From: Magnolia sinica
Taxonomy: Eukaryota > Streptophyta > Magnoliopsida > Magnoliales > Magnoliaceae
NCBI RefSeq assembly: GCF_029962835.1
Contig: NC_080574.1
Location: 22,170,001 to 22,234,000 of the forward strand
Length of the DNA: 64,000 nucleotides
Reading direction: 5' to 3'
How positions within the stretch are numbered: the first letter of the stretch is position 1; every line of letters starts with the position of its first letter. This document shows positions 1-64,000 of this stretch, piece after piece. Under the pieces are notes generated by a model. That model was not told the DNA's origin, searched no databases, and worked only from the letters and a program-made list of their open reading frames with translations. The position numbers and the translations under genes were made by a program.

Positions 1-127
1 TCCTCGCTCTTGCTCCGGTCAAGGGTTCGAGTACCCATAGGTTCGAGTACCCATAGGTGGTGAAATCCCACTACGGCGTGAGTGTGCGGTGGTGTGTGTG
101 CGTGTGTTAAAAAAAAAAAAAAAAAAA
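1..127 (+). repeat. 3' part of a tRNA-derived SINE
   Basis: The first bases contain a pol III B-box-like motif (ggttcgagtaccc) at about 29-41, repeated immediately as a 16-bp direct duplication. A short unique stretch follows, then an uninterrupted A tract at 110-127. This order (B box, body, A tail) is the layout of tRNA-derived SINEs. The A-box end lies outside the window, so the family cannot be named. Confidence 0.5.
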
Positions 128-136
128 CTAGGTCGG

Positions 137-650
137 GGATTAGGTGTTGCCGGGTATATGTTTAGTGGGTGTTATCCCTGCCGTGGGGCCCAACTTGATG
201 ATATGTTGTATATCCACTCTGTCCATTCGTTTTTCCAGCCTATTTTAGGACGTGGTACCTAACATTAAGCATATCCAAATCTCTGGTGGACCACACCACA
301 GGAAATAGTAGCGATTGAACGGCCACCACTAAAAACTTTCTAAGGCCCACTGTAAGCAGATCCGTAATGTTTGTTTTTCATCCAACCTGTTGATAAGGGA
401 AAAACAAAGTTCAGGTTGATCTAAAACCTTTAAAAAAATAAAATAAAATTTAATAGACATTCACCACTTTTTTCCAGTGGTGTAGTCCACCGGATATTTG
501 GATCTACTTAAGCTTTGGCAAAACGTCCTAAAATGAGCTGAGAAAACGGATGGGCCGCGTGGATATGAAAAATAAAATAAAAATCAACAAGTTGGCCCCA
601 CACGGTAAGAGTAACACCTGATGACGTCTTACCCGGGTAACACCTAATCC
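137..650. repeat. Fold-back (long terminal inverted repeat) element, copy 1
   Basis: The element starts ggattaggtgtt and ends aacacctaatcc, an inverted terminal pair. The two halves are largely reverse complements: the 'gtggaccacaccac' left arm answers the 'gtggtgtagtccacc' right arm. There is no coding capacity. It belongs to the dominant non-autonomous family of this window. The superfamily is unknown, because no clean target duplication is visible. Confidence 0.6.
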
Positions 651-1377
651 GCTCCCCTCAAACCTGTGTTCTGATGTCCAAAATTCTCCCTGATTTGATG
701 ATCCTTGCCCTTTTCTCTTTGGTCTGTTTCTCTGTTGAATGCCGACTGCTGGCTCACTTTTTTCTTAGCCGTCAATTTCTGTGGCCCACATTTGAAAGGC
801 TAGGATCATGGATCTGCAAGACTCTTTCGGGGAATCCCCCATTTGAACATCTGAATCACCCAACGAGAAGGCATGAGCCTCACGTGTACTAAATCCGGCA
901 CGCCTCTGCAAATATAGTACGTTTGTAGAGGCTGGAAAGCAAAACCACATGATTCTTCCTCCTCCAAATTCAAACGATCAACGGTATTATAAACACGCGT
1001 ATTCAATGCAGTACAATGCAGTACAATGCAGTACACGAGAGTTGTTTCATGATCCTCGTTCCTCAACCGAGATTCCACACTCATTGCTGAGGACGAAGAT
1101 TGCTTGCAACCTCGACGGCACCAAGTTCCTGCGGTTGGAAGCTAGGTGGGACCGGTCCGAACGTACGGCAACCACCACTCGTTTGCGCAGCATGGAGCCC
1201 ACCAGATGACGTCCAACCTTCTCTTATTTAAATTACATTCCAAGAATCATCCCCATCGATTCAAAACTCAATTTGGACACAACACATGGATCAATGAACA
1301 ATCAGGCCCACGTGATGAACGGCCACGGATTGGGGACCAACCCTATCAGGGCCTAGTCAGAGACAGACCAGTCCTGT
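651..1377. other. Intergenic, no gene seen
   Basis: Short overlapping ORFs here are not supported by any recognisable motif. A 10-bp unit (caatgcagta) is tandemly repeated three times at about 1004-1033. Nothing else is identifiable. Confidence 0.5.
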
Positions 1378-1802
1378 CAGAGGCTCTGTGGGGCCACTGT
1401 GATATATGTCTTATCTAATTCATACATCCATTTTGATAGATGATTTTAGGGCATTAGCTCAAAAAAGAGGTAGTTCAAGGCTTAGTGGACCACACCTTAG
1501 GAAACAGTAGTGGCAATGATCCCCGTCATTGAAACCTTCCCTCTGATGTTTATTTATCATCTGTTCATAAAGTTAAATGGACCTAGATGAAGAGAAAATA
1601 TAAATATAAGCTTGATTGAAGACTTTTATGGTCCTCAAGAGATTATCATTGGGCTCAGTCCTCATTATTTCGTGTGGTGCAGTCCACTCGAGCCTTTCGA
1701 GTCTGCTTCATTTTTTTAGCCCATCATCTAAAATGATCCATACAAATGAATGAATGAGGTTGATAAAACATACACACCATGGTAGGCCCCACAAAGCCCT
1801 GC
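1378..1802. repeat. Fold-back element, copy 2
   Basis: Ends are inverted (cagaggctctgtggggcc against ggccccacaaagccctgc). The interior shows the family landmarks in order: gtccatccatttt-like, gtggaccacacc, the hinge around 1560-1620, the mirrored gtggtgcagtccac, and a final aggccccac. Confidence 0.5.
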
Positions 1803-2447
1803 AAGGAATCGTTCATCTCTAGCTAAGTCATGGTAGGGATAGTACCCAATCTACTTCCATGATGAATGATCTAATGAAAGTGGACCACACTTTCCATGTG
1901 GAGATTTCTGTGGTAGGTGTCCCCCTTCCTAATGTTCCCCCATACAAATGAGTTATGGATCAGGCCTGATTTTGGGATCTAGGCCAAAAATAGGAAAGTC
2001 CATCTAATGGAAAGTTTGAATGGCACTTACATATCACCTTGGGTCCCACACAACTTGCACTATCTATTTTTCTTCTTTCAAACAATCCTAACCCTTAAAT
2101 TGATGGCTTGTCCATTAGACATTTAGGGTATCTTTGGAAAGGAGGAATCTATGCGTTTTCCTATGGTATGACATGTTTCCACAAGATCCCAAAAATAAAA
2201 TGATTAAAAAACATAAATATATCAATGCTTGCCATTGAAATCTTTCCAAGGGCACAAAAGTTTTGATTCATGCTAAAATCCTTGTTTTTAGTTGTCCAAT
2301 GAAAATAACCTTACAAACCATTTAAACAACACTCTTTAGAAAGGTTTCAATGGGGTTGTGTTTCCATTCTCATTATTTTTCATTGTATGACCTATTTTGA
2401 GTTTTGAATCTGCCTTGTTTAGACTGCATAGTGGGTTTCTCTTGGTA
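1803..2447. other. Intergenic, no gene seen
   Basis: AT-rich intergenic DNA with scattered fragments such as 'gtggaccacactttcc' that look like eroded fold-back copies. No ORF with a recognisable domain and no RNA gene seen. Confidence 0.4.
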
Positions 2448-2871
2448 GATTAGGTGTGGGGCCTACCTCAATATATGTATTCTACATCCATGCTGTCCAT
2501 CCATTTTGCCGGATCAGTTCAGCGCATGCACCCAAAAATCAAACTGATCCAACCATGGGAAACGGTGGTGATTGAATGACCTACTATTAAAAACTTTTTA
2601 AACTCAATCATAATATTGATTTGTCATACGATCTGTTGATAAGGTCAGATAAACCTAAATACAGAGGAAAAAAAATATCATATTGATCCAAACTCATATG
2701 GCCCATTAATGAACAATCACCACTGATTCCAGTAGTATGGTCCACCTGAGAAAAAATTGCTTCTGATTCATTTTTTGGGGCCATGCCCTAAAATGATCCG
2801 AAAAAAGCAAATGGACGGCATGGATATAGAATACATACATCAAAGTGGGCCCCACGGTAAGGGCCGCACCC
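2448..2871. repeat. Fold-back element, copy 3
   Basis: Begins gattaggtgtggggcc and ends near ggccccacggtaagggccgcacc. The arms mirror each other around an AT-rich centre at about 2640-2680. Same family as copies 1 and 4. Confidence 0.55.
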
Positions 2872-3732
2872 ATCCAAAAGCGGGGCCCACCGAAATCATA
2901 CTCTCTCATGCAACGTTGGACGGCAGCTGGGCACCCAAAGGCTGGTATGGTACCCCACCTGTCCTCCCCCATCGCTTTATCCACGTCAACAGGACCAAGA
3001 TGCCCTTGACAGGGCGCATTTCTCACAGCACTCACGTGCACTCAACGCTTCCAAAAGTGCCTTTGTTGTCTTTTGGCCTTTTCTTTTCCTACGTGCGCAA
3101 ATAAAGAGCCTTTTCCCGCAATACACAACTATAACATCAAATACGCAAATTGATGATCCTGGCCGTTCATCTATAAGATCTTTCTCTACATGGGCTACTT
3201 GAAAAAGAAGTGATTGATCAGGCGTCCTCACTTGTCCATACACAGCTACTATTATTTTTAACTTATTTTTTTTATGAATCGCTACTACTCTAATGTGTGA
3301 GAATTTTTTACCGTCCTCCATCCAAGGTGGGCCCTTACAGATAAACGGTATGGATCTTCAGTAATAAGGCGCGAGTGGGGAGCAGCTTTGCGCTGCGTTA
3401 AAAGAGAGAACTTTTATACTGTGGCCGAGGGTGATAGATTATACGCGGGCACTAAGAAATTATTATGAAATTCTTTAGGTCGCATACAAGTTGACTTGTT
3501 CTGTCTAATTATAGTAGTTGGTTTGGAAGAAAAATATATAAAAATAATAACATCCAATGATCTTGTTTCAACGAACAAGTGTCTACCAAGCAGAGGTTTG
3601 CAATATTGTTCAACTAATCTGTTTTTGGTACGTTGATTAAGTGACTTTGCTACTGCTAGCCCACCTAGTCTACAATTTGGTCAGCTTGAGTTTATATGTA
3701 TGCCACGTGTAGGGTGAGTTTTATACGGTAGT
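2872..3732. other. Intergenic, no gene seen
   Basis: The 111-115 aa ORFs on both strands at 2706-3321 overlap the right arm of fold-back copy 3 and neighbouring DNA, and carry no recognisable domain. No RNA gene seen. Confidence 0.4.
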
Positions 3733-4177
3733 GGATTAGGAGTTACCCGTTGGGGCCCACCTTGATTATTTGTTGTATATCTACACAGTCCACCCATTTT
3801 TCCAGCTCATTTAAGGACCGCATCATAGAAACAGTGGTGATTGAACACCCACCATTAAAAACTTCCCAGGCCCACCATAATATTTATTTGCCATCGAACT
3901 TGCTGATAATGTCAACCAAACGTGGATGGAAGGAAAGTACAAAGATAAGATTGGAACAAATCTTTTGTAGCTCATAAAAAGTTTTTAATAATCATTCACC
4001 ATTGCTTCCAGTGGTGTGGTCCACCTAAGAATTGAATCTGCTTAAGTTTTGGGATCGCATTCTAAAATGAGCTGGAAAAAAGGATGGACGATGTGGATAT
4101 GTAACATATTTATCAAGGCAGACCCCACACGGCAAGGTTAATACCCAATAAGTGGTGACCAAGGTAAGACCTATTCC
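3733..4177. repeat. Fold-back element, copy 4
   Basis: Starts ggattaggagttacccg and ends ggtaagacctattcc. The left arm 'gaaacagtggtgattgaa' pairs with the right arm 'ttcaccattgcttccagtggtg'. It lies almost against copy 5. Confidence 0.6.
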
Positions 4178-4190
4178 ACTCCAGCTGGTC

Positions 4191-4608
4191 TGACCATGTC
4201 GTCCACCTCAGTGTATGTGCTTTATATTTACACCGTCCATGAGTTTTTACAGCTCAGCTTATTTTATGGTATGCTCACAAAAATGAAGCAGATTCAATTT
4301 TCAAGTGGACCACATTGTAGAAATTGAATGTCCATCGTTCAAAACTTTTGAGGGCCACAAAAGTTTTGGATGAAGTTGATATTTGTGTTTTCCTCTCATC
4401 AAGAGCATGAATGGCAATACATAAAAATTGTGGTGGGCTCCAGTAAGTTTTTAATGGGAGGCATGTGCTCTTTCAAGCGTTGTAGCCCACTTTATATTTA
4501 GATCTACTTTATTTTTGGAAACATACTCTAGAATAAGTTGACAAAAGTGGTGAACCGAGTGATATATAACACATACATCAAGGTGGACCCTAAAGTCAGG
4601 TAAACACC
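4191..4608. repeat. Fold-back element, copy 5
   Basis: A more diverged member of the family. 'gtccacctcagtgtatgtgc' at the left mirrors 'acacatacatcaaggtggac' at the right. It sits 13 bp after copy 4, a head-to-tail pair of non-identical copies. Confidence 0.5.
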
Positions 4609-5284
4609 TACAAGCCATGTTATGATGCAGGATATGAAATTTAAGTATGATGTGCCAGATTGTCAGGCTTTAGATCACACTAATTCAGAAACAGTTACAC
4701 AAAGTTCTACATCCCACATAAAAGTTTAAGCACTCAATCAAAGGGAATCTTAAGCGGATCTAAGCCTACACATGTTAGGGCCGGATCAATCAAAATTATA
4801 GACCAAACAATAATTAAATGAGGGTAAATTCATTTACACATGTACAAAAATAATTCATCAATCTAAGAGATTCACAGATTTCAATTCGAGGAACCCTAAG
4901 GTTGAAAAAAGGTCATAGAATTGATGATTTGAATAATTTAGGGCTAGAGTCAGGGATTTGGGTGAAAGATGAGTGAAAGACAAGAGAGAGACGAACCAGA
5001 TAAGCACCATACGGGTGGACAACAGCGATGACCGAAACACACATGCCTGTGATCTCGCCTGCACATGTGTGAGGCCCACTAACCCAAAATCCCCCTCTTA
5101 GAGTTGGTTGGCCAGGGGTGGGCCATAAAACTCCTAAATTTCAGCTCAATCCAATGCACGATTTGTGCGTAGTGCTTCGCCAAAGTTTCAGCCCCCCTAC
5201 TGGTCCAAATTCTGAAAATCTGTTGTAGAGAGAAAAGTGGTTACAATAGAGGGTGGATTTAAAGCGTAGATAACTGTAGAAAGT
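4609..5284. other. Flank of a solo LTR, probably older retrotransposon sequence
   Basis: No gene is visible. The stretch borders the Gypsy-like solo LTR that starts at 5285. It may be continuous in origin with 17208 onward, the other side of that insertion, where LTR-like signals are seen on the minus strand. Confidence 0.3.
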
Positions 5285-7777
5285 TGTAACACCTCAGATT
5301 TTCAGAGGTCGTGTAGGAACTCAGCCTCCAAATTCCCGGGTGTTGCTTATATCCTAATTATGATGATTTATACATAAAATAGTTTAAATGAGCAATAAAG
5401 GAATCGGCTAGAACATAAACCACAACTACAACTAATCTACTGAAATAAATGCGACTAAGAACTACAAGTTAATAGAAATATCAAACAGGTTGTACAAGGC
5501 GTCGCCTAAAAATTTATAAAATAAATGTACAAAAGAAATGGTGCGCTAGATCCACAGCTCAACAACCCATAATCAACTCGCACAATCTACGGTGATCCGC
5601 CTATAAGCTGAAAGTAGGAAGCTCCTCTTCCTCATCCATGCTCACCCCGCTTAGCTTGTCGAGCTCCGCCTCACCTGCATATAATGACGTATCTAGTTGG
5701 TGTTTTAAATCACCGTCCCAGAGTGGTAGTGAGTAGCTAACTCAGTGGTTACTATTAGCCTTAAGTTACAACAATCATCAATTATATGATGAATTTAATG
5801 AAATGTATATATTCACAGATCCCTAAATAGTCTTGTTAATCTATATGCATATATTATGATTGATGCATGACTTCACAACAACACTCCCTCGAGCGATTTC
5901 GTCTAACGATTGCGCATAACCAACACTTCCTTATTGCGACCTCAACTGCCGAGTCGCCAACCTAACTAGTGCGATGCGATCGTGATCCTGTTAGCCGAAT
6001 TTTTAATTAATTTCGTTCATCCAGCAGATTGGGAAAACTGGTACACTCCACGTATTATTGCTCTCAACTAGTTGCGAGGCCAAGGCCTCTCAACGTGCGA
6101 GGGCAGGACCTCATGATCCTTGATCCCATCGGGTTCCCCATCCCCGATTTCAAGCACATGAGGAGTGCTGAGAAGAGGGATCGCTGGCAGTCACTATGGG
6201 AAGGCTCGTCACCCCAGCGTAAGCTGACAGCTCGGACACAGTGTCCTCTTCCACCATGTCCGGCTCTCGAGTCAGTGGATCGGTTTCAAATGGTTATCAA
6301 TAGGCTTCAGTGGTTGAAGGGTGTTTCAGGTTCCATACAGGCGTGAACAGACATGGCTAACAAACATGGTTAGTTAGTAAGTGAACTAGACTGTGTGAGT
6401 TCAGGCGAGTACGTGACGGACGACATCGAGTATGTAGTCCAACTACTGTCGTCCATTCGCATCCGCCCAAACCTGCTGGTTTAGCCGCAGGATGGTCCTA
6501 CCAATGAGACCACCTTCTCCCACTTCAGTTCCCTGACCAACACAGGGGTTTATGACATTCAATAATATTCCAACAATTCCGGATTCGCCTTCTAACACTA
6601 GTAAAGTTATGCACTCATACATCAAACATAAAAATTTAGATTTTCTACAATGCAACTACTAACAAAAAATACGAAATTAATGTGTGTGTATGTTGAGTGG
6701 GGTTACCGAAGAGATTAAGAGCTATATATCATACATAGTTCAAACATACAACAAGGATTAATGCTAGCACAAACATACAACAAGGATTTATGCAAGTACA
6801 ATCATACAATAAGGATTTTATGCAATCATACATGCCACAAGGAAGGTTATACTAGAATCACATATGAGATGAACATGCTACTCCAAATCAAGCCCAATCA
6901 TGTTGAAGAACAAATAACCAACACTTAACCATTTCATGGGATTTAGGAGGACCTATCATGTAGGGTCTTGGATAGGTTCTCTCTAGATTACTCAAGCACA
7001 TCATCTTAACATTCATAATCATTAAACTCATAGTAAAATTAGTACTAGGCCACCTAAGGATAATAGTCCGCACCTTGTGACAAACCGCTCGATTCACGAC
7101 ACCCGTAGTGTTATAGTGTTAAGAAATCATCGTTGAAATTCGTAAATAAGCATACAAGCTTGTAAGAATTAGAAGAAATTAAACTCAAGACTTAAACCTA
7201 CAAATATAACTCAATACTTACCTTCAATCGTCGTCGGATCGACACCAATGAAGGACAGTGTTGCTATAGAGGAGATGAGAGGGTGAAGGTGTACAAACCC
7301 TCATGCTTCCAAGCTCTCCCTCTCTCTTTCTCCTCTTTTTTTCTCTTTTTCTTCTCATTTTCTCCATTTCTTTCTTCTAGGGTAAATTCGTATGGGGAGA
7401 GGGGTGCCCAAATGAAACCCTTATATAGTGTCAGATTTGGTGTAAATGGCCCCAAGGGCTAGGTTTTTACTATACTAGCCCTATGAGAGGGTCTTTCTAA
7501 CCTCTAGGGCCCACTATAGGGCGTACATATTGATATATACCGTGAGATATTTAGCCCTAACGATGATCTATGTATGGATATGATCAGTCCACCATTTGGA
7601 TGCGTCGATCGACAGATATGATTAGAAGTCTGTTCAACGGTCACCGATAGTCGATCAGGGCCGCGGCTATACGGATATGAGCAGGGAAATATCCTTACTC
7701 TAAATGTGAAGTTTGGTCGTAAACCGACGATCCGAAATCCTCAACTTTGCATAAGAGTGGACGACCCAATTCACTTA

Positions 7778-9601
7778 GGGCCTGTTTGGGCAAACAACTT
7801 TGGGTGTAATGAGACGTATAGAATTACCATGTCAGGTGCATTTAATGTTGTCAATGGATGGTCAGGTGCTTTGGGTGTAGACGCCAATCTCATACCAAGC
7901 AACTGTTCTGTTTGGGTGTTGTGGTATTGCAACCATCCCACCAACTAATGTTGTTTGGGTAACCCAGGAATTGCTTCCACAAACCGTTAGTAACACTGTT
8001 ATGATGTTTGGGAGTGGAAACGGATTGGCTACTCCCCCTGACACCAGCATTTGGACTTGCAGTTAGCTAATACCAACCATCTGTACCATCCATTTGGTCA
8101 ATCTAACTCACCTTCGGCCAGCGTGAAAAATTCACACCAAACCTAGTAGCAAAACTATTTGAATCCATACATCTATCCTTTTTTACTTTGACCATCCATC
8201 TTCTGACGATTTAGATCAGATGGTTTGCATCGTATAACTACGATGGTTCTATAAAATCACATCCAGTCAAAGATAGCTTTCACTGATTGGTTGCTTGAGA
8301 TGGGTCATTAGAACTCTTCTCGCGAAATGATCTTGCTCATCCATATTTGCGATGGTTAGCACTATCGAGTTGGTGCAATATTTTCAAGATGTCTACAATA
8401 TGATATGGACCGTCGAGTTCAAATGTGCAGGTCCCGCAAGCACCTCACTTCCTTACACTACCACACGTCAATACGTATACGTGGTTAACATGAAAAATAT
8501 CAAAACAAAAACTTCCAACCATTGTAAAAAATTGTCAAAGTAATCATCATCTAACCCAATAAATATAACTGTCAACTCCCGTTAACTGAAGAAAAACCAT
8601 TTTTATGAGATGTATAATATATTCCAATCAGATCAAAATTCGATTCAATAGGTAAGATAATCAAACAGACCTGCACACAGAATATACGGTTCAGATAAAA
8701 ACATAAATGTGGCAAATCTATGTTCTAGGAACCATGAAAACAATGAATAAAAAAAAAGCAGGAAAGAAAATAAAATAGAAACATAAATAAATAGAACCGG
8801 CAACATGCAGAAGAAACCCGCTCCTCAGCACCAAAACAACAACAGATTCACATGTCTAATATCATAGTAAGGTGGGGCAGTCTCTATGGCAATTGGATTG
8901 TCTTCTAAACCATTCCATACTTTAGGCATGGATTCGGATTCCCGGCTAAACCCTTTGGTGAACCTGTAAAGAGTTTAATACGAAAAGAAAACTAATATGA
9001 TTAGGTACTCAACCCAAACTCATGATGCCAATGTGTAGACTCTGTACCTGTCCGTAATGATAATGCAAGGAAGAGAACACCATACTCTCAGTCCAATGTA
9101 CTTTCACATACTTCTACCAATAAGCTGAGATTTACCTGTTCATGTCCGAGTGATGTAATTACATTATGACTACACACAAAACAACGATTGCCTATATGCA
9201 AAGGGCATTACTACTCACTGTTAAATTCACCTGTGTCAAAATTGATCTGGTCGTTACCCTCCATGCAAACAACTATCGCCTACACACAAAAACAACGTTG
9301 CTTAGGAAATTATAAAGTAATCAGATCCGGGTTTCAACTACTCATACCTGGCCCTTGAGAAACTATGTTCGAAAGGTTGGTCTTCATTTACACCAAAACT
9401 TCATACTAATGGAGATTAACAAAGTGACGGATAATAGAAAGGATGAATGCATGCAATTCTATCACAATTTACATTCAAATCTACATATAATGAAATTTAT
9501 AGTTAAGATGCAGTTATACATGCCATATAAAAAGTCTTCGAGGATAAAATATCTTATGTCTACCAAAATTTGAATAGAAAGTGGTGTAACACTTACTAAA
9601 G
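7778..9601. other. Left part of the Harbinger-like element, no gene seen
   Basis: Contains the left terminal repeat and sub-terminal DNA with repeated gtttggg-type motifs to about 8050. AT-rich sequence without a recognisable ORF follows. This is the 3' side relative to the minus-strand ORFs, where transposase would be expected, but none was found by eye. Confidence 0.35.
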
Positions 9602-9973
9602 CTACAGCTTAATTATTATATATATAATGAAGAATAGAACCAAGATGACAACTACTAATGCTGCCACCGCTTCGCCGACTTTTAGGGTGGCATCATCTGT
9701 TTGTGTACTCTTGCACACCATGGATCTCAGAATTTCTAGGATAGAATTCCAAGCATCTATAGGTGAATCTACCTCACCACATTGCCTGTTAATTAATCCA
9801 CTACTTGAACTTGCATAGTTTGTATTCCACCATGCAGTCGCATCTTGAAATGTTTTGAATGATCGATGTTTGACACCGCTGTAACCCTCCACATGCAGTC
9901 GTGCCTCATCCCAAGACATATATATCTCCGGTCGTTGTCCATTGATTACGACATAATATTTACTGTTACCCAT
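9602..9973 (-). CDS. Small viroplasmin-like (caulimovirus VI/RNase H1-N-type) protein with C-terminal membrane segment
   Basis: A 123-residue ORF starting at ATG; a tgtag just upstream could be a splice acceptor. Residues about 5-48 match the caulimovirus-VI / RNase H1 N-terminal hybrid-binding fold as I remember it: KYYVVINGQRPEIY, SWDEARLHVEGYSG, then KSFKTF-like spacing (here HRSFKTFQDATAWW). In RNase H1 this fold binds RNA:DNA hybrid. The catalytic RNase H domain is absent. The last 25 residues (VGEAVAALVVVILVLFFIIY onward) form one strong hydrophobic span. It lies inside the Harbinger-like element, about 280 bp downstream of the Myb-type ORF1 remnant and on the same strand. Function is unknown. 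It may be element cargo or a captured fragment. Confidence 0.55.
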   Translation of the reverse strand: MGNSKYYVVINGQRPEIYMSWDEARLHVEGYSGVKHRSFKTFQDATAWWNTNYASSSSGLINRQCGEVDSPIDAWNSILEILRSMVCKSTQTDDATLKVGEAVAALVVVILVLFFIIYIIIKL

Positions 9974-10254
9974 CTACATTCATATAAACATGACCAGGAT
10001 ACGAGAAAATGCATGTTATTAAATTTATAGAATGAAAGCATGTAAAGACGATAGATTGATAAAATGGCATTTTAGCAACATCAAAATAAGGCAAACGCAT
10101 GTTTGTTGGTATAGTGTGTAAGTATCCAACGAACATTCAAAACAAAAAAATATACTAAAGAAAAATAAAACCCTTACAAATCAGTATATAGTTATTACAA
10201 AACCGACAAATAGAAATTTCAACCTTCGATGCGTAATAAAAGTATTTTAATCCA

Positions 10255-10892
10255 TCAAGAAGAACCCCCACCAATCCCTCCATTCAAATCAGACAAGGTT
10301 TTTTTCAACCAATCGGTCCTCCGTTCCGAGCGAAGACTTACGAAAAAGGACGCTAGCTGCTTATCCCAAGTTAGCATCTGACCAACCTCTATAAACTCTA
10401 TGTTGGTCAGTCCCTGAACCTCCTTGAGGATATTCAGCACTTTACTAGTGCGGTTTACCTCTTTCCCAAGTCCAAAGTTTCGAATTGCATTTGCCACACC
10501 ATCCAGGGAACTGCCAAGGACGTCACAGGGTGAGCAGAACGCATCCGTTTCTTAGACACACTCCCACCACTTCTACTCTCAGTGTCAGTCGCTCGGTTGG
10601 GACTGCTGCAGAATGAACGATTTTTTGTAGCCCGATGAGAATCATTTGAAAAATGATAATTCCCAGTCGAATCTCCAAGATGATCCTCGGAAAGATCGAT
10701 AGGTACATCCGTCTCATTGTCCAGCTCAGTCCAAGTGTCATTCAAATCTCGCTGAATACGAGAGGAAGACGCGGCCATGTTTCTGCTTCCCTGGGCGTAG
10801 CGGCCTGTTGTATGGTCTGAACCAACAATCGCCGCTAGATCGTCCTTTCTCTTAATTCGTTTTCCGCGTAACCTTTCTACTCTTGGATGCGA
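10255..10892 (-). pseudogene. Myb/SANT-like ORF1 of a PIF/Harbinger-type element, frame disrupted
   Basis: The minus strand opens after a ttgtag acceptor at 10893-10894 and reads SHPRVERLRGKRIKRKDDLA and GRYAQGSRN, resembling the segment after the Myb/SANT domain in L10-interacting-MYB/PIF-ORF1 proteins. A Ser-rich linker and a basic KKRMR stretch follow. Near 10530 the reading must shift frame to continue as VLGSSLDGVANAIRNFGL, and then the leucine-rich C-terminal region (VLNILKEVQGL, VGQMLTWDKQLASFFVSL, TDWL) typical of these proteins, to a stop at 10255. The Myb/SANT N-terminal exon was not found. Family proteins normally act with the DDE transposase as DNA-binding partners. The frame change means this is a broken copy, unless a very small intron is hidden there. 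Confidence 0.55.
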
Positions 10893-12423
10893 CTACAACC
10901 AAGAAAGAGATTAGTTTAGTAAACACTGTTTCACCTGAACGTATGAATCTCTCCAATCACATGATTACACACATTATGTCCTATGGTATGGAGGAGGATA
11001 ACTAGTTGCTCCTTAAGACTAACGTGTCGAGTATCGCGTAGGTGCGTTCTCTCACGTAGTATGGTACATAATGAGAAGAAACCTTATCGTTTCATCCTCA
11101 ACTGTGTAAAACAACCACTGTCACTTGCACGCACGATTGAGTTTATAAACCTTACCCGCTCGTCATCCCCTTAACACGCCGATTCTCTTAACATATAGTG
11201 ACGACAATATTAACCAACAGCAGCTACGCATGCGGCCACAACTTGGACCACCATGGTCTCGGCTACTTCTGAGTCATTGTCGCTATTCATCGCCTAAATC
11301 TCACCTACACTTGCGAATACAAGATACTATATGATCACCTTTAATAGTCTTATGTTAAACTTCTAATTAAGCACGTAAACCCTTAGGTGACCCCATAGAG
11401 TATAACGAAAACGCTCAACAAATATAAATTGGGTATTGACAAATCATATACCAAAAATGAATAAAGGGTTTAAAGCTCATAGGTTTTTTTATGATGAAAA
11501 GTCTAGCTTTTAATCTATCACACTTTTTCACTGTTAAATATTGAATTTCTAAAATTTCAATTATGAAGCAGCAAGTCTTTGATCATGACATGTTCTCGGC
11601 AAATGACATCATGGGAGAAGCTGAGAATGATATCCAACCATTGGTCACAATAGCCACAGCATATGGAGATATATCCATGATAATATGCAAGTAGGGAAAC
11701 ATGCATATACAGGGAAGATATGATCTGTATCTATAGATATGTAGAAACATGCATATATAGGGAAGAAGTGTTTTGAAACATGTGCATGATCTGTGTGACA
11801 CAAATCAGGTCCATGTTGCTGTGCACTGCCATTGACTGAAGTCAAATTCCATAATGCAAAGAGTCTTACTTAGTGTGGGTCTCAGCATGTAGTAAAATCC
11901 TACTTGTTGCAATCTCACAGGGCTAAATTATCATAGATTGCATTTAATTTAGCATGAAAACATAGTGCATGTATCTGTAAATGGCATAAATTAAAATCAC
12001 AATGCATGAAAGCAGAATTATCTTACTTATGGCAAGCACAGGATCTGTGCTCAAATGTAAACTGAAATAAATCTGCCAATCTGTAGGAAATTAAACACCT
12101 TGGGCCACCCTGAAGTCTGTATTATACTTAATGAAATTAGATGATGACACAGAAAAATGCATCTACTTTAGAAACTCAAATGCATCTAAAATAGAAACTC
12201 AAAAATGCTTCTAGTTCAAAGACAATACACATCTGTATGCAAAAGGAACTATTCAACTATTAAAAAGTTGTTGAGCCAAAAAATGGAACTGAAGATAGAT
12301 TTTGGATGGGAATATATTTATACCACATTTATCAAAGTATGAGCTACAAGAAGGCAGTATCTTAGGTGGAAGCCTTCTTTATGGATGGATCCTACAAGAC
12401 ATGACCCTCTTCTTTAGAAGGAT
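10893..12423. other. Interior of the Harbinger-like element, no gene seen
   Basis: AT-rich, with short duplications (for example 'aaacatgcatatacagggaag' twice at 11690-11766). The missing 5' exon of the Myb-type ORF should lie upstream on the minus strand here, but I could not recognise it. Confidence 0.3.
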
Positions 12424-12590
12424 AATGAAAATCAATGAGAGACTTTCCAACAAAGTCATGGTTACAACCCATACCTGTAAGTTTATAAAATCAACTACTC
12501 ATTTTTCCAAGAAAGTCATGGTTACAACCCATATGCATGTTCATCAAAATCAATGAGTCACTTTCCAATAAAGTCAAGGTTACATCTCAT
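12424..12590. repeat. Imperfect tandem repeat, about 65-70 bp units, three copies
   Basis: The motif 'ttccaanaaagtca(t/a)ggttaca' recurs three times (near 12445, 12508 and 12565) with related spacers. Non-coding in appearance. Confidence 0.5.
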
Positions 12591-13814
12591 CATCTACTTG
12601 TCTACTAACATTAAAAAATAATATTTTGGTATGTTAGCTAAGATTGCTTGCCTCTACAATGCACACCCATCTACGCTCCTCTCACATGCCAGTGTAGCAG
12701 ATAAGTGCAGTATCCCATCTTTCCATAAGGTGGGTCTGATGGTGGCACAAATGCTTTCACCCAAAACTCAGTACACTACTGAGGCCTGTGATTAAGTGAT
12801 ATGTAGTTTTTCATTTTATAAAAATCAGGCCTATGATTCAGTGAACCATGATATTTTAGGTCCACACATGCACAAAAATCATGCACACAAAATGATCCAG
12901 CAGCATTAGTACCCCAATTATATACATCAAGAAATTCATGCTCTTGCATCTCCAACCATTTAAGACATTTGTGTGAATCAAGCGAGCATTTTATGAAATA
13001 AAATTTTATATGATCACATGGGCATGAAATCCTTTTCCCATCAACAATACAATGGCGGGCCCCACACATAATTGTTGTAGAATAAGCACCTGTCATTTCT
13101 GGTCAATGTTATAAGAATAAATAAATAGTGATGAATGTTAAATAACGGTTTCTTCTAAGAAAAAAAACGAAAAGGAATAAAGTAGTTTGAAATACCCTTT
13201 GCAGTCTATGAATAAAAACACATTCAACCTTGCTTGTAGAAGTATCTCTAATCTGAATTTTCTTGTGAGAGGAAGAAGAGAAGAAAGATGAAAGTTATAG
13301 CCAAGCCCGTTATGGGTCCTATGGAATGGGAGACCAATAAACAAATGTGAAGGCTGAGATTTCTATAGGGAAAACCAATTGAAGTTACATAATGAGAAAA
13401 AACATTGAAAGATAAATGTAGCAGGATTGTTACTGTAATTGCAAGAGCTTAGCTAACCAGACACGAATGAGCTTGTGGCAGTGGACTCATGGCTCACATG
13501 AGCTGACATGGGATCCAACCTACTCATCAGATAGTGTGTAAATTAACCTACAGTCAACCTTGAAGTTATGCATGTAGATAGCCCAACTTGATTTTTATGC
13601 CAGACCAACAATAGAGCAAGCACCACCTAATGAGTGGTTTGGATCTTGCACAAGCATCTACATATAATGACAAAGACAAATTGGTGTAATGACGCCAGTT
13701 TCAGTGGCTAAACAACTAACACTGGAACTTCATGAAACTCCGCATGTATTTAGAATGCATGCTCCATAAAAATGAGAAAGACACCATCAAAATCTGTTAG
13801 CAACTAAAAATGTA
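12591..13814. other. Interior of the Harbinger-like element, no recognised gene
   Basis: A 106-residue minus-strand ORF at 12776-13096 is cysteine- and histidine-rich in part (CPCDHIKFYFIKC), but matches no family I know and may be chance. The rest is AT-rich. Confidence 0.3.
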
Positions 13815-15155
13815 TGCAGAACATACATCATTAGAGAACACAGACTCACCTGTTTAAAGCTGCATCCACATCTTGCACGACATTGTTACTGAAAGTTAAA
13901 CTATAACTGACCCTGGATCATAGCCTGCATGTATTTAAGATGCAGGAGCCATGCATCCAATCTTTCAGTTACTGGAACTGAATATAAACACAAATCTAAA
14001 GAGCTGGGCATAAGTTCACCAATATTAACTAATGCCTTCTTCAAAATGTACATTAACATTTATTGATCATTCCTTCAAATACACATTAATTTTTACAGGA
14101 AATCCAACAGAAACTGATCCTTTCTTTCTTGAAAATGTACATTATTTTTTACTGCACGTGCGAGTTCTAAAAACTTTTGGTTGGGAACCTGCGGTTGGCT
14201 CCTCTTGAGGTCGTGTAGGGCTCATGTTGACCCTCAATTTGACTCATCAACCTAAGCCCCACCTACCTGAGTTGCAGGTTCAGAATCACTTGTAAGGAGA
14301 GATGCATCATTTACAAGCATATGTGGATACACAAGAATACAGAACAAACAATTAAAAGCCATATAAATGAAACTGAAGGCAGATTCAAGCTGTACACTAA
14401 ATCCAAATGAAATTGAACACAAATTCAAGTTGTACATGTATTTAATTAGAATGCAGACTCCATCAAAATCTCTAAGAAAGTAAATCTGAATCTGAAGATA
14501 CATTATTACAGAACACAGATTCACCAAATTAGAGAAAAATCCAACAGTTTCCATCTCATTGTCTGTCCCTACTGAACTGAAACTTACAACAGGTTCAAAC
14601 TATACATGTATTTAATTAAAATGCAGACTCCATACAAAGATGTCAGCAAGTGAAACTGAATGCAGAACATACATCATTCACGAATATGGAGTCATTCCAG
14701 TTTAAAGTTGTATCCAAGTCTTGCATCACATTGGTACTGAAAGTTAAACTATAACTGACCCTAAATCAGAATCTACATGTATATAAAATTAAAGGAGCCA
14801 TGCATCCAGTCTTTCGTTTACTGGAACTGAATATGAACATCGATCCTAAGAGCTGGGCATATGTTCACCAAAATTACTTGACCACCCAGGCCTTCCAATC
14901 ATTTGTGGAAATCCAACAAAAACTGCATCTTTCTTGTAAATGTTCATTATTTTTTCACTGAACGTGCAAGTTCTCAAAACTGTTGGTTGGGAAACTGGGG
15001 TTGGCTCCTCTTCAAGTCGGGTGGGGCTCATGTTGACCCTCAATCCGACTCAACAACCTGAGTCCCACCTGCCTGAGTTGCACTTTCAGAATCACTTGTA
15101 AGGAGAGATGCATCATTTACAAGCATATGTGGATGCCCAAAAATACAGAAGAAGC
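13815..15155. repeat. Diverged direct duplication of about 500 bp, period about 0.8 kb
   Basis: The block at about 13815-14340 recurs at about 14655-15155. Shared landmarks in the same order: acatacatcatt; ctgaaagttaaactataactgac; ggagccatgcatcca; the ggttggctcctctt and gctcatgttgaccctcaat stretch; and aatcacttgtaaggagagatg. Smaller repeats of 'tgcagaacatacatcatt' lie between. Non-coding in appearance. Confidence 0.6.
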
Positions 15156-16160
15156 GTACATAAGTTGTAGAACTATAGCCATGAAACACACTAGAGAGAA
15201 TAGTTTTGACAGTTTACGAAGGAAAATATATTTTCTAGGAGTAACATACAGCAAATACACTTGCTCATCTATAGGAAGAAGATGCTACCTATAAACTAGT
15301 ATGCTAATAAGCCAAACACCATGTTGGAAAGATCAGGATTTTTACTGAACATTCTAATTCTCAGATTTGGTCTGAATTTGAAACTGATTCAAATATCTGA
15401 TGACAGATAGAAGCTGTAAACTGAATCCAAATGAAACTGCATCTTAAATGCATGTTCTAGGAATCTATTTCTGAAACAACATCTGAAACTTAAACACCTT
15501 AACTTTAGAAAATGAAAGTTCCTATGGATTTTACATCATTTTATAATCTTACATAAGGAAATCTGAAGGCTACCTCATCATATTCAGTTAAATATGAAGC
15601 TATAGTTGTGATACCGACCATTTTATAAGACACCTCAAGAAACAGATCAATAGGGTTTGAACAATATTAATCAATGACCACGGAAGATGGTTGAATGGCA
15701 GTACCTGGTCGGCAAAGTAAGATCATGCCACGGCGTCGAGGTCCCTACTCAAATAGCTTTGCCATGCAAACCACAAAGAGAAGTGGTTACTGTCGTTACA
15801 ACAACTCACAATCTGAGATGGCCATATAGAAGATTATCATCCTGGAATCCTGATCACCTACAACCTAAGGCTATTCGAGCATGATGAGGAAATCCCGAAT
15901 CTATGACAGCCAACCCTGAGACAATGATCTCAGAGAGCTTGTTTCGACGGAGAAAATAGGGGTAAATGAAGGACCACAGACTTTTCTATCTGCCCCTCTC
16001 AGAATACAGAAAACACAGATTTTCTACAGAAAGGAACCCTAATCATGTACATGGTGGTATTTGAATCCCGAACGCGAAGAAGAAGATCTACCTCAGTGCT
16101 CAAAATCCGGTAGCTCACGATTACAACACCCCTTCACCCAATCAACTCTGCGACCAGCAT
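15156..16160 (-). other. Probable transcribed leader side of the Harbinger-like element
   Basis: Read on the minus strand, this stretch downstream of a TATA-like box has the mixed composition of a 5' leader, with pyrimidine tracts and 'attagggttcc'. I could not assign a protein. It is inferred to be a leader or first intron of the element's minus-strand transcription unit. Confidence 0.25.
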
Positions 16161-16166
16161 GCATCC

Positions 16167-16174
16167 CTATATAA
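16167..16174 (-). promoter_or_regulatory. TATA-like box near the right end of the Harbinger-like element
   Basis: The minus strand reads ttatatag about 355 bp inside the right terminus. It points toward the Myb-type and viroplasmin-like ORFs. Position and orientation suit an element-borne promoter; this is inference. Confidence 0.3.
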
Positions 16175-16289
16175 CAACCGATTTCGCGCTAAAAATATCG
16201 ATCCCCGCCATCTCTCCCGTCAGCGCGAGGGATTGATAAATCCCATCCCTGGTCTATACGAAGGACCGCTGAGAGCAGATGGATGGGCT

Positions 16290-16376
16290 TTATGCGGTAT
16301 TTGAGAGCGGGTGATGATTCCAAGGAGGGATTGGTATTTGAGAGCGGGCGATGATTCCAAGGAGGGATTTCGCAAT
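16290..16376. repeat. Short tandem duplication (about 39 bp)
   Basis: 'tatttgagagcgggtgatg' and 'attccaaggagggatt' occur twice back to back, with one base difference in the first block. It lies sub-terminally in the Harbinger-like element. Confidence 0.6.
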
Positions 16377-17207
16377 CCCTCCACATCTCGTCTGAATCCG
16401 TCAGAAGACGAAGATCTCCTGTATACATCGCTGTCCAAACAGGCAGAGTGATAGGATATGAGGGATTTTATAATCCTATCCCTCATAATCCCTTGTACTC
16501 CACCCTATTTCACGCACCCAAACAAGCCCTTAAGTTTCAGCTTTTTCATTTAGGGTATTTGTACTTCTCATGCACTCATCCTTTGACTCAAGTTGAGCGG
16601 TTCTGGACAGTACCCAGGTCTGACTCCTGCGATGGACGTCAAGCCGAATAAAATGGATATTATTCTATAGTTTTGGAACTAGTGGCCCACCAACGAGCGA
16701 TCTAGAACTTGTTCGAAAAATCGAAGCATTTCTGGAATGAATTAGGTATTGAGATTTATCATGGGCAATGATTAGGGTTTGGATTAACTATGTTCATAGT
16801 ATGGCCTATTGATAGCTAATGAAAGTGGAGATTTGGTCATAATTACTCTAAACCGTCGGTTTTATGCTAAAAGAGTAACGGGGTTGATTTGGTCTATTAG
16901 TCAAGATCCGGGCCATATCTGACTTGGCTTCGGTTGTCTTAATTAGTTAGCGATGGGTCGGTTAAATTTGGACCCTATGTGAGTAAATCATGGGGCTAAA
17001 CTTGATGTTTAAGTGATCGGACGGATTCGTTGGCTTCTTACGGTTGATTAATCAGACTTGTGCGGTTCTTTACTGGTTCCACCCGTGTATAAACTAACAT
17101 TGAGTGCTAATGATCAGTAAGTGATATTATAAGTTAATTACAAATAAAAAATAAGAAAATTTAAAGATTTTTGGAAATCCAAAACAGTGAAAATTCAGGA
17201 CGTTACA

Positions 17208-17600
17208 GAAGTGGTGAATATGAAAGTAAGAGATGGGGCGATTTGGAAATAGGTGTGGCTTCGCACCATGGTAGTTAGCCCTTCGAGGAAGAGAGGGTTT
17301 CATACCCAATTGGATCTCCACAACTCAGAAATTTAGAGGAGCAAAAAAACGGAGAAATTTTATTAATCTTTAATGAGAAAAAAGAATACAAGGGGTGCCT
17401 ATTTATAATAAAACCTTATACCCCAAAACTCGTGTCATATGCGCAACCTATTATTTGGAGACGAATTAATTAAAATAACATTTAATCAAAGCAATATAAA
17501 CCGTCCATGATATTCCTAATAACAATCATAAGCAAAATGCAAAGTATTATATTAATTAGAATAGTGAGTCATGATTATGATACACCATGGTGGGATTCAC
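17208..17600 (-). repeat. LTR-like fragment on the minus strand
   Basis: Read on the minus strand, a TATA-type attataaatagg (about 17398-17409) is followed by cattaaagattaataaaatt, the order of promoter and polyadenylation-like signals in a plant LTR. The solo LTR ending at 17207 seems to have inserted into it. The other boundary is not resolved. Confidence 0.3.
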
Positions 17601-17859
17601 ACGATTATTGGATCCACTTCAACGAACCAAAACGCGGTCCTCTAACTAGAAGGCCCTACCAGGACGTCGTCATCGATCCAGATTGATGGTGGGGCCCTCC
17701 TCCTCCTTACATACATTCGTAAGGGGTCATGCGTGTGCACATGATGTCCCCATCATGTTACCTGGGTCACACCTAATCGGCTCCCTCTAAAAGGGCATTG
17801 AACTTGTGAGGCATACTGAAAAGTACCTCAAACATCAATCAGTACATCAGTTTCTGCAG

Positions 17860-18805
17860 CTCAGGTGGGCCACACCATGAGAAACTCAAGTAGGGCACAC
17901 CAGGAGAAAATAGTGGGCATTGAATACTTCGAGTCCCATAAATATAAGATCAAGCTAATATGCGTATTTTCTCTTCATCCTTGTAGGAATCACCTTATGA
18001 ACAGGTTGGATGTAGAGCTGGGCATCGAGTTGAATCGAACTGAGTTAGGGATGACTCGACTTGATCCGGTTTTGAAATAGGCCTGACCCGAACTCGATCC
18101 GACTCGATACCAAGTCCAGCATGCTTGACTCGATTCGAGTCCAGTTTGGTCTGGACTAATTCGGATCGAGTCCGAATAGTCAGAAGTACCGAGTCGAGTC
18201 GAGTTGGCACCGAGTCGAATTGAGAGATGAGGGAGGGAGAGACGGAGAGAGTAGAGAGGAGAGAGAGGAGGAGGAGGAGGGTGATGGTGGTGGGTGGTTG
18301 CCCAGCTTGGAAGATGAGGAGGATGAGGGAGGGAGAGAGGAACGCCAGGCTTAGAAGATGAGGAGGATGAGGAAGGGAGGGAGAGATTTTGGGATCAAGT
18401 CGGGGTAGGGTGCGGCGGGTAGGATTAGAGAGTCGGGTTTTGGATCGAGTCGGGTCTAACCGGATTAAGTTTCGAGTCGAGTCGGGTCGAGTTACTAGGT
18501 AACTCGACCTCGACTCAGTTTGAGTTCGGATTGGACGAAGCCTACTCCGTTCGACCGACTCACCCATTTGGTTGGGGTCGAGTCGGACGAGTCGTCCAGT
18601 GCCCACCTCTAGTTGGATGGTGTATAAATATAAGGATGGGTCCTAATAATGTTTCAATGGTAGGCGTTCAATCCCACTGTTTTTCATTTTGTGCCTGACT
18701 GAAGTTTTGGATCCGCCACATTTTTGGAAGCCCATCAAAACATGATATGGAGAAATTCCACGGAGAGGATTTCAGATGAACATTGCGGTGGGCCCCATAG
18801 AACTT
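17860..18805. repeat. Fold-back family copy split by a hAT-like element
   Basis: The left arm (about 17860-18012) and the right arm (about 18612-18805, ending at ggtgggccccat) belong to the fold-back family. They are separated by the insertion at 18013-18611. The duplicated gttggatg at the break marks the insertion site. Confidence 0.5.
18013..18611. mobile_element. Non-autonomous hAT-like element, 599 bp
   Basis: Flanked on both sides by the exact 8-mer gttggatg (18005-18012 and 18612-18619), the target-duplication length of hAT elements. Terminal repeats are tagagctgggcat and, from the right end, tagaggtgggcac. The interior is built from repeated and inverted 'cgagtcgagt' motifs and purine-rich gaggag tracts. 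A 203-codon open frame across it on the minus strand is low-complexity (Arg/Ser/Leu-rich) and not credible as a protein. Confidence 0.7.
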
Positions 18806-20631
18806 TATGAGGGATGGAGCAGGTCGCAAGGAGCGTCCTTCTTAGACACGGAGCCAAGTGCCGACCTGGCAATTATAGCATCTAAACAGTAAATCATGAG
18901 AGCCTCATTTTATAGATGTCCAGATACAAAAGATCCATCAAGCCAGCTCATTGCGTTGGTTGCATGGGTGTTAAAAAAATGAACCGCTTAAAAGAAGAGA
19001 AGGGGTTTCATGCTCTGGCTGATTGTGATAGATGATACTCATGCACTTAGAAATTGCATATTTGAAATAAAAGTAATTCAAGTTAAACCGTCTAAATCAT
19101 GTGATTTAGTTTAGATGTATCAAAGACTCAGAATTACCTGATTATATGACTACTACAAGGGTGGACATCCACTGGATGGTTACAATGAAAATATCCAATG
19201 GTTCTATTTGAACAAAACAAGTATCCACAAATCAATGGTTAGAGTTGTTCCTGTCATTGATCAATCAAAAACGACACCACGTGTTAATAAATGGCACATA
19301 TCCAGTTAAACATGCGTGATTAAGATAATGTTGGACATGCCGGCGTCATACTAACCTTGCGTTCGATTCAACGCTTACAACCTCAAACACTGTCATAGAT
19401 AAGGGTGTCAGTGGGCAAGGCTTAGGCCTAAAAAATCAGAAGACATACCCTAGGCTTAGCTCATTGAGAACCCTAGCCATATGATCAGATCTATGGAGGT
19501 TGATCTGGCTGTCTAGCCACCAATGTTGTAGCGATAAAGTGATTTGAAAGGAGATAGTCTTTTAATGTAATCTTTTTATCCTGTACTAAGAATTTTTCTT
19601 TCAATGATGATCGCAATTCTCAGATTCTTAATGATGTAATAATTGATTAATAAGATTTTTTTTTTAAAGAAAAACTAAGATTCGAAAGTTGATTTCATTA
19701 ATTTAGAAGTCAGATTAGTATAATCAATGAAAAAAATCAAACTAAGTAGAAAAATAAAAGATGAATTACCTATGACTGTCGATGTTCGTAAACAATCGAA
19801 GTGTATAATTTATAAGACATGACTGGTGTAATCTTTCAAGTATCGACTTAGTTGATTAAGATTTAATGACAAAGGTTGTGGATGTTTATACTATTCCTAA
19901 GGCACACTATAATGATGGCCTTGGACAATAGTGGGCTAAGATATGCTAAACTCTAAATATATTGCAATGAGGCTGGACAGAAGTGGAATAAGGCTAAAAT
20001 TAAGATAGACAACATTACTTTGTTTAGAGAGATTGTGTGTATGTTGGCAGGGTCTAGAAACTCTTCGTCGAGTGCCGTTTATATAGACTTGGAGAGGCAG
20101 TGTCCATATCAAGGTTTTATTTTGTTGATCCGTGATTTTATCCCCAAAGGCTACATGGTCGTATCACAGCCAAACTTAGATTCTTCATCATGTCCGTTGA
20201 TTATAATTGTCGAGATAATCTTGCTGTGCAAATTTGTGTTATTCGTAGAGTTTTATAAGTTTGTTGAGCATGCGCAGTCACACGATGGTCATGTGTCCTT
20301 CTTATTTCTTACTTTCTTCTACCACAAATACTCGTATGACTTTAAGATGTATTGATTTTGACTTAAGATGTATTGATTTTGACAGGCTATGTGTTAGTGA
20401 AGAAGGTGGGTCGAGAGATATTCTGAAGTTGCGAGTGACATTACGCCCATCATTCATACATACATGATGCTAACACTTGCAACTATTTCATTTAGATTAG
20501 GTGGACTAAGCTAGGACATATGTAAATATTTCTCTTAATCATATTTTGATGAAATAAGGCCAAAAGTCAATAGACCTAAAATTCAAATAGGAGGGAAATG
20601 AGAAGGAAAGAATATACCATGGTTTAAACCT
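18806..20631. other. Intergenic, no gene seen
   Basis: Mostly unique-looking AT-rich DNA. A short tandem repeat (ttaagatgtattgattttgac, twice) sits at about 20341-20382. The 111-residue ORF at 20020-20355 has no recognisable domain. Confidence 0.35.
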
Positions 20632-20907
20632 TCCTGGGCTCCACATTGATGCTTATACGCCATCTTAACCCTTTTGAAGGTCATTCCCACTGGGATGAAA
20701 TGAAAACACACAAAATTTAGCTTGATGAACCTGTTGTGGCAATGAGAATATTTCAATGGTGGTCACTAAATCCCAACCGTTTGCTCTCGTACGGCCATTA
20801 AGTTGTGGATCAGCCTCATTTTCGATCTCAAGTCCTAAAATGAGCTCGAAAAACGGGTGGACGGTGTGGATTTCTCACAGACATAAGGTGGTCCCACCTG
20901 CATACCA
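20632..20907. repeat. Fold-back family copy, shortened
   Basis: 'gggctccacattgatgc' at the left and 'ataaggtggtcccacc' at the right mirror each other. The right arm keeps 'atgagctcgaaaaacgggtggacggtgtgg'-type landmarks (broken here into recognisable shorter motifs). Internally deleted relative to copies 1-5. Confidence 0.4.
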
Positions 20908-21794
20908 GCACGGTAACTTCCTCAGCAGGAAATCCGCGTCCGCAAAATTGCTATCTGTCACACGCGTGTGACTCCCGATTGCGAGTCCGCTCGCCCTTGT
21001 GCCACGTCATTATACCCGGTGCGAGTAGAGTTGCATGTCGTTGTAATAATGAAATCAAGGGAAATATACGGTAGAGCAGTGAGAACCGTGAAATGGTAGA
21101 GCAATCTTCAACAGAACACGTGGCAGGGTGATGTATTGTTATGATTGGCCCATGTACTGGAACCAGGATGGATGGCTTACGTTTCAAAGTTAAAACACAT
21201 GAGAGAATCCCGATCGTTATTTTTGTTTATCGAACTGTACATTTGACCGTTAACTGTTTTTGTTTTCCACCGTCACCTTAATGTCCACAGATCAGATGGC
21301 TATGATTGTCCAAGGAGAGTGAATTTGAACAGATAAACCATCTGTGCTAGGTCCCTATATATGGACGGGCCTGATTACACATAACCCTGCCGCATGTCCC
21401 ATGAAGAGACGGCTCTACCCTATTACGGTTCTTCCCGGCTCCTTGTAATCTCCCATAAATCAAAGCTTAGATGGTAATGTGGGCCCATCCTAACTTCTCC
21501 TGAACTACCGGTCGTGAAAAGAATGCTCCAAAAGATTATTTTTTTTAAAAAAAAAACTTTGCTATTCTGGCATACAGTGAAGTTTATATGCAGGCACTTA
21601 AAAAATAAAGTATCAAAATACAGGTAGCTAAGATTGGACCTTCTAAACGGTGGACCCCACTTTAGATGGACCACAAACGAATAATTACAGTAATTCGATT
21701 AGTCATCTAGTCCATCAGCTGTATGGATTTAACGGCTGAAATAAAAATTAGCTCGGTCTAAGTTTAGCCAACGAAAATCCTTCTCTATTTCTTG
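20908..21794. other. Intergenic, no gene seen
   Basis: No recognised coding or RNA feature. Short ORFs on both strands lack family motifs. Confidence 0.35.
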
Positions 21795-23195
21795 TAGGGG
21801 TGGGCATTGAGCCGAGTCAAGCCGAGGTGGGCCAAGCTCAACTCGGCTTGTCCATGATGTACTCGAGTTCAAATTCGTGCTCAAGCTCAACCTTGAGCTC
21901 AACATTGAAGCTTGCCTTGTTTGACAAAGCTATCGAGTCGAGCTAGTGGTTTAAATCAAGTCGAGTTTACCTCGAGTCGAGCTCGACCTTTTGCATATGT
22001 TAACCATTAGGCTTTTGATCTTTTCATCAAAGAAGCTAATAGACTATCCAGTAGCCACTTCTTGAAGAGGACAGTTACGTTAATTATTTGTGTTAGTGAT
22101 CTTTCCATAGAATCAGTTGGTAGAATATCAATTATATCATTACTGATCTTTTCATAGAATTAAGTTTGTAAAATACCAATGATATCATTACCTCATTTAG
22201 ATCTGAGAAAAACATTGTTGATGGTACATCAATTCATATTAAAAAAAAACATCATATAAGTTTCATAATCCTAGTTATGAAATCATGACTATGGATTAAA
22301 ACAAATCAACAATGGACACTCATATTGGGCATTTATTTGTGATCTTATAATAAGTGGGGCCAGTAAGATGTCCTAGGTTAGATTGAGCATTTATTCGTGC
22401 TTGAGATCTTTCCATCAATTGGGCTCAAAAGTACATGCACTGGCTACATCTTGAATATGGATAATTGAATTAAAGATTGATGCTTGTGCTATGTGCTAAC
22501 TGAGTCTAGATTGACGAAAATCAATGGATAAAAAAAAGGGGGTGGGTGCTAATCGAGTCGGGATTGACGAAAATCAATGGTCTTCTTCGCTCGGCGAGAT
22601 CGATCAGGCAGGTAGTGGGTAGGCTGTAGTAGGCAGGCAGCGTGCTGGTCGTGCACCGGTGGTGGTGGTCTGGTAGATTGCTACTGGTTGGGTGCCGAGC
22701 CGGGTGCAGTGGGTAGAGAAAGAGAAGAAAGGGAAAGAGGGTGCATGCGGGCAGCGTGCTGCGTGCTAGTCTTATTAGAGAGTGGAGAAGAGTGGTGGTG
22801 GGTGGTGGTGGTCCGGGCGGGCGTGCGGCTAGCAGTGGGTAGAGAAAGTAAAGAAAGGGAAAGGGAAAGGGAAAGGGAAAAGGGGTGCGGTCGAGTAGAG
22901 TAGCTAGGGTTTCTTCTTCTTCTTCTTCTTCTTTCTTTTTTTTTTTTTAAAAAAAAAATTAAAACTTAAAACTTATATAATACATATAATATATAATATA
23001 TAATATTATTACTAATTGAGCCGAGTCGAGCTCGAGTTGAAATACCCCCTGGTCGTACTCAGCTCAAACTCAACTCAAGCTACAAAATATAAGCTTGACT
23101 TGGCCCGAGTCGGCCATTCAAGCCGAGTCAATCCGAGCTAACTCAAGCCAAGTTGAGCAAGTTATTCGAGCCAGCTCGACTTGTGAACAACCCTA
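21795..23195. mobile_element. hAT-like non-autonomous element, about 1.4 kb
   Basis: Begins taggggtgggca and ends with tgaacaacccta, whose complement (tagggttgttca) is an imperfect inverted match. The flanking 8-mers atttcttg and gtttcttc are a decayed target duplication. Both sub-terminal regions are rich in cgagtcgagctcgag-type inverted motifs, as in the element at 18013. The centre holds gggaaa repeats (about 22852-22880) and a ttc microsatellite (22911-22934). Confidence 0.5.
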
Positions 23196-23626
23196 GTTTC
23201 TTCTTCCATAATCTAAGATAGGAGAAGGAAGAGATAAGATTCTATGGTTAAAGATTTATAATAGAGTTCGAATGCAATAATCAATTTAATATTTTCATGC
23301 ATAAGAACAATAATAATAAAAGGTTGTATTGTACAAATCATATTTCAATATGATGAAAGATCTACAGTGGGCCCGGAGCCTTCACAAGTTCTAATTGCTT
23401 GCGTATCAACCATCACATCTGCCAGTGTATTAATAAGTCCCTGGCTTTACGACAGCCGCATATATATAGTCACCTGTTTGTGGACTGCCTAAGTTTTGGA
23501 ATGACTTTAAATTCCATGTATTTACAGTTTCAATGGCCCACTTCAGTTATGGTTCAGGCTGGATTTTAAGGCCTATGCCTGAGATGGGGCTGCATATAAT
23601 GAATGAATTGGATTGCACTCACAGAT

Positions 23627-24650
23627 CAAGGTGGGCTCAACACATTGTAATGTGTTTTATATCCACACTATTCATCCCTTTTGCTCACTCATTTTAGGGC
23701 TCGAGCTTAAAAGTGAAGTAGATCCAATGTTCAAGTGGACCCACCACATGAAACAACAGGACAATGACACCCATCAGGACAATAACACCACCTTTGATAC
23801 TTTTTGAGGTCCACCATAATGTTTATTTCCTGTAGAAGTTGTTCATAAGGTTATTTAGATTGAGATTTTGGAACTTTTAGGGCTTGTTTGGGCAGTGGGT
23901 TTAGAAGGAATTAGGTGGGATGGGATTCATGTGGTCCTGTGCCAATTCTACTCCATGTTCGGGAAGAATGGAAAAGCTTGGAATTAGATTAGCTGGAATT
24001 GCATAGGTTCCGTACCAATTTCACTCTATGTTAGGAAGTCGTTTAGGTCTCACCGTGATGTGTGGGCTATATCCACACTGTCCACCCATTTTTCGAGATT
24101 ATTTTAGAGCATGGGCCAAAAAATCAGGTAAATCTAAAGCTCAAGTGGACCCCATCATAGAAAGCAATGGGGATTGAATACTTACCATTGAAAACTTCTT
24201 TGGGGCCACATAAGTTCTGGATCTACCTCAGTTTTAGGCTCACGCCATAAAATGAGGTTACAAAACAAATGAACAGTTTAGATACAACACGTGTATTATT
24301 CTCTATAATTTCAAATGATGGTGGGTATATGCATTCAATGTACCACCGTTCTACCAACAAAGCATGGCATTAATCTTATCCCATGGCAACATGGGACCAT
24401 CCCTGCCATGGGTAATAATTATGTGTTTTTGAATCCCATCCCACCTAATCCCTTCTAATCCCACCGCCCAAACTTAATTTTTCTAGAATGTTTTTAATAA
24501 TGAGCGTTTTCAATTATCATCATTTCTTATAGTGTGGTCCACTTGAGTTTTTTTATCTACTTTATTTTCGATGTCATAACTTAAATAAACTGAAAGAAAA
24601 TAGAGGAAGGCACAGATAAAACACGTGCCTTAAATTGGGCCCCACAAAGT
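23627..24650. repeat. Fold-back family copy split by a Harbinger MITE
   Basis: The left arm (23627-23879) and right arm (24474-24650, ending ttgggccccacaaag) are complementary family arms. They are interrupted exactly at a TTA by the MITE at 23880-24473. Confidence 0.55.
23880..24473. mobile_element. PIF/Harbinger-type MITE, about 594 bp, copy A
   Basis: Flanked by TTA on both sides (23877-23879, 24474-24476). The left end gggcttgtttgggcagtggg and the right end (read inward) gtttgggcggtgggattag form an inverted pair, continuing into 'gaattaggtgggatgggattca' type sub-terminal sequence on both sides. The right end has lost about 8 terminal bases. The interior carries fold-back-like sequence (about 24045-24305). 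A same-family copy lies in opposite orientation at 28375-28964. Confidence 0.6.
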
Positions 24651-26479
24651 CCAACACCACCTAGATGGGTGGTGTTGAGGTCACCACCCAATCCGCTACC
24701 ATAACAACAACCATGCCTTTGGAACGCATGCGCTGATTCGGCTTTTTTAAAAGGGAGCTTCGAAAAGGGCAGATGCATATTCAAGTTCAAAGGGTCCACC
24801 GAGGTGGGCCATGCTTTGGTGAGAGTCAGCCCAACTCTTTCACAAAATACAAGCTCTCCCGTCTACCTCACAAGATTCAGCCTCCAAAAGTAATTGTCGG
24901 AATTATCCAATCTGGATTTTGAACCGTATGGCTTTCTATCTAATATTATATTCTACAATTCCATGCTCCTTAGGACTACCAAACCACGTTCATTTTAGAT
25001 GGAGCATATGTCTAAAATCGCACTGGTCGAAAAATCCTGACCATCCAATTGATGGCTTCCAAATAAACGGTGACAAGTATAACAGTGAGTGGTCAAATTC
25101 CAAGGATAAATCAGATGGTTATTGTCAATATTTGGGTCAGAGGTTTACACGGTCCGGAACATTGGGACAACCCTAGGCAGGCATTTGAAGCGTCCCTTCC
25201 GTTTTTTAAACAGTGGTGAACTATCACAGGAGTCCCGCCAACCAAAATCATACATGAAATGAGCGTGACACCCGTCCTAGGCTTGTATTGCACGTTACCG
25301 TTTGACGTGTGTTTTTATTCGGACAGCTCTGGAAGTTACTAGAATCGTATCTGTTGAACGTGGACCGTCTAAGTAAACAAAAGCACGCACCACGTGCAAA
25401 GGCACCACACGTTTCAATAACACCAAAGGTTGGTCGCTGCGTTGAACCTGTAGCATCCAGATAGAAACGGCGGCCCATTCATCAGGTGAGCAGAACATTT
25501 AGACCGTTCGTCGTCGATTTTCTATCTATCCATTTGATTGCGTACGTGTGGCCCACATGATTAGTGGACCTGATGGTTTTTTTTCGTCAACCCACGTTGG
25601 ATCATTTGATGAACGTCCCAGATACCGCATGTATATGCTGATTTGGCACGTGTAGTGCGTCTGTGCTTGGCGCTTGAAAATTGGGCATCTGGAATTTGGA
25701 TTCCTGAAAGATAATTATAGCCGTTCAACCCTAATGAAAACCCTAACCCTACCACAAATTATAAAAAAAAAGGTCTGGGTTGGAACGGAGTCCTCGCGAT
25801 CTACCATTGGTGGGAAGATGGGCCCACATGTTTGCCGGTTTGGTAGACAAGCCGAATCGTAATGTCGACTATTTGCTGCTCGGTAGTAACTGTACGAGGT
25901 CATCTTTTTGCTGGTGCAAACAGGCCACGGTGCAGAAACTCTCTCTTCTGAATATCCTGACCGTCAGATATCTACAACACAGGTTGGAGATGCACATCCA
26001 GGGGTCTACACTCAAGGTACAATCGCTTGGCTCAGATGGTCTAGTTATGTTGTAGGCCGTGAATCCCACAATCAAGGGTGGAAGATACCCTAGTATCTCT
26101 TGAGTTTCTGACCTGGCACAAATGTCGTTTCTCTGCTGATCGGTGGGACCCACTAGTGGGCCTCGGAGTGGGTCCTGATTCTCAACACGTAGATGAAACC
26201 GTACACACGTGCGGACGAAAGAGAAAATCCTCTTCTACGATCATCAGTTGGGCTGTTCACTCGATCGCAAACGAGGCCTATCAATTCAGCAGTTAGGCCA
26301 CACGTGTACGTTGATCATTTGACATTGGTCATTTCTCAGCCATCCATTTTCTCCTCCGATTGTGGCCCTATTAATTAACGGACCCGTCTAATTTCTCAGC
26401 CAGAAAACGCTGAGACTATGCCCTGGCTGATGAACGCCCTGGATCTCTTACACGCACACTTCACTGGTTGTGCAAGTAG
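24651..26479. other. Intergenic, comparatively GC-rich, no gene recognised
   Basis: Many short overlapping ORFs occur on both strands (60-94 codons) with no recognisable domain. A telo-box-like 'aaaaccctaaccct' lies at about 25737-25750. The stretch does not resemble the fold-back family strongly except around its ends. Confidence 0.35.
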
Positions 26480-26866
26480 TGGGCCCAAACCGTGACGCGT
26501 AGATGACATCGATTCCGTCCATACGACGCGACCCAAAAACAGAGGCCTTCCAAAACACAAGTGTCGCGGACGGTCCATACCGCTGGAGAAGTGTGCAAGT
26601 GGACGCTGAAATCTTATTGAGGCCCACCGAAGGTTTTGATCAGGTTGATTTTTTGTTTTTCCATTAGTCACGTTACGAACGGTTGGATGGCATATAAATA
26701 TCACGGTGGGCCCAGGAAAGTTTCCACGACGACGTGTCCTCCAACTATTTCCTATCGTATGGCACACTTGAGTTTTAGACCGGCCTGATTTTGGGCGCAC
26801 GACCTGAAATTGGCTGGTCCAAATGATGGACTGGGTGGATGTTACGTAACCCCCGCTGTTGGGTCC
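26480..26866. repeat. Fold-back family copy, diverged
   Basis: Contains 'gttggatggcatataaatatcacggtgggccca' type landmarks (spread over 26681-26712) flanked by arm-like sequences 'tgggccc...gtccat' and 'aaatgatggactgggtgg'. A 195-codon minus ORF across it (26396-26983) is a by-product of this repeat. Confidence 0.35.
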
Positions 26867-27388
26867 CAAAGATCTTTTTGTTGCGCGGACAGCTTCCCAC
26901 CCTTCCAACAACCAGTGTAGGAAATTTGCGCATTGAAGACTATTTACGTCATTGCAGTTGGTTCGTCGTAAATCTCGGTGCATTTCCGCGTACTGGAATC
27001 TGTCACAGCCCCTGCTTTACGCACCGCGTAAAACGCCCTATCTCTGTGATCCACACCATCCTTTATATGTCAATCTACTCCGTTCATAATGTTTTTAACA
27101 TTATTTAAACTTATTTTAAAAATATCATCCTTATATGAAACTTTTGTGGGCCACTTCAATGGGAATGATGTAAAGTTACTCACAAAACCAATAAGTTCCC
27201 AAGGTGTAGACCTCCAGAGATTTTTATCAGACCGATCTATTTATTATACTAATCTTGGTGAGTTACACCATATTAACGGGTTTGATCAAAGAGAAACAAC
27301 ATGATGAGCCCACAAACAAACCTATGGTTCGCATCCCATCTCCTATTGTTTCTGTAGTGTGGTCTACCAGAGTTTTTAATATATCTTA

Positions 27389-28016
27389 GGACCTGTTTGG
27401 AGCGTGGATTTGGAACCCCGCAATCCTCCCCGTGTGTTTGGGACGCGGATTGCGTCCTACCCCCGCCCGGACGGTAATCCGTCCGGGTAGGGCTCTGTGG
27501 GTCCAAAGTGATGTAAGTTTTTTATCCACGCCGTTCATCAATTTTCTCAGATTATTTTAAGGTATGAGACAAAAACTGAAGTAGATACATAGCTCCAGTG
27601 GACCACATCAAATAAAGCTGCAGTGATAATGACTCTCACCGTTGAAACCTTTCTAAGGGCCACCATGATGTTTTTTTTACCATCCAACCTATTACTAATG
27701 TCATGCAGACGTGGATGAAGTGAGAACACAAATATCGACTTGATCCGAAACTTCCCCAACGCCCAAGAAGTTTTTAACGGTGGAAATTAAATCCCCACTT
27801 TGTGGTCTACTTAAGATCTGTAACTATCTTATTTTTTGTATCATATATTAAAATTATTTGAGAAAAATTATGAACGGCATGGATAAAACACTTACATCAC
27901 TGAAGTGCCCCACAGAGCCCTACCTTAACGGGCTAACATCCGGGCGGGTGTAGGATGCAATCCGCGTCACTGTGTTTGACACCAGTGTGTGAATAAAATT
28001 TAATCCAAATATGCCC
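27389..28016. mobile_element. PIF/Harbinger-like MITE with long inverted arms, about 628 bp
   Basis: Starts ggacctgtttgga after a TTA (27386-27388). The right end (read inward) is gggcatatttgga. Inside the ends, 'gacgcggattgcgtcctac' and 'cccgcccgga' at the left mirror 'ccgggcgggtgtaggatgc' at the right, followed by an inverted 'gggctctgtggg' pair. Only the left TTA is intact. The middle is a fold-back-family-like core. Confidence 0.5.
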
Positions 28017-28374
28017 ATCGTATATGTAAGGGTTTGAATTTAATTACTATATTAATTTTAATATATGTAATTAATGAGATATATAATTTTTGACGCAATA
28101 GTTGCGATAAGCCTACTGAAAGTTGCTTTGCCCGAAAATGATGAAACTCCGAGTCTCAAATGGACCACAAGCATAATATATTGGCTGACCAATGATTTTT
28201 GGTCATTTATTTACATACGCAATATTTGGATAGTATTGGACAATATTTGGATAGTGCTGATTTACATGACTAATATTAGAATGGCGCTAATTATTATCAG
28301 TAGGCCATCTGCCCAATAAAATGATAACGCATAGTAGCGCACATATTACACTTGCAAATATTGAAATGATTTTA
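28017..28374. other. Intergenic, AT-rich, no gene seen
   Basis: Short direct repeats of 'aatatttggatagt' occur near 28220-28260. Nothing else recognisable. Confidence 0.35.
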
Positions 28375-28964
28375 GGGCGTGCGATTAGAAGGGATTAGGT
28401 GGGATGAGATTCAAAAACACATAATTATTACCCATAGCAGGGATTGTCCCTGTTGCCATGGGATAAGATTAATAACGTGCTTTGTTGATTATATGGACGT
28501 ACATGGAATGGATATACTTATTATCAGTTGAAATTATTGAGAATAATATACATGTGTTATACGTAAACCATTCATTTGTTTTGTAACCTCATTTTACAGC
28601 ATGGGGCTAAAAATGAGGTAGATTCAAAACTTATGTAGCACCAGGGAATTTTTCAATGGTAAGTATTCAATCCCCGTTGCTTTCTATGGTGGGGTCCACT
28701 TGAGCTTTAGATATTCCTGATTTTTTAGCCCATGCTCTAAAATAATCTCAAAAAATAGGTGGACAGTGTGGATATAGCCCACACATCATGGTGGGACCTA
28801 CATAACTTGCTAACAATGAGTGATATTAGCACAGGAACCAATGCAATTCCATCTACTCTAATTCCAAGCTTTTCAATTCTTCCCAAACATGGAGTGGAAG
28901 TGGCACGGACCAGATGAATCCCATCCCACATAATCCCTTCTAATCCCACGGCCCAAACACGCCC
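28375..28964. mobile_element. PIF/Harbinger-type MITE, 590 bp, copy B (inverted relative to copy A)
   Basis: Perfect TTA on both sides (28372-28374 and 28965-28967). Left end gggcgtgcgattagaaggg; right end read inward gggcgtgtttgggccgtggg. Internal order is the reverse of the copy at 23880-24473; for example 'gttgccatgggataagatta' here is the complement of 'taatcttatcccatggcaac' there. Confidence 0.7.
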
Positions 28965-29681
28965 TTAAGTAAGCTCTCACCGTGGATTACAACCCCCGTT
29001 TACTTTATGCCGCCGAAGAACCGGGTCCCCTCCAAATCCACGATGCAAAACGGCCCCTTATATTTTACCCAAGAAATAACTCGAAGATAGAACCTGATGG
29101 ACAGAGCGGATTTCACGTAAACAACTGGTGGGCCCCACAGATCACACGTGTTTTACTCGCTACTAAACCAGGTGTTGCAGAGGACTCCGTTCCCATTTCC
29201 GCCAACTGTCGTGTCAGGCGGGCCACGTGGAGTCCTTTCCTGCGCTCTTTTCAAACATGCGGGTCAGACAGCGTGAGGAACCCGTGTAGGCGTGTGGAAT
29301 TGAAAAGGCAAATGCAAGACAGGCAAACAGAGGGAGAGGGAGAGGGAGAGAGGGAGAGAGAGAGATAGAGCAAAAACGGCGAAGCGGCTCGGCTCTCGCT
29401 CGTCGATGATTATTCCGTCCGTTTCAGATGGCGGATTCCACGAGCTTTCAGAGAAAAACCTGAAAACCCAACCCATCTTTTTTAAACCTTCCCAACCTCT
29501 TTTAAACAAATTCGGTAAGAAAATAATAATAAATAAAAGAAGAACCCGCAAACCAGCAGCCGATTTTTTTAAAAAAATACCTCCCAAATTGAAAAACGAA
29601 GAAGAAGAAGAAGTCTTCTCTTCTAGGGTTTGATCTGGTCCTGGGATTAGGATTTTGTGGTGGTGGGCCACCCATCCTGAC
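28965..29681 (+). promoter_or_regulatory. Putative promoter and 5' leader of the DUF630/DUF632 gene
   Basis: The stretch between the MITE and the start codon has a G-box core (cacgtg, 29224-29229), a gagagg/gaga purine tract (about 29331-29370) and a run of gaagaagaagaag (29598-29613). It also has a telo-box-type 'ctagggttt' (29622-29630) shortly before the ATG. These are common in plant leaders. The transcription start cannot be placed by eye. Confidence 0.4.
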
Positions 29682-32600
29682 ATGGGCTGTGGCGGTTCCA
29701 AATCAGACGATCTACCGCTCGTAAGCCTCTGCAGAGAAAGGAAGGAACTGATCAGAGCCGCTGCTGACAGTCGATACGCTCTCGCCGCTGCCCACGTCGC
29801 CTACTTCCGTACTCTCTCCGACATCGGCCACGCCCTCCATCGCTTCGTCAACGAGGAGCTTTCCGTCCTCCCTCAATCCTCACCGTCCGCTCCTTCGTCG
29901 CCTGTCCTCACCCTCCCTCCTTCCTCCAAAGGCAAATCCTCCTCCTCTTCGTCTACGTCTCTCTCCCACTCCATTTCCCAGCACAATTCGCCTCCTGAGG
30001 ACTCGGATTCCCACCTGCATTTCGATTCGGAATCTGCGTCCAATCACACGGACGAGGACGCTCGCAGAAGCGACGGTGGCGGGCCGTCCAGCCCGTACCA
30101 GCCCGCGGCGAATTACTACTACATGCGGTCGTCGACGGCAGTTCCTTCCGTTGTGTATGAGCAGCCACAGCCGCAGCCGCTCGACCCATTGCCGTCCAGC
30201 CCATCCAATTACTACTACATGCGGCCGTCGACGGCTATCCCTTCTGTTGTGAATGAGCAGCCACCGCAGGGGCAGCCGCACGACCCTTTCTACGGGTCGG
30301 CGGGGTACTTTGGCTTTCAAATGGGATCGGCAGTAAACGATCCTTATTATAATGTCCAGCGGAGTCCTGAAAGGGCTCCGATGCCTCCCCCGCCACCCCC
30401 ACCGCCTGAGGTCTCAACTTGGGATTTCTTGAATCCTTTCAGTTCGTTCGAGAACGGGTACCCTGGATATGGCTATGGATATCCGCAGGGAAGGTATGGA
30501 TCGAGTTCGAGCATTAGTAGTCCGGATTCAACCCGAGTGAGGGAGCGAGAGGGGATTCCGGATTTAGAAGACGAAATGGCTGATCAAGAGCCGCTGCCTG
30601 TAAAAGAAGTGAAAAGGGAGAAGAAGTCGGAGGAAGATTTGGGCAGTGGTCCCAGTGAAGGGACTTCAAAGGCAGGGGCAGCAACAGTGCAGGATGATGG
30701 GAATGCTGGTTTGGCATCGGAGAAAGAGAGTAAGAGCAGTCCTGGGACCACCAGTGGTTCGAAGAGTACCGGAGGGGAGGGGCGTGTTAGGAAGAAAGGA
30801 GTGAGTTTTGAGATGGAACAGCCGGCAGTGGCAGAGAGCATTGAGTCTGCTCGGCCAAGTAGTTCAATTTCTTTGTCTACTAGCCATCGGACGCAGGATA
30901 TCCGGCAAGGCACGCGGGATATTCGAGAAGTCGTGAAGGAAATCAAGGATCAGTTTGAGACAGCAGCAGATTGTGGCAAGGATTTGTCAGTGATGCTTGA
31001 GGCGGGCAAGCTGCGGTATCGGCGGAGGAATCCCATATTGGAAGGTGTGATGATTGAATCTCATTGTTGATTGAAAGTTGCTTTCTGTATTTTGAGCTAT
31101 TGTTGGTGTGTTTGCAAAACTTACACACCTTGCAACAGCAATCTCTTGCAGGATGCTTGATGCTGTGGCTCCTCCTGCATTGACATCCTCACGGCCTTTA
31201 ACTAAGCAGTCAAAACGGTCGGCTGCAAATAGTCCGAAAATGGCCAAGGCCCGGGATGGGGATTTTGAAAAGGCTGCGGGTATGAAGTCTGGGAACCTTT
31301 CTTCGACTTTGGAGAAGCTTTATGCATGGGAGAAGAAGCTTTATAAGGAAGTTAAGGTATGGCATCCGTGATTTTTCTAAACACTTCATAACACAGTACA
31401 CACTTTGATAAGAGGCTCTTCTTTTATCCCGTAAGCATTTTATATACAAATGCTAGAAGACATCTAAAGATCACTGTGTAGAAGGACCCAAAACTGCTTG
31501 CCAATAGTGAATGGAACTATGGTCTTGTCTTGAATTTTAACGATAGCATCGATGTAACTTGGTAACAGATTATCATGGATTTGAAGAATAAACAACCACA
31601 GGAAGTTAAGTAAAATTAGTGGGCAGCACAATAAGTCAATCACTAAGAAGAAAGAAACAACTGCCAATGAATTATGCCATTATCCATTGTTGTGGTATCT
31701 TTTCAGAGTGCTTGGGGCAATGATCTATTACATTAACAGTAAGTGGTTCGAGCCAAACTTACTGAAAAGAAAAGGTTTTAGAGAGGTCAAATCATAAATA
31801 GTGCAACCTTGAACAAGTCACTATAAAGATTTGGGAAGAATCAGGAGGGCTTTGGGAAGGAGTTAAAAGTTGTGTGGGTGGTTGGAATATCTCTCTAGTG
31901 TTTCTAGAGCTTGGTCACGATTGGGTATAGGGACTGAGATGGTGATAAATTATGGTTTTTGGGCTGTGAGTTCTAGTCTTCTTTATTTGAGTGGTTAACG
32001 GAAACGGTCACCCCCATTACATGATACGGGGTTTGAATTAGTTCGTCATGGAAAAAAGGGGCCGTATGGGCCCGTATCAGTTGATATGCCATTACAAGCC
32101 GATACAACCATAAAGGGCCCATTTTGAAATTATTTCCAACTATTCTCTCATTTTCCACTTCTTTATTCATGTTAAGCATGAAGGAAACTTAAAAACTAAA
32201 TTTAAGCTAGATGTAGGATTGTTTTGAAGATCAAAATACAAAATTGGGTAGGATTAGATGAACTGAAGCTGAGTGGACCATGTCGGGAAATATCTGAAGC
32301 ACTAAGTATCATTTTTCTTTTATTTTTCGATCTTCTTTTTGTTGTACCTATTGTAATGCCCCCTAATCCACCAAATCATGCTCAATGTGTGTTCTGAGCT
32401 TAAATAGTGATTATGTAACGACCTATAATTGTGCCATCAACTCGTCATTTTATTCATATGTCAACTTGTAATCTTAATTATATATTGATATTAAATATTG
32501 AGAAGCCTAAACATGGGAGTTTTACTGTTTTAGATTCAGTCTCAGGTTAATGGTATGAGGCAGACCGAGGCAACAATCTTACTAAAGAACGGCCCATTAC

Positions 32601-33022
32601 AGCATCAAATACATGTCCAAAACTAGAAAAGAATACATAGTTTGTATACTCATGATTTTCTGAAAATTTCTAATATCATTTTACATTTTTTTCCTTTAAA
32701 AAAAATCTACTGTCCCATGGTGAATCATTACCGAATACCTTTTGGGGGGACTGCTGTGACTTTATTACAAGAGTTAACAAAAAGCCAATCCCTTTCTTGT
32801 GGTACTTTATAGCAGTTATCAAAGCCTCTCTTCCTATTGAGTATCCTTGTCTACTGTCTCTATTTCAAATGCTAGTTTTAGTTAGGATGAGGTTAGGAAG
32901 ACTCCATAGGGTGATCCTGTGGAGAGTAGAGGAAGAGCACAAAGTTCATTTGATGAAGTAATATAACATGTGCGTGTTCAAAAGAGGAAGACATGGTTAT
33001 GGTTGAGCTTCTTTTTGTTTTG

Positions 33023-33059
<37 letters not shown>

Positions 33060-36000
33060 TTGAGCCTTTTCTGCCGTGCTCATACCTTAAATGTGCATGT
33101 GCATGGGCGGGGGTTAAAACCTCTCTTTTCCATTAGAATGAATAGGTCTTAGGGAGGTCAATTTTGTTCTGCTGCATCTTTACTTCATGTAACAAGAATT
33201 GCTAGGGGAAAAATTATGGGAAATTAATAATTTAAATAACTAAACCATGCAATATGAAATGACATGGGGCTTTTAAGCAATTTAAAGTGCATTTAGGGTG
33301 AAACTATGTCATAAGCCAATCCTTGAGTGCATTCATATAAGTCCTTGTGGAGATTGAGGAGACTTGTGAAAAGGTGTTTTAAGTTGCAAATCCTCACCAC
33401 CATCGTCACGGCCTTGCCCCAGCTATTTGCAGTAGACTTACGAATCCTTTTACGCCAATCAAACCTAAGGCTCCGTCCTTTGTAAGTTAGCATACCTTCA
33501 CATCCAATCTTACCACCTCAATCCAAAACCTTTTAGGTCTTCCTTTCATCCTCCCTTTTTTTCTTTTTTTGAAGGTTCCTCTCATCCTCTCTTTAGGCCC
33601 TTCAACCCTAGTCAATGTTCCCCTCGTTATAGAGCCATATCCAGTGTTCACTGCACAGGTTTTAAGGCAACATGGTTGTTAAAGACGAGTGAGGGGCCCA
33701 AAAGTTCCTACAGTTTAGTGTTTCCTAGGATTTGGTGGGTTGTGATGAGTTCCAAAAGGTGACTATAGGAAGGATGAGAACGGCGATGGAATATAATTTC
33801 AGCACAATGAAGTATCCCTAAGGGTCAGCTTTATTGGTTCAGTTCGCTTAGCTCCTTTCAGGAGTCTACTTTAAATATAGTTTTGACAGGAAAGAGAGAA
33901 TTCTACAAGAGTCTTTGCCAGCAATACTATCTCATCTATATGATATCTCTGGATTACAAGCTGAGAACAGTGTGTGAAGGTTAGAGAATTATTGATCTTT
34001 TTCTGTCGATCTCTGTTGTGCTTTCCTAGGAAAGGAAGATAGTCTTCCTTCATGTGGGTAAGTTTGGGAATTGTCCTTGCTGAGTTCATGTTTTTTGTTG
34101 GAAGGCATGCTAACAGAAGATCATCTTTAAAGCTAGGGATTTTGGTTCAGAAGCATGCATATGGTGTTGCATAAGGCAGAAGTTCTGGTTCAACATATTT
34201 TTCTTCAATGCATTTCATGAAGTTTTCCTCAGCCCATCAGGTGGGTCAGTTCATGCAAGCACTGATTATTGATTTCATGAAGCTTTCCTCATGAGGCCAT
34301 TCTCCTATGAGGGGCTTTACCCCTCTTGGGAATGTCAATTTTGGAATTGTTCTGCATCGTGTCCCTATTTCGTGCATAGGAAGTTATGCTGAAATTTTAT
34401 GTATTTTAAAGCATCGTTTATGGCAGTTGAAGTGGGCAAGGAGTTTTGAAATATGGGCCATGTGTAGGGCGTGATTCATGAGGAGTTCCAAGACATTAAA
34501 GATGGGGATATGATTGGAGAGATTGAATTTCCTGCACTCAAAGAGACGAGAATCAATATCATGTTCTGGATCCAAAAGGACACCTTTAGAATTCTTGAAA
34601 CTGACTTTTAACTGTAGCTCTTAGGGCAGTCCAGGATTTATTGGGGTTGCAGGGTAGTTAGAGACTATGCCAATGTGAGAGTGGTTGATATGAACAGTGT
34701 TTTCAATATCTTGCAATATCACCGATATATCCCATGATAAATCTGTTATCCCAGTTGGGCAATATGAAACTCAGCTTTAGTATTCATATTTCATGGTATT
34801 GTGCAACATATCGCATGATATCGCGACATATTATGAATATCATGATATTGTGTGATATATCTACACTTCTCCTTTATAAAATCTTAATGTATCGTGTCAT
34901 ATATTGATATCAAGTGCCATATCGAAGGGGATAAAAAGGAAACCAACGCTGTTTTGCCTGGAAAATCCTAAAAAATTCGTAAAAATCGTTTTTCTTTTTT
35001 CCTGCAAAAAAAAAAAAAAACCTCTCTAGCACATTGTAAGTTGATTTCGACCAGTCGACTCTAGTTTGTTGGAAGAAAATGAAATTTATCTGAAATTGCA
35101 ATCGGAAGCTTCTTGGGGCCGGATTCTAAAAGGTGTGTATTTTTTAGTTTTGATTCGTTTTTATATGTTGTAAATATTGTCAAATGATAAGAAGTCCATG
35201 ATTTTTTGTGTTTTGCATGAAAAATTATGGATTTGGAGCTTCAATTTTGAGATTTGGGGAGATGGGGTGTGTTACAAGAAATTAGGAAAGAATCAAAATT
35301 TCTCCAAGTTTTCCCAAATCGATTGCAATCTTAATGTCCAAACATGAAATCAAACATGTATATAGCTTGATCTACACATTTTTGGCAATTTTGGGATTTT
35401 TCGGAAAAAAAATATTTTTTAATTAAAAAATAATTTTAAATTGTTATAAATAAATAAAAAAAATCGATATACAAAAGCATATTTCTGGTTTTCTACTTTG
35501 TCTTTTCTTTTGAATGTAATGCTTGTGTTTCCATATATGTCTTTGTATATTTATAAATTTTATGAATTGACTTTGAATATAGTTGCATCAGTTCAGTCAG
35601 ACAATGCATATATTAAGACCTTATATAAAGTAAACCTATTATGCGCAGTTGTTTTTTGTGATTTTTTATTTCTAAGTATGTATTGGTGTCCTTTTTTTTT
35701 AAAACAATCCTTTAAGTTTTAATGAAAAATTCGACCAATTTCGCTATGTTTTCTTGTGTTTCCCAACAACGGTGATAAATTACGCGATACAACCAATATA
35801 TTTCATGCGATAACTGATATGTATCCGTATCCCAAGGGTGTGATACATTGCATGATAATGATATGGAAAACATTGGATATGAATACTTTCAGTACAAAGG
35901 AGTTCAATTAAGCGAATGTTCTATCAGTATCATGTTATGGAAGAAGACTTTTGAGCAATGCTATTATGTGTTCTCTCTCAAGGAATCAGAGTTTCACTTC

Positions 36001-39000
36001 TTTGAAGATCTGTAAATTTTCTAGGTTGGATCTTTAATTTTCCAATCTTTTATTGCTACCTTATCACCTTTAATGAAGCAAGTGAGGTAGTGACTCCTTG
36101 GCAGAAGTTGACTGTAAACCTGCTTTGACCATTGCTAATACTATCCAAATCTTGTATCACGTCGTGTTCCTTTTTGGTTTATGTGGTTCCTTCTCCTATC
36201 TTTTCTCTTAAAGTTTTTTTTTTTTTTTTAAATAATTTATACATGTATATAAAATAAAAGATTATTTATACTGCATAATTAATGATTTTTTGCTTGTATG
36301 TTGCATGATGCTAGAATCTGGGATGTTGGGAGATGTGCTACAGAAGTATTTTCACAGTGTGTTGAATTGTATCTTGGTCATTTACATTGTGATCTGGACG
36401 TCCCATCTGCCTGCTGGTGTGCAAGCAGATGGCTAAAAAGGGCAGTATCCAGAAAAGTTTTAGCATTGTTTTTCTTGGCTTTTGTTTATTTATTTATTTT
36501 TATATAAATAGGTAGGAGGAAGTAGGTGTGCAAGCAGATGGCTAAAAAGGGCAGTATTCAGAAAAGTTTTAGCATTGTTTTTCTTGGCTTTTGTTTATTT
36601 ATTTATTTTTATATAAATAGGTAGGAGGAAGTTGTGAGATTTGATCCCAAGACCTCTCTAAGAGAGGAGAACGTGTCTGACCAGTAGAGAACAATCTGCA
36701 GTCATTATCTTGACTATTATTTATAGTGTTATGTCAGTCAGTTTAGGGAAATTATTTTCAGATTTGTGGCATCTCAGCTTCAATTCATATCATGACTCTG
36801 TCCTGTCGAACTTGGGAATAGGCTTGGCCTTGATCTTGTTTTCCTTTAGCATGTTAAAGGTGGGTGTGGATGCCTTGATGCTCGGTTTTAGGTGATATTT
36901 GCATTATTTTATGTTATTTTGTTGGTGGGATTTTACATGTTTTGTGATACTACTCAGTTCCAGGCCAATTCTTGTTTAATTTGTTCAGGTGATTGTGCTA
37001 ATTTTAGGATGAAGAAAAGCTGCGGTTAATTTATGAAAAGAAGTGCAAGCAGCTGAAATATCTGGATGATAGAGGCGCAGAGTCTAACAAGATTGATGCT
37101 ACTCAGGCTTCAATAAGAAAGTTGCTCACAAAAATTAGCATCACTATCAAAGCCGTTGATGCTATATCAAGCAGGATACACAAATTAAGAGATGAAGAAC
37201 TGCAGCCACAAATGACTGAATTGATTCAAGGGTATGAATTTGAATCCTTCCATACCCCCTTTTTTACCTTTCTTTTTTTTGCCTGTCTTGACATATTCAC
37301 TGGACTAATACTTTGATATTGGTTATGATGCATTATTGATCTCAGCTGCTAGAGACTTAATAAGGATGACATGGTATTTTGATAATTTTGTTATTCTAAG
37401 ATATTGCAACACGCAATCTTATTCCCGTTCTTTACTTGATTCTACAATATTATGCCCAACTCAGCTAACTCTTAACACTAACTGTGCCTCTAAATTTGTT
37501 CGATTTGTTTTTCTTTACTATTTTCCGATATGCATAGTCATTAAAAGAGTGCATTAGTGGTTCTTGGCATTCTAAGAACTTCAGATGGGTGTTCAGCCAG
37601 TTTCATTTTCTTTTGCTATTTGTGGTGGAATTCAGAAACATGATAGAGAAAATGCCTTGGTCCGATGGACTTCAGCAAAAGCAGTTTGGACCAATAGCAT
37701 GCTGGGAGGAGAAAATGAATATTTCTTCTTAGTTCCTAGCTAACTGCGCTTGTACATATCATATGCCCATTCAAAATCAGATCACCCTGTATTTCATAAT
37801 GGCCACTTCTACCCATTTTTCTTCCTTCAATTTACCTCTACTGGCACACCCTATTCCACAATAGAAATAAGTATGCGATTCATCATCGTCTTAGCCGTCC
37901 TTCCGTCAATTTGGGGCGGATTCTAAATGGTAGGTTGGCAAAAGCTCTACAAGTACCACATCTCTCTTTTACCCAGTCTCTTGGAATCAGCCATTGCAGA
38001 GAGTCACACTGACATCATTTGCATGCCAGCTACTGCTCCCGCACAGTATTGACACCCAGCCCAAGTATTAACAAGCCCCAAATGGCGAGCTGCCAAAATA
38101 GGGGCTCCAGTAGTGGCTGCACAAAATAGCAAGGAACCCGCTGATACATGATTACAACACTGCTCAAATGCCAACAGACTCACACCATAGGTTGAACCTG
38201 AGCACAACTATTGCACGCTACCCACACTACAAAGGGAATTTGCTAACACCTCATTTTTTAGAGCACGCAGTTGCAGATCAGCCTGCTAAGTATACGACTC
38301 TTGATAGGATCAACCGAGTAGCATCCCTGTGTGACGATAGCACCATTGCCACACCCAACAACATGGGAAGTAACAGAGCAGGTCAATTTTTTACTGCAAG
38401 CAAAGAAGGAACCAACAAGGGTAGAACCCAAATGATTACATCTTCAATATGCGAAAGCACAGGAAGGTCCCATGAAGCACAAGTCCATGATGCACAGCCA
38501 CTACTTCAAGGTCCCACCTCATGGCACCCACAAGAAAGAGAGCAGGAGGTTAAAGAAGCATTTTCAGATAAGTTCCCCCCTGTATCATGTAATGAACATG
38601 GCTACCTGAGTTGGCAGTTGTTACCTAGCACACTAATGCACAACCATTGGACCAAAAGTGGAAAGTGAATGCTCAAGTAGTTGGGAAGAGCAACGGACTC
38701 GATGATACCTCTTTACCAAACACCATTCACATGCCAACACAATTATGCACCAGCCCAACACTCTACTTTAGCCTAACTGCTGCACATGATCCAGTGGGAA
38801 ATTTGCAAACAGTTAACCTCTCTAGCATGCAATGCCATACTAGCTGGTTGTGAACTGTGAGATATAATTACATGATTATGGGTCGATGATTCAATTTTTC
38901 ATTTCATTTCATGCAATTGCTGCTTAATTCAGTAGCAGGTTACAATCCACCATAGCTCAAAAAAGAAGAAGTTTACAGTCCATATTAATTCATATGATTT

Positions 39001-40007
39001 GTTTCAAGCCATTCACCTTGTTTCATACGTCATCTCTTAAATGGCTTGGGCTCATTCTTATGTGTATGTTTGAAGTCACATTTCTTCACTCAGTCATACT
39101 ATGCTTTTTGTGATTAGTTCACGCGAAGTAAATATTCCTTTATTCACTAGATGTTGTCAGTTAGAACTAATCCAAAATTTGGATTCCCCTCTCACATGAC
39201 ACTGATTTTATGTGCAGGTTGATAACAATGTGGAAGAACATGGTTAAGTGCCATCAAAAGCAGTTCCAGGCAATTCTAGAAACCAAAAGTCATAATCTCA
39301 AAGGGAAAACCGGTATTCAAAGAGATTCCAGCATGAGGGCTGCCATGGAGCTGGAGCAGGAGCTCCTAAATTGGTGTTCCCGTTTTAATGACTGGATCAG
39401 CACTCAAAAAGCATACATTGAAGCCCTGAATGGGTGGCTGCTGAGGTGGCTACTCCAGGAACCGGAAGAAACGGCAGATGGTATTGTACCTTTCTCCCCA
39501 AGCAGAGTTGGGGCTCCTTCCGTCTTTGTCATCTGCAATGATTGGTACCATGCAATGGAGAGAATATCAGAGGCCGAAGTGTCAAGGGCAATACACACAT
39601 TTGCTGCAAGAGTGCATATGTTGTGGGAAATGCAAGATGAGGAGCAGCGCCAGAAACTGAAGGCTGAGTATCTCTCCAAAGACATTGAGAAGAGGCTCAA
39701 ATCTCTGCACAAGGGGAGTGGAATGCAGGGGAATCGAAGTGCACTGGACGGTAGTGTTGTGTTGGTCTCTGAAAAGGATAGCATTGTTCTGCCCAATGAT
39801 GACCGCAAAATGGCATTGGATTCAATGAGAAAAAGGTTGGATGAAGAGAGAGAGAAGCACAAGGAAGCCGTTAAACGAGTACATGAGGTTGCTTCCGGTA
39901 GCTTAGACATGGGTTTTGTTCCAGTTTTTGAGGCCATGGAGAACTTCACTTGTGAGACACTGAAAGCTCACGAGGAAGTGAGAATCCAAAGCAGCGGAGG
40001 CACATAA
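29682..40007 (+). CDS. DUF630/DUF632 protein (NRG2/REL2-like), four coding exons
   Basis: Exons 29682-31044, 31139-31356, 37008-37231 and 39218-40007 join in frame to 864 codons plus stop, near the usual length of the family. The start is MGCGGSK, nine codons inside the longer ORF. Gly2 and Cys3 form an N-myristoylation/palmitoylation-type signal, so plasma-membrane or nuclear-envelope association is likely. Residues 1-60 (CRERKELIRAAADSRYALAA, HVAYFRTLSDIGHALHRF) are DUF630. A Ser/Pro-rich linker follows, with a proline run at 235-242 and WDFLNPF at 247-253. DUF632 runs from about 413: EVVKEIKDQFETAADCGKDL, LEKLYAWEKKLYKEVK, EKKCKQLKYLDDRGAES, TQASIRKLLTKI, DAISSRIHKLRDEELQPQ, MWKNMVKCHQKQFQAI. 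Family members include Arabidopsis NRG2 (nitrate signalling) and rice REL2 (leaf shape); which is orthologous is not known. Older annotations call such proteins 'bZIP', but no bZIP motif is visible. Confidence 0.93.
31139..31356 (+). other. Coding exon 2 of the DUF630/DUF632 gene
   Basis: Intron 1 is 94 bp (31045-31138), with donor g|gtgtga and acceptor caacag|. A second AG 13 bp downstream (ttgcag|) was rejected because it puts exon 2 out of frame with the only good donor. The chosen junction gives ILEAISCRMLDAVAPP, which fits the family pattern. Ends at |gtatgg, phase 0. Confidence 0.85.
33026..33055. repeat. (GT)n microsatellite
   Basis: Fifteen uninterrupted gt units in intron 2 of the DUF630/DUF632 gene. 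Confidence 0.9.
34695..35875. mobile_element. hAT-like non-autonomous element in intron 2, 1.18 kb
   Basis: Flanked by the exact 8-mer gatatgaa on both sides (34687-34694 and 35876-35883). Terminal repeats are cagtgttttcaatatc and, from the right, caatgttttccatatc. Sub-terminal DNA is full of 'atatc(a/g)' motifs in both orientations. No transposase ORF. The 8-bp duplication and CA(G/A)TG ends support hAT. Confidence 0.7.
36416..36633. repeat. 109-bp tandem duplication in intron 2
   Basis: Copies 36416-36524 and 36525-36633 differ by one internal base (tatccag versus tattcag) and the last base. The near identity suggests a young event. It lies 375 bp upstream of exon 3. Confidence 0.9.
37008..37231 (+). 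other. Coding exon 3 of the DUF630/DUF632 gene
   Basis: Acceptor tttag|gatgaag, donor g|gtatga. Encodes DEEKLRLIYEKKCKQLKYLD and the TQASIRKLLTKI, RIHKLRDEELQ blocks of DUF632. Ends in phase 2 and joins exon 4 through a split Gly codon. Confidence 0.9.
37232..39217 (+). other. Intron 3 of the DUF630/DUF632 gene
   Basis: Bounded by gtatga and tgtgcag. The middle (about 37860-38860) is visibly more CA-rich than the surrounding intron and contains a 166-codon open frame (38168-38668) with no recognisable family. It is possibly an inserted repeat or captured fragment. Confidence 0.8.
39218..40007 (+). other. Coding exon 4 and stop of the DUF630/DUF632 gene
   Basis: Acceptor tgtgcag|gttgat restores IQG-LITMWKNMVKCHQKQF across the junction. 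It encodes the C-terminal half of DUF632, including ELEQELLNWCSRFNDWISTQ and IFVICNDWYHAM-like segments (here VFVICNDWYHAMERIS). A charged helical region KMALDSMRKRLDEEREKHKE follows. Stop taa at 40005-40007. Confidence 0.92.
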
Positions 40008-41180
40008 GGATATCAGATTCAGTTTGCTGATTTGGATCTTCCTGGAAATTGAATCCTATGTGGGTCATGACCACGGGGACAGAGTTCCACCAAGCGCGGG
40101 CAGCACACGGTATGGCTGGTGAACACATTGTTATAGCAACTAGAGAGAGGTTATGACCAATCAGCTGCTACTACGATGAAGCATGGAAGAAGTGGGTTGA
40201 GAGTGCACGACGGCAAGAAAAAACACTGAAGAGCACCAGCCGTGAGGGTTCGGTAAAACCCACTGCATACAAGAACAAGCAGCTGAACAAATGTATTCGG
40301 GTTTTTTTGGCAAAACCCAGTAGCGGCAGTCACATAGTTGATAATCAAAGCTAACAAAGGGATATGATATGAGTTGTACAGAATTCATTGATTGGTTGGT
40401 TGGTCCGTCCATTGGTTGATTGGTGTATCAGCGGGCCTGTGTGGACGGCGGGGATACCAGTAGAAGGATACCCATTTGTTTTAACAGTTACAGCACCTTT
40501 AGCAAGTAGAGAAATATCCAGTTTTGGTGAGCTATTAATTCTATCTCGATTCCTCAGATGCAAATAGAAGGGGAATTTTTTTTTTTATATATAGAAATTG
40601 AGTGTTAAACAGAGTGTTTGTATCATCCCATCTTTAGTTGGAAAAAGGAGTGATGTTAGATTGATATGATCTTCCTTCTCTCTCTTCCCTTATGTTGGAT
40701 TTTCTTGGAATTTATTTATTGATTGGTATTTTTTATTGGGAAAAAAAAAAAAAAAAAATTGTTTGGGAATTCATTGAGCTAGACATGCGGGAGATTTGCA
40801 TCTTGGGGTAGCTTGAAAGTCATGACCATCTGATACTGGTGCAAGCAACTTTGAATTTGGAACAGGTGATACATCTATTGGGATGATGGTTTTCATGACT
40901 CAGCTGTTGCCTTTTCTTTCAGGGGTCTGGAATGCTATCAATGGTCCACGCTCACTGGATGAGATTGAATATAGGGTATTTTGGGGCTCGGTCAATCCAT
41001 ATTGAAGCCTAGCAATCAATGGTCTGGATTGGCAATTAGTGGGGCGAGTTCTCTAACTCTCAAGGCTGGAGGAGACTGGATGTGGACTCCGAGGGTCATA
41101 TGGTGAAAGAGGGATCACATGATCAGGATATGATAGTGCCCTCACTCCTTGAATTCGGAGTGTCCCATTACCATGTGATC
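40008..41180 (+). other. 3' flank of the DUF630/DUF632 gene
   Basis: Presumed 3' UTR and downstream DNA. No canonical AATAAA close to the stop was found by eye. A-rich and T-rich tracts occur at 40570-40600 and 40740-40760. No further gene seen. Confidence 0.4.
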
Positions 41181-41720
41181 CGATGCGGATTGCCTACGGG
41201 AACTTCCTGCGACAAGAAGATAGATGGGACCCATCGTGATGTTTGTGAGAAAACCAGTACATCTATTTTGCCGGATCATGTTAGGATGTGGATCCAAAAA
41301 ATGAGTGATGTTTGTGAGAAAACCAGGCCATCTATTTTGCTGGATCATATTAGGACGTGGGTCCAAAAAATGAGGCAGATCCAAAACTCAAAAGTGGGCT
41401 GCAGTGATGTTGTGAGAAAACCACCGATTCCATCTGTTTTGCCATGTCATGTTAGGATTTGGGTCCAAAAAATGAGGCAGATCTCAAGTGGGCTGCACGA
41501 CAGGAAACAGTAAGGAATCAATTTCCACTGTTCAAATATTCATGGGGCCACAAGTTTTGGATCAGGCTTATTTGTGCTTTCAGTTCATCGGCCATGTCCC
41601 AGCCTAACATGATCTAGCAAAGCTGATGGACGGGTGGATTTATCATAGACGTCAGTGGGCCCCACCTAGCTTCCTGTCGCAGGAAGTTCCTGCGACAACC
41701 TGTCTACGGCAATCCGCATC
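41181..41720. mobile_element. Mutator-like MITE with internal 68-bp repeats
   Basis: Inverted ends gatgcggattgcc (left) and ggcaatccgcatc (right), with 'aacttcctgcgac' inside both, inverted. The flanks catgtgatc (left) and cctgtgatc (right) are a 9-bp target duplication with one mismatch, suiting Mutator-like elements. The interior is a fold-back-family-like core in which a roughly 68-bp unit (tgatgtttgtgagaaaacca to ccaaaaaatgag) is repeated three times between about 41238 and 41480. Confidence 0.55.
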
Positions 41721-42978
41721 CCCTGTGATCGCAAGATACAACAATGATCCCCATGCCATTAAAAAAGAAAAAGGAAAAAGCCCAAGGCTGGACAGCCTAG
41801 ATCTTTTTCCTTCTTTTTTCAAAAATAAAAAATAAAAAAATTGAAAAGATAAGATGGCAAGGTTCTACCAATGTGGAAATTTGGTGGGAATCACAGGTCC
41901 AGACTGGATCAGCGTGCCATGGGCCCCACTTACACAAACTCAAGGCTCGAGGATAACTGTGCAAGTACCCAAGTCGAGGTATTTGAATTTTTGAAATGAA
42001 GGGCCCACGTGGTCGGGACCAGTGCACAGACCGGTCTATTAGGATTTTTAAAGTCGGGTTGTGTCAGAAATTGACCATGCCATCATGTGATAGCTTCTGG
42101 TCTGGTCTCTCTTTTCCATTTTTCTATTATTATTATTTATTTAAATCTGCCAAATCAAGACATATTGTCTGATGGGATTCCAAAGGAGGACCGCATCATC
42201 ATGTGATGGCTTCTGGTCCAGTGCACGTTGTTGACTGCTTTGACGTTTCTGTCTTTTGTTAATATTCTGTTTGTTGAGAAAGTATCCAATGCTTTCCATT
42301 CCTCTTCTTGTTTTCTTTTTTTCCCTCAAGAGATGTCAGGCAATCACTCCCCTTCTCTCCACGTGGAACACGTAGACTACATCTAGACTCTTCATCTACC
42401 TGACCCTACCTTAAGATGGACGACCCAGACAGACGGTATTTCGATAAATTCATTAAGGGATGACAGTATTAGTATACTATAGTATTGCATTGGAAAGTAT
42501 CGTCTGTATCTATATTTTGATGGTTGATACATCCCTCTGATTTTTATTTATTATTTTATGAAATCCAATGTTATACTGAGATGAATAACACTGGAATGGA
42601 TCACGCATGGCTATCAATTACAAACAAAGGATATTTTGAAGATGGTTCCTGACCATGAAATCAGTTACGATTGAATGATGTTTTGTGAATCCAGTTTCTA
42701 ACCATCCATTGGTGTATTCGTTGAGATGGATGGTAATGAGAAGCTGGTGGTAGTTTTGTAGTATTTAGTATTGTTCAGCCTTTTGAGACTTTTTGGAGAT
42801 CAAGGCCCACCACAATGAGGCCCACCAGATGAAAATTCTGGGGAATCTCAACATCAATGGAAAGGCGACAGACTATCATCTTCTTAGTTAATTTACAGCA
42901 TGCTTAGCTCAAGTCAACGTGCCCAGTAGGTTAATCTTACTTAACTAGTGACACCTCAAATGGATGGGGATTCTTTTA

Positions 42979-42981
<3 letters not shown>
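41721..42981. other. Intergenic, no gene seen
   Basis: A partial repeat of 'catcatgtgat(a/g)gcttctggtc' occurs at about 42081 and 42196. No coding or RNA feature recognised. Confidence 0.4.

Positions 42982-43022
<41 letters not shown>
42982..43022. repeat. (GA)n microsatellite
   Basis: About twenty uninterrupted ga units. Confidence 0.9.
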
Positions 43023-43023
<1 letters not shown>

Positions 43024-43366
43024 AGACTATGGTCCACCCATTAGATAACTTCTAACTTATCAAGTGCGCATCCAATCCGTTTAATAGATTGGCTCCACCA
43101 TAAGGAACTCATCGTGCAAAATTCAGCCTTATCCACTCATCCAGTAGACCACACTTATATTTTTCTATTTATCAATGGCTATACACTGTTTTCTATGGTG
43201 TGGCTCACTTGATGAGTGGATAGGGTTGATTTTTTATTTTTATTTTTTAAATTTTTTTAAAGTTCCTTAAGGTGGGACAAACCATTGAACATGTTGGATG
43301 TCCCACGCAATTAACAGGTTGTAAGTTATCAACTGGGTGTACTGTAAGCTGCGGTCCAACCGGTTG
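43023..43366. repeat. Fold-back element, short form
   Basis: 'ggtccacccattagataacttctaac' type left arm (43032 onward) mirrors 'gttgtaagttatcaactgggtg' at the right (about 43317-43338). The centre holds inverted 'cttatccactcatcc' and 'gatgagtggatagg' blocks. Confidence 0.45.
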
Positions 43367-43497
43367 GACTTGAGACCTTCTCGTGTGTGTACGCGCACAC
43401 ACACTGGGCACATGGCATTTTTGTAATTATCAGATAAGCCATTTTAGACACCAACATCTTAGAATGCCATTCATGATTTTAATTACCTGAGAAATGC

Positions 43498-44000
43498 TCC
43501 AAATGCTCACAGACCACTATTAACTCACATTACTCCTAGTTCCATTGGCTAACTTAGACAAAATCCAATGGAACCATCTAAACAGTCCATTAAGTCTACA
43601 ACACATTTCAAGGGTCACCATGGCAAAATAAGACTGATGGGATGATTACATCCAACCTAGATTCAACCTCCTTTTTTCTTGTAGTAGCTTTCTAACCATG
43701 GACGGATGGCTAGGAGAGCCTGGCAGAAGAATCACATGCAATCCGTGATGGGAACTATCAAATAGATGGATTGAATTGCTAGTTAGAACTGCATTATGCA
43801 AATGATTTTGGCCATCCATATTAGATGGCCACTGATCAGATGGTTGGGATCATTAGATTGGTGTGAGATTTGCATGGTATCTCATGAAATGTGTGTTGGA
43901 CCTAATAGACAGTCCAGATAAATTGATTGGACTGCTTAAGTGGCCCAATCCAACTTGCATTGTAACTTACAGTGTTCAAAGAGCACTGGACCATCTCTCC
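43498..44000. repeat. Fold-back MITE-like repeat
   Basis: The left end tgagaaatgctccaaatgctc and right end gagcactggaccatctctc are an imperfect inverted pair, with inverted blocks inside ('cagtccattaagtc' against 'gacagtccag'). A similar left end recurs at 52207. Confidence 0.4.
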
Positions 44001-45126
44001 CATTTGAGTGTGTTTTGAAAAAAAGAAAAAAAGAAAAAAAAAAGTAATGTGTAATACCCAATGTGTTTTCAGTTCGAATGCGAGGATTGATGACAGGACA
44101 AACTTAAACAGTGGTAATTTATCATTAATTTATTAATCAGACCACTGATTCAAAAGAAGAAAGCCACTGCAACAAGCGCATTTCCAAGAGTCCCATAAAA
44201 TGCATAACAAAGTTATATCCTCTGTTCATGTGGAACTTGTATACGGTTATCAAATTCAAGACCAGATTTGGTGGACTGGCATGCAGATGCAATGCCATTA
44301 CAATAGGGTTCCATTTAATCAGTGAACCACAATGGATTATTAATACAAACTTGAGCAATAAAAAACCAACAATCCCTATCCAACAGGACAATAATAAGAA
44401 ACCATCCACTCACCATGATTTTATGTGATGGCCTATCCGCATTGTTGACGATCAGATCAACAGTCTCGATCACCTACAATGCTAAGAATGTTCATGTGAT
44501 GAATACTAGAAAACATCACTAGTTTTCTGTCACTTCCACTTTTTTGAATTGACTGTTTGGAATTTTAAGATCCAGATGCAACCTTAAAACTCCTTGGAGA
44601 ACAAATGTATAAAATTCAAAAATCATATATATAGATAAAATAAAATGTATTCTCCCTCTCAAAGACCAGAGATGGAATATATATTCAGTCTTAACTTCCA
44701 GGTAAATGACTATTTGCTTCCAACACTGCACATGTAGAATTATCAACACGCCCAAGTGATAAAAAACAGTCCACCACTTTACGTCCAGGGACAGAGTCCA
44801 ACCCACAATTTTTGTGGGCTTACAAATTCAAACCCAAGTCTCGCCGCAACATTAGAACCACATGATCGACTGCAAAACCATCCAACATGGGGTCAGGCCT
44901 TGACAGCTCGCACAGACTGACCCAGCCCACTGAAACCACAGTTGAAAAAACCAGATCTCTATCTCTTTCAGCAAGCATTACAACGGAGGGAGTCCAATTA
45001 AAGAGGCATGGACAGCAGCAACATAAATGTCTACAGACATTCCCAGTTCTTTAATAGAAATACTTGCAGGTGGGGGTGTGAACAACACTACATTTCTGTT
45101 AACCAATGGTATACAAACACATGCAA
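44001..45126. other. Downstream flank of the RINGv gene, no gene seen
   Basis: 3' side of the minus-strand RINGv gene, so the nearer part should be its 3' UTR. No clear polyadenylation signal could be chosen. Short ORFs here have no recognisable domains. Confidence 0.35.
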
Positions 45127-45243
45127 TCATGTAGAGTGTGCACTGTGTGTTCGTGAGGCCCATATCCCAAAAACAAGAAACCAGAAGACAAACAAGATGG
45201 CCCAATAGCGTGCTGGCCCGTACTTGATTCTAGACAGCACAAT
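45127..45243 (-). other. Coding exon 3 and stop of the RINGv gene (38 codons)
   Basis: Acceptor cttgcag|att on the minus strand. It encodes IVLSRIKYGPARYWAILFVF and the rest of the third membrane span, then WASRTHSAHST and tga. This is the conserved C-terminus of the family, 12.9 kb from exon 2. Confidence 0.9.
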
Positions 45244-48200
45244 CTGCAAGTTTCACAAAGAGAAGTCATTATCTAAATCCTGACTCCAAATTTCAATCAC
45301 AAAATATTGAAACAGGTAGGCAGAAAACCAGTTGGATGGAATCAAACACAGCTAAAATCTGTAACATGCTGATACGAATGCTAGACAGAACACATGTATA
45401 TCTTCATATACATAACAGAAAACGCACTACTTTCAGGACAAAGTTTCCTCTTTTGCTCAGCCAACCAACTTCTAATTTCTACATCATGCATATTTGAACT
45501 TTCAGTTGAAAGCAGAATTTGCCATTTTATCAGACAGCCAAGATACCGGGTTATGAAAAAAGATCTCAAGATTAGTGAACTTGTATTTAGATGGAGATTC
45601 CATAAGAGATGTACCCTGTACTGTAAAAGATAAATTGATGTAAATCAAGGAGATAAAGGGATGTCATTGAAAGCAAAGAGTGAAAAAGCCAGGACTCAAT
45701 GGCCAAAAGCAGCCCCAAAACAGGTGTCAAATTAAGTCCAACAGCAGCTCTGATAGTGCATCCCCAGTAACTGCAGTGAAGACGGAACCATATGGCTGGT
45801 TTGGAAAGGAAGAAGGGCCGACTCCGACATCAACATCCAGCCTCGAAGGAGTGGTGTGCATAGCTTTGGAGGCTTTCAGTCGTCTCATTGCTCCATGTGT
45901 GGATCTGCTTAATTTTAATTAAAGAGTTGCATGCTGTCTAAATCATTGGCATTAGAAAAGAAATATGGGAGAAACTGGAGAAGTGAAGAGGAAATGCAGC
46001 AGGGTGGAAAGTGGGTATGGAGGGAATCGTCGGATGAAGCACCAGTTGTGAGGATCCACAAGTGTTGGAGGATTCACTACAGACTTCCAAGTTTAGGTTC
46101 GTTGTAACAGTGAAATCGGGGGCATCAGAAGAAAGGGTGGTCGAATGGCTATGGAAAATGTGAAGGGGTATCAGAAGAAGACATTGTCGTCAAAATCTTA
46201 CAGTTTGGCAGGATGCTCACCTCACTGGGAAGTAAAGAACACAAGGAAGTGGTTTTTACGGCCTGCACAGGATTCCAGGACAATATGATTGCTGAGATTC
46301 AAAAATGGGAGGCATGGTCTGTATTTGGGTGAGAAGAACATTGGTATCAGATATGAAATATACCTCTCAAGTTCTGGAGGGACGATATCTTCAAAGAAAT
46401 AGGAGCTTGCATTGGAGAAGTCATAGAGATTGATAACGAAACTGATGCAGGACAACTAACCACTTGCTCTAAAAGCTCGAACTAATAGAGTATGACGAAT
46501 CAATCCCTTTATCTCATATCCCAGGCCCCACATCCCATGGGTTAGTCCTCGGCCGAACCCCCCTCATAGGCCCCACATCACATGGGTTTTGCATCACACA
46601 AGCCACCCGCCTCACACGGGCTGCCCACCTCGAGTGTGCCCCCGCATCCTACAGGCCATCCCACTCGAGCCCGGTGCGAAAATGGCCCTGCATTAATCAC
46701 CCCCAGTGAGTCTTGAACATAAGACCTCTTGCTTTGATACCACTTTGATGCCAGACAACTAAGCAATTGCTATAAAAGCTCAAACTGATTGAGCGTGGTG
46801 AATCAATCCCTTCATCTCATAGTCCAGGCCCCCCATCCCATTGGTTAGGTCATCGTAACCCCCCCCCCCTCGTGGGTCCCACATCACGTGAGTTCCGCAT
46901 CACACAAGCCACCTGCCTCACACGGGCCACCCACCACGAGTGTGCCTCCACATCCCACAAGCCACCCACTCGAGCCAGGTGTGAAAATGCCCGTGTTAGA
47001 AATGGAGAACAGTGAGGAACTGCATTTTGCATGCCTAAAGATCAGAAAGAAAAAGGTAGCCCCATTTTTTAATCAGGTTTTTTTAAGGGTTGATGATGCA
47101 AAAATAGCTACCTCGGTGCTTTAGGAGATGGAGGTTCAAAATGCTGAAGAAATGAGAGGTCAGTTAATAGCGTCCAAGAATGGAGTTGAAGATAGAGCAC
47201 TTCTCGCATGCTTCTGCGAGGGTCCGGATCGAACTAAGGTGCATTGTTGAGCTGCAACTGGCTTTAATAAAGGTGATTCATTAGAATCGGTTCGGAGGTC
47301 GACCCATGGTGAAATAGGATCTCTTCTAGAGACGCGTGTTGAAAGATGGGAAGGTATTTGTACCTCAAATCGCACAACAACACGGCAGGGAATAGACACG
47401 TGGATCGATTGGGACAGCTGTAATTAATAAGGGGATTTCAAAAAATCTTCTTGAAGAAGGGCCGAATAGCAGAGGTTTTACTCGATCGCACATGGACGAC
47501 TTGTCACGTGTGTTTCTAAGTAGCCAAATCGCATGAGTGGAGGATAACTTAAGTGCCCACACGAGTGATATCTCAAAACCCACAGGTTTCGATTTCGAAG
47601 CACCTCAGCCATCTTGGGTAGATTCAGAGAAGCAGCTGGAGACAAAGAAATCATCCAGTACCGCCGTCATCCCGACTCAAGGTCAGGCAGCGGAGCGGGC
47701 CGTCCTTCGCTCGGAGCGACAGAAGGAAGAGATAGGGGCCAGAGCCCGGCCGATAGCATCATCCGCATCTAAAAGCATGCACGGGTGCTGCGAAGTGCAT
47801 TGCCCTCACTCTCATCTTCTTTTCCTGAAGCCCTAGTGCATTGAAGCGATTCAAATGGGGCGTGCTCACTGATTAGTGAAGAAGAAGCCCACACGACTGT
47901 TATTGGAGCAAGGGAAGCTCTAAAACAAAGAGGAATTGTGCAATTGGAGGTCTCAAAGGTCGGAGAGCATGTAGGCTCCAAAACCATCCCAAATGGTTAC
48001 AGATGCAGGTTTCAAGATTTCTCCCCTTTGTCGTTGAATAGTCATATATGAGGACCAAGGGCCAAAATAGGTATGGATCCCAATAGATGACTTTCGACTG
48101 ACTGACCAGTCATCTGGCGCGATGGTGGTATCAGAGGCAAAAGATTTACAGAGTCTAGTTTTAATGCCCTCTCTAGCGATCGATCAGCAATCATGAAATG

Positions 48201-51200
48201 CATTTACAACAGGAAACAGGTTGGTGGATCAGGCAGTAGCCCCTGCAATTCTAGAGTTAAATCAGTTGTAGAATAAAAGGTATGAAAAGAATTAAACTAG
48301 TAACTATGGAGGTCACTCATTTAGTGGGGGTAAGATTTGGGGACATGCTAGAGGATTACATAGCCTATCTTGAATTTGTTGAGGAAAGGGGAAGGCAATT
48401 AATTCCCCAACAGGTCCAGTTTAGTCTGAGAAATACGATGTGTTCGAAAGACTATAATTTAAATGGAGGAACTAAAACAGAGAATAGGAATGGTCGGCAT
48501 CAACCAGGTTCAGATAGTTATAAATGAAGATAATGACACAGAACATTAGGGGCATGGGTTGCTCACAAAAGTGGGGCCAAATCAAAGATATGTGGAAGAG
48601 ATTCAAAATCCAACTGGCAACATTTCAGAAAACTAAGATGAAAGTTACAAATCAGAGGTTGATAAATTCGGTGTGGTGGGGTAAGCAAAAAGATTGGGTA
48701 GCTGTGGACGCGACAGGTTCATCGGGAGGTATTTTGGAATTCAACAGTTTGGAATAAAGAGGACAGCTGGTCGGGAGACTATTCGGTATTAGTCGTGTTG
48801 AAAGAAATCACGTCGAGATTCACATGGATGTTCACAACAGTATATGGGTCGTGTAAATCAAAACTTCATGGTGAACTATGGAATGAACTGGACATGTGTC
48901 GAAACGGATGGGGTTTACCTTGGTGTTTGGGAGGGGATTTCAATGTGGTCACGTTCATTCACGAGAAGTTAAATGGGGTGGGGGGACTTCCCCAAGTATG
49001 AACAAAAATTCTGATTGGATCTTTTTGAAAAATGAGTTGGTGGAGCCGTCAAATGTACATGGTCAAATGGGCAAGCCGAGCTAGTCCAGGCTAGACAGAT
49101 TCCTCATCTCACCGGAATGGGTGGAGAAGTTTCCAATGATTCATCAGAGTGGTATGCCTAGACATTTTTCCGATCACTGCCCGATATTGCTTGAGGTAGA
49201 TGAGGAGAACTAGTGTCCATGCCCTTTCAGATTTGAGCTAGCTTGGTTAGAGGTATAAGGTTTTGCTGATAAGGTAGTGGAGTGGTGGGCATCTTTCTTG
49301 GTTCTTGAGGGTGCAGGCTTCTCTCTATTTCAAAAACTTAAATGGCTAAAGAAGAATATATGTGAGTAGAAAAAAGTGGTTTTGCAAGGTCAGGAAGAGG
49401 AAACGTCCATTCTACTTCAGGAAATGCATTGACGACAGGAGTATTGTCAGAGGAGGAGAGAACATGGCGGGAGGTTTATTGCACAAAATATAACACTAGA
49501 TTATAAAAGGAAGAGATTAAATGGCAACAAAGATCGAGGGCATTCTGGCTAAAAGGAGACAAAAATGCTAAGTTCTTTCATGATATTGCTAGTGCTAGAG
49601 CGCACACAAACAAGATCAAATTTCTAACGGAAGAGGGTGCAAGGGTCGAGGGGAAGGCTAATATCAAAGGTGCTATAGTGGATTTCTACAAAAATCTTTA
49701 ATCAAAAGATGCTTGGCATCGACCTCCTCTTGACAATTATATTTTGACTGTATATTGGTTGAAGCGGTGGAATCTTTGGAGAACCTTTCTCAAAGGAAGA
49801 AGTCAAGAAAGTAGTGGCAAAGTTGAGTGGTGATAAAGATTCGGGTCCATATGGTTTCCCGTTAGTGTTCTTTCAAAAATTTTGGGAGGTGGTGAGGGGA
49901 GACATGTTACGGTTCATAAATGATTTTTTATTTTTTTTTTTTCAAAAAAGGCTTTATAGGGGCGGAATTAGGGGCCACTTTCATAGCATTGATTTCCAAA
50001 AAGGAAGGAACCGAACGGCTAAAAGATTTTCGTCTTATTACCTTGTTAGGCGGCCCATACAAGATATTGGCAAAGGTTTTGGCTTCTAGATTTCGGATGG
50101 TGTTGGGGGATATAATCTCGAATTCTCAAGGGACTTTTGTGGACGAGAGACAGATTGTCGATAGGTCCTTACTAGCTAATGAACGTATTGAGAAGAAGGG
50201 ATCGGAGTCTGGTTTGCAAACTTGATATTGAAAAGGCATATGATCATATGGATTGGGCTTTTCTTGATTACATGTTGGGGAAGTTGGGATGTGGGGTCAA
50301 ATGGCGTGCTTGGATCCAAGCATTTGTTAGGTCAACTAAATTCTCAATCCTGGTTAATGGCTCGCCGAATGGATTCTTCTCAGCTTCTAAAGGGTTACAT
50401 CAAGGTGATCCATTATTTCCTCATCTATTTGTAAGGGTGATGGAAGCCCTTAGTAGAATGATAGAGAAAGGTAAAGAGATAGGCTTGGTGGAAGGATTTG
50501 GGGTGGACAGATCAAATTTTCAGATTTCGCATCTCCAATACGTGGATGATAAGCTTCTGTTCTATAAGGCAAATGTGTTCAAAGCGCAAAATCTTCGGTC
50601 GATTATAGAAAGCTTCGAAGCAGTCTCTAGTTTGAAGGTGAAATTAACAAAAGTGAGATTCTCAGAGTTGATCTTTATAAAGAAGAAATTCAAAATTGCG
50701 TCCATATTTGGGTGCAGGAAGGGGTCATTTCTGACCACTTACCTTGGGCTTCTGTTATGTATCGATAAACCGGCAAGATACATGTGGGACAAAGTAATCG
50801 AGTGATGTGAGAGGAAGATGTCCGCGTAGAAATTGAGATATCTATGGGCGGGAGAATGATTCTGCTTCAAGCGTCTATATCGAATCTTCCAGTTTAGTTT
50901 GTTTTATTCAAGTGCCCAAAGTTGGTATTAAATGTTTTGGAAAAGCGGGGGGATATTTTGTGGAAAGGATTGGAAGAGAAAGACAAGTTTCATCTTCTGA
51001 AGTGGGAAGAGGTGTGTAAACCACAGCATCAAGGAGGAGCAGGTTTAAGAAAATTAGAGGAGATGAACTTAGCATTGCTAGGAAAATAGGTGTGGAGGTT
51101 TGGGGTGGAGGGGGGAGCCAGACGGAGAGAGACAATGGGAAAGAAATATGGGGTACATGACTGTGGGTGGTGAACCAAATCTTCTTCTTTGTATTAAGCC

Positions 51201-54200
51201 TCTTATTTATGGAAGTCGGTGATGTCCTTAAAACAAGGTTTGGAAAGGGATAGGTTTTGAATTGGGGAACGGAAAAAATATTCATTTTTTAGAGGATAGG
51301 TGGATAGGAGAAAGTAAGTTGAGAGTTCGTTTTCCAAGGCTAGTAACGGGGTTAGCTAAGGAAACAAACATAAAGGTTAGTAGCTGCTTCTCATTGAAGC
51401 AAACACAAGGAACCTCGGTGATGAAGAAATTCAAGAATTAAGAAGGCTTCTTCATGTGTTGGAAAAGGTTTCTCCAGTCGCTTCAAGTACAGATTCACTA
51501 AGATGGTTAAAAGATAAATTGAGTAAATTTTCAGTTAAATCATTGTATCAGGTTCTAAGTGAGGCTAGGGAAAATGAAGGGATATATTTGACGACATATG
51601 TATGGCAATATGGTGCTCCGTTGAAGGTAGCGGCTTTCAGATAGCTTGTCAGGAGGAACAAGGTGCTAACAATCGATAATTTCTGCAAGAGGAATATGGT
51701 TCTGTCGAATGTATGCCTTCTTTGTTTCAAAGATGCGGAAATAGTGAATCACCTATTCCTTCATTGTTCTTTCACAAGGGAGGTGCGGGATCTTTTCTTC
51801 CAGCTTTTCAGGGTGCTCTCGGGTTCAATAGATAATTTCCTTCTATCATGGCACGGAGGGGGTATAGGGAAATCAGGGAAAAGGATATGGAGGCTGAGTA
51901 GTTTAGCAAGTTTGTGGGCATTATGGCTAGAAATAAATGACCGGTGTTTCAAGAACAAGAAGGGGAAAGCGATATATGTTTTTAGGAGGGCTAAAACCTT
52001 TGTTATAGAATGGGTGTCAGTATCGGATAGTTTATTTCAATTTTCATTGGGTTGGCACTTGGCAGTAGTGTTGTATCCTTTTGTTCATTCTATTCTTTTG
52101 TACATATAGGTTGCGGCCTTTTAATGAAATTATATCTTTTTAAAAAAAGAAACTGGAGAAGGGACAAATAGAGCCTAACATCTCTCTCTAGTAACACCTT
52201 ACAACATGAGAAATGCTCCGGTACTTAAATACTCTCGCTTAAGCTAGAGCATAGATATTAAACATGCCCAGCTTGCCTAAAGTATCATGAATTGATGATG
52301 ACCGGAAGCAACTCGAATTTAAATATGGCCATAGCTTTTTTTATCATTTTTTTTTACTTGTAGCAGCTCGAATTTAAATATGGCCATAGCTTTTTTTATC
52401 ATTTTTTTTTAGCAATAAACAAAATTGTATTTAAAATTTTTTATTTTTTATTTTTATTTTTAAAAAAAGCCCTAAGCTCCAACATACATGGATGGCAGAT
52501 TAAAAGCTTCTAAGGCCAAAGATACCACTACATCATTAGCTTCTTTACACACATAAATATTAAAAGAAATGTCTAACTTAGATGTAAAAAAGTATAATCT
52601 CATTGAGAATGTAATGCAAGGTCCAGGGTTCCTCCTCATCTCTAACCCAACGCAGTAAGCAGGGGAGATGGCCTTCAACCATTGCCACAAGTTTTTCTCA
52701 TGATTTTGGCAATCTAACATTGGATGATCATGAAATGGTGGAACATGGTTCATATAGCCAACCCCAATTAATTGGAATAAGGCTTAGATAATGATGACTG
52801 GTAGCTTTTAGCTAACATGTTTTCATTTCATATACTTTGATCTTTTCATGGAAGACCTTTACAACATGGATAGTACCTTGATTACCACAATGAAGGGGAA
52901 TAGGATTTCTGATGGAGACATCAGAGGACCTACTCAGGTGTATCAGAGACAGATGACCACCTAAATTAGTATAACTTTCTTTGTGGATGGGAGACGAGTC
53001 CAAATGGGGCCTGTCGGGCCATTTTGAAAACCCCACATGCATTGGACGTGCATCAAGAAGACCCCACCTTAGGATGATGCATATGGGCTGCTTGGGAGAT
53101 CATTTTTGTCATAGGATTTCTATTTTTTGTCGATCCGACCATTAGATCTTGTCGATCAAGCCATCAGGCCACCAAATCTTTTAGATCTGGGCCCCTTGAA
53201 CTCTGATCTTACTTTCTTTATGTTTTTTTTCTAAATTATTTTTAGGATTTATATGATAATTGAGATTGATAATAAATGTTTTAGTTTTCTTATTTTGGAC
53301 GATGGGCCACTTCACTTAAGTGAGTGGCATAGTTGTAATTATGCTGAATTTTTAATAATAAAAGCACAGGGGGGTGGAGATCTAACCCCATTGGATTTTG
53401 TGTGGGGAAAAAAAAAAAAGCTCTTTCTTCTCCCATCTTCATGCAATTTGAAGATACTTCCACGCGATTTGGAAGGAAAATTGGTGCGAGGCTAATCTTC
53501 ATCAACGGAGGTGCGAGGTCTCCATTTATCCCTACACCATCTTCTCTTTTCTTCCCCATCTAGGTATTTTCTTCAGGTTCTTCATTCTCCCCATCACAGA
53601 TCTTCGTCTTCTCCCAAACTCAACCTTCCCATACCCATCCACAATCCAAACCTTAACTGACCTAAACCCATCCTCCCACACCACATGTGACCGTACGGCT
53701 ACACGTGTGAATCCCACTTGCCCCTTGTACTTTCCCACCATCATTATATCAATCAAAACCCCTTTCTTCCATCCCCAAAACCCTAACCCTAAACCTAAAA
53801 TTCCTAATTTTCCTACTTTCCTAAATTACCTAAACCTTAATTTTCACCCTAGGTCGTATTAGGTTTCCTATTTTGAAATAAACTATACCCTATACTAATT
53901 GGATGTCTCTATATCCATTAGATCCTAGTTTCTTTTTATTTAATGATCTTGTGTTACAATGTTGGTAGCTTAGGTCAGGATTATGCATGATTTTTATGAT
54001 ATTTGTGATGAATATAGCGATGTTTGTGTTTTTTTATTAAATATTTTAATTCGGTTATTTGATCTCACATGTTACTTAGTTCATGCATCGGTCCTGCATC
54101 ACATAATAGTTTTGTGCAAACGCAAAAGGAAGTTGTCCACAAGAAAAGTGAGTTTGAGCCATAAGTGACGCAGTGCTTGATGAGCATATCAAATATTGGC

Positions 54201-57200
54201 AAAACGTATAGGTGGAAAGCACTGACGCATCTCGTAGAACAAAAAGAATGAGCGAAGCTCTTTGTCCGAATGCTTGCTAAATTGAGACACATAATTTTTT
54301 CTAAGTATTATAGGAGATTGAGGGCGACATATTGTTCCCATCTTTTACTTTTGTCAATTTCGCACATATTAGCACATATTAGCATGTACAATTCTAAACA
54401 TTTGATTTTTTTTTTTTTAAAAAAAATCCTTTATTTGGAGTTTTTTAATATATTTTTTATGCCTTCTAAATTAGATTTGCACATTCTTCTAATGCCACGC
54501 GAAAAATATTACGTGTTATTTGTTGGCCAATGCCATGACATTTATATGTCATGGGAAGAATGTTACAAAGAGATAAATGGATTTAGTCATAACAAATACA
54601 AGTCACTCAACTCTTTATTCAACTCTTTACTTGAAGCTCAAGATGCCTTTATGGTCTTCATGAAATAGAAAGAAAGTAAAGTTAGGGCTTGCTTGATTTT
54701 CCAAATTCAGGGTAAATGCCCTATAAATAGCCAATTATTACAATTTCACCTGTTTGAAAATACGAAGGTATTCCTGCTTCAAAAAATGGTCCAAAATGAC
54801 TGGCATAAATTTGTGGACCCCACCGTCATGTATATGACATATCCACGTCGTCCATCCATTTTACCAGAACATTTTAAGGCATGAGCCGAAAAATGAGGAA
54901 AATCGAACATTCAAGTGGCCCACACCAAAGTAAACGGTGGCCCTAAGAAGTTGTTTACGATGAGTGTTCGATTCCATTTTTACCGTGGTGTGGACCACTT
55001 GAACTTTGAATTTGCCTCATTTTTTGGCTTATGCCCTAAATTTAGTTGGCATGACGGATGGATGGTGTGGATAATCCACATATATCACGGTGGGTCAAAA
55101 ATGACTAGCATAAATTTATGGACCCCACCGTCATGTATATGACATATCCGCGTTGTCCATCTGTTTTACCAGAACAATTTGAGGCATGAGCCGAAAAATG
55201 AGGAAAATCCAACATTCAAGTGGCCCACACCAAAGTAAACGGTGGCCCTAAGAAGTTGTTAACAGTGAGGGTTCGATTCCATTTTTACTGAGGTGTGGTC
55301 CACTTGAACTTTGAATCTGCCTCATTTTTTGGCTTATGCCCTAAATTCAGTTGGCATGACGGATGGATGGTGTGGATAATCCACATACATCACGGTGGGC
55401 CCCCCATATATTTGGCAACATCCTCGAATTTAACGTTGAAAAAAGTGGGAGTCAAATCAACGTAGTGAACGATGCGGTAATTACAAAGGAAATAATCACT
55501 GCCCATTTCCACTGCATTTACATTTACTTAAGAAAATCAAACATGCCCTTAGTGATCCTCAACCAAGTGCTTCCCAATCAAGTGGAAATCAAGTGGAAAG
55601 GCAGTAAGTAAATATTACACCTTATTCATCGGTCGTTGTTATGGAATTTACGGATCATGGGAGGAGTGTCTCACACAAGTTCATGGATTTTCTAGTCATT
55701 GGTACAAATCATTCAACATTATAGAAGAAGCACACGATGACTTAATGTAATTTGGTGCAAATAGGAAGGAATGATTGTAATAAGTAATTATTTTGTAATT
55801 CACGTGTACTTTTCTATAAAATAGTGGCGCAATTTGCATGGCGTGTGAATTTGGATCATAGATATATACATTGGAATAGATAGGTTTCATCATCTTGAAC
55901 ATATGGGGTTTTGCTTCAGGTATAAAATTAGTGGACCCACTTTTGTGGCCCGCCTAGGCTCAGTATTACCTCATTTTTACCCAAAGTTTATATTTTGAAG
56001 AGCTTATTACAATGATTATCTATAATGTGACAATTGTACACCGTTTTGGGGTATTGTCGATGATTTACTTAATCAAATTCAGGTTTTTATGAATATAATA
56101 CAGAAATTCCAATGCATTCCAAATCTAGGCTGCCAAACACAAATTTTGAATTCCATAGTATTCCAATTACGGGCTGCCAAACACTAATGAGGATTCCAAA
56201 TCACTTTGATTCCAGTGTATTTGTTTTTTGGACTTCAATGCATTACAAACACAAGCTACCAAATGACCCATTAGACAACTCATAAACAAGCGCAGGTGGC
56301 CAATTCAGTCTCCAGCGAGTAGAATTCATTGTCGTCCCAACCACCTCCAATCTGCCTCCTCGATCTCAGGTCCGAGTAACGTGACATCACAACCCAACTA
56401 TTTATAAGAGAACCACAGACAACAGATTGGAAGGAAGAGATGGAACATGCATAACAAAGGCAAAACACATGGAGTAAATTGATACACCCCCTTCCTAGGG
56501 GCATTGGAGAAGGATCCATCAACTAATCTTGTGCCACTAGCGATAGGGGAATAGGAAACAAAACCTTCTCTCTTATCTGTCATATGATCAAAATCTCCTA
56601 AATCTATAATCCAGGATGGAAGGATGGAACGGAGAAGCATGACCATGATTGGGGTTCCTAATGTCCATGGATGACCCATAGATTGAATGAGAAGAGTTGT
56701 ATGATGCTTTGAGGGTACCCAGTAGTTACAAGTCGTAACTTGGTCTCTTAGGTCTTATGTCAAATTCCCAAAATTAGGAGGAATCTCCTCCTGAGCAGCA
56801 ATTGTACTAGTGGAGAAGCGGCGACATTCTCCGGTTTCGGAAATAGGTGAGGATACAACTCCTAGAAATATTCCTTGACATGCCATCTCTTTCCACAATG
56901 AATACACTTTAACTAGTCTCTTTCAGCTGAAGACATTTATACTCGAGCTAATCCTCTTCCAAACCTGCTTGACTTGGGAGATCTTGAATTTGACATCAGG
57001 GCAAATCTCAACATGCGCAAACAAACCATTCTGACCAACTGTTGTTACCACACTCCTTCAATGTAATGAAACATAGATTATAGCTATGGCAAAGATTCTC
57101 TCCCGAGAACTTGCAGCTTTGCAATTCGAAGTCTGAGCGAAGTCCAGCAAAGAACTCAAAGATCCTATGCTGATCTGTTTCCTTCTTTACATCTTCAGGA

Positions 57201-60200
57201 GTGCAGGCAAGAGGCCTGCAGAGCCTGCTGATGTGATCTGGAGGTCCTGTGGCACCTACCGGTTGGTCTGGTGGGCTTTGAGGCACCTGCTGATGTCACT
57301 GGTGGTCCCTGTGAGGCCTGTTGATGTCACTGGTGGGCCTAGCAGGGCTCCTTGATGGCAATAGTAGTCCCAGTGGAGCCTGATGGTTGGATAAATAGGA
57401 ATGTGGGGCCTGTTGATGTGATCAGTTGGACCCATGAGGGCCACCGATTTGGATTGATGAACCCTACAGGTCTACCAGTTGGATCAGTGAGCCATATGGA
57501 ACCTGCTGGTTTGATCGGTGGGCCCTACGGGGCCTGTCAGCTATGCCGATGGATTGAGTTCCGTCGGAAACACTAGGTGGCCCTATAGCGCCATCTGGTG
57601 ACATATGTTGGCTCTACAAGGTCAGCAAAAAAGAGGAAAAAAGCAAAGCGAAGGGAAGAGAAGAGGGGGATAATAGATCTAGTTTTATACCAGATCTTCC
57701 TCCGATGCCATGTTCAAATCATTAGCATTAGAAAAGAAATATTAGAGAAATTGGAGAAGGAAAATAGAGGGCTTCACTTTTCTTTCTATTAACATTTTAT
57801 TTATAACAGAGCATCAACTCTCTTCTTGTAGTTTGATTTGCTTAGCTTGATGATATGAAACCAAAACTCCCTTCAATTTTATTTTATTTTTTTAAAAGGA
57901 AAAAGAAGAAAGAAAGAAATTTTTATCACGGAATATGCAAGACAAGTACAATTAACCTTATAATTACTTATAGTTGAAAACACAAGCTGACTGAATACCT
58001 TGAACACTATGAAAGCAGAAAAGGGAATGTAGAATTTTATGTGAAGTACTCAAGAGTGAAAATTGAATTTTGTAAGTATATACAAGATGTCCATGATGCA
58101 TATTCTTGGATAAGAGTAAAGAGGGAAGAATGTGCAGTCAACTTACAAAGCGAAGGAAGATCACAACTGTCAAAGCGCATATACCTCCAAGAAGAATATG
58201 AAGACCACTTCTTGCAGTCCTCTGCCCATCAATGAGAAACTTGTTAGGAAAACGACTTTATGCAAAACATTGATAAAATGCATTAGGATTGGATGCAATG
58301 TTAAAAGCTCATTTTAGACACAATATGATAGATTGCTATGGAAAGAACTCCGTGATATTATTATTATTATTTCGGCTAAAAAAGATAATATTATATATAT
58401 TTTTCTATAGATGACCAAAGACTTCATTAGAGAAAATGAAAAAAAGAAAGATATCTGAATTCTCAAAGCAATAGTCTTCACCAGACATGCTTACTGTACT
58501 GAAATATGTTGTTCTCACAGGTAGCAATAATAAAAACCATTCAACCGTATGTGTTTTTTTTTTTTTTTTCTTCCTTATAGCACTAACATGTCCTGTAAAA
58601 GTAACTACAAAAAAAGTGAAAATTAGACATGCAGGAACACATCTTCAAATTAGGTAATATTGGAGATAAATAAGAAAAATCATGATTATGTTAACAAAGC
58701 ACTGGGAAAGCCCAAATGCTAGATGACACCATCTTCAACATTGCCAAGTTTGCCATGGCTCCACCATTCCAAGTTCAGGTATTCTCAAACACAAACAATT
58801 GTGCCTTCAGTTTCCAAGACCACCAATTATCAGAGAAAGAAGAAAGATACAAATAAAAATAAATATGCTTTTGAATAAAAGCGATCTATCAGTTCAACAC
58901 ATGGTTTTAAGACTCAGACCAACTCAGTTGAGTAGAGTGTACGAGTCAGGGGGTCACTCTTAGAGTCGGGCAGTTGTCCCTCTTTTCTCAAAATTTAAGG
59001 AATATATATATATAATCTTTAAAATGATACCGGGGCTAATTTTAAGATAAAATCTTGTTAATGTGTGACCTAAAAATCCAATAAATATCAATTCCATGTG
59101 TGGAAATGGTGAATAAGTGTCACATTGATTTTATTTTATTTTTTTAAATAATTTTTAACTTAATAAATAATAAATTTGTGGGAGGCTCCTAAATCATCTG
59201 GACAGACTCCAATAACCTAGATCTAGGTTAGAAGGCAAAGATGGGCAAAAAATAGAAGAAAATAGCAAAAAAAAAAAAAAATGAATCAGGCAAGAGTTGC
59301 AAAGGACTAATTCGGACTGACTCGCCCTGACTTCCCCGAGTCTCAAGCCACTCATCTGAGTCGGACCAAGTCTGCCAAGTCTACCCACCCTGCAAGACTC
59401 GTGTTATTGACTCGACTAGGGTCCAATGAGTCCTAGTCGACTCGAGCTCATATTGGACTAGGACAAGTCTTCAAAGCATGATTCCCATGTTCTTATTGTT
59501 TGCTGCTTTGACTTTAGGCATAGCAAGAGTTTCAGGATGATTTTTTTTTTTTTGCATGCATAATGTGAAGAGATTGTAGAAGAGAAAAATGAGTACCATC
59601 AATCAATTGCAGAGACAGGAAATTATAATAAGTTACATTTTGGATGGAAAAAGAGGAAGAGCAAGCAGAAGAGACCAAAATGCCCATAGCATCAGCAGAA
59701 AATGGAAACAAGATCACAAAAAAAAAAAAAAGAATACCTCAAGAAACAGAATACAGAAAAAGCATTCAGCTGTCTCTGATAATCTTCTCAAGAGAACGAA
59801 AATATCACTTGGCTTAAGCATAAGAAAATCAAATTTGTCAAACCTAGGAGCTCCCATGAAGAAGTCATCCATATGATCCTAGTTATGATATAAGGACTGA
59901 CAATATAATTTAATGTTACTTTATCTCAATGAATTGATAAAAGGGCACCACTAGGAGTGGAGACTGCAGCTTAATTAAACCCAGTATATGGGTGTTTTGT
60001 GCTTAGCAGCTTGCCTAGCAACTGCCTCCCATGACCATACATTGCTTGCTGACCCTTTATGGCACGTATATAATGGTTGGGCTGGGGGTCAATACTGGGA
60101 GGGACTATGTAGGCCTCTGAGTGGTGTCAATGTGAGCCCCTGCCTTGGCCGGTCTTCAAACAGCCTGGGTAAAAGAGGAAGGATGATATTTGGTGCCAAG

Positions 60201-62018
60201 TGTCAACTGTTGCAAACTCCTACCAGCCTACCATTTAAAAGCCAATAAAAAAATGTTGGAAGAAAGGCTTAGATGATGATGATGATGACTTTATCTCATG
60301 AAACAATGATTAGTGTCAATATGCTTAACTCTTGCATGGAATGGAACAAAGGGTACCAGCAATTATACACTCCCAGTAATATAGCATGGCCATTGGATCA
60401 TAGGAGTAGACTCCAATCTCACTTAACAGCAATTCAATTCATGTTAGCTGGCAAGAATGATGCACTAAACATCCAACTTCTAAACCCTACATAAATAAGA
60501 ATTCTCCTAAAGCTATACCACATATAACGCAAGTAGTATTTGTAAAATTTTGCCCCCACAATTCCGAAATTCAAAGGACATGTTAAGACCTTTTAATTAA
60601 AGTAAGGGGTATTTTAGGAAATTGAAAATGTGGCTGCTGTCCAACAGACGGCTCAGATTTCAATGGCAAAAACCAGCCAATGGCTTATCTTTTACCCGCT
60701 GCAAGCCTCTCCACGGAACTGACTTTCTCTCCCTTTGTGATTTTTTCTCTCCCTAATTTGGAAAACACTTGCATGCCTTCCATAAGGATACAGGGGTGTT
60801 ACTTTCTTTCACTGACATGACGGAACAACTTTTAATTATATCAAGATTACACCTCAAAATCATAGCATGGCAAGACAGAGAACTCCAATCCATATCATTT
60901 TTTCTTCTTTTCGAATGGCAAAGATTTATTAACAAGAGGGGGGAAAAGGCTGAGATGGTGAGGAATCATCCCACAACAAATGGGGAGAATTCAAACCACA
61001 AGAAACATTGAAAGAATCCCAAATGGAACCCAAGAACAATTTCAGACCATTAGGTCAAATCTATATAATCTTTTTACAAATCTAAAAATAGCACCAAATC
61101 AAGGCATACCTTTCCAACACGAGGAGCAATCAGCCATGCTAGAGTAACTGTAAGCAACCCAGTAGCAACAAGTATCCCAGTACTTTCCACAGCCCATTTG
61201 GTTGTAGGATTTTCAGTGGGGACAGGAACTTCAACAGGGATATTAGAAGACTGATCCACAACTCCTTGTGAAACTGAAACCGAAACTGCTGCGGAATTAT
61301 TGTGTGGATTAAACCACAAAGAAATCTCACTAAGCCTCTGTCTTCGAATAGCAGCAACAGCATCAGGATCAACACCTGAATCCGTCTGCACGTGTGTGGA
61401 AATAAGTTCCCCAGCGACAGTCCTTTCCCTTAACGCTTCATAATCCTTAAGAGAAACCATGACCTTTCTGAAGTCAGCAGTTCTGACATTTTTTGCAACA
61501 CTTCCGCAAATCTCACAGATGGTAGATCCATGATTAATGAACCACTTCAATGCACAAGCATAATGTGCAACAGCTAGATCACTTTTGCATGAACACCCGA
61601 GATTAATAAGTGTGTCTTGATGGTGACAAGATCCTGCTTCTATGTCAGTTCTGCAAATGAAAACCTCCCCTTCAGGGCTTACAAACTCCATAAACCCAGA
61701 CCTCCTTCCCCAACTCTTAGTATCTGCAACATCATTTTGAACACCTTCCTGGGAAACTTTGTCAGTTAATTGCTCATCCTCGTTGATCTTCACGACTTCC
61801 TCTGACGGAGGGGTTATATTCAAGAAGTCTAAGGCAGCATCCCCCCTTCTGTCAGATTCTGCACATTGGCACACACGGCAAAGTGCCAAATTCCCATCCT
61901 TTTCAGTACCTTGATATGTTGTACAGCACATCTCTATATTTTCGCCCATAGTAACTGTCGCTCCATCATTGATTCCACCATCATTGGAGTGCAGCTTATC
62001 TTCCTCGTGGCCCATCAT
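45127..62018 (-). CDS. RINGv (RING-CH) zinc-finger membrane protein, three coding exons
   Basis: Exons on the minus strand: 62018-61110, 58221-58147 and 45243-45127, all joined in phase 0, giving 366 residues. The start is the first ATG of the MMGHEED stretch. The ORF extends upstream only to a GTG, and a ttttgaag| just upstream could be an acceptor for a non-coding first exon. RING-CH ligands are C47, C50, C142, C144, H152, C155, C168 and C171 (C4HC3). The long C50-C142 spacer (AESDRRGDAALDFLNITPP; GEVFICRTDIEAGSCHH) is typical of this plant subfamily as I remember it. Three hydrophobic spans lie at about 279-298, 308-328 and 340-356, with the conserved APRVGK, SGLHILLGGICALTVVIF and YGPARYWAILFVFWFLVFG blocks. 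It is presumably an E3 ubiquitin ligase of endomembranes. Substrate unknown. Confidence 0.9.
46060..47124 (+). pseudogene. LINE ORF1 (gag-like, DUF4283 type), broken and interrupted
   Basis: Fragments in several frames read KFRFVVTVKSGASEERVVEW, then FWRDDIFKEIGACIGEVIEI with DNET. After the TRIM insertion comes MENSEELHFACLKI with a basic RKKKVAPF stretch. These fit the RNA-binding ORF1 of plant L1 elements. Multiple stops, so not functional. Confidence 0.55.
46443..46998 (-). mobile_element. TRIM (miniature LTR retrotransposon) inside LINE ORF1
   Basis: Two direct LTRs, 46443-46692 and 46746-46998, flank a 53-bp interior. On the minus strand the upstream LTR ends ..ggcatca. After aag comes tggtatcaaagc (46742-46731), a near match to the initiator-Met-tRNA primer-binding site used by plant LTR elements (tggtatcagagc). 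A purine stretch (actgggggtga) precedes the other LTR, which starts tgcagggcc. The flanks gaaac (46438-46442) and gaaat (46999-47003) are a 5-bp target duplication with one mismatch. The insertion splits ORF1 exactly after the IDNET block. Confidence 0.72.
48524..49215 (+). pseudogene. LINE endonuclease domain (APE/EEP type), broken
   Basis: Reads MTQNIRGMGCSQKW at the start (the 'WNvRGlg' block), WCLGGDFNVV in the middle (GDFN catalytic-type motif), and SRLDRFLISPEWVE to FSDHCPILLEV at the end (SDHcP motif). In L1 elements this domain nicks the target DNA. Frames change at least twice and stops intervene. Confidence 0.75.
49558..50805 (+). pseudogene. LINE reverse transcriptase, broken
   Basis: Successive blocks in order: WLKGDKNAKFFHDIASARAH, DSGPYGFPLVFFQKFW, KKEGTERLKDFRLITLLGG, VCKLDIEKAYDHMDWAFLDY, SKGLHQGDPLFPHLF and LQYVDD (active-site YVDD). 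A frameshift at the T run near 49930 separates the second and third blocks. The open segment from about 50179 to 50805 is the longest intact stretch. Confidence 0.85.
51456..52109 (+). pseudogene. LINE C-terminal zf-RVT region, broken
   Basis: Reads FSVKSLYQVLSE, VWQYGAPLKVAAFR then a stop where Trp is usual, followed by CLLCFKDAEIVNHLFLHCSF (Cys/His zinc-binding pattern of plant zf-RVT) and LSSLASLWALWLEINDRCF. The LINE ends about 40 bp after this frame. Confidence 0.8.
52307..52416. repeat. 55-bp tandem duplication
   Basis: 'ctcgaatttaaatatggcca' plus a following T-rich stretch occurs twice at a 55-bp interval, nearly identical. Confidence 0.8.
52440..52797. repeat. LINE RNase H-side fragment (minus) and SINE/RTE-like tail (plus)
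   Basis: The minus-strand frame 52472-52753 ends KLDISFNIYVCKEANDVVVS and LALEAF, resembling the last part of an RNase H domain (REANxVADxLA), followed by an A/T-rich tail at 52440. On the plus strand 52740-52797 reads agccaaccccaattaattgg then aataaggcttagataatgatga, resembling the 3' tail of plant RTE/SINE repeats. Both are fragments. Confidence 0.35.
53150..54200. repeat. LTR- or leader-like retroelement fragment with telomere-like motif
   Basis: T/C-rich leader-like DNA with 'aaaccctaaccctaaacct' at about 53778-53796, followed by AT-rich sequence. It resembles leader regions of plant LTR elements, but no ends were identified. No credible ORF. Confidence 0.25.
54459..54668 (+). CDS. Viroplasmin-like (caulimovirus VI/RNase H1-N-type) small ORF
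   Basis: 69 residues from the ATG at 54459; a longer frame begins at 54270 but is low-complexity before this. PREKYYVLFVGQCHDIYMSW, EECYKEINGFS and NKYKSLNS follow the domain's landmarks. No RNase H catalytic part follows. Same fold as the ORF at 9602-9973, in a different repeat context. It may be a remnant rather than a gene. Confidence 0.4.
   Translation: MPSKLDLHILLMPREKYYVLFVGQCHDIYMSWEECYKEINGFSHNKYKSLNSLFNSLLEAQDAFMVFMK
54790..55401. repeat. Two tandem fold-back copies, 305-bp period
   Basis: Copies at 54790-55094 and 55095-55401 are near-identical. Each is itself a fold-back: 'ccccaccgtcatgtatatg' at the left against 'catatatcacggtggg' at the right, and 'gtggcccacaccaaagtaaac' against 'ttaccgtggtgtggaccac'. 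The whole element, not an arm, has been duplicated head to tail. Confidence 0.85.
55610..55750 (+). pseudogene. Viroplasmin-like domain fragment
   Basis: 46 codons without a start: KYYTLFIGRCYGIYGSWEEC, LTQVHGFSSHWYKSFN, IIEEAHDDLM, stop. It lies about 1 kb downstream of the related ORF at 54459, on the same strand, with the fold-back tandem between. Probably a second, diverged copy. Confidence 0.4.
56090..56278. repeat. MITE-like repeat
   Basis: Repeated 'attccaatgcattccaaat' and 'ctgccaaacac' motifs at three places, bordering the cut end of the Copia fragment. The motif style ('...tttggtagc...' on the minus strand) is that of plant MITE termini. The ends are not defined. Confidence 0.3.
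56275..57808 (-). mobile_element. Truncated Copia retrotransposon (LTR, gag, protease, pre-integrase)
   Basis: In minus orientation the LTR (57808-57711) starts tgtt and ends aaca. It is followed directly by tggcatcggagg (57710-57699), a degraded initiator-Met-tRNA primer-binding site. Next comes gag (DVKKETDQHRIFEFFAGLRS, near 57196-57030), then the protease/zinc-finger region (SWIIDLGDFDHMTDKREGF, LVDGSF) and a pre-integrase-like piece (SDLRSRRQIGGGWDDNEFYS). Pol beyond this is missing. Frames are broken. Confidence 0.7.
57711..57808 (-). repeat. 98-bp Copia LTR
   Basis: TGTT...AACA ends in plus orientation. It is homologous along its length to the LINE-split solo LTR at 45935-52206. Confidence 0.6.
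58147..58221 (-). other. Coding exon 2 of the RINGv gene (25 codons)
   Basis: Acceptor gggcag|agg and donor ttt|gtaagt on the minus strand. It encodes RTARSGLHILLGGICALTVV then IFLRF, the second membrane span, in phase with both neighbours. Confidence 0.9.
58900..59481. repeat. MITE-like repeat in RINGv intron 1
   Basis: The left end catggttttaagactcag and the right end (read inward) catgctttgaagacttg are an inverted pair. The sub-terminal regions are rich in gactcg-type motifs in both orientations. No ORF and no clear target duplication. Confidence 0.45.
60000..60288 (+). repeat. SINE/RTE-like repeat ending in (ATG)n
   Basis: Ends aaaggcttagatgatgatg with the microsatellite at 60272-60288, the same tail style as 52770-52797. 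The upstream limit is uncertain. Confidence 0.4.
61110..62018 (-). other. Coding exon 1 of the RINGv gene
   Basis: 303 codons, including the whole RING-CH domain and the first membrane span. It ends LIAPRVGK| at donor gtatgc (61109 downward). Reading through the donor gives only a non-conserved 11-residue tail before a stop. Confidence 0.88.
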
Positions 62019-62860
62019 TACACTCGCCTTCAAAATAAAAACATGGACTTTGTTCCCTCTTACTCGATGCACATTTTCCTTGAGCTGCCCACCTAAGCAC
62101 TTTGCTATGAGGCCATTCACTACTTACTCAGATGGAAACAAAAGACCATGTAGCATTCCTTCATGTCATGGATAAGCAATGAATACTACAGATCCAAATA
62201 TAAAAGGAACTTAATATCTGTCATACAATACAGTTTCCTTGGCACAATTTTGACAGTCACAGGTAATAACATGATGCAGGCAGAAGGTGGTACCCCTAAT
62301 TTCCGATCCCTTACAGAGGGTGAGCTGATTTCTTCAAAGAGATGAGAGTAAGCACTTCGAGATGTCTCAAAATTTATAGTCACTGAAAAATAAGAAGTGT
62401 TTTATTGACTCTGTGAAATCTAAAATTGTTCACCATGCTAATGATTATCTTGTAGTGAAAATTAAACTGGATACTGCAATATAAAATAAATAAATAAATA
62501 AATAAAATCAACATGGGAAGATGTTATAATGAGATGGATATTTATAAGTTGGCACACCTCAACTCCACAATAATAATTCTAACCATCAATTCAAATATAA
62601 ATCCATCACAATACAAATCCCATAAACCATCAAACTAACAATAGAGGTAAGTTGCATTTTGATGCTTGAACAACTTAATTAAAGGGCATGGTGGGCCCTT
62701 TAATCAAGTGGATCATGAATGAATCTGTATTCGACGCTATAACAGGGTGGTTGTCAGGTCCATCTTCAAGACGTGGCAAAGCCACATGGAAGCTGATGCC
62801 TTATGATATTTAATGGGTAATATAAAAGAAAGAAATGCAAGAATCTTTTTGCACAAAACA
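62019..62860 (-). promoter_or_regulatory. Upstream region and probable 5' leader of the RINGv gene
   Basis: Immediately upstream of the coding start on the minus strand. A possible acceptor (ttttgaag) lies close to the ATG, so a non-coding first exon may lie in this stretch or beyond. An aaat-type microsatellite lies at about 62483-62508. No TATA box could be chosen with confidence. Confidence 0.3.
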
Positions 62861-62869
62861 GCCCCTGTC

Positions 62870-63165
62870 GAATCCATTCAGCACTCCGGTGTCTAGCTGG
62901 AGTTTGCTGGGATCTCATTCCTTTCACTTATGTGGCACTGGGAGAATCTGGTCTTTTGCCGACCCAATGGTTTTGATGTTTTCTTCTTCGCCGGCCCTCT
63001 TTGCTGTCTGTGAGCCTTTGCTTCTTTTTTTTCTTTTTTTTCTTTTCTGTTTTTGCTTTTGATATCAGTGCAGGGTGGGGCGACAAAAGCGTCACCTGTT
63101 TCGTCTTCTGGTTGGTCTTTTGTAAAGCTTTTCTTGCATAATTAATGTCATTTTTCTCAAAAAAA
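62870..63165 (+). repeat. LINE 3'-end-like fragment
   Basis: T-rich tracts (tttttttctttttttt), then a stretch ending 'tgtcatttttctcaaaaaaag', resemble the untranslated 3' end and A tail of plant L1 LINEs. No coding part remains, so this is low confidence. Confidence 0.3.
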
Positions 63166-64000
63166 GGGGGGAGGGGGCATGGTGGGCCAAAAATCAGGAA
63201 TATAGATCCCACAGCTTAGAAGAATATCATTTTATGGTAAAGAAAGTTCTCACATTGCTATAATAAGATTGGTGTTGGGGTTGGTTTCAGTCATTTTGGG
63301 TCATACCATATATTTAGTAGTACTTACCAATGAAAAACTTAGATTTCGTGCCACTTCTACAGCTGATGAAGGAAATCAAGAAGAGAATATTACACAGTTT
63401 GAGTTCTCAACTCACAGAAACTAAAAGCCTGCTTCAACTCATGAACCAGCACATCGAGGTGCAATATCATTTCATTCAATAGAGTAATAAAAGGAACGGA
63501 TATTGTGCCTGTTGAAGAAAAGTACAGATCCAATATACCTGTCGAAGAGTGTTTTCTCAGGGTCCCATCTCTACAAAATGGTACAGAATTCAAGAGTCTT
63601 CTGGAATAACATATAGAAATCAAAACTAGCACTGGGTGGCAAGTATTTAGTGGCTTCTAAGTTACTAAACCTCCTCAAAAAGAATTAATGGGTTAACAAA
63701 AAGAGCACTCCCAATCGTGAATAACTTATCTCAAACGGTTGTTATCACTATCACCCACGTGGTTACATGGGCAGTAGATCCAAACACTCCATCAGGTGAG
63801 AAACACTAGGGAATACAAATAGCCCATGGTGATGAATTCTAATCAATTAGATAATACTACCCACCCACTTCATGTACTTTTCATTTTGATCAACACCAAT
63901 CAACAATGGATTTCCCTATCCAGGCAAATGAGGACCATTGGCCATTTCTTCCTTTTAACTAAACATTTCAATAAATTATCAAAAAATGTCCCAAATGCTG
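63166..64000. other. Intergenic to window end, no gene seen
   Basis: AT-rich DNA without a recognisable coding, RNA or repeat structure. It could contain a distal non-coding exon of the RINGv gene. Confidence 0.3.

Follow-up and report, generated by a model that had tools for sequence, protein, structure and literature searches.

The window, by which we mean the whole 64-kb stretch of DNA that was analysed (C2:22170001-22234000 of the Magnolia sinica genome), carries on its minus strand what we consider to be a three-exon gene for a membrane protein of the RING-variant type. In positions of the window, the parts of this gene model are as follows.

61110..62018, minus strand: exon 1, 909 nt and 303 codons, with the start codon, the RINGv domain with its C4HC3 ligands and the first membrane span
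58222..61109, minus strand: intron 1, GT-AG, phase 0, 2,888 nt as computed from the coordinates
58147..58221, minus strand: exon 2, 75 nt and 25 codons, with the second membrane span
45244..58146, minus strand: intron 2, GT-AG, phase 0, 12,903 nt, holding transposon remains
45127..45243, minus strand: exon 3, 117 nt including the stop, 38 codons plus the stop, with the third membrane span and the C-terminus

A sequence-only reading of this DNA had proposed a RINGv gene on the minus strand with an in-phase, remote last exon, and its three exons are all present in the sequence at the positions and lengths that it gave. Joined, they encode 366 residues followed by a stop, which reproduces the product length of that reading, and no exon contains an in-frame stop. 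The length of each exon is a multiple of three, so both junctions lie in phase 0; the donors are AAAG|GTATGC for intron 1 and CTTT|GTAAGT for intron 2, and the acceptors are GATGGGCAG|AGG at exon 2 and AACTTGCAG|ATT at exon 3. All sites are thus of the GT-AG type, and the phase-0 junctions and splice sites are those of the earlier reading. Exon 1 had also been described as an open reading frame with a false tail of 11 residues, and read-through of its donor indeed adds exactly 11 residues, VCLDLVLFLDL, before a stop; read-through of the exon 2 donor into intron 2 adds V and S before a stop.

The protein matches the Pfam RINGv profile PF12906 over residues 135-171 (E 2.5e-5; 24.7 bits, where the cut-off is 21.6), a match that covers only profile positions 11-47 of 47 and, lying above the cut-off, bears out the family assignment. 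Eight C4HC3 ligands can be assigned (C47, C50, C142, C144, H152, C155, C168 and C171), and their spacing is C-x2-C-x91-C-x1-C-x7-H-x2-C-x12-C-x2-C. According to the excerpted text of PMC5240574, which counts 25 RING-v (C4HC3) proteins in Arabidopsis, 23 in rice and 44 in Brassica rapa, RING-v domains are distinguished by one residue between ligands 3 and 4 together with seven between ligands 4 and 5, and both spacings occur here. The same excerpt gives the 44 B. rapa domains as C-x2-C-x11-77-C-x1-C-x7-H-x2-C-x12-30-C-x2-C. The Magnolia protein shares with these plant proteins the order of the ligands, the x1 and x7 spacings, 12 residues between ligands 6 and 7, an Arg after ligand 1, an Ala before ligand 5 and a Trp at the fourth place after ligand 6, whereas its loop between ligands 2 and 3, at 91 residues, lies outside the B. 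rapa range of 11-77 (PMC5240574, in excerpt). The spacing between ligands 2 and 3 may vary (PMC5240574, in excerpt), and since 11-77 is the range of one species, we do not treat it as a defining criterion. To judge from its sequence, the domain fits the RING-v type despite a first loop above the listed range.

Windows of 19 residues with a hydropathy above 1.3 mark three hydrophobic stretches near the C-terminus, at about residues 275-302, 305-338 and 337-362, and the third membrane span depends on exon 3. A RING-CH domain followed by membrane spans is also the arrangement of the animal MARCH proteins, which, according to the part of PMC4897099 available to us, mostly have two spans, in contrast to the three of the Magnolia protein. 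The product would thus be a RING-variant (RING-CH) protein, 366 residues long, that carries a RINGv domain and, towards its C-terminus, three membrane spans. To judge from its family, it may act as an E3 ubiquitin ligase, presumably seated on a cell membrane and with its RINGv domain facing the cytosol. AlphaFold2, given the single sequence of exon 1, produced a poor model (mean pLDDT 35.9), with pLDDT above 50 only after residue 279, within a helix (271-301) at the first span. Among five PDB matches with E up to 10, ORF K3 ranked best (E 0.047). A match of exon 3 to PIG-P (E 0.034), which was far below the cut-off, was discarded as a chance likeness between hydrophobic stretches.

The last intron had been described as a 12.9-kb intron with a stack of transposons, and the length of 12,903 nt and the transposon-type domains inside it are consistent with this description. 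Its contents are as follows.

45935..45983, minus strand: probable end of the 3′ LTR that matches the 5′ LTR end below, the other part of this LTR lying beyond the LINE, from 52162 on
45970..45983, plus strand: left copy of a 14-bp target-site duplication
45984..52147, plus strand: L1-type LINE, antisense to the gene, 6,164 bp, its ends set by the target-site duplication
46180-46452, plus strand: DUF4283 of the LINE (E 2e-7)
50197-50667, plus strand: reverse transcriptase, RVT_1, of the LINE (E 1e-16)
51528-51785, plus strand: zf-RVT of the LINE (E 4e-17)
52148..52161, plus strand: right copy of the 14-bp target-site duplication, after a short A run
54504..54644, plus strand: RNase H1 N-terminal (Cauli_VI) domain, a transposon-type remnant
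54788..55399, no strand assigned: tandem duplication of a 305-bp unit, 93%
55610..55735, plus strand: second RNase H1 N-terminal (Cauli_VI) domain remnant
57711..57820, minus strand: probable 5′ LTR end of an old Copia-like element, sense to the gene, its outer limit set by eye

The LINE makes up about half of the intron. Its DUF4283, RVT_1 and zf-RVT domains stand in the order of an L1-type LINE, the reverse transcriptase, zf-RVT and target-site duplication identify it as such an element, and its frames are broken. The presumed Copia-like layer is older and decayed. Positions 45940-45983 and 57716-57759 are 91% identical over 44 bp, and with the LINE left out the alignment of the presumed LTR ends scores 135, against a best score of 84 in 200 plain base shuffles; about 110 bp of this alignment are convincing by eye, and beyond them the aligned sequence is rich in A and T and the similarity may be noise. 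Within intron 2, Pol_BBD (E 0.037, below the cut-off) is the only domain that Pfam matches up to E 1 on the strand of the gene, and near 56610 this strand encodes a peptide that we take, from its motif, to be like a Copia protease. Neither the start of the LTR nor a target-site duplication of the presumed Copia-like element itself was found. Taken together, this seems to be an old, decayed Copia-like element in sense orientation to the gene with a LINE inside its 3′ LTR. Diverged partial copies of the 305-bp unit occur elsewhere in the window. The intron probably grew by nested insertion, in which the first step was probably the sense Copia-like LTR element and the second the antisense LINE of 6.2 kb that landed in its 3′ LTR, plus the other repeats, and these insertions left the splice sites of the gene intact.

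Such a length is probably not exceptional in this plant group. Long introns have been reported for magnoliids and Magnoliaceae (PMC8626473; PMC7917104, both in excerpt). In the available text of PMC7917104, the introns of Magnolia biondii have a mean of about 2.8 kb and a median of 525 bp, a gap that its authors ascribe to some exceptionally long introns, and in spruce few but long introns lie behind the large intronic content (PMC4108047, in excerpt). Because very long introns are on record for Magnoliaceae, we regard the 12.9-kb intron as ordinary genome architecture. It resembles the long introns of magnoliids and Chloranthales in the plant group and in the transposons that lie within them (PMC8626473; PMC7917104, in excerpt), but LTR elements are given as the main contributor in Chloranthus (PMC8626473, in excerpt), whereas the intron described here holds a LINE together with what is probably a decayed Copia-like element. 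In the same window, two domain pieces of a DUF630/DUF632 gene on the plus strand, at 31219-31359 and 37008-37232, lie about 5.6 kb apart, which is an upper bound for one intron.

The weakest part of the model is exon 3. It is unlikely, in our judgement, that the true last exon lies elsewhere in or beyond intron 2 and that 45127-45243 is a chance open frame, although the splice, hydropathy and codon signals offer this reading some support. With limits of 22 residues and a hydropathy of 1.3, and with every acceptor allowed, 34 of the 639 phase-0 AGs of intron 2 lead into a hydrophobic frame. Exon 3 is one of them, so that 33 sites compete with it, although several share a frame. The acceptor of exon 3 has a poor tract, with pyrimidines at 7 of the 13 positions before the AG. 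When the sites in the LINE and the duplication are set aside, 19 rivals remain, and 7 of these have at least as many. A wider set, reaching from exon 2 past exon 3, comprises 691 phase-0 AGs that open a frame with a stop within 200 codons; scored against a rough consensus, 17 of them, exon 3 included, equalled or exceeded the exon 3 acceptor. When acceptor score, length and hydropathy were limited together, six of the 691 passed, namely exon 3, two LINE sites, one site within the 305-bp duplication and two sites past exon 3. Codon usage is equally indifferent: exon 3 falls near the middle of 187 rivals (a fraction of 0.47 score as high or higher), and with the small training set used, two other frames of exon 3 outscore its coding frame and exon 2 scores below exon 3. 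Taken alone, without homologues, these signals do not single out exon 3.

Other properties of the competing sites weigh against a chance frame. Of the 33, 12 lie in the LINE and two in the 305-bp duplication; an acceptor ending in GCAG is shared, among all 34, by exon 3 and one LINE site only; and about 0.7 kb separates exon 3 from the transposon stack, a position that an old exon would be expected to have. In plant membrane proteins of the RINGv type, the C-terminus typically consists of a comparable third span with aromatic residues, and none of the other sites seems to resemble this family end. Our confidence in exon 3 comes from its GCAG acceptor, its exact phase, its distance from the transposon stack and the third span expected of the family.

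Comparison with relatives adds little about the C-terminus. A search of the genome of M. sinica itself (1,838,573,281 bases in 127 contigs) with the full protein returned 15 matches at E up to 10, best candidates only. Three of these are the exons of the RINGv gene itself, exon 2 being matched in translation at its own genomic place with E 1.7e-7, and the remaining 12 lie only within query residues 74-187 and for that reason cannot vouch for the C-terminus. RING frames were printed by script in 7 of these 12 loci elsewhere in the genome, and in 5 of the 12 we examined 9.9 kb around the RINGv region by eye, without a tree, which was of no help on the C-terminus. At E ≤ 0.001, the peptide of exon 3 maps to a single genomic place. 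Among the best candidates scored, no recent paralogue of the gene was found in its own genome, nor a retrocopy that would have served as a natural cDNA, and the gene is apparently single-copy in M. sinica. The sequence-only reading had proposed that the joined C-terminus matches a conserved family end; no homologue of the C-terminus was found among the best candidates in the own genome, in viral contigs or in genome contigs, and whole-protein scans of the viral and genome contigs gave no relative. Five peptide strings of the protein had no match in the literature text searched, and Rfam and tRNA scans of the 64-kb window were empty.

Alternatively, the gene may have been broken by the transposon stack, with transcripts that end in intron 2 and a third span that is lost. 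The nested elements lend themselves to this reading; one of them probably runs in the sense direction, and transcripts could end in its LTR. However, all three exons have stayed open even though the insertions appear to be old, as indicated by the broken frames of the LINE and the 9% difference between the presumed LTR ends over 44 bp, and a dead exon 3 should have decayed; we consider a broken gene very unlikely. The product of such a gene would have 330 residues and end in ...FLRFVS. It is just as improbable, in our estimate, that two forms are made under regulation, a two-span form by polyadenylation in intron 2 and a three-span form by splicing, to which retention of intron 2, which would add V and S before a stop, and the probable sense LTR would lend themselves; that this LTR itself provides a regulated transcript end, and with it a two-span/three-span switch that would give the C-terminus a different topology, is a shade less probable still.

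Having weighed these alternatives, we conclude that the locus is very probably a three-exon nuclear gene of M. sinica for a RINGv membrane protein, the second intron of which has been stretched by transposons. According to this gene model, three coding exons would be spliced across introns of 2.9 kb and 12.9 kb, and transcripts would be expected to use the 58147/45243 junction.

The default expected intron limit of MAKER2 is 10 kb, which could split a gene of this kind. The published annotation of M. sinica relied on Iso-Seq, PASA, AUGUSTUS, Exonerate, MAKER2 and protein evidence (PMC10999834, in excerpt), and since MAKER2 was used along with Iso-Seq and protein evidence, truncation of this gene is a risk rather than a certainty. 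The Chloranthus pipeline, as far as the excerpt of PMC8626473 describes it, extended each protein match by 2 kb in both directions, and a pipeline with such flanks would miss exon 3 unless exon 3 were matched alone.

This gene leaves knowledge of the RINGv family and of intron growth unchanged. It is a good small example of how an intron stretched by transposons can leave a short terminal exon at a great distance from the other exons, where it could easily be overlooked, and the consequence for the protein is direct: a gene model that ends at exon 1 loses two membrane spans, and one that ends at exon 2 loses one.

In the predicted 366-residue product of the RINGv gene, the loop that separates the second ligand of the C4HC3 domain (C50) from the third (C142) comprises 91 residues (product residues 50-142) and is encoded within 61110-62018. 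PMC5240574 lists 44 RING-v domains from B. rapa, and the corresponding loop is shorter in each of them.

Intron 2 of this gene contains an L1-type LINE, within which a tandem duplication (46443-47016; unit of roughly 306 bp, copies approximately 80% alike) adjoins the DUF4283 part of the element. The same intron carries remnants of an RNase H1 N-terminal (Cauli_VI) domain, and this domain is shared with an open frame that has a hydrophobic tail:

9602-9973, - strand, open frame (Cauli_VI match at E 3e-15)

A further gene in the window is divided among several exons, and two of its domain pieces are separated by a gap of approximately 5.6 kb:

29655-40007, + strand, DUF630/DUF632 gene (Pfam: PF04783, E 5e-25; PF04782 in pieces)

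A near-perfect (99%) tandem pair of a 109-bp unit, at 36416-36632, is located within this gap.
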